Origin: Protonemura montana
Lineage: Eukaryota; Arthropoda; Insecta; Plecoptera; Nemouridae
Direction of reading: 5' to 3'
Length of the DNA: 64,000 bases
Assembly: GCA_947568835.1 (NCBI GenBank)
Contig: OX387608.1
Location: 4,316,001-4,380,000 of the forward strand
Shown: positions 1 to 64,000 of the stretch, in pieces
Layout of the letters: each line of letters starts with the position of its first letter
How positions within the stretch are numbered: the stretch's first letter is position 1
Translations under genes and position numbers: made by a program
The notes under the pieces: generated by a model
Databases searched by the model: none
The model's input: only the letters and a program-made list of their open reading frames with translations
What the model was told of the DNA's origin: nothing

Positions 1-716
1 TGGTAACATAAGATAGCAGAATTGAGAAGCTCTGTCAGGCGATCTCAGCATCTCCATGGCTACCAAACGTTGAATCTACCACTGAACCTCCTATGCTAGG
101 CTATGATATACCCGTGGTAACATAAGATAGCAGATTTGAGAAGCTCTGTCAGGCGATCTCAGCATCTCCATGGCTACCAAACGTTGAATCTACCATTGAA
201 CCTCCTATGCTAGGCCATGATATACCCGTGGTAACATAAGATAACAGAATTGAGAAGCTCTGTCAGGCGATCTCAGCATATCCATGGCTACCAAACGTTG
301 AATCTACCATTGAACCTCCTATGCTAGGCCATGATATACCCGTGGTAACATAAGATAGCAGATTTGAGAAGCTCTATTAGGCGATCTCAGCATCTCCATG
401 GCTACCAAACATTGAATCTACCATTGAACCTCCTATGCTAGGCCATGATATACCTGTGGTAACATAAGATAGCAGATTTGAGAAGTTCTGTCAGGCGATC
501 TCAGCATCACTATGGCTACCAAACGTTGAATCTACCATTGAACCTCCTATGCTAGGTCATGATATACCCGTGGTAATATAAGATAGCAGAATTGAGAAGC
601 TCTGTCAGGCGATCTCAGCATCTCCATGGCTACCAAACGTTGAATCTACCATTGAACCTCCTATGCCAGGCCATGATATACCCGTGGTAACATAAGATAG
701 CAGAATTGAGAAGCTC
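1..716 (+). repeat. 114-bp satellite array, locus 1 (over 6 copies)
   Basis: The motif GTGGTAACATAAGATAGCAG recurs every 114 bp exactly: unit starts are at 1, 115, 229, 343, 457, 571 and 685. Copies differ by only a few substitutions. The array runs off the left edge and stops within the seventh unit after GAGAAGCTC. The same monomer forms arrays near 40 kb and 61 kb in the same orientation. No gene is present. Confidence 0.97.
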
Positions 717-927
717 AGAGAAACGTAGAGAAAACGTAGGTCATGGAACCCAGCGAGTCGGTACGCCACTGTTCAGCTCGCCACTGCCAGATGCACGGAT
801 AAGTAAAAGTGTTTGGTCGGCTTAGAGTGTTAAAGTGAGAGATTGCACGACACATTTGACACCGACCCTCGTTTTGAGGTTATACCTCGCTTGTGGTCAT
901 GGAACTCAGACACATTTTTCCACACGG

Positions 928-1522
928 GTTTTACCAAAATGTTAACTATAAGTTGGATCTCTAGCTCACAGAAACATCTGAATTTCACTGCATATGATTG
1001 GAAGTCGTCATAGCAATAGTTGCAACAAAATGTTCAACTATAAGTTGGATCTCTAGCTCACAGAAACATCTGAATTTCACTGCATGTGATTGGAAGTCGT
1101 CATAGCAATAGTTTCAACAAAATTTTCAACTATAAGTTGGATCTCCAGCTCACAGAAACATCTGAATTTCACTGCATGTGATTGGAAGTCGTCATGGCAA
1201 CAGTTTCAACAAAATGTTCAACTATAAGTTGAATCTCTAGCTCGCAGAAACATCTGAATTTCACTGCATGTGATTGGAAGTCGTCATGGCAACAGTTTTA
1301 ACAAAATGTTCAACTATAAGTTGGATCTCTAGCTCACAGAAACATCTGAATTTCACTGCATATGATTGGAAGTCGTCATGGCAACAGTTTCAACAAAATG
1401 TTCAACTATAAGTTGGATCTCTAACCCACAGAAACATCTGAATTTCACTGCATGTGATTGGAAGTCGTCATGGCAACAGTTTCAACAAACACTTCTACTA
1501 GGAGGCGAGATTTTGGTAAAAC
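928..1522 (+). repeat. 92-bp tandem array bounded by 13-bp inverted repeats
   Basis: About six units of 92 bp (CTATAAGTTGGATC starts at 946, 1038, 1130, 1222, 1314 and 1406) contain CTCACAGAAACATCTGAATT and GATTGGAAGTCGTCAT. The left edge carries GTTTTACCAAAAT (928-940) and the right edge its perfect reverse complement ATTTTGGTAAAAC (1510-1522). The 68-codon frame over the last unit is a by-product. Related arrays lie at 12978-13155 and, inverted, at 29322-29702. Confidence 0.93.
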
Positions 1523-1526
1523 TGGA

Positions 1527-3208
1527 CCTTAGAGGGTTCAATTCTGTCAGTTTGCTTGCCACAAGTCGATAAATACACTTTTTTCAATGACACAAAATGA
1601 CACAAAATGTCACTTGTCGTAATGCTCAAAAGGTTGCTACGACCTCTCTCGTAAGACATTTTTAAAAGTATTCTGTTATTATTTTTTTAATTTTAGCAAA
1701 ACTTTCCAAAATTACGGCGTACAAAATTTGGGCTCGCATTTTTGGCCCTTGATAAAGAAGCTGCCAAATTTGAGAGTCGTTTTCTAACGGTCGGTTAAGA
1801 AATTAACATCAAGACCTGTGCCGTGTGGCAGAAAATGTCAAGGAGATATCAGGTTTGTGACTGCGGCCAGCGAACGAACAAAAAAATGCTGGTAGGTTTC
1901 CAAGAGAGCTACTTCTCAATCCACACAAAGTTCCTTCCCGGGACAACAGTGGTTGTTAAAAGTTTTTAGCAAAAACCATCGCGAAATCTATTGTAACTCA
2001 AACATATTGCGATACCATAATGTGTTTTATATTTATTTCATATTGCATTTTAAGTATAAACAAAGACTTCGTCGACTATAAATAGTTGAATTAAAACTTT
2101 GTGCATGCTGAATTTTAATAGAACTTATCTCCAAGAAATGGAGGAAGATTTTAGTTACTTTGTTTCTTCTTCGAGTACATCTCAAGACTGGTTCTTTTTG
2201 AATTGATGTTGAAAAAAAAAAGCCATCTCGTCTTTCATACGAATAACAACACTGGCCGTCTCTCTTTGCGTCCTTTTACCATCTTACCGACGCTGTACAG
2301 ACAAGACTTCACCACTATTTATAGTTATTTTATTGGTAATCTGCTCTCTGCGCTTTAATTTATGCAATAATTTTACAACGATTTTACATTCTGGCTGGCT
2401 GCACCAGCGCCGTTTTAAAAAGTGAGCAAGAAAATGTTATAAATCTTTGCTGTTAGTTGGACGGATAAAAACCCTTTTACCTCCGACATCGTTACTGCGC
2501 CCTTAATATCAAGGAAGTGCTATTCATTGAAAGTTTCATGAGGTGTATCCACCCTTATAGAATAACTCTTCATCGTGCACAAGAAATCTGATTTGCAAAA
2601 AACGTACGTTGAAAAGCGCGGAAATGAAACATTTTTAAAAGTAAAACAACGTAATCTTTGTGGATTCTGGATGGGCTCTGCCTAGAGTCGTGTTTCTGAA
2701 GACAATGTCTGTGTACGAAACCGAAAACTAAAACCCCCGAAGGTTAACAAAGTTAAGCGTTAGCGCGCGCGTGCTTGTGAATTGGATGGGCATGACCATA
2801 GGTAACACACTTATCTACCCACGTACATGTTATAGAGCAATTCGACTGGTTTTTCTGTCTAAACATATGTGTCTAAACTACATATGTGATGCTGGCATAA
2901 CGTTTTCATGGCCATATTTTACTTTATGGAACCTAAATTCAAACGCTTCCCAGGTCTTTAGTGATATAATTCTCCATATTAATACCAAGACTTCCCTTCA
3001 CTTAGTTATCAACGGGTTTAGTTTCGATCACACGTTTGGTTTGTCTATCTGGTTAGTGCATCTATTCAAATGCAGTTTGTACACAGAGTTAACCTGAGTA
3101 TTCGTCAAGAAACATTTCTAGCACGAGATCGAATTCCACCCCAGTTCTGTCCCAAACCAACTACTTGAAGCGCATTACGACAAACACACCTGGTTAGGTC
3201 TCCTGACA
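1527..3208. other. Unassigned sequence 3' of the Ataxin-1 exon
   Basis: AT-rich DNA that is probably intron of the minus-strand Ataxin-1 gene. A 108-codon plus frame at 2771-3097 has no recognisable domain or splice context. I saw no second AXH exon here, though a short one could be missed by eye. Confidence 0.4.
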
Positions 3209-3212
3209 TTCA

Positions 3213-3218
3213 ACTCAC
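3213..3218 (-). promoter_or_regulatory. Splice donor of the Ataxin-1 exon
   Basis: The plus-strand ACTCAC reads GTGAGT on the minus strand, directly after CAG. This is a consensus 5' splice site. It ends the Ataxin-1 exon after the Gln of the GEHRSQ motif at a codon boundary (phase 0). Confidence 0.85.
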
Positions 3219-4207
3219 CTGAGATCTGTGCTCGCCGTAACTCAGCGTCAACAGCACCCCGCCCTGCGTCTCTGCGATCCGCACCACCGTGCTGGGATCC
3301 AACTGCAATGCTTCACTCTTCTCTGCCGAGCTGACAAAGTCCTCCGTCCGCATGTCCTCGACCTTCTTCAGTTCCCCATTAGCCAACTGTATCAACGAGC
3401 CCTTCGTGAAGCTCGGCGGATGAATCATCGCCCTCCGCTTCGGCGACGATTCGGGTCTAGTTAAGATCCTGTGTTTCATTGAACCCTCTTTGCCGCTTGG
3501 CACCTTGAACTTCTTGGTCAGTAACATCGACTGTCCCGGCCTGACGCCCCCAGGACTTTGCGGGGAGTGACCTTGCCGCACAGATGGACTTTGAGGTGGA
3601 CTGAACGTTGACGTCGGCGGCACGAACTGACCGGGACTCGTCGGCGCCGGCGGACTTTGATGCCTGTACGCGTCAACGTGTTGTGCCTGTTGTTTTTGAG
3701 CTTGAGCCTGGTAGGGTGTCCGCGACAGAATTTGGTTGTAATGTTGAGGAGGGTACAGGTAAGGAGAGGGATAGTAGGACTGGGTCACCGGGAATCGGTA
3801 GTTCGAGGTGACGTATTGCGAGGGTGGATCTGAAATCTCTGGTTCGTCTTTTGTTAGATTGACAGCGCCTGACTCGCTGGGGTACTTGGCTACTGTCGTT
3901 GAGACGCGCGGTGCGGTGTTGTGGGAGACGGTTCGACACCCGTTCAGGGGTGCACCGTTGTAGCGGGGTCCCGGTTTGGGCAGCGGCCGGAGGAACTCGG
4001 CGGGAGCCGGCTTTGGGGTCGGACCGGCTGGGGGTAAGAGGAACTGCTCGCCGAACGCCATGTTGTGACCGGCATTCGGATGGTGGTGGTGGTGGTGATG
4101 GTTGTGGTGATTGTGGTGATGGTTGGGTAGAGTCAGACTGCGGCGATCCACTGCGAGGCTTGTCGAAATCATGGACGCGAGTGATGAGGGGGCGGAATGC
4201 ACTTCCC
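3219..4207 (-). CDS. Atx-1: Ataxin-1 exon (first half of AXH domain), partial gene
   Basis: This is an internal or early coding exon of an Ataxin-1 orthologue, a nuclear RNA- and protein-binding transcriptional co-regulator of the ATXN1 family. Read on the minus strand, the exon follows a pyrimidine-rich acceptor ending TTCTAG at 4208 and stops at a strong donor, CAG/GTGAGT, at 3219/3218. It carries 2 nt plus 329 codons. There is no convincing initiator; the long frame's first codon at 4202 is GTG and lies just inside the exon. The first in-frame Met is about 11 codons in. Order of features, numbered from that GTG: a His/Asn tract at about 28-41, a long Pro/Gln/Ser/Tyr-rich disordered linker at about 100-225, a basic SSPKRR patch, and the AXH start at about 262-328 with FTKGSLIQLANGELKKVEDM, TEDF and the GEHRSQ end. 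That AXH segment is close to the vertebrate sequence. There is no long polyglutamine tract. The AXH domain is cut roughly in half here. I did not find the 3' half in the 3.2 kb downstream, so the gene continues beyond position 1. Read-through into the intron would give V-S, by chance the residues the family has at that point. Confidence 0.92.
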
Positions 4208-4212
4208 CTAGA

Positions 4213-5538
4213 ACACAAAATAAGCAACAAAAGGTTAGAGAGGTGACGTTATTTTGGACGATTTGATTGGTTTGCTTAAAATTATTTGACTAACAAAGGA
4301 GTGGGACAGGTTTCTTGGTTTTGATATCAATATTTCAATCATTTTCGATACTCTGAACTATGTGAGAAATGGAAGAGATTTTTTTCCATAGAATGTCCTG
4401 GCGCACTCAAGTCAATCCAAGCATTTTTGGTCCAGCAATTTTATGGTCATTTTTTATGCCAATTTAGGCAATAAATTTAAGTCTTTATAAAGATTAGCTA
4501 TTGGTTCGTTCACCCAACGGATTGAGGTTACTCGAAAAGAAGTAACTGTCAGTTTCATGTTTTGAAAATAGAAATCTCGAAGGCGAATGGCTGACGATTT
4601 AGCAAACCTTTTGGGGGGCTCCTGTTAACTTTCAATGGAACTCTTGAAATTTTTTCCGAAAATATCGTGACTAAATTTTTTTATCTGAGCAAGGAAATGG
4701 CGTATCCATACAGTAATCAGATGATTAACGACTTCACGGAAGTAAACGAAAGAAAATGACTTGCATCGGCACCCGATGCTGCTTCGTGGTACGTTTTAAC
4801 AGCTCCCCGGTATCGCACCGCGGGGAAAACTCTGCGTGGAAATTCGCGTCAACGTGTTCGCTATCGGTGTGCGATACGTAGCACGCTCGGCGGGAAATAC
4901 CGCGCGTGCATTTTCACCATTTTCACGACACGCCCGGCTATAATTTTGCCCGGAAAACACCAGACCTCGGTCCATTTCCTCGGTATCTTGACGTGTCACC
5001 GAATAAGCTTACACATTTCTCGTGAAATGAGATGAAATGCATTCATTTCTTCCAATAAATATACTACATTGTGGATAAAAGAGACCTCTCCTCATTATTT
5101 GCAGAGCACAATTACAGAGCACGAATCCACAGTACAAGTTATCATAACCTAGGGGGAGTATAAACTACTTGACCTAATGGTAAACTCAACAATTTTCAAA
5201 TAAACGCGGAATTTTTCTGATGTCAACTTCGGTGCTGAGTGTGTTTTGCCTCAGGGTACATCCCCCTCCCAGAATTTTCACATCTCAGCAACTTTTCAAG
5301 TTGTTGTATTGGATGGTTTTGAATTTCTATGACCTTGAACTAAAAAAAATATAAACTGCACCAAGATTACAAGACAACCGATTGATTCCTAATCTTTTTT
5401 CAGTTTTCAAAATGTGATTCCCTGCTTGTGATCGGTCTCGCCATGGCCCCCAGTGCATGACTGGACGCTCGCACAACTTCGATATACATTCCCAGCTTAT
5501 TCACTTAATGAAAAGCTTGAAAACTGCCAGCTGCTTTC
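4213..5538. other. Intron-like sequence with a CpG-rich patch
   Basis: This lies upstream of the Ataxin-1 exon. Positions 4790-4990 are CpG-rich with several GGGAAA or GGAAAA motifs and could be regulatory. Otherwise it is AT-rich, with no supported gene. Confidence 0.3.
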
Positions 5539-5628
5539 AATTTTGCATGCAGGCGGCCCCGAGCACCTGCATGCAGGCGGCCCCGAGCACCTGCATGCAG
5601 GCGGCCCCGAGCACCTGCATGCAAAATT
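5539..5628 (+). repeat. 24-bp minisatellite (3 copies) inside an inverted repeat
   Basis: The unit GCATGCAGGCGGCCCCGAGC plus ACCT occurs three times without error. The block begins AATTTTGCATGCAGG (5539-5553) and ends with the exact reverse complement CCTGCATGCAAAATT (5614-5628). The period is a multiple of three, so it produces HAGGPEHL or MQAAPSTC repeats in frames that are probably not genes. Confidence 0.9.
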
Positions 5629-6599
5629 CTACGGGTATGATTCGGTTAGCCCGGGAAAAGGATTCTCTTCTTCGGCAGATTCCCAAGTAGTTGAAATAAC
5701 CGTGATCACTGTTCTCACGGAATCCAGAATTGACAGGGCGGGCGCGGCTTTCCATCCCGGAGTAACAAAATAAAAAACCACACGCTTCAATTTACGGGTG
5801 CCCTTTCTTTATTGGGCGTCATGCAAAATCGTGCATACATCGGGGCCTGGTCTGCACTCAACTTCTCCAAGCAACTTTAACGGTACCATTTTATGTGAAG
5901 TTCCGAGCAAAGGTCGTAAAAATCTGTCACGTCTGGCACCTACTTTTCAATGCTACTATAATTAAACCACATAAAAAGGTTCACTTTTGAGTTGTTTTAA
6001 AATTTAAATTATGCCAGAACGGTTATCGTAAAAATCGGATGAATTATTTGTGAAAACTTGCACAGAAAATTACTACGGGAAGGTCATTTTGATATGCATC
6101 ATTAAATCGGCTAATTCAAACATTTGTTGTCTCGCTTCATCATTCATAGATCCTTTGGTTTTTTGTCTTCGTCTCGCTCACTGCCGTCTTAAGATCAAGC
6201 TCACAAGACAGGTTCCTATAGACCAATGCAGGGACCGGCTCAAGAATGCCGAGAAAACGCACCTATTTTGCCCAATGGCAACGCAGCTCGGTGATCTCAG
6301 ACATACCTTACCACTTAAAAATAAAACATGTCAAGGTTTAAAAGCATATAATTTAGCACATTCGCACAGAGCCGATTTTTTAACTCGATTTTAAGCCTTA
6401 ATGTGCCGAGAATCAAGTTCCCCGCCACAAGGTGGGATTTATTTTTAGAATTCTTCATCTTATAACACTTTGCCATGTACCACCTAACCTACCTACTTTC
6501 ATAAATAACATGACATTATGCATCTTAAAGAATGATATCATTGAGTATAGGTTTAGTGAAGAGACACAGCGTTCATATTTAACTTTCTGCTGGGTAATC
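5629..6599. other. Unassigned AT-rich sequence
   Basis: No supported gene. A 114-codon plus frame (6050-6394) opens on GTG, has no recognisable domain and lacks convincing splice borders. Confidence 0.3.
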
Positions 6600-6870
6600 G
6601 AGACGGCAACACGAGGTTACGGTAGCGGCCACCTGATGGCGCTCGCAGCCATTCTTTTCAATAAAAAAAAAACTCTAAAATGAAATAGTTACGACTCAAA
6701 ATAGAGATACATGTTTATCAATCTTTGAGGTTAGCATTAGTAAAGATTATTTGAGTGTAAACCAGTCTCAAATGCAAGTAATCTGCGAGAAATAACAAAA
6801 TTAAATTTTGCTAACGACGATGACTCCATCTGGTGGCAACAGCCATTTTCATCGGTAAAGTAGTCATTTG
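6600..6870 (+). repeat. Unclassified dispersed repeat, copy 1
   Basis: It contains ACGACTCAAAATA, GAGGTTAGCATTA, GAGTGTAAACCAGTCTCAAA and GTAATCTGCGAGAAATAA. The same order is seen at 56040-56300 (plus) and, reversed, at 14770-15100. GGCCACCTGATGGCG near the left and CCATCTGGTGGC near the right resemble an inverted pair. No coding capacity is seen. Confidence 0.7.
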
Positions 6871-9530
6871 ATCAGACCCATAAGACTCGATGATAATACT
6901 GTTCGGTGAATTGGTATGGTCGCTATTTAGTTACTGCATTAGTAAGTTGGCGCCCTGCGGCATGGACTGCATTCCTTAAGTCGACAGAAACCAATCGCCG
7001 GAATATCGAAGAAGGAAAAAAGTCTGTTGATGACGTCATATCTTTGATAAATTGGATAAAGCGAGTACAAAGATTATCATTCATTAGTGGAGTTATTTTC
7101 GCTGCCCTGAAAGATTCTTGTAAGTTTACAGGGAGTGTTTTTTCTGTCTCACTTTGATAAGCTAGAAGATAACAGGTCGGTCTTTGGCCTATTGATAGAG
7201 CAGGTAATTCAATTCATCGCTAGGTACTCTCATTAAGTGGCAAAAAATCCATAAGGAAAACTTAAGTGCGGATTTTCATCAAATTTTTCTGAGAAAGAGG
7301 CAAGACTACATTTTCTTTAGAAGACTCGAAAGAAAACGATCACTGAAAACTCGGAAGTGCCCCCCGAACAGGGTGTGTACACCCACGCCGTAAAAACAAC
7401 TTCGGGAAAATTGGCCTGAAAATCATCTAAATCTTGTCACAAATCGAACGAGTGAAATGGCAACGACCTCCCGATCGGCCAACTTCGCAATCCCACAGCT
7501 TATCCGGCTTCTATCGAAATCCAAAACTCTACAAACGAAAAAAGAATGAAAAAAGCATGAAAACAGAAACTATGGTGTGAAAGATCATAAATTTCCCGGT
7601 CGTGTTGTACATATTGTATCATCCTTTCTACACGCACTCTACGCACTCCACGCACTACACATACACACACACACTACTCGTCTCTGTAAATATTTTACCT
7701 TCCCTTCCACTTCGCCGTGGAGGATCGGGGCTCAGGGGGCCTCAAGAACCCCATGAAGCTAAATTATCAAACATAATAAGCACCGCATTGGCCGTTGCTC
7801 AACCCTGAATTAGGAGGCGCCTCGATGATCTCGATCAGAAGCCATGGCCTCGCTTCCCTTAGCAAAACCTTGTACTGACATCGATCCACTGTGGTTCATT
7901 TGAAAAGATTGTCATTTTAATTGCGAAGCTTTTGTCTTCAAACGCCATTTAGAACTAAATTCAAGTGAAACGAATGATTAAACCCGTGGCAAATGCAGTA
8001 CTAACTATAAATATTCCTGATATATACATGACAATAATTACGTGCTAAAACCAATGAAGCATTTAGAACAAGCAAGGTTATATTTAGAAACAACCCCCCT
8101 CCCTGGTTTACTCTAGTACAAATCTCGCTCTTCATCTGCAACCCCGGGCAACCCTCTCCAGGGGCCCTATCACCCTCCTCCACCCCTGCCTGGCGCCGCA
8201 CAGCCTATAGATAGTAGGTTTGCAGCGGCTGCTACAGGCGAGAGCTAGCCTAGGCAATAAGGGGTGCATTTCATTCACTCTCCAGACATAGGAAATATGA
8301 ATCAACCCCCGCGCCAGCGCTGCTTTGCGCATGTCCTGGTGCCCCCGCGAGAACCCCTTTACTCCCCTACTCTACCCGGCAGCTACCCCTGAAGCCCGTA
8401 CGTCGAGGCATGTGTGTAGGCAGCTTCCCCTTCTGTTCGATCAATCTTTCGAATTGGGTCACTATGCTTTTTTTTACTATTGCTCTGTGGATAGATGATT
8501 TTGGGATTCAATGCCGTTGTTGGGATGGGGTGGTAATCCTGACATTGTTGAAAAAGCTTTTTTAGCAATAAATAGTTTGGATTAACTTGAAGTTTACCTT
8601 ATTGTTCATAGTGAATATTAACGGTCAGGAAAAGTTGTCTAAATTTGAAGCAACATCTTCCTTCAAAAAGGATCGATTTTTTCGTAAATTATGAGTTTTT
8701 AGTACGGGTTTTCTTGAATTTTCCAAGACCAACGAGTGCTTTTCTACAGAATTGATTGGTTAGTGCAAGCGATCACTGAAACCCACGGAAAGCGGAAATA
8801 TAAAACTCCGTCGGTCCATTTTCCTGCATTTTCTGCGCCAAAGCAGAAGCCTTTGTCCGTGCACGAATATCTGGAAAAGCTTCGATTGCTTTTATACACC
8901 TCGACCAAACCACGTGAAAATGGGAATATGGTTTTCCTAGGATTTTCCTCTCCATTGTATCTCGCCGCTTCCTGTGATAGAAGTACTATATATGCGTTAG
9001 ACGAGCAAACACGGATGGGGCTTCTTTTGAGCAATGGTCGCTCGCTTTTCCGAGCGAACGCGGCCACGGAAAAGCCACTTTTCCACGTTTTTCCCAGCAC
9101 ATTTGCTTGCGGTGAAACAAGCAGAGAAATTCTTTATCACATAGGTTTTTTTTTTATTTATTTTGTTTGTTTTTGGTTTTTATATACCACAAGGATTCAT
9201 TTGAAATCGCTCCCTGTTTTTCTATGCTAAAACCATGCACGATCGGGGGTCTCGATCAAGCCGCACTAGCAGTGAATAGTAGCATTATTTTTTATCTTCT
9301 CTCGCAGATTAAGCTCGCCTTGTTGTTGTGTGCTGATGTTTATTTTTAAGCTGCACTGAAATATTAGAAATGTGATCTGAATTTATCTTCGTGTCAAAGT
9401 AGCACCAGTAGAAACTCTCTTAAATTGTTACATTCATCATGGCATGACATGACATGGCATGGCATTCACACAAGCTGATGACACCTTCATTTCAATCACC
9501 ATTCTTCTCAAGCCATCATCTCGTTTATTA
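6871..9530. other. Unassigned sequence with simple repeats
   Basis: It holds a CGCACT/CACA low-complexity run at about 7615-7675. At 8740-9110 there is a GC-richer patch with many GGAAAA/TTTTCC motifs. The 164-codon plus frame there (8736-9230) opens on GTG and has an open antisense frame, so coding is not supported. ATGGCATGACATGACATGGC-type short repeats lie near 9438-9462. Confidence 0.3.
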
Positions 9531-9532
9531 TG

Positions 9533-9875
9533 GTGTTTAGACTGATGTCTACTTTATCTTACCTTAGAACTAGTTTTGACAAAAACTATTTAAACTGGGG
9601 TTTGAATGCCCCGTTTGAAATTTAAATTTGATCCCCGTTCGGGCATCAATTTTTGAGACGGTAGTAGTGTTCAGAATAATAAAATACCCCATGAATTGCA
9701 AGCGTTTGCAATTTAAATGAGATTTCAAATAGACTACTATCATATTTCTCAAACATTATAATAAAAACCACTGACTGCTTTCACCCTTGATGAAATAACA
9801 GGTACAAGTTACAAAAACGTTAGGAAAATTTAGTTGTTCTTCGCTCAGCATTCAAAACCAAGTTAAAAAAAAATT
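9533..9875. mobile_element. Degraded palindromic element with SINE tail inside
   Basis: The left part (9535-9608) is the reverse complement of the CATTCAAACCCAGTTT...TAGACATGAGTCTAAAAACC block seen at 15430-15525. The right part (9775-9866) is its partner: CCTTGATGAAATAAC, a GTTAC arm and GCATTCAAAACCAAGTT. This is the same inverted layout as the intact 54134-54623 element. A tRNA-SINE 3' region (9630-9729) lies between the arms. Confidence 0.6.
9630..9729 (+). mobile_element. tRNA-derived SINE, 5'-truncated copy
   Basis: It shares GGGCATCAATTTTTGAGACG, TAATAAAATA and the hairpin ATTGCAAGCGTTTGCAAT with the fuller copy at 35257-35415. The tRNA-like head is missing apart from a short CCCCGTTCGGGCATC remnant. 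Confidence 0.75.
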
Positions 9876-10424
9876 GTTATCATATACTCCTTTCAATTTC
9901 CGTGCAATTTTACTACAATTTGCATAGCATCAAATCAATTCCCACAATCAGTAACCACTCTAATCCTAATATTTACTAGGCAGCGTAAACCCAAACGACG
10001 ACCACCGGACAGTTTTCAAACTGAATAAATAGTCTATTTCTGTCTAATCGCTCGTTCCACATTCTATTGGTTCAGTTCGACGATTCGAGAATTTGATCTT
10101 GGATTTCTAGAAGAAGGTTATCACCTTTCGATGAGGTCAACAATGACAAAACAATGGCACAAACTTTCCACTCAACTTGTTGATATGTATATTTATGACC
10201 GACTCGTCGTAGTGTAGTTTCGATGTAATAGGCCGTCTAAGGCTATAGTAGACCAAAGTGGCTAAAAATAGAACTGCCACGCTAGGTCATTAGGCTAACG
10301 AGCCGTTGCTATGGGATGATCGATGATGGCGGGCAGAGGTGTTACGTTCATAGCGGGACCTTGTTGCTAGGCAGAAACATTTTAATGTTCTCTATCTTCG
10401 AGAGGCAACACTGTCATTACTGAT

Positions 10425-11205
10425 CTTAAATAATCTGGATAGAGCAAAGGATCCAGCCAGCTGGTCTCAAATAACCTGGATAGAGCATAGGATCCAGTCA
10501 GCTGATCTCAAATAACCTGGATAGAGCATAGGATCCAGCCAGCTGATCTCAAATAACCTGGATAGAGCATAGGATCCAGCCAGCTGATCTCAAATAACCT
10601 GGATAGAGGATAGGATCCAGCCAGCTGATCTCAAATAACCTGGATAGAACATAGGATCCAGTCAGCTGATCTCAAATAAACTGGATAGAGCATAGGATCC
10701 AGCCAGCTGATCTCAAATAACCTGGATAGAGCATAGGATCCAGTCAGCTGATCTCAAATAAACTGGATAGAGCATAGGATCCAGCCAGCTGATCTCAAAT
10801 AAACTGGATAGAGTATAGGATCCAGTCAGCTGATCTCAAATAACCTGGATAGAGCATAGGATCCAGTCAGCTTATCTCAAATAACCTGGATAGAGCATAG
10901 GATCCAGTCAGCTGATCTCAAATAACCTGGATAGAGCATAGGATCCAGCCAGCTGATCTCAAATAACCTGGATAGAGCATAGGATCCAGTCAGCTGATCT
11001 CAAATAACCTGGATAGAGCATAGGATCCAGCCAGCTGATCTCAAATAACCTGGATAGAGCATAGGATCCAGCCAGCTGATCTCAAATAACCTGGATAGAG
11101 CATAGGATCCAGCCAGCTGATCTCAAATAACCTGGATAGAGCATAGGATCCAGCCAGCTGATCTCAAATAACCTGGATAGAGCATAGTATCCAGCCAGCT
11201 GATTA
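10425..11205 (+). repeat. 41-bp minisatellite, about 19 copies
   Basis: The unit CTCAAATAACCTGGATAGAG plus CATAGGATCCAGCCAGCTGAT recurs every 41 bp with few changes, mainly CCAGCC/CCAGTC and AACCTGG/AAACTGG. Each unit holds GGATCC and CAGCTG. It is seen only here in the window, so it looks like a local expansion. Confidence 0.96.
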
Positions 11206-11215
11206 AAATTGAAGT

Positions 11216-12218
11216 TGTAGGCTGTTGGCAACAGGTACGTGCTCCTAAATCTAAGGTGTCCCTATGATTTCAATGCTATTTTTAGAGTTTTTAAAACACG
11301 TTTTCAACTAATTTTGACCATCAAAGTGGTGAAAACCACGTAAACCACACATGAAAACACTTAAAAAAGCACGGGCTCTATTTAAGAGAACTGAAAATCG
11401 GTGACTCTAAAGATGACATCCTTGGCTGGCAACCGCTATCCGGGATAATTGACATCGGTCGGTTGCACTTGCTCAACGGGTATTTGTTTCACGTGATGTA
11501 TGGAACACTTAATGTCAAGGTCATCTTGTGTATGACCGTCGTTAAATTCTTGACGAACAGATATCAAATCGAACGTTCAACTAGAAATTACAGTTCTTGT
11601 GAAATCCACGACAGAAATCTTGTAAACTACGTTACTGGGTGAGCCATTTCGAAATTTGCAAGTTAAAAACGACTACCCTCACATTTCTGAACCGGTTCGA
11701 AAACAAAAATCCTGATCTTCCCCAAAGAACGGACCTTGTCAGAGAAAGTATTTTCAGGGAATGACCGTGGACCCTCGTTATCTTTGGAGAGCAACTATAA
11801 GGAATAATTCAAGCGATTTCAATCAATAACTTGATTGAATCGTTTTTGTGCTGTCATCGTGCCGTTATCTGGACTTCATTATTGATTTCAATTTAATTAC
11901 TCATCTGATAGCTCGGAGTTAATTTGATTGCTGTGTTTACAAAATATCACGAAGGCAGTCCAAAGGCAATTCGTTCGACGAAAGGAAAACATCCAATTGC
12001 AACATTTTTACAGATTAGATGGGACACCCAATGAACTTATCAACTTTAGAATGCGACTGACAAAAAAAATAATTATTTTTATAATTAATATAATAATAAT
12101 ATTATAATTATCTTTTGCACCATGCATTACTCATATAATCTCGCGGGAAACGGGGAATTACAACTTTTTTTTGCAGAGCAATTGATATTGTCCAATATCA
12201 CACCATGTTTAATTTATA
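11216..12218. other. Unassigned sequence with an AT-rich palindromic stretch
   Basis: No gene was found. Positions 12064-12112 are almost pure A/T with overlapping ATTATAATTA-type inverted repeats able to form a cruciform. Confidence 0.35.
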
Positions 12219-12575
12219 ACCGGTCTAATGGCGTCGGTGGATGAGGGAATGATGATGACGATGACGATGAACCTAACCTAGCCTAGGAAGGAGAGGAAGA
12301 AACTCGGTGCCGGCACGTAGCCTACTCCTGTCGAAGAGCACCATGAGGAGACCACCGGCTTAACGTCCCTTCCGAAGGACGGTACAACGCGAACAACAGG
12401 ATTCCTACACAAATCCATGCTGTCGAGAGGTTGATAAGCAAGGCGAATGAATTTGCTGTACTAACTTTCATCCCTCCAACCTCTCCCCCAAACAGAACTG
12501 GTCATGTGTATGATGGTCACCCATCCAATACCTGACTCAGCGCAGTGTTGCTTAACTTCAGTGATCTCACAGAGA
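12219..12575 (-). mobile_element. 5S-headed SINE, copy a
   Basis: Read on the minus strand: a 5S-derived head (GTTAAGCAACACTGCGCTGA), a body with GTACCGTCCTTCGGAAGGGA, CGTTAAGCCGGTGGT and ACGTGCCGGCACCGAG, and a terminal ATCATCATTC / CGACGCCATTAGACC region. The distal CGTTAAACAC tail is missing. The head's box C-like TGGGTGACC remains. Confidence 0.85.
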
Positions 12576-12977
12576 TACCATTCCCTTTTCGGCATCAAAT
12601 TTCATCAAAGTTTACATTAACATAACCTCACAAACGAAATAGCTATCGTATGTGTCGCCCATTCTATTCCAGCCTCCTTACAAAATACATACTGTATATT
12701 GGTTCCCTCTCTTATCAGTTTCGCTCTCCAGCTGTAATCAGCACCTTGGCAAACAAACACGGCCTTGCTGGCTGCAAGTCGCCAAGCAGTCTTCCAACTC
12801 TTATCTTATCACTAAATCGCGATGATATCATCGTACATTGTGTTAGTGTGTTGTCAACCACGTGGCTATGTCCATTCACTATCGAAATGCTTCGGTCGTG
12901 GATTTATTAGCACCGAGAGTAGGTACTGTAGAACTCACTGTTAGGCATTTTAGACTCATTTCTACGCCATAGGTCGG

Positions 12978-13155
12978 GTTTTACCATAATGTTCAACTAT
13001 AAGTTGGATCTCTAGCTCACAGAAACATCTGAATTTCACTGCATGTAAATTGGAAGTCGTCATGGCAACAGTTTCAACAAAATGTTCAACTATAAGTTGG
13101 ATCTCTAGCTCACAGAAACATCTGAATTTCACTGCATGTGATTGGAAGTCGTACC
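12978..13155 (+). repeat. 92-bp repeat, locus 2 (2 copies)
   Basis: It starts with GTTTTACCATAAT, one mismatch from the 13-bp border at 928-940, and holds about two 92-bp units that match locus 1. It ends abruptly within GGAAGTCGT. No right-hand inverted repeat is seen. Confidence 0.88.
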
Positions 13156-13239
13156 TAACAAAGCAATATATATTTCTTAATTGATTATTTTTGTAAGATG
13201 CATATAGGATTTCTGGAGAAGGTAATTTTTTTTTAATTT

Positions 13240-13395
13240 TTTGTGGTTTTTTTGTTATCGGTGAAATTTTACACCTGCTTTCACCCTTGATACAGTAACA
13301 GGCACAAATTGCGAAAAGTCGGGAACATTTTGTTGATTTTTATTTAGAATTTAAACCCCAGTTTTAGATAGTTTTTTTCTTCTAAGTGGAACTCG
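13240..13395 (+). mobile_element. Degraded single arm of the palindromic element
   Basis: Matches the right arm at 54487-54620: GTGGTTTTTTTGTTATCGG, CCCTTGATACAGTAACAGGC, GCGAAAAGTCGGGAA and CCCCAGTTTTAGATAGTTTTT. The hammerhead-like core is mutated here. Confidence 0.6.
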
Positions 13396-13849
13396 CTTTG
13401 ATTCGACGAAGCAGTGAGGGGCTGGGCCTTTAAATTACCTAACCTAACCTACAAGTAGCATTGATGATCTGGCCTACCCCTAAGTTCCGGGTTTTCAGTC
13501 GTACGTTAAGTTTTTAACAGACAGTTCAGAAAAAAAATCCCATTCTGATTGGCTGTTGCCAAGGGAATAACGAGTTAACTGACTCGTTAAGACTTATTAT
13601 TTTTCATCGTTTGTGAAGCGAAATTAAGAGCAATTAAACTTAACTAACGAGAAACAAGAATGCAGGTCGCGTTACCTCAAAAGATGCAAATTCGGAGACA
13701 TTTTAGACCCATTTTTAACCGTTTCATCGGCGAATCCATTTCGTCTTCAAGTTTCATGCTATGGTGACCTTGAGACTGGTCCTTGAGAAAACCCCGTCAG
13801 TGAAGGTACCGAGTTTCCTTGTTTTAACTAAGAAACTTTGACATTGAAA

Positions 13850-14095
13850 TGAATTTGTGGAGGAATCCTGTTGTTCACGTTGTACCGTCCTTCGGAAAGG
13901 ACGTTAAACCGGTGGTCCCCTTGGTCTTCGACAGGAGTAGGCTACGTGCCGGCACCGGGTTTCCTCTCCTCCCTTCTAGACTAGGTTAGGTTCATCATCA
14001 TCCACTCATTCACCGACGCTATTAGACCAGTGCCACGTGGCCAGATGTCAAAACAGTGCGTCGTCAAACACAACAATCAAACACTCCTATGCATT
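13850..14095 (+). mobile_element. 5S-headed SINE, copy b (head missing)
   Basis: It starts inside the body at TTTGTGGAGGAATCCTGTTG, carries CGTCCTTCGGAAAGGACGTT, and runs to the full 3' tail AACAGTGCGTCGTCAAACAC followed by an AATC-rich end. The 5S head is absent, consistent with 5' truncation. Confidence 0.85.
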
Positions 14096-14769
14096 TTTAG
14101 CGAAAAATACATTTACGTCAATCAATATCAGTCGATGAAATAAAACGACAACGAAGTAAATTTTCTTCGATGATATCTCAACTAATTACGAGCATGTCAC
14201 GCTCATTGCAGCCGCAGTAACTAGAAAAACAAGTGCTGACTCATCAATGAAATCGGACTCTTCAGTATAGAGTGGCCACTCCAATGGCACAGGAATAGGT
14301 GACAAAAAAACCAAGTTTCGCTATCGTAGATAGACTCGACATCTGAGATGCATTTCTAGAATTGCATGCACGATGCATTGCATGCACTTTGCTAAACTGC
14401 ATCGCTGGCAGTCGTCATGCAATTCACGTCACGCTATATATATAGATATTCGAAGATTTTATCTTTTATGGTCTATAGCTATTATAGTAATCTTAGAGAA
14501 AGGAATAAGACCGTATCTTTAAAAAATATATTGTATTTAAAAAAAAATGTCAAGTTTGTTTTGAGATTGTTTTCGGTTTCAAAGTCTAAAGTGTATTATG
14601 GTTATTTATAAATTATATGTTGGATTTTTTTGTCCGTCTCAAGTGTTTTTACTGCGATGATTAAGTACTTGCGAAGCGTACCTAGCCGATCTACATGCTA
14701 ATTACTCTGTATCGCATAGTCAGGTAATTACGCTAGCAATTGTATATTTTTGCTGATTTATTATTTTGC
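14096..14769. other. Unassigned AT-rich sequence
   Basis: TGCATGCA-type palindromic words cluster at 14365-14400. No supported gene. Confidence 0.3.
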
Positions 14770-15100
14770 ATTGATAGTACTATAGGAAGTGGTGGCTGCT
14801 TTTGTCGTACAAAATGGTCGCCTGTCTCGAGTAGAATATGAACTTGAGTGCGTTTGAAGAGAACGTGCATAGAGTTCTGACATTTAATTTAGAGCTGACA
14901 GATCAACTACAGATGTGGGATGCTATACTAGATGGAGCCACCGTCGTTTCGATATTACATTCCGTTATTTCTCGCAGATTACTCGCATTTGAGACTGGTT
15001 TACACTCAATTAATCTATATTAATGCTAACCTCAACGATTTATAAACAAGTAACGCGATATTTTGAGCCGTAATTCTTTAATTTTAAAGGTTTTTTTAAA
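14770..15100 (-). repeat. Unclassified dispersed repeat, copy 2
   Basis: On the minus strand it reads GAGTGTAAACCAGTCTCAAA, GCGAGTAATCTGCGAGAAATAA and GGTTAGCATTAATA, matching 6740-6800 and 56150-56225. The 61-codon frame at 14838-15023 lies within it. Confidence 0.68.
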
Positions 15101-15154
15101 AAGAACGGCCGCAAGCGCTATCTGGGGTATTTAACGTGATTTTGCAAATGCCTA

Positions 15155-15195
15155 GATTTAGGTGAACACCGGGTTCGAGTCCCGTCCACTTGAAA
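15155..15195 (+). other. tRNA T-arm-like fragment
   Basis: GAACACCGGGTTCGAGTCCC contains a consensus RNA polymerase III box B (GGTTCGAGTCC). No box A or cloverleaf is visible upstream, so this looks like a SINE or tRNA remnant. Confidence 0.35.
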
Positions 15196-15417
15196 AAGTA
15201 CGCATGTTAAAAAAAATTATAAATAAACAAGTCCATCAATACTTCATCTGAATTTGTCTTCTTCAAGATTCTACTGAAGTTCAGTTTATGAACAGCAGGA
15301 TGAGCGACGTTTAGCTTTCACTGAGGCCGGAGCATGCGTTAACTAGCCGTTAAAGTGTCGGTTAAAGACGATGACTTAACGTTGATTTTGGAATTAGTAT
15401 GGGAATGTGGCATATTT

Positions 15418-15525
15418 TTTTTCTTCACTTAGCATTCAAACCCCAGTTTAATTAGTTTTTTGTCAAAACTAGTGCTAAGGTTAGATAAAGTAGACATGAG
15501 TCTAAAAACCATAAGCATGATGAAT
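15418..15525 (+). mobile_element. Terminal fragment of the palindromic element family
   Basis: Contains CTTAGCATTCAAACCCCAGT, GTTTTTTGTCAAAACTAGTG and AGTAGACATGAGTCTAAAAA. The last string also marks the left end of the 54134-54623 element (in reverse) and a fragment at 29158. Confidence 0.6.
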
Positions 15526-16619
15526 AGATTTACGCTCTGCCCGGGAACCGAACTCGGTTCGGTCGAAATCAGAGTGAAATCACTCAGCGCATTATCAAAT
15601 TTAACTTTTTAACAATTTCAATCTTTGAGCTAAAATATATTTTTTATTTTATTTGTACTTTTTTTGGGTTTTGGTGCGCGAATTTGTTCGCTTTCTACTG
15701 ATAAAACGATTGACCGATATTTGTTGCATTTTTAGGAAATCTCCTGAGTCCAACCGACCAAACTAATTAACTAATTAACTAATTAACTAATACTAGCTCC
15801 TTTCGTATGCAGAGAAATACAAATAACATTATCAAAGATCTCGAGCTCGAGGTGAGCTCAGAGCTTAGAGAGCGCTGAGCGGAAAAGCGAGCGAGCCTGA
15901 GGTTCCGCAGGCTTAAGCTTCTTAACGTGCGAGGTCGGAAAATTCAGAGAAATGTTTTCCCGCATTTCCCATGAAACATGTTATCACTAGCAAAACAAAG
16001 TTGCCTCCGCGCAACAATGAATCTCAAAAGGATGAAAAAGAATTGACAATCAACAAAATACCTGAATCTATTACCATCTACTTATCCTCCTAATTCAAGA
16101 AATTAGCAAAAAAAATCACTTTAATCTCCGTATTTTGTTGTTTTTGTTGTTGTACATATAAAGTTGAAGTACTATTTGTACCAATTAATGAATGGTTCGA
16201 CTTTATTCAAAGTTCACAAAAATCCCCTTCAATTAAAACATGTAATCACAAAAATCAATAACAATTACTTGACCTCGACAATACAGTACATTATATAAAA
16301 GACCGATTAAATCTAGAAGTGTGCCTGGATGTCACGTGCTACTACATAACATTCGGTATCAAATGTCAAGTGAAATCAAAGATCTTCTGCATCCTCTCGC
16401 CACATTCTCGAATCGATAATTCCCGCGCTTATCGGTCGCGACTTTTCGCGATACGAGATAGAGACTGGCGTTATCTATCCGAATGAGTCGGCGCGCTGCA
16501 AATAGATGCTAGGTGCGCTGCGTCTGTTGACAGATAGTCAGTGCGAAGTTACGTCGTTGAAAACCACAATGTGATTCAAAAGAGCAGCTTAACTAATGAA
16601 TTAATTAATAGACTTTTAT
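15526..16619. other. Unassigned sequence with an 8-bp simple repeat
   Basis: AACTAATT is repeated about four times at 15762-15792. CpG content is somewhat raised at 15840-15930 and 16390-16560. No supported gene. Confidence 0.3.
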
Positions 16620-16623
16620 GTTT

Positions 16624-17292
16624 CAAAGCTTGAAGCCCATGCTGTTGTCCAGCTCAAGACATGGCTTGTCAAACAAAGCTTGCAGTCCATGCTGTTGTCC
16701 AGCTCAAGACATAGCTTGTCAAACAAAGCTTGCAGTCCATGATGTTGTCCAGCTCAAGACATGGCTTGCCAAACAAAGCTTGCAGTCCATACTGTTGTCC
16801 AGCTCAAGGCATGACTTGCTAAACAAAGCTTGCAGTCCATGCTGTTGACCAGCTTAAGACTTGGCTTGTCAAACAAAGCTTGCAGTCCATGCTGTTGTCC
16901 AGCTCAAGACATGGCTTGCCAAGCAAAGCTTGCAGCCCATGCTGTTGTCCAGCTCAAGACATGGCTTGCCAAACAAAGCTTACAGTCCATACTGTTGTCC
17001 TGCTCAAGACATGACTTGCCAAACAAAGCTTGCAGTCCATGCTGTTGTCCAGCTCAAGGCATGGCTTGCCAGAAAAAGCTTGCAGTCCATGCTTTTGTCC
17101 ACCTCAAAACATGGCTTGCCAAACAAAGCTTACAGCCCATGCTGTTGTCCAGCTCGAGGCATGGCTTGCCAAACAAAGCTTACAGCCCATGCTGTTGTCC
17201 AGCTCAAGACATGGCTTGCCAAACAAAGCTTGCAGCCCATGCTGTTGTCCAGCTCAAGACATGGCTTGCCAAACAAAGCTTACAGCCCATGG
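16624..17292 (+). repeat. 50-bp minisatellite, about 13 copies
   Basis: The unit GCAGTCCATGCTGTTGTCCA, GCTCAAGACATGGCTTGCCA, AACAAAGCTT repeats every 50 bp. Because 50 is not a multiple of three and the unit has no stop in any plus frame, three overlapping false open frames arise (up to 170 codons, Cys/Ser/Gln-rich). They should not be annotated as proteins. Confidence 0.95.
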
Positions 17293-17773
17293 TATATCTG
17301 GTCTTTGAAGTTATTCTTATTTTAAAATTAAGTATAAAATGAGTGAATTGATTATAATTTCAAGACAAAACAAATACCAGTTTACCTCGAGCTTCAGGCA
17401 CACACGAAACTAGAAATATAAATGTAGAATAATTTCCTTTATACTCCTGTTTGAAGACAGGATGCCGCCCGCCGAGTTTTATTACATCTATTAGATTCGA
17501 GACACAGCTATTTAATTAGTAGCTACCTGAGCTAATTAGGCAGACGGAGCAGCTCTGGGGACGGGCTAAGGTTGGAGAGTGGTGAAGTTTTTTTTAAACA
17601 CACTCGAGAGTAATTAGAATGTCGGTGGAAAACGGAAATGTCTTCCCGCAACTTCTCCGTTTTAATTTGAAGGAGACGTCATTATCGAACATATTTAAAC
17701 CGTAAATTGGGTCCGTGGTTGGGAGATCTTAGGAGTATGCTATTTCTGGGTACTTGATTAAACTGTGCACCTT

Positions 17774-17856
17774 GGAGTGGCTTGGAGTGGCCTAAAGTAG
17801 CCTGGAGTAACCTGGAGTAGCCTGGAGTAGTTGGGAGTAGTTGGGAGTAGTTGGGA
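17774..17856 (+). repeat. 10-bp minisatellite
   Basis: Repeats of CCTGGAGTAG drifting to TTGGGAGTAG, about eight copies. Confidence 0.85.
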
Positions 17857-18229
17857 GAAATAGTACTTTAGACTGAATAATCATAAATAGTACCAATATT
17901 CAGTAAAATGTTGAACCATTTTAAGCTTTAAGATTTTATCAAAATCTTAACAAAAATACTGCAGCCGTATCATCTCCATGGTCACTCTCACACCCTGACA
18001 GATTCTTCTGTCTTAACATGCGTAATTTTAATTTGAAAAACTGACCACCATTCAAATATTGTGTTCCAAAACTTTCTGGAATTTCTGTCTGCAGAATAAT
18101 TCCCGTAAAGTCTACTGGACAGTAGTCAAATTAGTTTGGAGGAAAATCGTTGAAAGTGGTCTGCAATATAAACACATTTAGACAACTCCAACATGACATT
18201 ACGTTGATTTCTCGAAATGAAGCTCCTAC

Positions 18230-18310
18230 CCCCCCCCCCCCCCCCCCCCCCTTACCACACAAGCCCGGAAGTGGATGACACAATTGACCCCCCCCCCCCC
18301 CCCCCCCCCC
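18230..18310. repeat. Paired poly-C tracts
   Basis: Two runs of roughly 20 C each (about 18231-18251 and 18290-18310) flank a 38-bp spacer. Such tracts can form C-rich/G-quadruplex structures and are also prone to length error in sequencing. Confidence 0.85.
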
Positions 18311-18549
18311 TCATATGTCACTCGTCAGTCACCTTCCGGTGCAGATCGATACCGTCAGTGAATTGATCCACTCTGAACGGAAAGAACTCAGACAGCTGAT
18401 CGCAGTCACGTGACTCTATGGGTCCACGTGGCGGTGATGTCCAGGAGGAGTGGGGGTGCAGAGGCGGTGACCCTAAATGCAAAACTGCACCGAGAATTCA
18501 ATGACAGGTTCATATTTCAATTGCTAATGATTTGGCGATTAATTTGGTA

Positions 18550-18690
18550 AGTCTTGGTATACCAATGAAGTTAAGCAACACGGCGCAGTTTTGTCTGGTG
18601 GATGGGTGACCGTCGTAGGAAAACTGGTTCGAGTGTCACAAAGGTTAAGCAACATTGCACTGGATTCGGTGCTGGTTGGGTGACCGATTT
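18550..18690 (+). pseudogene. Divergent 5S rRNA-like pair
   Basis: Two blocks, each with GTTAAGCAACA and GGGTGACC, spaced 74 bp apart (starts at about 18571 and 18645). They are much more diverged from 5S rRNA than the SINE heads, so they are an older relic. Confidence 0.55.
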
Positions 18691-21514
18691 TGATCGGGAG
18701 AGAGTTGGATGGCTTTTCTCGCCGACCTCTCCGCTGCAAGTATTGGCGGAAATTATTTCTGTTTTTAAGGAAAAGACTAATTTGGTGGTGCCATTGTTCT
18801 AAAAGTGAAGAGTGAAGACCAAGCGTCTTTCATCTTATCATTGCATTGAGATGAAAGTAATTTGGTGATCAAATCGAGCACAAAGATGGCTGAGGGTGTC
18901 CCACCCTTTTTTGAAGATATAAATAATTGAACGCTTTCATTTGCGATTGGACTTCGAGCATTTCGAAAATTTTCTCTTGAAGCCCTTGTAAAGCCGGTAA
19001 CTTTGAAAAACTCTGCCTGATGGTGTTTTGACACCCGGCCCCTCGGGTTCCACTTAATCTATCAACACGGCCTCTCCGAGCATTCTGTCGCTGGGTATCA
19101 GCAAGTTGGGCTGTGAGATATTGCATTACACGTCAGCCAATTTCAATCCCGCTATGAACCCGTTCAGCAGCCATATTGGATGTGCATTGTAAGGCCGTTT
19201 CTGGTAATTTTCTGGCTGAAAATGGCCTAAATTGGTATTAAATTGGTTATGATTTCAGAAAAGAAAAAAAAACGCTTTGGCGTGAGCGATTTTAAGACAA
19301 CGGATCAAACATTTGGATTTTTTTTTAAATTGGGGCTAAAACAGATATGAAATACAATATGGAAGTTTGAGCAATTAGATTGGCTAAAAAGAATCACATT
19401 CTGGGTAAAAGCCCGAGAGCTAGCCTGCCCTAAGGCCTTCGAAAGGTTAAAACTAAATTACTCTAAGGAAACATATCTTAAAAAATTCAGCAAATTATCA
19501 ATTATTCACGGTTTTCATAAGAAAATAATGCGGCCAATTGTCACCACGTCCGCCACTGAGACCACGTGACAGGTGCAACCACTGTGAGTAATTGGTGACA
19601 TGTCACCGATGATAAAGGGAGAGAGAGACAGAGGGAATAAATGCAGTCCACACGCATGTCGCTTCTAGTCTAGACTGTCACCAATAAATAATTCAATAGT
19701 CATAGATTCGGGTGCTGCTGGTGATATGGCCCGGACTCGACTTGATTGGAATTGTTAATATCTGGAGAGATTTGAATTTCTAGTTCGATTTAAACCTAGT
19801 CTCGATTTGATGTAGGACGGAAGGGGGTCTTGGAGGCCATCAATTAGTAGCCATGAGACAAGGAAATGGGGGGGGGGGGACGTTATTTCTGGAATAAATT
19901 GTCTGCGATTTAAACCTGTCTCGAAACGTCTAAAGGCCCTTAACATTGAAATTTGTCTCTGTTATTTTGATTTGGTTGTGATTTTGAAATATCTGGCTGA
20001 TGTGCTTCTTGATGATTGGTATAGATGAGCGAATTGGTGACAATACCATCAGAGAGGTTGTAAGAAATCGGTTTCGCTTTCGGTCAAAGAAATCGGTCAA
20101 AGACTGAAATAGACGGATAAGGTAAAGAAGAGATGGAAGCCGTAGAACAATAATGAAAGGAAATTCGAAGCTAGAGGAAAATTGCCAGCAGAATTTACTC
20201 TAGGCTTGGGGATATTTCCACCTTCTCGTGGTAGTTATTACTAAAACATATTTCTAATTCTTACCGAGGAAAATCTACAGACTACAGAATCCTGTATGAC
20301 TGCCATTTAAATTATTTAGGTACCACATTACCATTTCTGAAAGCTTTAAGGACCACTCTACGCCTTTAGCGCTAATTTGGCAGACACTCTTACTTTCAGA
20401 AGCAAAGCCTTGCTAACATCAACATCGCCGACCGCATCTTCCCGATCCAACACAACAACAACAAAAAAACAGGTGCTCCTTAATTATTTTCGCAAGAATA
20501 CTGTTACCTCTAAGCTGTTACCCAACCACATAATTCGTTGGTAATCTACCAGTACTTGCTGAGTCCACCATGACACGAGGAAGGCGTTGATAAGGTTATT
20601 AGTGCGATCATTATCCGGTAATCTACATGTATTTTTTTTTTTTAATTCTAGAGAAACACATTGTGCTTTAAGAAATGGTCATTTTACATTTGTACGGTCG
20701 ATTACAAACTCGTCAATGTTGTAAAAACAGTGTTCAATGAGATAATTCTTCATTAAAAAATCACATTCGTTTTTACTTTTCAGTTCTAGTGCTAGTGTAT
20801 TGTAAAATAGGTCCATCTCCCAACCTTCCCTTGCCCCTCAAGATGGTCAAGGCTGAAAGAAGCATTCAATGCAGTGCTACTTTCAGGATATGGGATATGA
20901 ATTTATCCAATTTTCATAGTTTGAAACATGTGTTTTAAACTAAGGTGACTCTAGACTTGGACATATGAAACCCCAAGTATCCAATTGCCATTGTCTGTAC
21001 ATCAACTAAGGTTTCCTTCCGGTCACCCATTCAGAGCATGGTCCAGAACTCGTTAGTCTCTGTAAAAGCCTAATACATTACCCGAGGATCTGTCCGTGTA
21101 GATATTCAGTTAGTTTTCATTCTATCTTGAAAGGAAAGGGAGATTCCGTATAGGTAATCTAAGAGCAAACACGAGTAAATACTTTTAAAACTGCCTTCCA
21201 GGCAGGTGAAACGCTTTTCGACCAGTTTTACCAACTATTATCTCATAAGCTAACAGCAGAGGCCTCCTTAGGCTCGAGCAAAAGCCGCGCGTTGTGAAGT
21301 TGAAACAAAGTAGCATGCAACGGTGTATGCCCGGGCTGAAAGGAGCAGACTAGGTAGCGACCTTCGCCTCGGTAATTAACGCTGGGTTACCGTCATACTG
21401 GCTTACGTGGTCGTACAAACTGATCACTAGACCCATTCACAGAGATAGGAATGTTGGACTAGGATTCGTTTTTGGGGAGGTGGCAAGAGGTTCTTGGAGA
21501 GGTGGCAAAGAGTT
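18691..21514. other. Unassigned intron/intergenic sequence
   Basis: No supported gene. Short open frames on both strands lack splice context. A G9-G10 run lies at about 19869. Confidence 0.3.
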
Positions 21515-22026
21515 CTTCGATTGATTGATTGATTTGTGGTGTTTAACGACGCACTGTTTTGACATCTGGCCATGCGGCAAAAGCGTATGTGGATGAGTGG
21601 ATGATGATGATTCAACATAGCCCAAAAGGAAGGAGGGGAAACCCGGTGCCGGCACGTAGCCTACTCCTGTCGAAGACCAAGGGGACCACCGGCTTAACGT
21701 CCCTTCCGAAGGACGGTACAACGCGAACAGCAGGATTCCTCCACAAATCCATGCTGGCGAGTGAAGTTGCTGTACTAACTTTTATCCCTCCAATCTCTCA
21801 CCCGAACAGAACTGGTCATGTGTATTATAGTCACCCATCCAATACCTGATCCAGCGCAGTGTTGCTTAACTTTCATCCCTCTAACCTCTCTCCCGAACAG
21901 AACTGGTCATGTGTATGATGGTTACCCATCCAATACCTGATCCAGCGCAGTGTTGCTTAACTTTCATCCCTCCAACCTCTCTCCCGAACAGAACTGGTCA
22001 TGTGTATGATGGTCACCCATCCAATA
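21515..22026 (-). mobile_element. 5S-headed SINE, copy c (three tandem heads)
   Basis: The minus-strand tail GTCGTTAAACACCACAAATC and its ATCAATCAA end lie at the left. The body is intact (GGCACCGGGTTTCCCC, CGGAAGGGACGTTAAGCCGG). The head is reiterated at 91-bp spacing (ACTGGTCATG at 21811, 21902 and 21993). Each 91-bp unit joins a 5S box A-to-box C segment to a CATACACATGACCAGTTCTG segment. Confidence 0.92.
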
Positions 22027-25000
22027 GAGTTCTTGGGGATGCAGGCTCACAGTGACTTCGCGCAAATGTCAAGATGTAAGGTACATTTCTTTGCCATTGA
22101 TTTTTATTTTTGTACATCTGACAAGCTTCTGTTTTGCAATGCGATACTTTTTTGTGCAATTTCACCAACCTCTGGCAACACGTGTATTTCTTATAAGGAG
22201 AAATAATAAATAATAATAAATACATCTACAACAATGACTCATTTGACAGGTATGCCAGCCTCGTATCAACTCCTGTCTAACTAGACCACAATCTCGCAAA
22301 ACAATGTCTTTGTCACCCTTGAAGAATGTCATCTCGAAGTGCTTAGGTGAGAGTGTGTTTTCAAGTTCACTGAGGTAATTTGCCAGTAATTAGCATACGC
22401 TGTAGACATATGCTAAGTACTTGATGTATACGCTAGTCGTCGCTACGAAGTACATCACTCAGCAGTTGTGGGAATACTTTAATTATTACATGCAAAATCT
22501 TATGCACTTAATCGAGTGGCATTGCAATTTCTCTGTGCAGGCCTGGGGAAGTAAATGAAAATAGTATATGAATGAAGGTATTTTTGACGTTTCTTGCGTT
22601 TTTTCACTATAAACCTATAAATCAGCCAGATTCTGAAGACAGTACCACTTACTGCAATAAGAAGCATATCAAAGAAGTTTCTGATTGACACTTGTATTCA
22701 GCTAAAACGGTAAAAAATTTAACTTGATGTCGTTAAAATGTGCTAATAATTTAATTTCAAAGTAACTCTGCTCCCCTCTCAGAAATGGTGAACCGAAATT
22801 ACCGCCTTTGTGTCGCGTTACACCGGCCCACGGTGGTCGACATCGCTTTTTGGACATAATTTGGCGGCATTTACTCCTCCCTGTCAGTGGTCCATGGCGA
22901 GTTGAGTTTGCCAAGATCAAGTTTTCCGTCTCAGCTTCTCCATAGTCGCCGTTTAAATCCCACACGGCGAAACATTATATCTTGTTGTAATCTGGCGATC
23001 GTGGATGCCGAACTACTTGGACACTTGAGTGGTCAGAACCTTCGGAATCTTCTACTTGTTGATCTCTTGAAAGCACCCGGTGTGTTACCTGAATCAGATG
23101 CTCTTTAATCTATGCCTGAACGTATCCCATGATTTAAACCACTTTTAAACGAATGATAGATTTATTTTTATTTATTTAGTATTTCAGTTTAATAATTCCT
23201 ATATGCTGTGGATCACAATATCGGTGTACGCGAAGAGTATTTTTTCAATGTTTCTTGTCAAAGGTGAAAGCTTTGAGAACCAAAATGAATGTCAAGAGTT
23301 TTTTTTTTTCAAAAAAAAATGGGAATCACTATAATTTGTTCGGTTTGCTGACCGTTGTTGAAAAAGCACTTACATTTGCGAGCTAACATTTAAATTAAAC
23401 GTTTCATCACAGGTTTCATGAAGCAAAATATGAAAATATCGCTTACAAGAGGACGAGCTCCCTCATTGCTCTTATCTATATACCACTCCAGCATGATCTA
23501 AAAACAGAAAGAGAAAAAAATGCATGCAACCCATTTTTACAATACACTTAGCTAGCATTTCATCAACGCCAACCCCAAGCCATCGCCCCACAAACAACAA
23601 CAAAAACAACCCCCCATTTGAAGATCATATCCGATGTCATTTCCCTGCGTAACGCCTCCCACCCTTCTCCCCCCTGGCGCCCGACGACCCTCGACGTCGG
23701 TAGTCGCGTGGCCAGCGTCGGCGTACGTATCAATCAAGCCGTCGGTCCGGCGCACGCGACGCCGACGCCGCTGATAAGCAGCAGGCGTCGCGACGCTATT
23801 TTTAGCCGGCGAACTGGGAACGACGGCGAGCACGTCCGCCTATGCCAACATGCTTGGGTGCTGATCCAGTGGGGTGCGGACAGACTTAGGGCGAGGGTTA
23901 ATACTTCGTGTCCCATATTTGAAGGTCATAGACAATACTAAAAATTGTTCATCTTGATCATATCTTAGTATAAGAAGGGGGGGGGGGGGGGGATGGGATA
24001 ATTATACTAACTAGGATCAAAAAAAGACAGTCTGTGTTAACTAAACCACAAATTTGCTATAAAAATGCGTCTTAGCAAACGATCTCACACTAGGATCCAA
24101 CTATTAACCGTTGGTCATACATTTCAGATCATGAAACGCGTTATCTGACATAACCTAGCCATATAAAATGAATTAAACCATGTACAACCTGCCATGACTA
24201 GATATTCGGCACCACGCCACTACACCACTGCTAACTTTATCACAACGCAGGCCGCCACTGTTTGTTCACGTATCGCTTTCCCATGTCGATCTCGCTGGTA
24301 AACCGAACTGGGTGCATGTGTCCCCTGCAGAACGTCACTCGACGCTGTGATTACAAATACTCATCGAATCCGACCGATATGCGTCGGTAGCCGAGACTTT
24401 CGCCTTCATTCATGGGATCGATACGTGAGAGGCGGCCTAACAGTGGAGGCCGAGCATTCGCGTGCTATCACGTTCGTTTGTTGGGACAGTTTTACAAAAA
24501 ACGAAAGTAATATTGGATATACTAGTAGGTTTCGAGTTGTGGTTGGCCTTCTTCGGGGTGAGGTCGCGGGTATTGTGTTTTATTTGTTGTGTTTGCATGT
24601 TGGTGAATGATTCATTGTTAAAACCTATTTTTTTTTTTATGTAAAATGTCACTTGTTGCCAGCTATATTTGCGGTTTAAGTCACTTTCAAAAGAATTTGA
24701 TTGGAGACAGAGGAAAATCCTGTTAGTTTACAGATATGGAAAGTGGCATTGCTTATGGTCAATGAAATTTACGATGATGGCATTTGCGGTCATGATTAGG
24801 AATAAGATATTTCGATAGAAAAATGTAGTACTCGTGTTTTACTATCAATTAAATTAATCTTATCTTGTATTTATAAAGTAGCATTTATATAGAAATAGAT
24901 CAGCACAACACTGAACATCTGTATCGAAATTAAAAAAAAAAGGTATGAATTAAAAAGTCACTAAACAAAAACTTATCTGCGATAATAAATAACAACCTTT

Positions 25001-25990
25001 AGCTTTCCTTGATTACAAACAATGGCAATTTCAGTCATCGATTCGTGTGGCCTGTAAATTGATGGCAATTGAACTTGCCTGGCATCGGCGCTATCAGTTG
25101 TCAAGAAATTGATAAGTGTAAAAATAAGTACACACACTGTGAAGCGGTGAGCGTTGACTCCCAACTGTTCTAGGACGTGAAGGTCATTGCATACTGGCGG
25201 CTCACCTACCGATTTAGATGGATCTGCAACCTTTTCTCAAGATCTACCGTCTCTAAGACGTTGCTTGCCGGGGTAATGTACCACTAGAATGGTAGTGGAG
25301 GTAGTGAACGAGTCCTCATGAATGGAAGCGAAGAACAGAAGGGTGGAGGAGCCAGGTTGGTATATACCCGTGCATATTAGGACAAAAATGAGTTATGATT
25401 TATGTAACTCGATTCGCAGAGTTTTTTTTTTTTTTTGTTTTTTATGAGCGAAAAAATAGATATGTTTGTCACGGAAAGCACAAAGGAAACTGTGAGAACC
25501 AATGGCATACGAAGTTATTCCCGAACAAAGGAAAATGCAAACGGCACAGCTGGAAAATCGGCCAAAAATCGACCACAAAAGAAAAAATGTTATTTGAGAA
25601 ACACAAACCTTGTTGAAGAATCCAGAAGCTTTGACCAGTTCTACCATTCCACACGCGGGCACAGATCTCCAGATAGCGAGTGAACAAAAAATTAACACCA
25701 GCCAAGCCACCAGTTCCCTTCCCCAAACGCGTGAGACACAACAGCAAAAAAACAAACACAAATCCTTTAAAAAAAAAAAAAATCCAAAAGTCCTAACGCA
25801 CTATTTCCCGAGTTACGCCGACGTCCACGCACGTTTACGCACAGCGACTACACATTACGCACGTTTCACATTAGTGTGTAAACGTCGAGCTACACGCACA
25901 ACAGCTGATCGATGACTTGGTTTCAGTCTACGTTGCTGTTCTCTCTGTTGTTTGGCTGATTTGCCGTCACGCCTGGCAAGGAGTTACACG

Positions 25991-26032
25991 GACGATGTTC
26001 ACTCCAGCTCGGTTCAACACAAACTGAATCCT
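25991..26032 (-). promoter_or_regulatory. Possible arthropod Inr/DPE core promoter
   Basis: On the minus strand, ATTCAGTTTG matches the arthropod initiator TCAGT, with A+1 at 26025. At +28 to +33 the sequence is ACATCG, which fits five of six DPE consensus positions. The surroundings (25.80-26.09 kb) are CpG-rich. No transcript or donor was tied to it. Confidence 0.25.
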
Positions 26033-27511
26033 AGCGACCGCTCTCTGCTCTCCGCGCCAACGTAAGCTACGTCACGGAGAGTGTGTATATGCTAGGCCAC
26101 TATGTCGCCTTTTTTTTTTGCTGCCTTGCCACTCTTTTTATTATTATTTAACACTGGGCGTGCTCGTGGAGCGATGGTGCTGCTATCTCTGCGGCGACGC
26201 TGGTAACTTTTGAGGAGAAGCAGGAAAATTGCTTGGCGTTTGGGTGTTTACGGGTGTTTTTATGTGGTACTGGTATTGGGTGGTTATTTGTGTGGGTGGA
26301 TTATTCATAGACTTGTTTTTTTTTTTATCTGTTTGGGTGGCTGTGGATAAATTGTTGTTGGATATCACGTTTTTTTTTTTAGATACAATTTTTAAAAAGT
26401 AATGCTTTTGGCTCTGACGGTCCATGGGGCCGACGCCGGGGATTGAGATACCAGTTCGGTTTTGTTTCATGTCTCCTGCAAAACAAAGAGCATGCTCCCA
26501 TGGGATATGGAAAGATTATAGAGAACACCTTTCGCTTGTAGGATGGGAGATGGTGCGCGTGTTCGGGATTTATTGTCCAGTTTGTTTGTGTTGTTGAAGA
26601 TAAAAGGGGATGAAAATAAACTGAAATCTCGCGTGAACCATAAAGCGCCGAAGGGGTGGTGGAGGGGAAGGGGGCACTTGAGCCTATTTCCTTCGTTTTT
26701 GTCGACGGTAGGCGTCGGATGACGGCGACGCCAGGGCACGTTTATCGCTCGTCTTAGCACGGCCAAGTCGTGCTTCTTTGGAAGCCGGTAAAAAATGGAT
26801 TAGAACAGTTTTTTTCTTGAAATAAACTTGCTGTCGGTTCGACTCAGAGCTGGATAATTTTGTGAAATTAATAGCTTCACAATTTATGTGTGTGCATGGT
26901 TTGTAAATATGTTGAAACCGGTATGTCTAAGGAATGGTAATTTTGAAACAACGAAATTTTTTACTTGAAATTGTATTTGTTCCGACCACCGGGGAAAAAA
27001 ACTAAACAGTGACGTTCAATTAATTTTGGGATTAGACAAAAAAAATGCACTGGTGTTTGTCTAGAAGTGGTTTTTCCATTATTCCAGGTTTATGTCCGGT
27101 GATGCTGAGGGGAATGAATTCACTCCTGGTGTCCGGAGAACTAAAAAATAAATTTAGGTCGTCGGGATGGTCGGGTTTCTTGAAGCATGTGGTAAAACTG
27201 ACAGTAAAAAAGCTCTAAAAAAAAAAACTCATTCAAAAAGAACACGAACAATTTAAGCTAACCTCCCTTCAAACCCTCCCCCTCACCCTTAGCTCACACC
27301 CGAATAAAAGTTAATTAAGAGGATCTCGTTTTTTTTACTCCAACACTAAAAAAAAATACCATAAATCGAATACTTCCCTAGAGCAACCCATCGAACATCC
27401 CAACCCGTTCCTTTTATTCCCCTTCAAATTGACCATCCCCGAAATCGTCTTCCCCATTCAAAACTTGCAACACACCCTCGAGTCGACGACGCCGACGACG
27501 CCGCCGACGCC

Positions 27512-27518
27512 TATAAAA
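27512..27518 (+). promoter_or_regulatory. TATA-like box in a CpG-rich patch
   Basis: TATAAAA follows a run of GACGCCG repeats (27480-27511). A CAGTG initiator-like motif is about 46 bp downstream, further than usual. The match is weak on its own. Confidence 0.18.
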
Positions 27519-28137
27519 TCACCGTCGCGTTGCAACCTTGGGCGCCTCCACGCAGTGTTGGTTGCGCACGGTGGTAGCCCCCCCACCCAGCAAGGGTCGG
27601 GTTGCTCTCGTAGCGCGTAAAACGAGCCAGCGTGGGCGTTTAGGGAGGTTGACGGGGGGCAGGGGGATGCCACCCCCCCGGCTACGCTACGATCACTACA
27701 ACTAGAAAGTCACGACGTTCGGAGCGATAGAGAGTGGGCATCTGCTCTCGAACGGACTATGCCGAGAACGCACTAAAATGGTAAAATCACAGTAGAAATC
27801 TTCTAAAATTGTCCGAAACTACAATAGATTTAGATTTTTTTCGTTTTTTTATTGATCACAAGTGTGATCTCGAAATAAACCAGAGTGACACGGCATATAT
27901 TTACAAATATTTTTGCTTTTCAAGACATATATATATTTTTTTAGTTATGCCACTAACGTTGCTAGAAAAAGTATTGACTAGCCATTCGCTAAAAAAATAA
28001 GAATTATTCACTGTCAATCTGAGTGAAATCCGGAAACACATCCCGGGATCGTACGCCCTCTCCCAACCCTTATGCACCCTCGGCACAAACCGAAAAGATC
28101 CTTTCACAACCCGTTCCCTCCTGGCAACCCCCTTCCA

Positions 28138-28154
28138 AGGGGGGGGGGGGGGGG
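28138..28154 (+). repeat. Poly-G tract
   Basis: An uninterrupted run of about 17 G, with G-rich sequence again at 28206-28220. A local G-quadruplex is possible. Confidence 0.85.
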
Positions 28155-28239
28155 GTACGGTGTAGCTCAGCCCGGGTGCTGCGACGTAGTTTCATCCCTC
28201 TGTATGGGGGGGGAGGGGGGACGGCAGCTCACCAATGCG

Positions 28240-28320
28240 CTCACCAACGTGGAGCTCTTGCGGGATCGTCGAGGTTAAGCAACATAGTACTCGATCACTT
28301 GGCGGATGGGTGACCAACAT
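28240..28320 (+). pseudogene. Divergent 5S rRNA-like fragment
   Basis: GATCGTCGAGGTTAAGCAAC followed by CGGATGGGTGACC at the spacing found in 5S rRNA. The middle is diverged. A single relic with no SINE body attached. Confidence 0.55.
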
Positions 28321-29321
28321 GCTGAATAAACTTTTACATATGAGTCAAAATAAAATTTATTATTTAGAGAATAGTTCTGAAGTATGATTTATGTTAATAT
28401 TGGTCTTGAAAGTCATCGAAGTTGAGTATAAGACCCTCTGGTGTTGGATGAATGGATGGCCATTTGTTTTCTAATAACGTACAGTTAGGAAGCTATGTTT
28501 GTTTAAAAGGTGCTGTGAGTAAAGCGTTTTCTTAGATCCATGAGCGAATTTCAACTTTTCACCGCAAGAATCTGGAGGGTAATCGACCGCACCAAAGATT
28601 TTTGGAAACGACATCGTGATTCTGTTGAGTCGTACAAGTTGTCCTTCAGAAGAGTCGTTATGTCATCTAGAGACCTTAGAAGCCTTTATATATTCTTTAA
28701 TTCTGTCAATAATTAATCCTAGAGGCTAACCAACATTTAGTCTACGGTGAAAAATGGTATTTTTTAATATGGATTCGCAAAGAAATGCACTATCATTGGA
28801 ATTTTAGGGTGCTTTTTGGTGTATGGTCTGTTAGTCTTGGCCCTTTGAGGCCGTCTTGCAAAGAGTTCTCCTATCAAACTGGTCGGCCCTTTAAGATGTC
28901 ACGTGGCTTATCAGCTACAAGAACCTTATGGGAAAGCGATCGATGTGCATCGAGCTATTCCTGGGTTTATGACGTGGCTTTGGACGTTGCAAGTTATGCT
29001 CCAATTTGATTGAAATGATTTGAAAAAATGCGCGTTTGGGGAAGATAGTAAAGAATATGGGGCAATATAGGGTAAATAAAGTTATTTTTTTAAATACTTC
29101 TAATTACTGCTTCCATTTGAATATCTCACGATCGTTCATTTGAAAACTATGACATCAAGTAGACATGAGTCTAAAAACCATCACTATGGCTGTACTTTTT
29201 TGCATAGAATAGGTACTTATTGAAAATTGTACCTGAACTTCACTGTTGCTTATAAAAGGTATTATTCAATTTTCCCTTATGCAATTACAAAGCACAATTG
29301 ACACGTAAATTTAGGCCCAAA
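28321..29321. other. Unassigned sequence
   Basis: No supported gene. It contains TAGACATGAGTCTAAAAACC at about 29159, an end fragment of the palindromic element family. Confidence 0.3.
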
Positions 29322-29702
29322 TGTGATTTGAAACTATTGCCATGGCGACTTCCAATCACATGCAGTGAAATTCCGATGTTTCTGTGAGTTAGAGATCCAA
29401 CTTATAGTTGAAAATTTTGTTGAAACTGTTGCCATGACGACTTCCAATCACATGCAGTGAAATTCAGATGTTTCTGTGAGTTAGAGATCCAACTTATAGT
29501 TGAACATTTTGTTGAAACTGTTGCTATAACGACTTCCAATCACATGCAGTGAAATTCAGATGTTTCTGTGAGCTAGAGATCCAACTTATAGTTGAACATT
29601 TTGTTGCAACTGTTGCCATGACGACTTCCAATCACATGCAGTGAAATTCAGATGTTTCTGTGAGTCAGAGATCCAACCTAAAGTTGAACATTTTGGTAAA
29701 AC
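29322..29702 (-). repeat. 92-bp repeat, locus 3 (about 4 copies, inverted)
   Basis: The reverse complement of the 92-bp unit, about four copies. It ends at ATTTTGGTAAAAC (29690-29702), identical to the border at 1510-1522, followed by the similar CAGACC / TGGACC context. The other border is not recognisable. Confidence 0.92.
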
Positions 29703-30654
29703 CAGACCTAAATACAATTATAAAAGAAAATCTAACGGTTCAAAAAACAAAAATGTATAGATCTAAAAATTTGCGCAAAAATATGGCGAAAACAAAGAAA
29801 CCGCCGAGCAAAAACAAAAGCCTGCAGATTTCCAATCTCGATAGAGGCAAACACAGACAATCACTCAATACCTCTTGCCTTTATTGATATGCGCCTATAA
29901 AAACTATAAAAATTCACTTGTTTAACTTTAATAGCTGCCAGGCCAAGCCATGCCACGTCAAAACACCAACAGCTGGTTTATTTCTAAGCATGATTGGATA
30001 TTTTCGTGCCAGAAAACGATTGAGATAATCGTATTATTAGATCACAGCGAAGCTTTTCTTGAAGGCGCTCGACTTTTCCAATCTCTCTCATGCTTTGTAC
30101 GCGACGACCGGTCGACTTTTCTTTATAGTGACGACCTGGAGTTCAGTTTTTTTCGCCCACAAGCTGCTCAGGGGGTGGGTGAGGGTGGGGGTGGTTATGA
30201 TAAGAGTTTGTTGTAGCTCGTGAGAGGGGGGGGGGGGGGGGCGACTGAATGGGAGAGCGTAACGCGATTTCGGAGAATCTCGTGTCTGATTTTCAGTTTT
30301 TTTTTTTTTGCCTAACGTCTAGAGTTGCTTTTTATGTCTAGGCACATAATTTGTCTCGACGTCTCGGGCTAGTGGCGAAGTTCGGTCTTGATTTGGAAAT
30401 CTGAGGCTGAGACGCTTGGTATACGTTCATTACTTCTCATCTGAAAATGCTTTTTTTCTGTTTTCTCTCGAGCGTCTCAGGTGCCCGATGTGACTTTTAT
30501 CTCAATTTATGAACTTGTTTTCAGTTTTGCGCCTAATCGAATGACAGTTCACGTGCTGCTTGCGATCCTTTTCAATTTTCTCACAACCTGGTCCGTGATT
30601 GCTTAACTTTCGGTTGCTTTTGACGAAGTGCAATTTTATCATTTCATTTGATTT
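29703..30654. other. Unassigned sequence with a poly-G tract
   Basis: A G-run of about 14 lies at 30228-30241. No supported gene. Confidence 0.3.
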
Positions 30655-31182
30655 CATTTGTTTGATTATTGTTTTTAACGACGCATTGTTTTGACAACTG
30701 GCCATGTGGCACTGGTCTAATGGCGTCGGTGAATGAGTGGATGATGAACCTTACCGAAACTAGAAGGGAGGAGGGAAAACCCGGTGCCGGCACGTAGCCT
30801 ACTCCTGTCGAACAGCACCAAGGGGACCACCGGCTTAACGTCCCTTCCGAAGGACGGTACAAAGTGAACAACAGGATTCCTCCACAAATCCATGCTGTCG
30901 AGAGGTTGATAAGCGAGGCGAATAAATTTTCCGTACTTTCATCCCTCCAACCTCTCTGCCGAACAGAACTGGTCATGTGTATGATGGTCATCCATCCAAT
31001 ACCTGACCCAGCGAAGTGTTGCTTAACTTTCATCCCTCCAACCTCTCTCCCGAACAGAACTGGTCATGTGTATGATGGTCACCCATCCAATACCTGACTC
31101 AGCGCAGTGTTGCTTAATTTTCATCCCTCCAACCTCTCTCCCGAACAGAACTGGTCATGTGTATGATGGTCACCAATCTAAT
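30655..31182 (-). mobile_element. 5S-headed SINE, copy d (three tandem heads)
   Basis: The tail (GTTTTTAACGACGCATTG read on plus) and body are complete. Three 91-bp head units have ACTGGTCATG at 30968, 31059 and 31150, and each of the first two carries the CAGCG(C/A)AGTGTTGCTTAA segment (minus-strand 5S box A). Confidence 0.92.
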
Positions 31183-31844
31183 AGAGTGCATGTTGCCTGA
31201 CCCTAAAACAAATCTCTCCCTTCACTGACCACTCTAAACAAAAGCAAATAACTTTTTGAAAACTTTCAATTCAACTTCGTAAAAATCTGGTCACTCTCAC
31301 TTTGCAGAACAAAGGAACGCACTTCCCACCAGAAAGTCACAGCATATTACGTTCTCAGCTCGGGGGCCAGGAAAACCGACGCCCGCCGGCTGACATCGAT
31401 TTTCCCACTGATTTTCCCGCGTGGAAAATCTACGTTAAGCCTCGAGGAAAACTCGCGTCTCGAGTGCAGCACATGCCAGTCGAGGTCACGTTAAAGCGTA
31501 AGCAACTCAATTTCCATAGTCGAGGTCACGCTTGAAAATCCATCTCTCAAGGTCAATTCCTAAAATAAAAGCGGTCTCTCTCTTGCCAGAGACCGGTCGT
31601 AGGGGGCTGAGTAAAGAGGGTCGGGGGAGAGGGTTGTTCCCCCCCCCCTCCCCCGAATCCAACACTGAACATCAATGGAGGATCTCGCACCCAGCCGCCG
31701 TTGCCATGGCAACTAATCTCTCTCTCGCTTCCTCTCTCTCGGAGCGTACGCCGTACGTTTTGAATTACGACGTAGGGATCTGCAGCCCGTGGACCGTGTG
31801 CCGAGTTGTGCTGAATGAAAAGTGGTAATAGTGAACTGTATAGT
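31183..31844. other. Unassigned, partly CpG-rich sequence
   Basis: Positions 31360-31520 are CpG-rich with GGAAAA/TTTTCCC motifs. A C-run lies at about 31638-31647. No supported gene. Confidence 0.3.
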
Positions 31845-31916
31845 AACTGAACCGGGATATGAGCCCAGGACCTCCCAATTGCCGGTCGGGTGCTTTACCA
31901 ACAGAGCTATCCGGGC
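31845..31916 (-). pseudogene. tRNA-like sequence (tRNA relic or SINE head)
   Basis: On the minus strand: GCCCGGATAGCTCTGTTGGT (acceptor start and box A), an anticodon arm CCCGA-CCGGCAA-TTGGG, and a T arm CTGGG-CTCATAT-CCCGG. The 3' acceptor strand does not pair, position 33 is not T, and box B is mutated. This is therefore a tRNA relic, or the head of a SINE extending to the left, not a working tRNA. Confidence 0.7.
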
Positions 31917-32166
31917 ACAAATCTTCCGGCTTTCGTGGGGTGGGATAAGAGATCCATTTATAGGGTATCAAAAGGATTTTTTTGCGTGCATGTTTAACAA
32001 GTTGTCGGCGTTTTAATTCCTGGCTTGATTTTATGTGTGACGGGCTTTTCAGTGGGAATGCAAAAGATTTGTGGTATCTTTAGTGAAGTTCAATAACTGC
32101 AGAATTACTTTTTGTAACTTTCTGATCCCTGGTTGTGTTTTTAGGGACAATAAAACATAAAAAAGG

Positions 32167-32574
32167 GTGAAAAAAAGTGACGCCATAAACTGGTTTTTGC
32201 TTTTTTTTTTGTTTTATGACACCTTAAGTGAAAATGTCTTGATCAATTCAGCTGTTCACCTTTCAATTCTTGGTTTAGGTCCAAAAGACCTCAGCAAACA
32301 AGAAAATAGGAAAAAAAACTTGACAAAAAGGGCAATAAAAGAAAATTCACTGCAAATATCCACCGTATCTTCTATAAAAGACCTTCTCGAAAAATTGCGA
32401 AACAAAAATACGTTGACCAATAACGAAAATATTGCAAATCGGACCCAAAACTCGCAAAATGCTTTTTTTTCCACGTGTGAATTTCCACCAATCGCGAGAG
32501 TTTGCTGGAAAAACGAGCGATGGAAGCTGCAACATGCATTTCATTACGTAATTCCTGGATGTATTAACATTTAA
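32167..32574 (+). other. AT-rich open frame of 135 codons, unsupported
   Basis: A Lys/Asn/Ser-rich frame opening on GTG. An acceptor-like TTCTTGGTTTAG lies inside it at about 32278, so the part from 32279 could be an exon. No domain is recognised, and chance is a fair explanation. Confidence 0.15.
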
Positions 32575-32769
32575 CAAGCAGTTTTAACATTAAAAAGTGT
32601 ATATTTATTGTTGATGCTAATCGTGGCTGGCTTTTAAAAACCCCTTCTGTGTTTGAAAAATATCACGACATGTACCAGCATTACACGTTGGTGTGGCTTA
32701 TCGTATAACAGAACAAAATTACAAAGTAGAGTTATCGCAAATAAAACGCGACACGAGGTCGATACAGTG

Positions 32770-33300
32770 CCACGAGCACCGAATTTAAGCAACACTACGT
32801 TGGGTCAGGTATTGGATGGGTGACCACCGAAAGGTTTGGCGTGTTGGAAACACAGGTCCTCGTGAGATCACCGAAGTTAAGCAACACTGCGCTGGGTCAG
32901 GAATTGGATAGGTGACCACCGAACGGTTTGGCGTGTTGGAAACACAGGTCCTCGTGAGATCACCGAAGTTAAGCAACACTACGTTGGGTCAGGTATTGGA
33001 TGGGTGACCACCGAAAGGTTTGGCGTGTTGGAAACACAGGTCCTCGTGAGATCACTGAAGTTAAGCGACACTGCGCTGGGTCAGGTATTGGATGGGTGAC
33101 CACCGAACGGTTTGGCGTGTTGAAAACACCAGTTCTCGTGAGATTGCTAAAGTTAAGCAACACTGCGCTGGGTCAGGGATTAGATGGGTGACCACCGAAC
33201 GGTTTGGCGTGTTGGAAACACCGGTCCTCGTGAGATCACCGAAGTTAAGCAACACTGCGCTGGGTCAGGTATTAGATGGGTGACCACCGAAAGGTTTCCA
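32770..33300 (+). repeat. 5S rRNA-derived 92-bp tandem array
   Basis: TTAAGC of the box A-like segment recurs at 32785, 32877, 32969, 33061, 33153 and 33245, exactly 92 bp apart. Each unit reads, in order, GGAAACACCGGTCCTCGTGA, GATCACCGAAGTTAAGCAAC, TGGATGGGTGACCACCGAA and CGGTTTGGCGTGTTG. It aligns to about positions 15-100 of 5S rRNA, including the internal promoter (boxes A and C). The ends of the true 5S gene are missing. The open frames through it are artefacts. Confidence 0.93.
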
Positions 33301-33530
33301 GGCACCAGGGTATCATTAAGTTATTATTTTTTTCAAGCAGATATGGTTTTCATTTTTTGTGAGGCATTGCTAACCTAACTAAACCTAACCTTACCTAACA
33401 GGCAACATGACAGCCCTACGGTGTCCCTCCTCTCTTCTCTGCTAAGCTAGGTCCACAATCTATAATTTACCCATTTCAAAGCCCAATGCCAAAAAATTGC
33501 TTCGTTAAACACAATAAATCAATCAAACAG
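33301..33530 (+). mobile_element. Degraded SINE body and tail after the 5S array
   Basis: It contains CCCTCCTCTCTTCTCTGCTA-AGCTAGG, like the body's CCCTTCTAGGCTAGG, and ends CGTTAAACACAATAAATCAA. This suggests that the array at 32770-33300 is the multi-head of a decayed SINE. Confidence 0.6.
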
Positions 33531-33959
33531 CAGTGGGACAAAAATGACAGTCATTGTGACAAGAATGACGTCGCCACTCGACGCTACCGACACCGTCGTC
33601 GCCCGGCGAGCGTCGAACTATAAGTAGCGGCTATTTCAGGACGTCGCGACGCCAGGGGGGGAGGGGGGAGGGGGTCGAGTTCGATTCCCCGCGCGTGCAG
33701 CACACGAGTGAGGCGTTAGTAACCTGGCGCCGGCATGGAAAGGAATGCAGGTCTGACCTCGAATACATTTGCATTTTCATTTAGGCCCGTTTAGAAAATG
33801 TTTCGCAAACAAAAGTTACGGTGCACACAAAAAACCCTTTTTAAACAGAGTTTTGAATGCTAAGTGAAGAAAAACTTAACAACTTTCAGCGCGTTTTTGA
33901 GTATAGATTGGGAAAGAAAATAGTTAGGAGGCTCCTTTATTTTTAGGTTGATTAATTGA
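33531..33959. other. CpG-rich patch and unassigned sequence
   Basis: Positions 33565-33675 hold CGTCGCGACGC and G-rich runs, similar in wording to 23690-23810. At 33848-33875 is a fragment of the palindromic element family (TTTTGAATGCTAAGTGAAG). Confidence 0.35.
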
Positions 33960-34585
33960 GTAATTATTGTGTTTAGCGACGCACTGTTTTTGGCAACAGA
34001 TCCTGATGCACTGGTCTAATGGCGTCGGTGAATGAGTGGATGATGATGATGATGATGATGATGAACCTAACCTTGCCGAAAAGAGAGGAGGGGAAACCCG
34101 GTGCCAGCACTTACCCTACTCCTGTTGAAGAGCACCAAGGGGACCACTGGCTTAACGTCCCTTCCGAAGGACTGTACAACGTGAACAACAGTATTTCTCC
34201 ACAAATCCATGCTGTCGAGAGGTTGATAAGCAAGGCGAATGAAGTTGCTGTACAAACTTTCATCCCTCCAACCTCTCTCCCGAACAGAACTGGTCATGTG
34301 TATGATGGTCATCCATCCAATACCTGACCCAGCGCAGTGTTGCTTAACTTTCATCCCTCCAACCTCTCTCCCGAACAGAACTGGTCATGTGTTTATGATG
34401 GTCACCCATCCAATGCTGACCCAGCGCAGTGTTGCTTAACTTTCATCTCTCCAACCTCTCTCCCAAACAGAACTGGTCATGTGTATGATGGTCACCCATT
34501 CAATACCTGATACAGCGCAGTGTTGCTTAACTTTCATCCCTCCAACCTCTCTCCCGAACAGAACTGGTCATGTGTATGATTGTCT
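33960..34585 (-). mobile_element. 5S-headed SINE, copy e (four tandem heads)
   Basis: Complete tail, body and four head units (ACTGG at 34289, 34380, 34472 and 34563, spacing 91/92/91). An (ATG)8-like expansion at 34039-34063 enlarges the usual ATCATCATC of the body and gives a poly-Met frame that is not a gene. Confidence 0.93.
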
Positions 34586-34877
34586 GAATGAAGGAAGTCC
34601 ATTCATGAAATCCAAGTAAATGGATTCTCAGACTTGCAGTGAATCACACTATTTTTAGCTATCGTTAAAAGCAACTCATCTTCAGTTTGTCTCACGAATG
34701 AGCTTCAAGACATGGGCGTTATTTCTCACCACAAAATAATATTTCTTAACACCTTCTTATAAAGCAATGATCATTTTGCAGCTTATCGTAATTTTTATTG
34801 AACTGGTGACAAAGTCGGACAAGATTTAAAGTACATTATTTAGAAAACGAATAAATATAGAGGGATTGGGTTTTAAA

Positions 34878-35069
34878 ATTGGGAAAGAGAGACTGAAATT
34901 GTTTGAAAAAATTATGGGAATGGAAGAAGAAAGATTGCCAAGGAAACTTTTAAGCTTGTAATATGAGAGAAGAGGGAGAGGAACACCAAGAGAAAGATGG
35001 ATACAAAAAGTACAAGCGAGGAAAGAAAGCTGGGTAGTTAAGAAAAGGCTGAAAGAATTGAATTATTAA
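34878..35069 (+). pseudogene. Non-LTR retrotransposon ORF2 C-terminal fragment
   Basis: A 64-codon stretch with one internal stop (34959-34961) encodes RLKLFEKIMGMEEERLPRK, then YERRGRGTPRERWIQKVQ. These fit the conserved C-terminal block of many LINE reverse transcriptases (the R-W-x-GHV-x-R-M-x-x-x-R-x-P and GRPRxRW motifs). The rest of the element is missing. A reversed tRNA-SINE piece follows immediately. Confidence 0.75.
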
Positions 35070-35115
35070 CAACACTTCAACCGTCTCAAAAATTGATGCC
35101 CAAACGCAAATTGGA
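35066..35115 (-). mobile_element. tRNA-derived SINE fragment
   Basis: The reverse complement of the SINE body: TTTGGGCATCAATTTTTGAG, ACGGTTGAAGTGTTGTTAAT. It abuts the LINE fragment. Confidence 0.65.
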
Positions 35116-35256
35116 GTAATTCGAGTTTGACAGGTCGTGACGTGATATAGCGTCACTAGAATCAGAGTGACTGTGAGTATTCACAGCCTCTTGGTTCTAC
35201 TCCATGGAGAACTGTCATTCTCATCAAATACACTAAAATCGTCTCAAAAAGCCAGT

Positions 35257-35415
35257 GTCCAAGTAGCTCAATGGTTCAGAGCAACACCCGCGACAGGTGG
35301 AGATCGGGGTTCGGGTCCGCGTTTGGGCATCAATTTTTGAGACGGTTATAGTGTTGTTAATAATAAAATAACCCGCGCATTGCAAGCGTTTGCAATTTAA
35401 ATAAGATTTCATCCT
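35257..35415 (+). mobile_element. tRNA-derived SINE with intact cloverleaf head
   Basis: Head 35257-35328: acceptor GTCCAAG pairs with TTTGGGC (7 pairs counting G-U), the D arm is GCTC/GAGC, the anticodon arm is CACC-CGCGACA-GGTG, and the T arm is CGGGG-TTCGGGT-CCGCG with one mismatch. Box A (TAGCTCAATGG) and box B (GGTTCGGGTCC) are present. The body follows with ATCAATTTTTGAGACGG, TAATAAAATAA and a 3' hairpin ATTGCAAGCGTTTGCAAT, then AT-rich sequence. Other pieces are at 9630, 35066 and 52412. Confidence 0.82.
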
Positions 35416-35827
35416 AAGTATGAAAGAAGTTGGTGAATGAATCGGAGTACATAGAAGAGGAAAAATGATTTTACACAACCAAGTCACGCGCCTCAAATAA
35501 AATATTTTCTACGTGTTTTAATTAATTGATGAAAAATAAAATCGCTTACAAAAATACTTCTAATTCAGCAACATCAGCCGCTTCGTGGATTCTCTCTCCT
35601 GCAGCTATGAAATTATTCATCTGGAATCTCTACTCGATTCTAGATCGTAGACCCAATTAAAAGCATGGCAACGGAAATCGTCAGGCTTCCTGAAATATTC
35701 ATCCCGTCTTGGCATCGGTCGGCCGGGGGGTAATTTAAACTCACTCTGTGGCTAGAGACTGAACCTGGTCTCTCTGAAATTACTTTACACGAGTAAAAGT
35801 TGGGAGAAATTATTCAGTCTATGGCTG

Positions 35828-36107
35828 GACAGTTTGGCGTGTTGGAAACATCGGTTATAATTAGATCACCAAAGTTAAGCTACTCTGCGCTGGGTCAGGT
35901 ATTGCATGGGTGACCATCATACACATGACCAGTTCTGTTCGGGAGTGAGGTTGGAGGGATGAAAGTTAATACAGCAACTTCACTCGCCTCGCTTATCAAC
36001 CTCTTGACAGCATGGATTTGTGGAGGAATCCTGTTGTTCGCGTTGTACCGTCCTTCGGAAGGGAGGTTAAGCCGGTGGTCCCCTTGGTCTTCGACAGGAG
36101 TAGGCTT
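35828..36107 (+). mobile_element. 5S-headed SINE, copy f (3'-truncated)
   Basis: It begins with the full 5S-type head (GGCGTGTTGGAAACATCGG, CACCAAAGTTAAGC, GGGTGACC), then CATCATACACATGACCAGTT, body to TCGACAGGAGTAGGCT, and stops. This shows the canonical order: 5S head, linker, body. A tail piece in the opposite direction (GTGTTTAACGACGCA) is at 36238-36252. Confidence 0.9.
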
Positions 36108-36252
36108 TGCAGCTTAATTTTCAAGAACGTTAAGATCATTTACGTACATTTTACGGTCCCAAAGTTGGATAATTTCAACTTTTTTAAGGTCAGAAAAGGA
36201 AATATTACAACTTGATTATCGATAGTTTTGTACTTGACGGTGTTTAACGACG

Positions 36253-38084
36253 CAATCTTACATTGATCTTATTGCTATTTGACGAAGAGTTCAGGGAGAA
36301 TAAAGGAAATACAGGCCGGAAATCGAAAAGCCTTCTCATATCACGCTATGAGAAAAAAACTAAAAAAAATGTGAAATTGTGATAATAAATCAGAAACCAA
36401 TAACACAAAATCTGAAACATTGACGTGGTCTGCACATTTTATTTCTTTGCCGCAACGTTGAGTTCTGAACGTGAAATTCGTCGCACAATTTTCTTATAAA
36501 AAATACGACCGACATCAAACCTGTGATCGTATTTCGTAAGAAACGTAGCCCACAAATAAGCGGGCGAAATAATTTCCACAAAAAAAAAAAAAAAAACGAG
36601 CCCAATTCGCGTGCGTTCGACGACAAAAAGGCGCACAGTTCGCACTCAAAATTCCAGGAACAATTTCGCCCCCCGCGGGGACACCGAGCAGGGCAATCAA
36701 GTTGGAACGTGCGCCCGCCGCGCTTTCCCGGACGAACGGACTTCCGAGAAAAGCGGCTTTTCCGGGGCGGCGATAGCACAGTCCGTGTTGGGGTCGCTAA
36801 GCCCCGAGGCTATGAAAACCACGCTGTGATGTTGCCATGTATCGAACTTATTTGTTGTCGCTTTCGTGTCGCGCGAATGTTTCAATTGTTTTTTGGCATA
36901 AATTAGCTTAACTTTGTTACAAAATCGTTTTTTTATGTGTCAAAATTAAGGGAGATATTTCATATTCTAATCAAAAAAATTGTTTATAATTACATAGCGA
37001 TATTATTTCTAGTGTTCCTTTCTATATTTTTTAATCTAAGGGCTGGATTGAGACCTTTCCTAACTCAAGTTAGCCTAACTTAACCTAACCTAACCCAACT
37101 TAACCAAGTCTCCACGAATTGCTCATTGTTCACCTTCATTGTTGCTATAGGAATCTCACTGTCATCGACGGTCACCCATCCAATCTCGTATCCAACCAAA
37201 ATGTCGCTTAACTCGTTCAAATGACCGACAATGTCATAGCATCACATGACAATGACAATTGCAGTCGTTTCTCATTGTGCGTCATTGTTCTCGGAAACTC
37301 GTCTGACAATTACACCGGCACACGCATCGTCAGCATAATAATGATGCCGATCTGCGTAGATCACGAATGCGTCATCAAATTGAGGAAGTGCTGGTAGATC
37401 GAGATGGACACTGGGTCGAAATTATACGCTGTTCGATGTCCACGAATCTACAGTTTGTTTCATGCGAGGTCACACTTTGCCGCCGCAGCGCTAGTGGTCA
37501 TAACCCAGCTGTGACATCTACAATGGTGGCCATATTGACAAATTGGAAATGTCTGTCATTTTGTTTCTTGCGTTTTGGTCGAATTTCATGTGATTTAGGA
37601 TCAGTTTAGGAAGTTAAATGGGTTTAACTTCTGATGCTACTTTATGTGGCCAATACTCGAGGTATGGGTTGGATCAACCTAACCTAACTTCTCTTTAGCA
37701 GCAAGAAATTTAGAGCACAGCTCATAAATGCAATATTAAATTTTATTTTTCAAATTCTGACATTGCAACATTAGATTTATGAACCGTACTGGTAATTTCT
37801 CACTGTGAAAGAGAAGTTAGGTTAAAAGGGGGCTATAGACTGAAAAAATCTGCTACCGATCGCACACTTTTCCAGTCTAGCTTCCTTTCCATCGCTTGCT
37901 GGTTTGAGATTTCACCATGGAAAAACAAAAAACCCTGCAAGTTAGGTTAGTTTGATCTAATCCATGTCTGGAGACATCTCAAAAGATATTGGCGACCTTT
38001 TCAAGATGATGCCAAACCCACATCCTTTTGAGGATGAAATCAAGTTACGACTTATGAAGACTAGTGATTATTACTAGTGATTAT
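36253..38084. other. Unassigned sequence with TTAGG-like and CpG-rich patches
   Basis: CpG-rich at 36650-36790. CCTAA-type repeats (insect telomere-like TTAGG) occur at 37060-37105. A reversed 5S-like relic (GGTCACCCATCCAA ... TCGCTTAAC) is at 37168-37212. The overlapping open frames at 36390-36906 have no recognised domain. Confidence 0.35.
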
Positions 38085-38305
38085 AGACCCTGATTATTTT
38101 ATTTAGATGCATCTAGGAAGCTTGAACTAAGTAATTGTTATAACTTTATGTGGTTCTTTTGTTATTGGAAAATTGTCAGGACTGCTCTTACCCTTGAAGA
38201 AGTAACTAGTATATAAGTTACGAAACGTCGGGAAATTTAGTAGCCCTTTACTTAGCATTCAAAACCCATTTCAAATAGTTTTTCTAAAAACTAGTTGCAG
38301 CGCTT
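38085..38305 (+). mobile_element. Half copy of the palindromic element
   Basis: Nearly co-linear with 54424-54623: GATGCATCTAGGAAGCTTGA, GTAATTGTTATAA, TATGTGGTTCTTTT, then TTGAAGAAGTAACTAGTATA, GTTACGAAACGTCGGG and CATTTCAAATAGTTTTTC. The conserved core C is T here. Confidence 0.75.
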
Positions 38306-38936
38306 CATTCAAGCAATGGACTGTACCTATGTAACGTACAGCGAATGACGACGATCCCGACTCTTCTGTTATTAAAGTTAAATCATTATTAAAATCTCAC
38401 TCTGATGCTACTTTATGTGGTCAATTCCATGCAGTAAATTCATATGAGTCTGTGTGTTCATACGGATACCGGGAAATTTATGTTTAGGTGGTGTTTGGTA
38501 ACAATTGCTCTATTTTGCATAAAACACATCGCAGTTATGCATCAGATGTGCTCGTACCAGGCACCTGGAATTATGTTACACTGTCGTGTTTATGTACTGC
38601 ACGTGTATTACTTGCGTCGAAAGTAATTAGTGTTTTGCATTTTGTTAATTTTTTTTTCTTTTCTGATAAGATTCCGGGGAACTTGGTGCGATTTGCAAGT
38701 TCCTAGAAGAGGCGGTCGATTCGTTTGGTGGACACGGCGCCTCCACCGCTGGGAGATTTGCAAGTTAAGCGGCGTCTAGTTTTAGAATGGTGGATGTCAT
38801 GGCCGAATGGTTTAGATGGTTCCGAAGCAGAGTTGTTTTTCCGGTCGCTTTTTTATTTTCATACTAATATAGGTAGGTACATATTCGATTTTCTAATTTT
38901 TTTGATACATTTTAGGGTTATGGGGTTATTGATTAT

Positions 38937-39105
38937 TGTATTAAACGAAGGACTGTTTTGACAACGATCTCTATGGCACTGGTCTAATGGCGTTGGTGAA
39001 TGAGTGGATGATGATGAAGATGATGATGAAACTAACCGAGCCTAGAAGGGAGGAAAGGAAACCCAGTGCTGGCACGAAGCCTACTCCTGTCGAATAGCAC
39101 CAATG
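38937..39105 (-). mobile_element. 5S-headed SINE, copy g1 (head missing)
   Basis: A minus-strand tail (AAACGAAGGACTGTTTTGAC) and distal body to TCCTGTCGAATAGCACC. It stops where the next SINE copy begins in the opposite direction. Confidence 0.85.
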
Positions 39106-39107
39106 GG

Positions 39108-39425
39108 GACATCCGTCCTAGTAAGATCAACGAAGTTAAGCAACACTACGCTGTGCCAGATATTGGATGGGTGACCACCAAACGGTTTGGCATCATATTT
39201 TAGATTTGTGGAGAAATCCCGAGGAAAAAGGGACGTTAAGCCGGTGATCTCTTTAGTTCTCTTCAACATAAGTAGGCTACGTGCCGGTACCGGGTTTTTC
39301 TCCTTCCCTTCTAAGCTAGGTTAGGTACATCATCAGCCTTTACATCATCCACTCATTTTCAGACATCATTAGATTACGATGACACAGGGCCCGTTGTCAA
39401 AACAGAGCGTCGTTAAACACAACAA
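39108..39425 (+). mobile_element. 5S-headed SINE, copy g2
   Basis: 5S head (AAGTTAAGCAACACTACGCT, ATGGGTGACCACCAAACGG), a shortened body with AAAGGGACGTTAAGCCGG, and the tail AACAGAGCGTCGTTAAACAC. It forms a head-to-head inverted pair with copy g1. Confidence 0.88.
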
Positions 39426-39957
39426 AAAAATCAGCATTAACAGGGCACTAGCAGAAGTCAACTTTAAACCTGTGGTTTAATGAAGAATTTTGGAGTACTG
39501 TGCCAAGAAGTTGTGGTTTAGTGCAACTGATATAGCAGCGATAATCAAGTGGTTGGGACCTTCTAGCAGCGATTGCCACGCAGTCCTTGTTCTGAAGCAA
39601 CGTACAATCTGACGAAGATATGTTCTTTGAAAGTTTCCATTAAATATCATACTTTCCGTGAGACTCAAAAAGGTAATGCCGAACGAGTACAAGTCTAATC
39701 TTTCCTATTTTGAACCATAGTGCGTAGTAGTCGAAGAATGGATGTAATGGCGGCTATATTATATTCCCTGCAAATTCTAGTTTTACAAATTCCTAACTTA
39801 TCGGTTATATTTGAACTGATAGGCTATGTTCGGTTGGCATCTCAAAGATCTGTGAGGCGAAGAAATAATTTGTTTCTGATGATTAAAGGTATCTGAGTTT
39901 TTACATTTGTAAATTAAACATTTCGTTGAATATTTTTAGATCTAAGTTAGATTTAAG
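39426..39957. other. Unassigned sequence
   Basis: A 71-codon minus frame (39477-39692) has no recognisable domain. No supported gene. Confidence 0.3.
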
Positions 39958-40792
39958 CATCTTCATGGCTACCAAACGTTGAATCTACCACCTCCTATGC
40001 TAGGCCATGATATACCCGTGGTAACATAAGATAGCAGAATTGAGAAGCTCTGTCAGGCGATCTCAGCATCTCCATGGCTACCAAACGTTGAATCTACCAT
40101 TGAACCTCCTATGCTAGGCCATGATATATCCGTGGTAACATAAGATAGCAGAATTGAGAAGCTCTGTCAGGCGATCTCAGCATCTCCATGGCTACCAAAC
40201 GTTGAATCTACCATTGAACCTCCTATGCTAGGCCATGATATACCCGTGGTAACATAAGATAGCAGAATTGAGAAGCTCTGTCAGACGATCTCAGTATCTC
40301 CATGGCTACCAAACGTTGAATCTACCATTGCACCTCCTATGCTAGGCCATGATATACCCGTGGTAACATAAGATAGCAGAATTGAGAAGCTCTGTCAGGC
40401 GATCTCAGCATCTCCATGGCTACCAAACGTTGAATCTACCATTGAACCTCCTATGCTAGGCCATGATATACCCGTGGTAACATAAGATAGCAGAATTGAG
40501 AAGCTCTGTCAGACGATCTCAGTATCTCCATGGCTACCAAAAGTTGAATCTACCATTGAACCTCCTATGCTAGACCATGATATACCCGTGGTAACATAAG
40601 ATAGCAGAATTGAGAAGCTCTGTTAGGCGATCTCAGTATCTCCATGGCTACCAAACGTTGAATCTACCATTGAACCTCCTATGCTAGGCCATGATATACC
40701 CGTGGTAACATAAGATAGCAGAATTGAGAAGCTCTGTCAGGCGATCTCAGCATCTGTACGGCTGCCAAAAGTAGAATCTACCATCGAATCTC
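39958..40792 (+). repeat. 114-bp satellite array, locus 2 (about 7 copies)
   Basis: Same monomer and orientation as 1-716, with about seven tandem units. The first unit lacks a short ATTGAAC segment and the last decays after CATCTGTACGGCTG. Some variants (CAGACGATCTCAGTATC) recur in alternate units. Confidence 0.96.
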
Positions 40793-43700
40793 ATTTGCTT
40801 GAAGATTTTTTTGTTTCAAAGTTGGCAACGTAAATGACCTTCTTCGCAAAATTGGAGTGTGGATGCAGTTGCAAAGTGCAGGCAGTAAAGTAAGACATTT
40901 CTAGCAAATGTTCACTGCAATCCCTTGTTTAAGACAAGCGATTTCAATGCACGGCGTGTTTTTGGGGGGGAATTCCCAGAGGAAGAAAAGTGCATCAGGT
41001 TCGTCCCGTGACATACATGCACTTATAGATAACGTTTAGATTGATTTTAAACACAAAGTTTCGAAATGTTCTGCATCCAAACAAGAAGATCGACGTAATA
41101 AAATGGATTTTATTGATATTTACTGCTATTTTTTTAATGATTTTGAAGAAATTTGGCAAATAAAGAAGGTTGCTCTTTCGGAGACATTTCTTTTCGCGCA
41201 GCTCGGCGCTCACTAAATATTTCCTTCATTCGACGTCGCATTACGGACAAACCCGACGGCTTACTCGTGTGTAATAACATTGCTATTGCAGACTTGGCTG
41301 CCTGCTTTTCGACCAAATAAGGATTTCACGTGGAAAGAACTAGAAATGAGAACCTGCTCTCGAGACTTTAAGATGCATTGTTCTTCATGCCCGACTCTTT
41401 TCTCGGCTGCCTTTTGCAGTTCGACAAAGAATAATGCAACAACGCTGCGATCCACGCATACACACACACATTCTTAAATCTGGTTTCCCGTCGCGGTGTT
41501 GTGGTAATAGCTAGGTATGTACCTGAACGATGGGTAGTTTCCTTTTCAATGTTGAATGCGTACGATGATATCGTGATGCCCGTTGAAAAACAATAAAGCT
41601 GTTTCGTTTATTTTGTTTTGTTTCGGTTCTTTGTTTCTCTCTTGGATATCGGTTGGTAAATATATATAGAGAGAGAAAATGGTCGCTACAGGACTTAAAG
41701 CTAAAAAAGAATTGCACTTAAAAACTGTTTTAACTTTTCGAATCTTGGGAAACTATCAGCTTGCAGTGAAGTTTGAAAAACGGAATTGTTCTGTGCTGAA
41801 AGGTAAAGAGAATAATGATTTTTTTTTTTTACTTTTGAATTAGGAATCAAAGTTTGTTTCATTACTTTTGTACATAGCAACTATTTTTTAAAATAAGTAT
41901 GTAATTGCTTTTAGCTAGAATTTTCATGTTTGTTCGTTGATTATTCAGATCGCTAGTCGCAAACTATCTTCCTATATTTAGGTATAAAACCAATGATCTA
42001 AAGAGTAATAAATTCCCAGCACCAGGCCACCTTATTTTGGGCATGTTCAACGGCAAATTGAAATCACCTTTTATCCACGCTACCACATCGCAACGCCCAC
42101 TCAGCACCACGAACCACGTCGCAGATAAGAGCATCGACATCACCCACCGCTGGCATCATCACCCACCCACTGCCGAGAGCGTGATTCACAAACTCAAACG
42201 ACCTGTTTGCATGCAATCAAAACACTTTTATTTGCAACGCTTTTATACCCTCAGCGCCGTACGATCCTAATAATTTATTAGATGTATCAAAGATCAACTT
42301 TTCCGTTCGGCCATGTTGCAATTTAATTTTAAAAGCTTTGTACCTGCTAGGTGCGGAACCGTGTGAAAAATCTAAAACCATGATCAAAGTTTTTTTTTTT
42401 TGCTCTTACCTGGTTTCTTTACGGTTTGTGAAAAATCAGGCAATTACTTTTTAGAAAAGAGTCATTTGTCGGACGTGATTGTTGCACACTTTAATAAAGC
42501 CATTTATCCTAATTACAGTCCTCTCAGCTTCTCTATCAATTGGATTTTTTTCAATCCAAGCAAACTAATATGAAAGACAGGCACAAAGAAATATTGGAGC
42601 CATTTTTTTTAGTTTCTTTCAGCTAATTTTAGATTTAATTTTGGCAACTACAATCAAATCAAGCAATTTCCGGCACAGATCTGAATAAAAAATGTGTGAT
42701 TGTGTGTAATTTGTTAATCCCTTGTTGGTATTTTACTACAGACGTTGCCTAATTGATGAAACAATTCGTGCACGACGGTAGCCAATCAAAGCTCAACGCC
42801 AACTCGTAGCTGCCAATCAACTCGCTGTTTCCAGGAGTTCTATCCGCCAAAAGTCAAGGCTATCATTGACCAATAATTTGAGGCATGCAATCAATAAGTC
42901 CAGACAAGAAGCACGATAGGCTATCACAATTCTGATATCGAAACTACCTAATTATGTGAGCCCACCCTTGGTCAATCAAGAAAAAATAGCAATCACATTA
43001 GTTCCGTTGAAAATAAACCTGCCTAAAATGTCAAGTTGGTTGGCTTGGAGAGACCCACAGCCCCACAGTTCGACCAAAATGTGGAATCCACAGATGAAAT
43101 ATATCTCTATTATATGATTTTTAATCAATGATTGCATTGATTGATCGCCTTCAATCATTTCCCTTTTAGGTTATGTTAGCTTCAACGCCACGAGTACTAC
43201 CAAAGGTTAGGGTATCTAAAAGTAGTACAACTGCATATCATCGGCAATCGATTTCAAAGGAAATCATCGAGCACCATCATCAAAAACACTCCGTCGCATC
43301 AAATTACCCGCGTCTCAACAACAGTGCGTCGTTAAACACAATAAATCCGTGCGTGATGACCGACCACGAAGACGTTGCAACCTCGCAGAGGTTTTGAGGA
43401 TGCATTCCTGGCTGTTCATGGTCGAGCTGGCCTAGCGATTGGTCATGCCGTATATCGGAGTATACTACGACGGGTCGTGGCATGCCACGATTCCTGTCGG
43501 CCGATCACAGCAGCGTATTTGTACGCTACGTTACTACCAGACCGTTCCGTAGTAAAACCCCGTGCTCTGTGCTAGATGGTCTGCGTAGAGTGGTTTACCA
43601 TTTGCAGCATGACTCGAGGCACGCCCACCTTCGGTTCAACTTCTACTTCTACATTACCCGGGCATGTGTACGTGCTTTCATTCTCTGGTTCTCTATTTAT

Positions 43701-46263
43701 TTGAGCACAGAGGGGATTAATTGTACAAATCGACGGGCGTTTTGCTGTTAATTCAGAGCTCTGAATTAGGAACACCGGCGTAATAGCACTTTTCTTGGAA
43801 CATTAAACCTAAGCTCCTTTTGATGCAGTATTGCAGTTAGGCTGTTTTACTAAATGTACCGGTTTAGGAGCTAACAATTGTTTGTTTTCAAAGAAAATCG
43901 TTTAAAAATTACTTCAAGAATAAGGGTGTTATGTAATAGAATATTTGGGAAGGTAGCGGCCATTAGGTAATCGTGTGGACATTTTTTTAATCAACCCTAT
44001 ATGGTTTCTAGACGCGACCAACTTACTTCACGCTGACCCACATCGATAAGCTAACAACGCTCATCCATCAACGATAAAGAGCGTTCGCAAAGCCTCTAGC
44101 ATCTTATAATTGTATCTTTTCTATATCTTTTCTCTGATGGCTCAACCACAGTCCTTTTCGCGGTTATTTTCGTTTAAATTGCAACAAAAAATTGCGTCCT
44201 TCGAATTTTATCTCTATTTTTCCCCGTTTTATCAACAACCCTCCATATGAAGAAACTCTAAAGGACCCCAGAAAACCACTCTAACGCCCCATCCAATCCC
44301 CAATAACGTATTCAATATCTGACCAAACTATACAAGAATGCACTTCTCGCCTGATCACCCACTCGATCCGCTATGACGCCGGTCTCGTCATGGCTCACGC
44401 ATTGTGTACGCATTGTGTACGCATCATTGTGTGTAGCCCCCAACCCCCACATGCGTTACACCTGACTCCCCCGTCCCGTTCACGGCACTACGTGTACCCA
44501 TGGCTCGACGTAGTAAGAGACCCTTCCAGTCGATAGAGAACTTCGGTAATCACCTCTGCATTGTGTTGGAGGTCCGGACAGGTATAGAAGAACCTTACAG
44601 AACCACTCTAACACGATCTTATAGTCTGTTTGGGAACACGAATACATGACATAGTCTGCACTACAGTCGGTTGCAGAGTTAGGGCACAAAAAGGCGCTAC
44701 AATATAAAATCTACAATTAATTTTACCCTGAGAAGGATATGGCGCTTGCTTTTTCTAAACGCCCTTGCAGAAATGGACAATAGGAATGGTTCTTGTCATT
44801 TAATTTATTTGGTGGTACATGAGACTAGGTATATTTCGGGGCAAAATGGTCGAACAAATGATTTTACTCTAATTTTGATGAGAGAATACCTCGATTTGGG
44901 TCAATCATGTCAAGGTATTGGGTAGTGACCAATTTGATAAAAATACTTTTTTAAATACAATTTCTAGTCGACCGGCCAAATGGAACGACGAAAAACAAAC
45001 AGCGACACGGAAATCTAGTCGATACATTCTGAACGGAATGTCGTCTCTGGCACTGCTCATCTTTTGGTTACTTATCTCCTTGTTTTTGAGTTTAGTAAAT
45101 CCAAAGTTTGCTCTACGGATTATACGGGCTCAGATTTGAATTAACTTGTTGTCAAAACTATATGACAGCGCTGGCTCGTTTCGAAGCGCCAAGCTTTTGA
45201 CTGATTTTATGTAACACAAATCGAATCCACGGCCAACTTCTCGTTTCGAGGAGGCAACCGAACTACTCTCATATAAACCAAATTAAAAGCACAGCTCAGC
45301 ATTTGTATGTAGAAAACTAGTTCCAACTTTGGGATAAGAAGCTAAAGAAAATAGGTGCTACCAACGTTTGCTTCGGTAATCCAAACGCTAACTCTACTAA
45401 AACATCAAAAGTCGTATTTTCTAAACATGCAATCGCTAATTACTTTTCCAGTTTCGAGCTAAAAACTTCACATTTGCAAGAAGTGGGAAAGTGGGCAAAG
45501 GGGGGTAGTTGGTCCCCTCCAGTCGCCAGTGAATATCACTTGTCTAGGAGCATCGCAGTGATTGACTACCACAAAAGAGCCAAAAGAATCTTTCTTAGAA
45601 GCTAGCACGGTTCTTTCAATACGATGATGGTGGTGGGGGAAAGGTCTTGGCCGAAGGGGTTTGCGTGTTTTATTCAATGGGCCTTTTTTCTCTGAAATAT
45701 TATAATAGCATCCACTGTTCGGGCCGAAAGTGATTTTCTGTTTTCTTTCCTGAGAAAATGTTGGGCTAGGGTTTAGAGGGCTGTTTTTTTTTTTAAGATG
45801 GGTTATGATTTCTCAACGTCGTCGTGCGGGTTATTTTCTCGGGGGTCGCCCGTTCCACGAGAGATTCAAAGGTCATCATTGCTCAAAAAGTGGGCATGAC
45901 TTCTGTTATTCCTGTTCAGTTTTTGGGACATGCTTTTCATGATTGGCTTCTTTCCAAAATGAACTCATACGTTCCTCGGCTTCATTTGTAAATGTAATAA
46001 AAAACTGAAATTACGTTACGTTATGTACTATCATTTGATTCCATCGATTTATAAAGAATATGATCAAGGTACCTCATCACGTCCATTCTGACAGGACATG
46101 AGCTGCCATAGCAAAAATAAAAAATCGACACTCAATCCCAAAACCCAAAAGACAAACCTCGTGTTCGTTGTGACTACAGACACTTAATCATCAACTATAA
46201 CCCCTCTCTCACTTCTGCTAAGTTATTCATCTTTTCCTCGGCCCATTTCGCTCCGGTCGCATC
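40793..46263. other. Long unassigned stretch
   Basis: No gene is supported. Noted items: a CA run at 41460-41472, a donor-like CAG/GTAAGA on minus at about 42409, a SINE tail fragment (CAGTGCGTCGTTAAACAC) at 43322-43340, and three near-copies of CGCATTGTGTA at 44399-44433. Confidence 0.3.
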
Positions 46264-46269
46264 ACTTAC

Positions 46270-46400
46270 CTCGGAATAACGCGTCGCAGAACGCAGCTTC
46301 TCTCTCGCACTGCAGGCGTCTAAACGCCTCTCTCTCGCCTGACAGATCTGTTATTGTTGAGCCGGATCCTCACTGCAATTAATTCATCCGATACGATGTG
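46270..46400 (-). promoter_or_regulatory. Possible minus-strand first exon with strong donor
   Basis: On the minus strand, TTATTCCGAG/GTAAGTG gives a near-perfect donor at 46270/46269. It is preceded by a CpG-richer stretch with CTCTCTCGC repeats and CAGT initiator-like motifs near 46.31-46.38 kb. No long open frame leads into the donor, so a noncoding first exon is the simplest reading. It could serve the Ataxin-1 gene or another minus-strand gene; this is inference only. Confidence 0.3.
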
Positions 46401-48234
46401 TCAGTCGCGGACACCTCTCCTCTCCTCAGAGCTATTTATACAATTCAGGCCAACAATGCAATCTTTTTTAAACACTCGAAGACAATTGGACGAAATCCAC
46501 AAATGCACATTCTGTCAACACATTCACGTAAAGCGGCGTTTGCAGAAACTGAAAAGTCATCAACGTGCGAAATCACGATTCAACTCGAGTGTAACCGACG
46601 AAAAACTCTTTCAAAAAATCTAGGAATGCCAAGTCAATAAACCTTAATTCACATTTAAAAAAAGCATGTTCTCAAATCAAAAATACATTGAACACCGGTC
46701 AAAAAAAAACGAAGAGCGCCGGTCATGAACGCTAGAGCCAGACTAAACGCCTTCGTCCTTCGAGACTAGAAGGAACCTTGCTAGGCCGAACGGTCCTGCG
46801 AGTATGCGGTGTGGGAAAAATACCAAAAGTGTTCAAACACACGTTCGTTTTTGTCGGGGGGCCGAACCAGACCACAGAGGAATGTCTAACGCGGCAATAC
46901 AGAATCGAAAAGCTCGCCGATCACACAGATCTGAAGCGAAACCGCCTAGAGGCAATCGTACTATAGTAGACCGTCTTCAAAGCCACGCTCGATCTTACTG
47001 AGCTATTATTAGGATGGCTTCTCTGTTCTCACTCCACAAGAACGCACTGTACAACCTTCCTGCCCTATCCCTACCATCGCCGTAGTCGCTAACGTAGACT
47101 GCCAGCCAGCAAGCTTACTACAACAATACTACTAACTTTACTACGTCCCTCAATAGCGTAGACGTGCATCTTAGCGCCGCGCGGGGGAGGGGCGTTCGAA
47201 GGGGTCACCCCCCACCGCGAGACCTATTCTTATATCGCTTGCCAAACACTTGAAATATCTTCTACGAATCCTGCGCGGCTCCGTGTATTTGCTCGGGTGG
47301 AGAAAGGTTTCTTCTTATTTTTTTTGTTTGATGTTTTGTGTAGGATCGGTCACTTGTCGGCTTTGGAATGGTTGGGTCTATTGCCACCCTTGTGGAAGGG
47401 GAAAAACGAGGGTCATTATTCTTTAACTTTACAAAAGTTTAGAATGTCAGAAGAATCAGGTAGTTTATGTATCTTCCATGCATAATTCGTTGACAAAAGC
47501 TGGTAAAAGCAATCGGCATACAGGGTTTTTGTTGCAAAAAGTCAAGCCTATAGGACAGTGGATGTGGACGTCAGCAACAATCATGGATTGCATAATCACA
47601 ACTTATTTCCCTGGTATTACCACGTATTACCCATTAAAGTCCAGTGCGTGATTAATTTGACTAAAAATAAACTGGAACAATTATGATTACAAAGAAGGAT
47701 GCGCTAGTAGATTGTATGAATCACAGAGTTGTTTGCAGATAGCCATGGGTTCGATTCCAGCTACTCTCTCGGCACAGAATCGCAGCCTGAAATTAATTTC
47801 TAATGACTGGTTTATGGGCTGTTTGGTGCGATTTGATGCCGTGGGCGTTGCACCTTCAGCATTCCGTTGAGTTCGTGTTGAGTTGGTGGCGAGTGTCCAT
47901 GTCTGGTAGGATTTCTCTTCAGGGCAAAAGCCTTCCAAAAATTCGTATTCTTCGAGTCGAGGCGATGGCGTTTGAAATTTGACAACGTCTGCTAGGTTTT
48001 TTTTGGTCTCTATAAATGAAATTGAGGCTCTCATCAGATCAGAATTATAGTTTTGCTGAATGTCAAGGCACAAAGCGATAGGAAAATCCCCATAGAAACA
48101 TAGGAATCAGAAACTACCGAAAGACACAATCAATTTGACAGGCAATTATTCAAGCCATGAATATTTTATATTATATTAAAATTACATTTTTTATAATTAT
48201 AACACATGTAAAACGTATAAACCTCGATTATTGT
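46401..48234. other. Unassigned, partly CpG-rich sequence
   Basis: CpG-richer DNA at 46.7-47.25 kb, including a GC-rich block at 47175-47220. It could belong to a promoter region with the donor at 46270. The short open frames overlap one another in different frames and are not supported. Confidence 0.28.
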
Positions 48235-48757
48235 GGTTAACTACGCACTGTTTTTGACAACGGGTCCTGATGCACAGGTCTAATGGCGTCGGTGAATGAG
48301 TGGATGATGATGAGGATGATGTTGAACCTAAACTAGACTAGAAAGGAGAGGAAGAAACCCGGTGCCGGCACGAAGCCTACTCCTGTCGAAGAGCACCAAG
48401 GAGACCACCGGCTTAACGTCCCTTCCGAAGGACGGTACAACTCGAACAACAGGATTCCTCCACAAATCCATGCTGTCGAGAGGTTGATAAGCAAGGCGAA
48501 TGAAGTTGCTGTACTAACTTTCATCCCTCTAACCTCTCTTCCGAACAGAACTGGTCTTGTATATGATGGGTAACCCATATGATGATCGCCTGACCCAGCG
48601 CATTGTTGCTTAACTTTGTTGATATCATGAAGACCGGTGTTTCCAACGCGCCAGACCGTTCGGTGGTCACCCATCCCATACCTGACCCAGCGCAGTGTTG
48701 CTTAACTTCGGTGATCTCATGAGGACCGGTGTTTTCAACACACCAAACCTTACGGTA
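48235..48757 (-). mobile_element. 5S-headed SINE, copy h (mixed head types)
   Basis: Tail and body as in other copies, then one CATACACATGACCAG-type head, then further 5S-type heads with the CGTTCGGTGGTCACCCATCC and AACACACCAAACC junctions of the 92-bp type. Both unit types therefore occur in one element. Confidence 0.9.
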
Positions 48758-49289
48758 TAATTACATCTGAGGATGAAAGAGCTATTACCTGCTTGATATT
48801 ACAAAAGAAACATCTTTTTTGTGATCTCAGCCATCTTTTCTTATTTCTTAATAATATTGCTGTAATTTTTTTAATTTGCTGTAGCCTATCATATCAATCA
48901 TTGAATCATCCCAATCCTATGAAACAGAATAAGGCAGCACATGGCTAAAATTTAAAAAATGTAGATATTTTTTTAACTTTCAAACATTTTCTAGAACAGT
49001 AAACATCAATGAAATATGCAGAATTTATTATCCTCTTCATGCCGAATTATCTAATTTACCTCTAAAGAAAGAATCTTCACCGGCCACCACGTTCTCTGCT
49101 ATGACTACCTCGCCAAACTCTTCTTCACCTCATGTCACGTGGTAATTACCATTTTACCAATGTGTCTCTATGCTCATAAACGTGTTGGTAGCAAGTCACT
49201 CGACGTTCAATGCCATTTGACAGTCATGCTTCTTCGTTCTCCAGCCACGTGCTCATATGGTCCGAATCAAGACAAACAGTGGACCAGTG

Positions 49290-49370
49290 GTGCACGCGAA
49301 ATTAATTCGCGAGGTTAAGCAACACTTTGCCAAATCAGGCGTTGGATAGGTGACCGCATGGATAAGGGTA
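49290..49370 (+). pseudogene. 5S rRNA-like fragment
   Basis: TTCGCGAGGTTAAGCAACAC, CGTTGGATAGGTGACCGC: 5S boxes A and C at normal spacing. A lone copy just before SINE copy i. Confidence 0.6.
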
Positions 49371-49431
49371 TCAATTTAATAATTAAAATTGTAGGGTGAT
49401 TCTGTATTTTTTTTCAGTGGAATGGAATGGA

Positions 49432-49750
49432 CAGATATTGGATGGGTGACGACCGTACACACGAACAGTTCTGTTCGGGAGAGAGGTTGGAAGGACGAAA
49501 GTTAGTACAGAAACTTCACTCGCCTTGCTTATCAACCTCTCGACAGTATGGATTTGTGGCGGAATCCTGTTGTTCGCGTTGTACCGTCCTTCGAAAGGGA
49601 CGTTAAGCCAGTGGTTCCCTTGATGCTATTCGACAGGAGTAGGCTACGTGCCGGCACCGGTTTTCCCCTCCTCCCTTCTAGGCTGATTAGCATCATCATC
49701 ATCCTCATCATAATCCACTGATTCACCGACGCCATTAGACCAGTGCCACT
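49432..49750 (+). mobile_element. 5S-headed SINE, copy i
   Basis: The head begins within the box C segment (ATATTGGATGGGTGACGACC), the body is complete to GACGCCATTAGACCAGTGCC, and the final tail is missing. Confidence 0.88.
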
Positions 49751-51704
49751 GGGGCTAGAATTGTCAGAACCGCACGTTCCCTACGAGTACCCTGACATAC
49801 GCCACTGTGTACACTCATGTGTATGCTTGTAGGGTACCTACCAGGAGTCGAACCGAGGCTATCCGTCCAAACATCTACGCACGTGCGTAGGGTGCATGAT
49901 CGACGCCTTTCTTTGACGCACAAGCCGACGTGACGCCATATATATGGAACGGCGTTCAATCCGGAAGGCAGGATGTGTGTGTTGGAGTGATGATGGACTC
50001 CGAGGGTGATGATGGTTGCAATGGGTGATGATGTACATGGAGAATTATGATGATGACGAGACGTTGGTAGAAGGTCATCTGGCCCTGAGGTTCGACGTGG
50101 TCGGAGAATCATCTTTATTTTAAAATGTTTAAAAATAATAAAAGTGGCGATATTAAGTATTAATATTAATATTTAGAGACCAGATTCTTTCATGACTTTT
50201 TATTTTGTGTCTGTTTACCCACATTGATTTGAAAATGTCAGTTTCTGCGGCTAATCTGCCTTCTGATAGTGTTTTTCGTTCCCTTAGACAAAGTTACTAT
50301 ATGCTGTACGATCAAAGTACTATTCAATTGGCAGTATCTGGCTTCAAATGTAAAATCCAAGCAGGTGTTACTGGTTTTTGTGTAAAAAAAACCCGAGGAC
50401 TTGCTGGCCATTGGATCTGTCAAACTGAAATGTCAAATACTAAAGGTGTTTTTGTTTAAACAAAAGGCTATCCGAGTAATCAAGTTTCTCTGTTTCTCCT
50501 GAAGATCCTAATGTTGGTACACGAGGAGTGATGTCTTAACTCCCACTTTAACCTGGACCCAAGACAGTGGTTAGACCAGATCTGTGTCACTGGGGAGCCT
50601 GAAACCTGAAAACTGACCACCTACTGCAAAACTTTGATTTGAGCAAGCCTCTCAATTGTTTTAAAGAAATAACATAGAACAGAAAATATGTGGTACAGGA
50701 TCGAGAGAGAAGAATAATATTGTACTTTTTGGATTACCCTCCATTGCCGCCCCAAAAAACAAAATTTAATCAACATTTTTAATTACGTAAGTATTAATAA
50801 AAGGTGTACAAACAAATAAAAAATAATAAATAACTTCCAAAAGAGCCCAAAACTGCCCCGCGAGCGTCAAAACCTCACATTTTCACTGTAAACGGTCAGC
50901 TCCAGCCCATAGTCAAAAGTTGCAGAAGAAAATCCTAAAAACTGAAGGAACCAAGATAAATGCACTATTTTCTTCTGCTCAAAATTGCCCCCTGGGTGTG
51001 GGAACACTAACCACCCACTGCAAAACGTCAATTTCAGCAAGGTTTTCAAGTTTCAAAGATGAGTATAAACAAGTATAAATAAAAAGTGTACAAATGACAT
51101 AAAAAATAAGTCAAAAAAGTCAAAAATTACCAAAATGCACCCTCAAAAAGAGCCCTACATTTGGCCGCTGGTGTCACGACCCCGACTTAGCAATATCGAT
51201 TTCACGACGGTTCAAAAAGTTTCGAATGATAATGTCAAAGACTGTAGAAACACATACAGACTCGAGTTTTTGCGGAAAGTAAACTGAAGATAGAAGATAA
51301 AAGATAGAAGAGAGAAGAGAGAAGATAGATAGATGAATAGATAGATACAAATACACTTTATTTAGATATTTTTCGTATATCTGACTGCGTTACCATCTTG
51401 AATTGAAAAACCTTACCAAGTTAGTAAAAAAATGATGTACTTTCTCCAAACACAAGTCCAGGCCTAGATGGATATTTATTCTAATTTTACTTTCCTTATG
51501 AATGTTTTGTAAAACATAAACAAGTTAGAAAAAAATTAACAAGTTGTTTTAAAAGTCATCTGTTTCTCGATACCTACGCTCATCCTTCCAAAGTGTTTGC
51601 ATCTCATTTTTAGAGAACCTAATACTTCATCTCAGGATTTCATCTGATAATTAAGGGTCCTTTCAAAAGACAACCACTAACCAAATCTCATGTCTTTTTT
51701 TCAG
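49751..51704. other. Unassigned sequence upstream of the plus-strand exon
   Basis: A 125-codon minus frame (49735-50112) is His/Ser-rich and overlaps SINE sequence. A degenerate duplication links 50617-50870 with 51007-51160. GATA/GAAGA microsatellite lies at 51285-51350. No supported gene. Confidence 0.3.
51285..51350 (+). repeat. GATAGA/GAAGA microsatellite
   Basis: GAAGATAGAAGATAAAAGAT, then AGAGAAGAGAGAAGATAGAT and AGATAGATAC. Confidence 0.85.
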
Positions 51705-51796
51705 ATTAAAATGGGGACTCGAGCTGTAAAGAACGGAATGGTCTCTAGCCTCGAAGGACAGACCGCGAATATCGCGTCGACCCAGCCCCCTCACAG
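51705..51796 (+). CDS. Small coding exon with a likely start codon, unidentified gene
   Basis: This is a 92-bp exon with textbook borders. A branch-point-like CACTAAC lies about 25 bp upstream, a T-rich tract ends in TTTTTTTCAG at 51704, and the donor CACAG/GTGAGT follows 51796. Inside is AAAATGG, an ATG in good context at 51711. It opens 28 codons beginning MGTRAVKNGMVSSLEGQ and ending TQPPH, then 2 nt carried to the next exon. The codons are GC-richer than the surrounding DNA, as expected for coding sequence. It is most simply the first coding exon of a plus-strand gene whose 5' UTR is upstream and whose other exons lie downstream, possibly outside the window. I do not recognise the protein. 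An internal exon is also possible because the frame is open back to the acceptor. Confidence 0.6.
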
Positions 51797-52411
51797 GTGA
51801 GTCAACTGGCTAGACCCACGTGATCAGTCCTGCGTAGGCCGACAACACTTTTCAGGCCACAATCCAATGCATCGCAAACCATCACATCCTGGTGTTGCAA
51901 ATAAAAAATCACCATCCTCCTTCGCAGTGGCGGTCATCGACACGTGACAAGGTGGGGCGGGGGGCGACCCCTCCCTAGGGGCAGGGACTAGAGCCAGAAC
52001 GGCATTCGTTCAAAAGACGTGCAGCAAGTTGATCAAAAAGTTATCTGGAATTTGGTCATTTATTTTGGGCTGTTCTTCCCAAATTTTCCGGCCATTTTTG
52101 TCCTTTCCTTAATTTTTCCTGTTTTTACACGCTTTGCATGGCTTCTAAGTTTGAAAATGGTTTTATATGTTCTTAAAACGCAGCATCAAATTGCGCTAAT
52201 GTCAAAAGGAAGAAACGACTAAAGAAATTTGCCATGATTTTGATCAATAAATGGGATAGAATTTAAAGATTTCGTCCAGAATATTTTGGTGCAAAACCCC
52301 AACAAAGTATTTCTAAAACAATATCGATATCGAAATTTTGAGATATCGGGACCTGTTGTAATTACCGAGATTGGCTACAGTATCAAAAGATATACAAGGA
52401 TTAAAGCTATG

Positions 52412-52460
52412 TTAGGATGAAATCTTATTTAAATTGCAAACGCTTGCAATGCGCGTTTGT
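52412..52460 (-). mobile_element. tRNA-derived SINE 3' fragment
   Basis: The reverse complement of the SINE end: hairpin ATTGCAAGCGTTTGCAAT followed by TTAAATAAGATTTCATCCTA, as at 35395-35415. Confidence 0.75.
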
Positions 52461-52736
52461 GAATACTATGCAATATTGCAATGTTAAAACTAAAGCTATA
52501 TCTTTAATTGTTAAATAAATCAGGTGTAAGGTGAGGTGCTTTCTAAATTTGTCAACTAGATATGGATTGAATGTGTCATCCTTCCTTCATGAAGGTTCGG
52601 TCAGTGACATGCAGCTAGGCGACACGCAGGCTTCAACTTGCAGTGAGATGTGAAGGTCGCAAGGCGAATAACGCCGAGTGAATCAGCGACAAGCGATCAT
52701 CAGATATTAAGCCTTTTCAAAATAAGGAGCTTAAAT

Positions 52737-52916
52737 TCCCATCCAATGCCTGATCCGGCGCAGTGTTGCTTAACTTCGCTGATTTCACGAGGACCGGTGT
52801 TTCCAACACGCCAAACCGTTCGGTTGTCACCCATCCAATACCTGAACTAGCGCAGTGTTGCTTAACTTCGGTGATCTCACGAGGACCGGTGTTTTCAACA
52901 CGGCAAACCATTCGGT
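52737..52916 (-). repeat. Two 92-bp 5S-derived units without a SINE body
   Basis: On the minus strand, two units with GTTAAGCAACACTGCGC, TGGGTGACAACCGAACGG and GTGTTGGAAACACCGGTCCT. They match the array at 32770-33300. No tail or body is seen nearby. Confidence 0.9.
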
Positions 52917-52919
52917 AAT

Positions 52920-54117
52920 TATTAAATAAATCATCCGAGTAACAGAAGAGTGATTATGAATTCTTGAAGGATTTTAGCCATCGTATATCTACACAAATTA
53001 AGGAATTTTGGATGAAGCAGAGATAGAAAGATGTATTGGAAGCTATTGGAATGATTTGAATAATTTGAATGGACATAGAAGATGATAAAAATGAAAAAAA
53101 AAACATATAAATCAGTGAAGTTTTTTTTATTTGACAGAGCCGAACAAAGATAATACTTCCTGACATTTATTTACATATTTGCTCGGAAGAAACAAATCAC
53201 ATTCCCGTTTGAAAGAAGACAAAACGATATTTCTTGGTTAAAAAGTGAATTTATCGAAAACTGTCAAAGTTTTATCGATTTGCTCCGAAGTGATTTTGTC
53301 TCACACCAACTTCAATGTTAACCTATCAATTTACGGCATCGAAATGGATGGCAAGCAAAACAAAAAATAAACCCGGACAAAGTCTCCCACTTATTCCAGT
53401 AAAGCGTTGCGGTTTGGGCTTGCTGAAATCCACAGCGATGACATCAAGCAGTTGCATCAGCATGATTTTAAAACATCGGTAAAAAATGACCCTCAAATCT
53501 GAGACGATCCGAGTGCATCATCTCCTTGCCGCGGCGCCGGGCGAATTGTCGCTCTCTTGAAGATTTCTTAGAAGATTTCTTTATGCCTTCACTCAGAGCT
53601 GGATGAAATCATTTGCCCTACTTCATTTCAAGTCCACCAGCAATTGGAATCGACGGTCAGTGACACCATGCTAATTAAACACACAATTACTACCGACCAC
53701 ATTCGGGCATCATAGTACAGAGAGTAATAATAACACGTTACTTACTAGCAATGAAAGTTGTCAGAAAGAGTAATTAGAGCTAAGTAACCGCATCAGATGA
53801 TGATGATGTCATTTTTCGCGAGCCACAGTCGTATGTCATAGCTATTTTTAATGTCGCCCCCCCCTACTCCCCCCCTTGCAAGTGGTCAAACTCACTGGTT
53901 TCTCGTTCATGACCTCGTCGTGAGATAGGAGTACTTGCAAGATGAAGTACACATGTGTGTTGTATGTGTGTGTATACTTTTACTGCTATAGTGCACGTTG
54001 ATGAAAGGGATATGCGCATGGCGGATAAATGTGCAAGTGTATAAGAGTGTCTGGTCTGGTCATGATTACTGACTACGAATATTTCTGTCGTTCTTATCAA
54101 TACAGTGAGATTCAAAA
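52920..54117. other. Unassigned sequence
   Basis: No supported gene. C-runs at 53859-53875 and a TG run at 53953-53976. Confidence 0.3.
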
Positions 54118-54118
54118 T

Positions 54119-54133
54119 AGTTGCATTGCCCAT
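54119..54133 (+). repeat. Target-site duplication, left
   Basis: AGTTGCATTGCCCAT, identical to 54624-54638. Confidence 0.85.
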
Positions 54134-54623
54134 GATGGTTTTTAGACTCATGTCTACTTGATTTATCCTTAGCACAAGTTTTTAGAAGAACTATTTGAAC
54201 TGGGTTTTGAATGCTAAGTAAAGGGCTACTAAATTTCCCGACGTTTCGTAACATATACTAGTTACTTCTTCAGAGGTTTGAGCAGTCCTGACAATTTTCC
54301 AATAACAAAAGAACCATACACATAATAATACACAAAATACACATAATTAGTTAGTTAAAAAACGCCAATGTGTTCGAGTTCTTATTTCAGAAAATACATC
54401 ATACATTAGTTTTTAAGTTATTGACCCTGATTATTTTGTTTAGATGCATTTAGGAAGCTTGAACTAGGTAATTGTTATAATTTTATGTGGTTCTTTTTTA
54501 TCGGAAAACTGTCAGGACTGCTCAAACCTCTGAAGAAGTAACTAGTATATGTTACGAAACGTCGGGAAATTTAGTAGCCCTTTACTTAGCATTCAAAATC
54601 CAGTTCAAATAGTTTTTCTAAAA
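54134..54623. mobile_element. Palindromic retroelement-like insertion with 15-bp TSD
   Basis: Two arms of about 145 bp are inverted relative to each other (about 54175-54320 and 54477-54623) around a spacer of about 150 bp. The whole is flanked by the identical 15-mer AGTTGCATTGCCCAT at 54119-54133 and 54624-54638. Each arm carries CTGAAGAAGTAACTAGTATA, GTTACGAAACGTCGGG and CATTCAAAA...AGTTCAAATAGTTTTTC. The target-site duplication shows it moved as a unit. The layout and the ribozyme-like core recall terminal parts of Penelope-like elements, but no protein is encoded here. Confidence 0.75.
54530..54566 (+). ncRNA. Hammerhead-ribozyme-like core (candidate)
   Basis: CTGAAGA fits the CUGANGA box. 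It is followed by one extra A, a 5-bp stem GTAAC/GTTAC with an 8-nt loop, GAAAC, and GTC before GGG, which can pair with the CCT just upstream as a short helix I. Helix III would be only the ACGT palindrome, as in dimeric hammerheads. The inverted arm at about 54195-54265 has the same core. Other copies have T for the essential first C. Activity is unproven. Confidence 0.35.
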
Positions 54624-54638
54624 AGTTGCATTGCCCAT
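54624..54638 (+). repeat. Target-site duplication, right
   Basis: AGTTGCATTGCCCAT, identical to 54119-54133. Confidence 0.85.
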
Positions 54639-55645
54639 TCTTAATTTGGATTGATTCTATTACAACCCTTAGCAAGGTCAATCGCGTTGTGATGTCCTCG
54701 TGCCTTGTTATGGCAGTTGTAAGGAATTTCCCGGAGGACTCGCCAGCATCTTACACTGGATGTGTAGCTTCTGACATCGAGGGAAATCCTAAATGACCAG
54801 CCTAAAGGCAAAGCAAATCAGAACAAATGTTTATTCAAAGAATGCCTTTTATCTTGTTGACAGAGTTGGAAGAGTTATGCCTGCATCTAATTTTTTATGC
54901 ATACCACCGAGCTCGATAACCGATTGCCCAAAGCAAGCTTGCAAAAGTCATGGTTTATCATGGTCATATACTCACATACATGGAAACTAATGTAATGATA
55001 ATTGAGTTATTATTCTCCTGTACACTGAGACGAATTTTTTCTCGAATGAGTCTTTGACAATCCAAGTCGAGCATTCGACCACTTATAATGGAGTCTTCTA
55101 TGTACCCCTGTAGAGTCAGTGATCTGCGAAGGGTTTAATTACACTGCAGTGTGGTGTTCTGGTACAGAATCATATATTCGCTGTCATATTTTTTTAATCT
55201 TCTGTCAACTTCATCGCCCATTTCGTACTGGATCTCGAAGTCTTGCTTCAAAAAGTCGTCGTCTTCCAGTTCCTACCAACGATCAAATTCTAAGACGTTA
55301 TCGGAGAATGTGGCAGGACTGTCGCTCCTAGCTTTCCAGGATCGGTGACAGAGATAACTTTAGAGTCCCGTCAAGTAACTAAATTATTAAATTTTTGAAG
55401 CTATACCAAACTCACTTCCTTTTAAAAATAAAATAAAAAATAATAAATTCAAATTTTCCTGTTGAGCTGGGATTGGTCGTCATTACAGGATTATAGTTTT
55501 GGTGAAATTTACTGAGTTGGCGCCGGTCCATGATCTCGAGACGGGTATTGTCATTCCGTGAAAGTGTGCAGAGAAAATGACAGGAGTACTGACTGTTCAT
55601 GACCTCTGTATAATTTGATTGATGAAATGAATAAAGTACACTCAC
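54639..55645. other. Unassigned sequence
   Basis: A 70-codon plus frame (55119-55331) ends in a basic RRYRRMWQDCRS stretch that might be a transposon remnant, but no family is recognised. The rest is probably intron of the minus-strand gene with the exon at 55646. Confidence 0.28.
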
Positions 55646-55707
55646 ACATATCTTGAACGGGCAGCGTTTTGAAATACTTGTCATCTACGGTGGCCATTCC
55701 ATCTGAA
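55646..55707 (-). CDS. 62-bp coding exon, unidentified gene
   Basis: On the minus strand, an acceptor tract ending CCTATTTAG is followed by 62 bp and then GATATGT/GTGAGTG, a good donor. The exon starts with 1 nt, then 20 codons reading SDGMATVDDKYFKTLPVQDM, and ends with 1 nt. This makes it symmetrical in phase, and it is open in that frame. The ATGGCCACC context inside it would also suit an initiator Met, so it could be a first coding exon. The codons look constrained (GAT GAC AAG TAT TTC) compared with the AT-rich surroundings. I cannot name the family. No adjoining exon was identified with confidence on either side. Confidence 0.5.
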
Positions 55708-56039
55708 CTAAATAGGAACAGATGCCAGAAAATTTTAATTAATAACCATTGAGTTTTCAGCCGATGAATGAAGCCAAAAACAAAGTTTCCTACTGCCACG
55801 ACTACCTTGAATATTCATGGAATACTAGAAACACAGGGGCCGTGGACATGCCAAAACTGTCGTCTTTCATTCAAATATTTTCCAAACTGTTGGCGTGGTT
55901 ATGAGCAGACAATATTTCGGTACAAATAACATAATTTGTTTTTCTTCATTTGTTTTTCATCATTTGTTTTTCACCTAGGTAACGACTTCCCTGAAACAGA
56001 ATTTTAGAGTGAATGTCAAACTTTCTGCTGAGCAAGCGA

Positions 56040-56300
56040 GCCGGTAACACGTGGTAATGGTACGTGCCACCCGATGGCGTTTGTTTCCTTTGCAAAAAAC
56101 ATCTACAATTAAATAATCACGACTCAAAATATCAAGACATGTTCATCAATCGTTGAGGTTAGCATTAATAAAGATTAATTGAGTGTAAACCAGTCTCAAA
56201 TGCGAGTAATCTGCGAGAAATAATGCAATGAAATTTCTTCTTTCTCAAAATGACGTGACCCAATTTAGAAGCATTCTCCATTTTGGTCGGTATAGTAGTT
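56040..56300 (+). repeat. Unclassified dispersed repeat, copy 3
   Basis: Co-linear with 6600-6870: GCCACCCGATGGCG, ACGACTCAAAATA, GAGGTTAGCATTAATAAAGA, GTAAACCAGTCTCAAATGCG and TAATCTGCGAGAAATAA. Confidence 0.7.
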
Positions 56301-59232
56301 GATCTGTCGGTAATTTATCGTGAGGATCGTTTAACATTAGCGCTGATACTCTGACTAAGCCTGTAAACCCAATGGTAAAGTCTGAACACAAAAGAAGCCA
56401 CTTCTTCACCGCCAATTTGTTATCTTTCAAGTCGCGAGCGAGTCTTCAAAATTCGGCAATGAAATCTTGCGCTATCATCACATGCGATATAAAGATATCA
56501 ACGCATATTTCGCACACAGATAGTGCGTGAAACGTCACTGCAGCCACCTGCCGCCTGCCTTCCCCGAGTGCGTAAAAACGTGCGTATGCGTGACCTTGAA
56601 TTGGAACAAAATACATCAAAATTATAGCATTCACGAGCTGGGCTTGGAAAGGGCATGGGTCCGCATCCGATCCTTCTCATCGGATTATATAATCATGTAC
56701 ATAACGTTCACTACAATGGACAATTGACAGACCTGTAATTACCTACTGTAAATTACCTTCATTTGAGAAAGACATATTTTTCATGTAGAATTTTACACAA
56801 TTGCACTCTCAGTTAATGGTAAAATTGTTTTTGAATGTGCATTGCGGTATCTCTGATTTGATTGTTGTGGTGCATTGTTGACTTTCCACCTGAAGGATTG
56901 AAGAGAGACCGGACATTCTTGGCTTGCCAAGTTAATCGTTAAGATTACCACGTCCTTTGATAAAATCAGGGCCGTTTTCACCGACGCCGTTTAAAACGCT
57001 CTTAAACGACGTTTAGGGGTGATTTTAACCGGCGCGGTAATTTGTTTTAAAACAAAGATATTTTTTAATAATTGCAAACCAAAGAATTTAAACAACACAC
57101 GAAGAACAAGGTTGGTACAAATAGTTTTTAATAATGTGTTTGCTTCGAAACGGAATATTTTGTAACTTGGAAATACAAACAAAATATCAATGGGACTTCT
57201 TACTTTGACCTCCAAGTGACAGTTTAAAAGTTAAACCCCGTCCTTCCAGGTTCAAATCTTAAACGGCGATTTGGACAGAGAGAAAATAGTGATCTATTGT
57301 CTTTGGTGACGGCTGCTAAATAAAATTTCTTTTGTGTGACAGGACAAAGCCTTCCTGAATCATCATTCATCACCAAATTCAAATTCAAATTTACATCTTT
57401 TTGTGTATTTCTTGTCGGCTAAACGGGGAAAATCAATTTTGGTCTAAAACCCCCCTTAAGCGTCGATTAAGCAAGATTTAAACGTTGGTGAAATCGACCC
57501 TCAGTAGCTAAAACCATTGCCAAAACTATGTCAAAACCAAAAACAAACTGTAGCCAACCTCACGGCCAGCCCACGTAGTAAGATTCAATGACCAAAGAAA
57601 ACAAAACGATTCGTGTGCTTTGCCTGTAGTACCGGAACCAGCCGAGCGAATCGGCCGACTCCTCTTGCCTCATTATAATAACCTCCCTTCAAAATCCCGT
57701 CGCAGCACTCCAGCCGCCCAGAACCTGAACGTCTCGGCATCAAATCCCCTCCACGTGACTACCAACAGGTGTTGTCCGAATCCTCAGCGCACGCTGCTTT
57801 AAAATCCAGTGGCGTGATCGCCGTCGTCGAGGTGCTTAGTGGGTCCTCGTGAAGGGCTTGCCAAGGTTTTGGTACGGAAATACTGATGAAATTATGTAAA
57901 TCACTGAAATTTCGTTTTACAGGATTTCTCTTTTTGCATCCTAGGTACATCATAAGTTTCTCAATTGAAATTGTGCCCCTCCAATGACCCCAGATCTGTA
58001 CAGTTTGGTATAGAGTTCAGCGAAAAATTTCAGAGATCCGTTAAGTAATTAACAGACCGTTAAATATCTTCGGATTGGAAGTTGCCAAGCACAAATCAAC
58101 GGGCTGTTAAGTTCACTGCAAAACCGGCACTTAGTTAATTTAAGTTGTTCAAAACAAATAAAAATTAAAGACATTTTTAATTACTCTTAAAATCATAGGG
58201 CTTGCGGCAGGCAAGCTTGGTGTAAACTTTTAGAACATGAGTTAAAAAATCGATTTTTGAAAATAGTCTTTAAACAGTGTTTTGTATTTCCAAATCAGAG
58301 CCTAGTTTCTATACGAGGTCCTCAAGAGAGGCCATGGTAACGTCACACCGCCACTGCACTGGCAAGTGTACGTAGTAGTAGTAGTAATGGTGGTGGTCAT
58401 CATTGAACGCATTGACCTGTGACCGACAGTAGTAGACAATGCTCTGAGCCCACCTGCAACCCAACCGGTCACTAATCACTCTGTAATCACTCCCTAATCA
58501 CTCTTCAGACCACGACAATGGGGCACACCAACTCACTGCATTGTTGCGTGCTTGTACACGCAGAGGGACAATCGGAGACTTCCGCTGGATTTACGCGGCT
58601 ACACCCTGAATTAAGCGAGTCTTGTAAATTGGTCTACCAGCTTTGTTGTGCGTTACTACGAGCGTAAGGGTGTGTGATTTGTAGTGACCGACGAAAGGCT
58701 TCACTTTTAAAATAAATTGTTTGTGGTTCATTGCGTTTTTGATTGATACCTAGGTGGATTCACTTTTTGAGGTTAGGAAGTTAAGATTCACCAGTAAAAT
58801 TTCCCGTTTCACAGCCCTCTAGAACTATACGCTTACAGGTTATTTTAACAATGCGGCTGTGTATTTTTCATGACCGTTAGTTGTTTCTATAGGATTCAAA
58901 TCAGTTGTGTGTTAGATTTTTGGTTCTTTATTTCAAATTTTTCGTCCGTTATAGGTGGAAAAGCTGTTTTTATCAATTCAAAAATGTGTTCCCACGATAT
59001 AAATTGGCAAAAAAAAACAATTTTCCTTTCGTTGTGGTCTTCTCAGGCACTTACTCTTCTTTTCGTCATGCTGGAGTTAAAACTGTTTTCTGTAAGTTTT
59101 CGATGCTGCAATATGCCGTGTCGAGCGTAGAATTGATTGGTCCACTACGTGGCCATGAGAATTACATTTGCTTCTCAATAATAACCACTTAACTAAACAT
59201 TTTAAAGCACTGTGGAGTAAATCATGTCCAAC
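56301..59232. other. Unassigned sequence
   Basis: No supported gene. A 50-codon stretch at 57633-57770 between an acceptor-like TGCCTGTAG and ACCAACAG/GTGTTG is Pro/Ser/Arg-rich and could be an exon, but the donor is weak. GTAGTAGTAG lies at 58372-58385. Confidence 0.28.
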
Positions 59233-59630
59233 GCCTTGGCGTGTTGGAAACACCGGTTCTCGTGAGATCACACAAGTTAAGAAACACTGCGCTGGGTCAG
59301 GTATGGGATGGGTGACCACCGAACGGTTTGGCGTGTTGGAAACACCGGTCCATCATACACATGACTAGTTGTGACAGAGGTTGAAGGGATGAAAGTGGAG
59401 GAATCCTGTTGTTCGCGTTGTACCTTCCTTTGGACGGAACGTTAAATCGGTGGTCCCCTTGGTGCTCTTCGACAGGAGTAGACTACTTGCTGGCCCCCGG
59501 GTTTACCCTCCTCCCTTCTAGAGTAGGTTAGGCCCATTATCACCCTCTCGTACACCGATGCCATTTGACCATTGTCACAGGGCCCGGTCAAAACAGTGTG
59601 TCGTTAAACACCTCGAATCAACCAATCATG
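59233..59630 (+). mobile_element. 5S-headed SINE, copy j (complete)
   Basis: One whole 92-bp-type head, a second partial one (GGCGTGTTGGAAACACCGG), then the CATCATACACATGACTAGTT linker, a shortened body (GGAGGAATCCTGTTGTTCGC, CGTTAAATCGGTGGTCCC) and the full tail CAGTGTGTCGTTAAACACC with an AATCAACCAATC end. It shows 5S unit, linker, body and tail on one molecule. Confidence 0.92.
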
Positions 59631-60403
59631 TGCTAAAACGGTATTTCTAGATAAAAGCGCTAGAACTGTTTTCTCTTTTGATCACTCAGAAGATGCTTTC
59701 AGCAATAAAAGATCACACTCTACAGCGAGCCTAATCTCAAATGTCTCACTATCTAAACTTCGGTAGCCTAATTTCGTCCATAATTTGCCAACAGGCTTCT
59801 TTTTTTTTACCACAAAGCGATAAGAGCGGACCGCTACCAAGCACCTCCAACTCATCACTCCGAGACACAATCTGCGATCAGACCCAGCGTGTGGCAGGAG
59901 ATGACCAGAACAGGTGCTAGCTGACAGCGTGCCAGCATACAGCACGGGCCTAAATTTAATTAGATTTAATTAATTAGCAAGTCTAATGAGTCACAGGGAA
60001 ATACGTGGACGCTGATTAAAATCAACTCATTGTTGTACTAGTTTGTGTTGTGTTTTTTTTTTTTTTTTACTATATAAATTCTTCGATGCGTGAAAATCCC
60101 GGTTGGCGCGTGGAATTTTACCTCTTTACTACTCATAGTTATATAGATAGCGCGGCGGTAGCGTGCGGTCGTAAGGTATAGATGCTGGCAAAACAAAAGA
60201 TTCAATTTATAAATAAATTAGCTGGAAAAAGTCCATTATTATTATTATTTTTAGAACTACGAAATCGACTGCTTGGTATCTGTAATCTATTTGTCGTTCT
60301 AACTTATCAAATCGTGTGGGCACCAGACTGGAAAGCCTTTGAGCTTTTTAAGGTTAGCCGACAGTAGGCATAGTAATGTCCTATGGTCTGTCTATTTTCT
60401 TAG
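59631..60403. other. Unassigned AT-rich sequence
   Basis: A T-run of about 20 lies at 60052-60069. No supported gene. Confidence 0.3.
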
Positions 60404-60600
60404 ACACCCTGCGAACGACTGGAAATAAATATAACTTTCTGCCCGAGCATGAGAAATCTTGGCCCACCTTCATTCATCGTATTAAGAGTTTTTTGATCCT
60501 GATTCGCCGCCGTATTGGCAGGCGCTCAAAGTACATACCGCGACGTCTGGCTTGGCGTGTGTGGATTAATTGGACAGAAACTGCTTACTACGTGGTCCAG
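60404..60600 (+). CDS. Candidate coding exon, unidentified
   Basis: A pyrimidine-rich acceptor (GTCTGTCTATTTTCTTAG, ending 60403) is followed by 197 bp open in one frame, ending GGTCCAG/GTAGTC, an acceptable but not strong donor. The frame encodes a basic, aromatic-rich peptide containing NKYNFLPEHEKSWPTFIHRI, RRRIGRRSKYIPRRLAWRVW and INWTETAYYVVQ. Composition looks more protein-like than most open frames in the window. No family is recognised. It may be chance or a decayed element. Confidence 0.27.
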
Positions 60601-61028
60601 GTAGTCGGTCGCCTCAAAGCATCATCCAGAGGGTGACGCATTCGGGAATCTGGATCAGTGTGCGGTGTCATTTCCTCTTTTCTGGGCGACTGGCATTCCT
60701 GGCTGGCTGAAAGTGTATTTTCGTGGGATGGGTAGCGAAATGAGGAACATTCTCACTGCCAGGGTTACGCAGGTATAGGTTCTTAGTTGGATGAGCGTGG
60801 CGAGCGTTATCGAGAACGAAACTAGGGATTTTTTTAATTTTATTTGGCTTTGTTTCTTTTCTACCTGTTCAACCGATTTATGTTAAATTTGCAGAACACC
60901 TTCAAAATCTCTGAACTTGGATATCTCGAGTTTATTAAATAAATCGGCTCGTTAGTCTTGTTTTAATTCAGATTTACGAAAATTATCTCACAACATCTAG
61001 ACGGCAAGGTTATAGTCCCGGTAGGACA

Positions 61029-61519
61029 ACAGGTAAAGTTTAGAAGCTCTGTCAGGTGATCTCAGCTTCTTCATGGCTAACATTGAACCTCCTATGCTAG
61101 GCCATGATATACCCGTGGTAACATAACATCGCAGAATTGAGAAGCTCTGTCAGGCGATCTCAGCATCTCTTTGGCTACCGAACGTTGAATCTACAATTGA
61201 ACCTACTATGCTCGGCCATGATATACCCGTGGTAACATAAGATAGCAAAATTGAAAAGCTCTGTCAGGCGATCTCAGCATCTCCATGGCTTTCAAACGTT
61301 GAATCTACCATTGAACCTCTTATGCTAGGCCATGATTTACCTGTGGTAACATAAGATAGCAGAATTGAGAAGCTCTGTCAGGCGATCTCAGCATCTCCAT
61401 GGCTACCAAACGTTGGATCTACCATTGAACCTCCTAAGCTAGGCCATGATATACCCGTGGTAACATAAGATAGCAGAATTGAGAAGCTCTGTCAGGCGAT
61501 CTCAGCATCTCCTTGGCTA
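61029..61519 (+). repeat. 114-bp satellite array, locus 3 (about 4 copies)
   Basis: Same monomer and orientation as 1-716 and 39958-40792, but with more substitutions. The first unit lacks the CCAAACGTTGAATCTAC segment. It is interrupted at CTTGGCTA by a LINE insertion; a further monomer piece (ACCAAACGTTGAATCT) resumes at 62111. Confidence 0.93.
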
Positions 61520-62110
61520 AAGTTGGTGTATTTTGCTTTCATCCACTCTCACCTACAGTATGGCGTATCAGTTGGGGATACTCAACTCACCTAAAGCATC
61601 AAGATTATTGAAACTCCAGAAAAAAACGGTGCGGGTAATGGCTAGAGCAAGCCACGACCCATGCAGTGAAATTTTCTAGGACTGATGTCGTCCCTTATTT
61701 AAAAAATTTTAAATCATGCCTTTTCCATGTGTGTATATATTTTACTGTATCATGTTTATTTATGATCAGGAAACAACCACTTCATTGACCTCTGTGAACG
61801 TGGAGAAACCTGACACCAGAAATAGGGGGTTGTTAGTGATGCCAAAGCACAAGTTAACACTTACCTCAAAAAGGTCAAAATATGCCGGCCGTAAACTATT
61901 CAATGCCTTGCCACCGCATCTTAAAGTAGGGAAAGAATGTAATTTTAAAACGAAACTTATGACTTCTTATTAGAACATTGCTTTTATCACAAAAACAATG
62001 ATTTTTTTAAGAGTAAAAGTATTTAAAAAAAATGTAAATATTTGATGACTGTTTAAATATCATTCTGTGTATGATCATCCTGGACAAGAAACAACAGTAT
62101 TATTATTATT
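61520..62110 (+). mobile_element. 5'-truncated non-LTR retrotransposon inserted in the satellite
   Basis: It encodes broken pieces of a reverse transcriptase C-terminus: VYFAFIHSHLQYGVSVG (61526-61576), then after a frameshift LLKLQKKTVRVMARASHDPC, then an open stretch (61716-61973) with DTRNRGLLVMPKHKLTLTSK and KYAGRKLFNALPPHLK, the usual end of CR1/Jockey-like ORF2. After the stop comes an AT-rich 3' UTR ending in a TTA microsatellite. The satellite sequence continues directly after it at 62111. Confidence 0.8.
61716..61973 (+). pseudogene. Reverse transcriptase C-terminal fragment
   Basis: The last 85 codons keep the pattern NTR..L, Y.GRKLFNALPPHLK, typical of the extreme C-terminus of LINE ORF2. 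Upstream catalytic parts are absent and frameshifts precede it, so it is inactive. Confidence 0.75.
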
Positions 62111-62147
62111 ACCAAACGTTGAATCTAAAATTGAACCCCATATGCAT
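62111..62147 (+). repeat. 114-bp satellite fragment after the LINE
   Basis: ACCAAACGTTGAATCTAAAA, TTGAACCCCATATGC: the continuation of the monomer broken at 61519, then it decays. Confidence 0.85.
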
Positions 62148-63074
62148 ATATTCTTAGAGTATTGATTTGAAGTCTTTGGAGAACCAAAAGTACCAAGAGA
62201 AGCATAAGGGATAGCCCTTTCCAAAGAATAATACAAAATAAAGAACAAAATAAATTACACTTATGTATGACGGAATCGAAATTGCCCTAGCACTTTGTAG
62301 TAATTGACCAGTAATTAATTTGTTACTTGGGAAGGAGATAGAACTTAACAGAAAAATTGATTGAATGTGGTCTTGATATTTTACCCAATAATGCTTCTGA
62401 GATGGAATGTCCTTGCTAAGGAATGTGGATCTTTGGACTATTTTGCCATCCATGGAATGAGGGCAAACATTCCCTAGTAAACTATTTAATCTCTCATCTA
62501 TTAACTTTCAAATTAAGTCGTTGAACAAACAAAAGGAAAGAGTACAACAGATTTGCGATGCAAATTGATAGCGCACTTGTTTATTTTGCCGACTATTGAA
62601 TTCCGAGCTAATTTGAGTTGTTACAAAATTCTTTAATGTTTGCCTCGTACGTCGTCAAACTTTTGTTGTCGGGAATTTTAGTTCCCTAGAATCTAGAATC
62701 TGTTCTAGTTCTAGAATCTGTGGTTTCATTTACTACGGGAAGAATTTCTTGGTTTTTCGTTGAAAGGGCCCCAAGGAACAGACGGATAAAAAACATACAC
62801 AGACAACATTAGCTAACTCGGAGACCCATTTATTCATCCATCTTTAACATCGCACAAGCAACCGTTTTAAAAACCACGCGATTTTTATTTACAAAAAAGT
62901 TGATTTAAATTAAGTTACTATCGATAAACTCGCGATGATCGTTGTCATGTTCTAACGCTACGACTTGCACCTCGTAAAGCGAATGTATTCGAGCCATCAC
63001 GGCTCGAAGAAAACATTCCTAGTTTAAAACTCGAGCCAAGCCGGTCTCGGCCGAAGTCGATTCACCAGTTGCGC
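62148..63074. other. Unassigned sequence between the LINE and the last gene
   Basis: A 99-codon minus frame (62154-62453) has no recognised domain. No supported gene. Confidence 0.3.
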
Positions 63075-63490
63075 ACGACGTCCGTCGCATTTATATTTAT
63101 TTGCATACATAAAAAAAAAGTTCACAACGCTGGAAAAAAAACAACTGATGATTTACGAGGAAAAAATGAGATGAGTGTCGAATTGCACGTGCGTCGACCG
63201 CCGTTCGTTTTTTTCGGACGACGGTTCCTTTTTTTTAAAAATCTCGTTTCCACGTTCGTTGGAAATGGAAGCTCGTTCCCTCTTCTCTTCCCTGAAGTGC
63301 GCCCCTGTCCCGTCCGAAGGTCCCAAAACCAATTCGAAACCACCGCAAACGTCCACGCGAATCCAACAAACGTCGTCTAAGAGCGTTGCTACGAGCGTCA
63401 AGTTCCGATCGGGTGGAAACTGGCTCCGATGTTTCGATGTTCGATGGCTCCGAACGTTTGCGTGGACGAGGGAGCCTTGATTGGCTACGA
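63075..63490 (-). other. Probable 3' UTR with polyadenylation signal
   Basis: Downstream of the TGA at 63491 on the minus strand there are about 400 bp with stops in every frame, ending in an AATAAA hexamer (TTTATT on the plus strand at 63096-63101). The spacing suits a 3' UTR of the terminal exon at 63491-63633. The cleavage site is inferred to be near 63075. The 100-176-codon open frames on both strands here are probably shadows of this GC-rich stretch. Confidence 0.45.
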
Positions 63491-63633
63491 TCAATCGTCG
63501 CGGCCCGCCGTCCTCTTGGCCGTGCGCGGTCGCGGAGATGTCTTATTGTCCTTCTTGGCGGCGACCTTGGCGGCGACCTTGGCGGCGCGTGGCGATGTTT
63601 TCACGGCCCGTGGACTGTTCTTCGGAGACCGCT
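63491..63633 (-). CDS. Terminal coding exon, basic Lys/Ala/Pro-rich C-terminus
   Basis: On the minus strand, a CTAAC branch-like motif and a pyrimidine tract lead to the acceptor TTTCCACAG at 63634. The exon then carries 2 nt, 46 codons and a TGA at 63491. The peptide runs RSPKNSPRAVKTSPRAAK, then VAAKVAAKKDNK, and ends TAKRTAGRDD. It is strongly basic, with repeated S/T-P-R motifs and a small internal duplication (a 12-bp GTCGCCGCCAAG unit, twice). Third positions are mostly G or C, unlike the flanking DNA. A 3' UTR with AATAAA follows. This is therefore the last exon of a minus-strand gene whose body lies to the right of the window. Such tails are typical of microtubule-, chromatin- or scaffold-binding proteins in general, but I do not recognise this one. 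Confidence 0.55.
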
Positions 63634-63639
63634 CTGTGG

Positions 63640-64000
63640 AAATCGGGAGAGGGTTAGAGTTGGTGGCGGTGACCACACGCATGGAATCATATTGTTGTAT
63701 TTTATAAGATATCAAAATTCCCCTGAAATCTCAACACTTTGTTGGTTCTTTCATATCGCCAAAAATGCCACAGATATTTTATTATTAGGAACACTAATAA
63801 AGAGAGAATGCTCTCAAAAATTGATCCCTAAACGGCACAATAGTTCACAATGGAAACAATTTCAGCAAATTCGTACTTTACAATGTACTTGCATACCTAG
63901 AGAAAATTTTCGATGAAAAATGAATGAAATTTTTGTAAACCTTCATCGGTTAGCAAACTTGCAGACAGATTTTGCTGAAAAAATTAGCTCTAGATTCAGA
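63640..64000. other. Upstream intron of the terminal exon, to the window end
   Basis: AT-rich sequence that is probably the last intron of the minus-strand gene ending at 63491. The plus-strand frame running to 63916 has no recognisable domain. Confidence 0.3.

What the first reader, a model, noticed from the sequence alone, without database searches (positions are those of the whole stretch)
21515..34585. 5S rRNA-derived SINE family with tandemly multiplied heads
About eleven copies in 64 kb share a 5S-like head, a body with CGGAAGGGACGTTAAGCCGG and a CGTTAAACAC tail. Copies c, d and e carry 3, 3 and 4 head units at 91-bp spacing, while others have one. Each head keeps the 5S internal promoter boxes A and C. 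Multi-head SINEs of this kind could drive transcription from several promoters or arise by template jumping. 5S-headed SINEs (SINE3 type) are known in fish and a few other animals; a variable-number head in an arthropod-like genome looks unusual.
Basis: partly seen in the sequence, partly recalled or inferred. Interest (0 to 1): 0.72.

Follow-up and report, generated by a model that had tools for sequence, protein, structure and literature searches.

The report
5S-headed SINE with multiplying heads
An abundant "jumping" repeat in what looks like an arthropod genome starts with a piece of 5S ribosomal RNA gene, and, mostly near contig ends, that promoter-bearing piece has multiplied into tandem arrays of 2 to more than 40 units: a mobile element in the act of turning into a satellite.

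Summary
Here h5+h3 is a truncated copy of the genome's own 5S rRNA gene (72 of 89 aligned bases), and the tandem 91-bp unit is h3 (box A, IE, box C) plus 49 bp of body (X). Copies c, d, e hold 2, 2 and 3 full units plus a 5'-truncated one. Genome-wide, 24,988 unit-unit junctions face 8,280 unit-body joints. Target-site duplications flank single- and multi-head copies alike, and two 5'-truncated copies were very probably multi-headed when inserted. Unit number also changes locally: private unit haplotypes recur only inside single elements, and copies with n>=2 crowd one end of contig C1 (12 of 24 against 1 of 58 inside). Best reading: a SINE3-type 5S SINE whose head became a minisatellite, spread by retrotransposition and expanded by slippage or unequal exchange. 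SINE-derived subtelomeric satellites are known in squamates; a 5S-headed, apparently arthropod version with a full type-1 promoter per unit is a new variant. Multi-promoter function is untested.

The parts
21516..22026 (-). Copy c: tail and body 21516-21779; units 21778-21868 and 21869-21959; 5'-truncated unit 21960-22026 starting ATTGGATGGG
21509..21517 (-). 3' target-site duplication of copy c (AAGAACTCT)
22026..22034 (-). 5' target-site duplication of copy c (AAGAACTCT)
30658..31183 (-). Copy d: tail and body; units 30935-31025 and 31026-31116; truncated unit 31119-31183
   Evidence: no clear TSD
32774..33297 (+). Type II array: about 5.7 copies of a 92-bp full 5S-like head unit
33298..33524 (+). 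Different body with a tail like the SINE family's (CGTTAAACACAATAAATCAATC)
   Evidence: in the held loci only a 30-bp piece of this body recurs
33950..34584 (-). Copy e: tail and body; units 34256-34346, 34347-34438 and 34439-34529; partial unit 34530-34584
   Evidence: no clear TSD
35824..36106 (+). Single-head copy (h5-h3-X-body, body truncated)
48233..48752 (-). Copy with two 5S-like heads, the second partial, then X, body and tail
52738..52915 (-). Two type II head units without body
59226..59628 (+). Copy with one full head, a second partial head, X, body and tail
12260..12570 (-). Single-unit copy with diverged h5 (h5 remnant judged by eye)
13849..14086 (+). 5'-truncated copy (body and tail)

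Best explanation
This is a 5S rRNA-derived (SINE3-type) SINE whose head behaves as a mobile minisatellite. The basic element is h5-h3-X-body-tail. SHOWN: a junction between the end of X (GATGAAAGTTA) and box A (AAGTTAAGC), which share AAGTTA, makes a 91-bp unit holding box A-IE-C plus 49 bp, and this junction occurs about 25,000 times. Multi-head copies are flanked by target-site duplications about as often as single-head ones. Unit number changes locally, because mutated units or blocks of units recur inside one element and, in two of three cases searched, nowhere else in the genome. DEDUCED: two 5'-truncated copies (L005; window copy c) begin inside a unit that is followed by another unit, right beside a TSD, so the inserted template already had several heads. 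INFERRED: transcription by Pol III from the 5' head through all units (unit and body consensus contain no TTTT); mobilisation by a LINE (not found); growth and shrinkage by slippage or unequal exchange, favoured near contig (taken as chromosome) ends, leading to short satellites (46 or more units).
For: Own 5S genes score 108.7-117.5 bits (47 matches scored of 52,711 candidates); the head has 72 of 89 aligned bases identical and its 5' end lies near 5S +1. Genome counts, 19-letter patterns, <=1 mismatch: 24,988 X-h3 junctions, 8,280 X-body joints, 8,802 h5-h3 joints; the body motif gives 9,366 at <=2 mismatches; reversed-pattern controls 0 or 1. TSDs of >=11 bp (<=1 mismatch): 9 of 29 copies with n>=2 and 15 of 40 with n<=1, against 1.2% of 815 mismatched pairs. 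L005: an exact 14-bp TSD abuts X position 8 of an element with 7 full units. Unit pairs sharing >=2 rare variants: 72 of 1,648 within elements, 39 of 29,978 between. Two such haplotypes occur in 258 Mb, as exact matches, only twice each, 4x91 and 2x91 bp apart in the same element. Two inverted paralogous loci share a 5' flank (613 of 624 aligned bases) but hold 3 and 5 units. Copies with an exact unit junction: 12 of 24 at C1 0-2.6 Mb, 1 of 58 at 2.6-19 Mb; the region effect remains after allowing for body divergence (64 copies, LR p=4e-9). A 15-bp array from another microhomology (TGACCA) inside the same unit, 85.7 copies or more, fits the same process (L002).
Against: A third unit haplotype (2 variants) occurs in 11 places forming five or six clusters on four contigs, so variants also travel between loci; local growth and transposition cannot be separated for every array. 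Multi-head RNAs evidently insert, yet interior C1 copies are almost all single-headed; whether expansion, contraction, insertion bias or selection causes this is not shown. Position data for the 91-bp unit come from one contig, mainly one end of it, and the far part listed (19-22.43 Mb) gave 0 of 18. For type II junctions 46 of 60 loci lie in the outer 20% at each contig end (40% expected), but on the window's own contig C11 only 5 of 17. In the fitted model younger copies carry more heads (divergence given region p=0.003), the opposite of steady growth with age. The uniform junction is partly by construction, since the genome-wide spacings come from a search for that junction. The L028 pair may reflect recombination with another copy rather than a simple change of n. 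No partner LINE was found. No RNA data.
Confidence: 0.68

Rival explanations
1. Template jumping or slippage of the reverse transcriptase adds heads at each round of insertion, so unit number is set at insertion. (Not exclusive with the best reading.)
For: Multi-head copies are bounded by TSDs. Type II junctions (GGTGACC joined to ACCGAACGG, the SINE 5' end) look like a jump from an RNA 5' end; 2,144 such junctions at <=3 mismatches. L005 and copy c were very probably multi-headed when inserted.
Against: Same unit order throughout the body-motif-selected loci L001-L028. Private unit blocks duplicated as blocks 2 or 4 units apart. Strong position effect at matched divergence (0.04-0.10 band: 11 of 15 distal, 1 of 18 interior).
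Confidence: 0.2
2. A multi-head subfamily simply became the active lineage; distal location reflects insertion or retention bias of young copies. (Not exclusive with the best reading.)
For: Of 16 copies with body divergence below 0.04, 14 are multi-head. Tails of distal copies are mostly AAAT-type and those of interior copies more often ATCA-type (by eye).
Against: The region effect persists within divergence bands. Locus-private expansions are not explained by a subfamily alone. No subfamily tree was built.
Confidence: 0.25
3. The tandem promoters are selected because several type-1 promoters raise Pol III output or give each internal 5S promoter a fixed upstream context.
For: Box A is the least changed segment (0.024 against X 0.029 and C box 0.039). 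Published reasoning that lone 5S SINE promoters depend on upstream signals (PMC3272025 and PMC8010984, passages read).
Against: The IE region is the most changed segment (0.061) and the C box changes more than X. The two h5-less multi-head copies with clear TSDs start at different places. Single-head copies are numerous. No expression data.
Confidence: 0.08
4. Assembly artefact.
For: None found; raw reads were not available.
Against: Arrays at many loci with different units, lengths and flanks.
Confidence: 0.02

Closest known systems
SINE-derived satellites (sSats) of squamate reptiles (Vassetzky et al. 2023, PMC10702118; abstract, two of three parts of Results, Discussion read)
   Same: Tandem units cut from part of the SINE, in snakes head plus body; variable number; alternating locus-specific unit variants; subtelomeric preference; a longer terminal unit reaching a SINE end
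   Different: There tRNA-headed (Squam) families; in snakes a 67-nt unit with box B, and both SINE ends kept only in minor variants. Here a 5S head, a full box A-IE-C set per 91-bp unit, both SINE ends commonly kept with TSDs, and an apparently arthropod genome
SINE3-type 5S SINEs of insects (HaSE3, PxSE4/PxSE5, SINE3-1_TC; PMC3272025, PMC8010984, PMC10886601; passages read)
   Same: 5S-derived head with boxes A, IE and C, unrelated body, short tail repeats; TSDs reported for some copies
   Different: No tandem heads are mentioned in the passages I read ('tandem' has 0 occurrences in the main text of PMC3272025 and of PMC8010984). Direct sequence comparison with Repbase was not possible
PcP190, a 5S rDNA-like satellite of frogs (PMC11675491, start of abstract in a search listing only)
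   Same: Tandem units with a 5S-like conserved region and an unrelated variable region
   Different: About 190-bp units with a 120-bp 5S-like part; the listed abstract start says nothing of a SINE
SVA and human TE-derived minisatellites (PMC3389668, passages read)
   Same: Variable-number tandem repeat inside or derived from a retrotransposon
   Different: The SVA repeat is not a Pol III promoter (recalled)

Membership tests
SINE3 (5S-derived SINE) | 5' head homologous to 5S rRNA with boxes A, IE and C | tested here: met
   72 of 89 aligned bases to own 5S; Rfam 36.1-51.9 bits in the window. Box limits are recalled, placed by alignment to 5S
SINE3 (5S-derived SINE) | Short, non-coding, dispersed in thousands, flanked by TSDs | tested here: met
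   9,366 body motifs; TSDs in 24 of 69 copies at >=11 bp against 1.2% null. Coding capacity was not tested formally
SINE3 (5S-derived SINE) | 3' tail shared with a partner LINE | tested here: inconclusive
   Simple-repeat tail present; no LINE with this tail found in held loci, no RT-family genome search run
SINE3 (5S-derived SINE) | Pol III transcription | not testable with these tools
   No RNA data; no TTTT in the consensus of unit and body (read)
SINE-derived satellite (sSat) | Tandem unit is a portion of a SINE, shorter than the SINE | tested here: met
   91-bp h3+X unit of an element of about 430 bp
[quoted passage not shown]
   L016 has 46 units and runs off the held stretch; L061 21.7; L049 13
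SINE-derived satellite (sSat) | Alternating or blockwise unit variants within loci | tested here: met
   L005, L049, L058, L061; private
SINE-derived satellite (sSat) | Preference for subtelomeric regions | tested here: inconclusive
   Met on C1 and for 46 of 60 type II loci over six contigs, but only 5 of 17 on C11; whether contig ends are chromosome ends was not tested

The most novel reading that the evidence does not exclude
The multi-head form is a working adaptation of a 5S SINE: each added unit brings a complete TFIIIA-type promoter whose upstream flank is always the preceding unit, freeing the element from its dependence on random upstream DNA. The resulting unit arrays would also form a large genomic pool of TFIIIA binding sites near chromosome ends.
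Probability: 0.08. Interest if true: 0.75.

Novelty: new variant of a known kind. Interest (0 to 1): 0.45.

Why it matters
[quoted passage not shown] This genome shows the same path in another animal, apparently an arthropod, with a different promoter class and with the stages side by side: one-head insertions, 2 to 7 heads inside SINEs with clear TSDs, and arrays of 13 to 46 or more units. That makes satellite birth from a SINE, its dependence on chromosome position, and any effect of promoter number directly testable.

Tried and rejected
Assembly artefact: rejected on distinct arrays and TSDs, without reads. Whole-head tandem only: rejected for c, d and e (unit is h3+X). Slow growth of heads with age: not supported as the main driver, because single-head copies are on average the more diverged; in the smaller first sample all 8 copies below 0.04 were multi-head, in the larger one 14 of 16. 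Internal-promoter initiation from 5' starts: too few TSD-bounded h5-less multi-head copies to test. Partner LINE: of five ORFs from held loci scanned against Pfam one matched (AXH) and none an RT family, an RT-looking ORF in L019 included; the ORFs beside the tail-only place at 43315 were listed but not scanned; tails without a SINE body in held loci were inspected by eye; a tail-variant search gave four hits, the window's own and three further copies of this SINE. No RT-family search of the genome was run. Stronger conservation of promoter boxes: not seen consistently. A paper search joining minisatellite, SINE, tandem expansion, subtelomeric and internal tandem repeats returned 0. I found no printed account of 5S-headed multi-head SINEs in searches, which cover only open-licence papers and show capped lists. 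No subfamily tree was built. Organism not identified.
Full report
WHAT WAS CHECKED. The window is G000:C11:4316001-4380000 of a 258-Mb, 34-contig genome with no name given. The body motif of the finding occurs 9 times in the window at <=3 mismatches (0.00 expected). TRF and Rfam find the 91/92-bp arrays and seven 5S-like heads, five of them above the family cut-off. Copies c, d and e contain 2, 2 and 3 full 91-bp units plus a 5'-truncated one each.

ANATOMY. Cutting the element into h5 (5S 5' part), h3 (5S boxes A-IE-C), X (49 bp), B (body) and T (tail) shows one prevailing layout in the held loci: h5-(h3-X)n-B-T, sometimes with extra h5-h3 heads in front (L013, L054), sometimes truncated or broken. 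Full-length copies begin ACCGAACGGTTTGG, which aligns near +1 of the genome's own 5S gene; 72 of 89 aligned bases agree over the head unit. Own 5S genes score 108.7-117.5 bits, 47 matches being scored of 52,711 first-look candidates; the window heads score 36.1-51.9. The X-h3 junction joins GATGAAAGTTA to AAGTTAAGC through AAGTTA. The type II unit joins GGTGACC to the element's own 5' end.

GENOME-WIDE. With 19-letter patterns at <=1 mismatch there are 24,988 X-h3 junctions, 8,280 X-body joints and 8,802 h5-h3 joints, and 2,144 type II junctions at <=3 mismatches in 35. These counts include arrays without a body. Of 69 successive spacings under 2 kb in the first 100 listed junctions on contig C1, 61 are exact multiples of 91; they come from a search for this very junction, so they cannot reveal other junctions. 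Unit numbers run from 1 to 7 in copies with a clear TSD, to 9 in others (L014, L017, L058), to 13 (L049), 21.7 (L061) and at least 46 (L016, which runs off the held stretch). A listed X-body joint at C1:990116 lies about two units beyond the L016 array, which therefore seems to end in a SINE body; that stretch was not fetched.

TRANSPOSITION. Exact TSDs of >=9 bp were found in 11 of 40 copies, 8 of them multi-head, against 0.6% of mismatched pairs. With one mismatch allowed and >=11 bp, 9 of 29 copies with n>=2 and 15 of 40 with n<=1 have one, against 1.2% of 815 mismatched pairs; copies too near a locus end were left out. Two blemishes: window copy c enters the nine through a different 11-mer than its 9-bp TSD, and L024 and L040 are duplicates of one locus (93.5% identity over 804 bp), so the fifteen count one insertion twice. 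L005 (7 full units, exact 14-bp TSD abutting X position 8) and window copy c (9-bp TSD abutting the C box) start inside a unit followed by another unit. A truncated single-head RNA would not give that order, so the inserted templates were very probably multi-headed. This is a deduction from the sequences.

LOCAL CHANGE. Unit pairs sharing at least two rare variants (variants in over 8% of the 252 units set aside) are 72 of 1,648 within elements and 39 of 29,978 between. Blocks recur: L058 units 4-5 and 8-9; L049 units 7-8 and 10-11; L005 units 3 and 5; L061 with a period of about five. Two such haplotypes were searched as exact patterns through the whole genome and occur only twice each, in the same element, 364 and 182 bp apart. 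A third, with two variants, occurs four times in L019 and also at C3 (two clusters), C12 and C15, 11 places in all; the C3 and C12 arrays that were fetched differ in their other units. In L028, two inverted loci share 613 of 624 aligned flank bases but hold 3 and 5 units; the 5-unit arm lacks a TSD, so recombination with another copy is possible. L002 holds a 15-bp array (85.7 copies, reaching the locus end) from a TGACCA microhomology inside the same unit.

POSITION AND AGE. On C1 an exact junction lies upstream of 12 of 24 copies at 0-2.6 Mb, 1 of 58 at 2.6-19 Mb and 0 of 18 at 19-22.43 Mb, where the capped list ends (Fisher 12/24 against 1/58, p=3.6e-7). Anchored on the core motif instead, the figures are 11 of 19, 1 of 28 and 2 of 6. 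I then fetched 20 copies from 2.59-7.77 Mb and 12 of the 13 unheld ones below 1.9 Mb; n>=2 in 0 of 20 and 9 of 12. The copy at 2.59 Mb counts as distal (cut at 2.6 Mb) and interior (cut at 2.4 Mb). In 73 copies with measurable body (body spans outside 110-260 bp dropped), 14 of 16 with divergence below 0.04 are multi-head; between 0.04 and 0.10 it is 11 of 15 distal and 1 of 18 interior. In a logistic model of the 64 C1 copies both region (p=4e-9) and divergence (p=0.003) matter. Listed exact type II junctions, grouped by hand, form 60 loci on six contigs, 46 in the outer 20% at each end against 40% expected: 21 of 21 on C1-C4, 20 of 22 on C5 (many close together), but only 5 of 17 on C11, the window's contig; the capped C12 rows were dropped. 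That contig ends are chromosome ends is assumed.

MECHANISM. Most likely the 91-bp junction arose once or a few times by microhomology, was carried by retrotransposition, and behaves like a minisatellite that changes in number by slippage or unequal exchange, mainly near chromosome ends. Template jumping may have made the first type II junction, because it joins the exact 5' end. Why interior copies are nearly always single-headed is not settled: less expansion, contraction, insertion bias and selection all remain possible. Promoter use of inner units is untested; box A is the least and the IE region the most changed part of the unit.

KNOWN RELATIVES. Vassetzky et al. 2023 (PMC10702118; abstract, two of three parts of the Results and the Discussion read) describe SINE-derived satellites in squamates with SINE-portion units, alternating variants and subtelomeric preference, and call restriction to squamates uncertain. 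5S SINEs are known in insects (PMC3272025, PMC8010984, PMC10886601; passages read). The present case differs in its 5S head, in a full box A-IE-C set in each unit, and in commonly keeping both SINE ends with TSDs. That the genome is an arthropod is a guess from CCTAA-type repeats in L015 and from recalled 5S sequences; the species is unknown.

Noticed in passing
G000:C11:70-105743: Own 5S genes lie in a repeated pattern of about 9.5 kb at the contig end, roughly three 5S genes per repeat (two forward, one reverse), which suggests 5S linked to another tandem gene cluster.
   Followed up: no
window 928-1489 and 29328-29702; 1-716, 39956-40799 and 61077-61519; 10420-11203: Three other tandem families (92, 114 and 41 bp units) recur as short arrays, the 92- and 114-bp units at several places in the window; matches to all three also lie in fetched loci (92 bp: L027; 114 bp: L015; 41 bp: L001, L014, L016, L052), so several minisatellites here are dispersed repeats.
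   Followed up: partly
L028:3867-9154: Inverted duplication of about 650 bp whose arms each run into a copy of the SINE with the same 5' flank, with 3 and 5 head units.
   Followed up: partly
L002:1-1285: A 15-bp minisatellite of about 86 copies or more, grown from the SINE's own TGACCATCATACACATGACCA stretch.
   Followed up: partly
L029, L052, L057 (copy at 987): Some h5-less copies start at CCGAAGTTAAGC, next to an internal repeat of the 5' end motif ACCGAA; deletion between the two ACCGAA motifs would explain this.
   Followed up: no
window 3213-4289, minus strand: Open frame ending in an AXH (Ataxin-1) domain, 52.4 bits, a likely gene piece.
   Followed up: no
window 37680-37824: Long hairpin that weakly matches a microRNA family, MIR821 (44.4 bits, cut-off 249); the arms look like an inverted repeat, possibly a MITE.
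   Followed up: no
window 31844-31916, minus strand, and 35256-35331: A tRNA-like sequence (34.9 bits, cut-off 29) and an ARAGORN tRNA-Ser(cga) call, the latter inside what looks by eye like a longer inverted repeat.
   Followed up: no
L006:2012-2952: A 14-bp array GTGACGTTAAACAG resembling the SINE tail motif.
   Followed up: no
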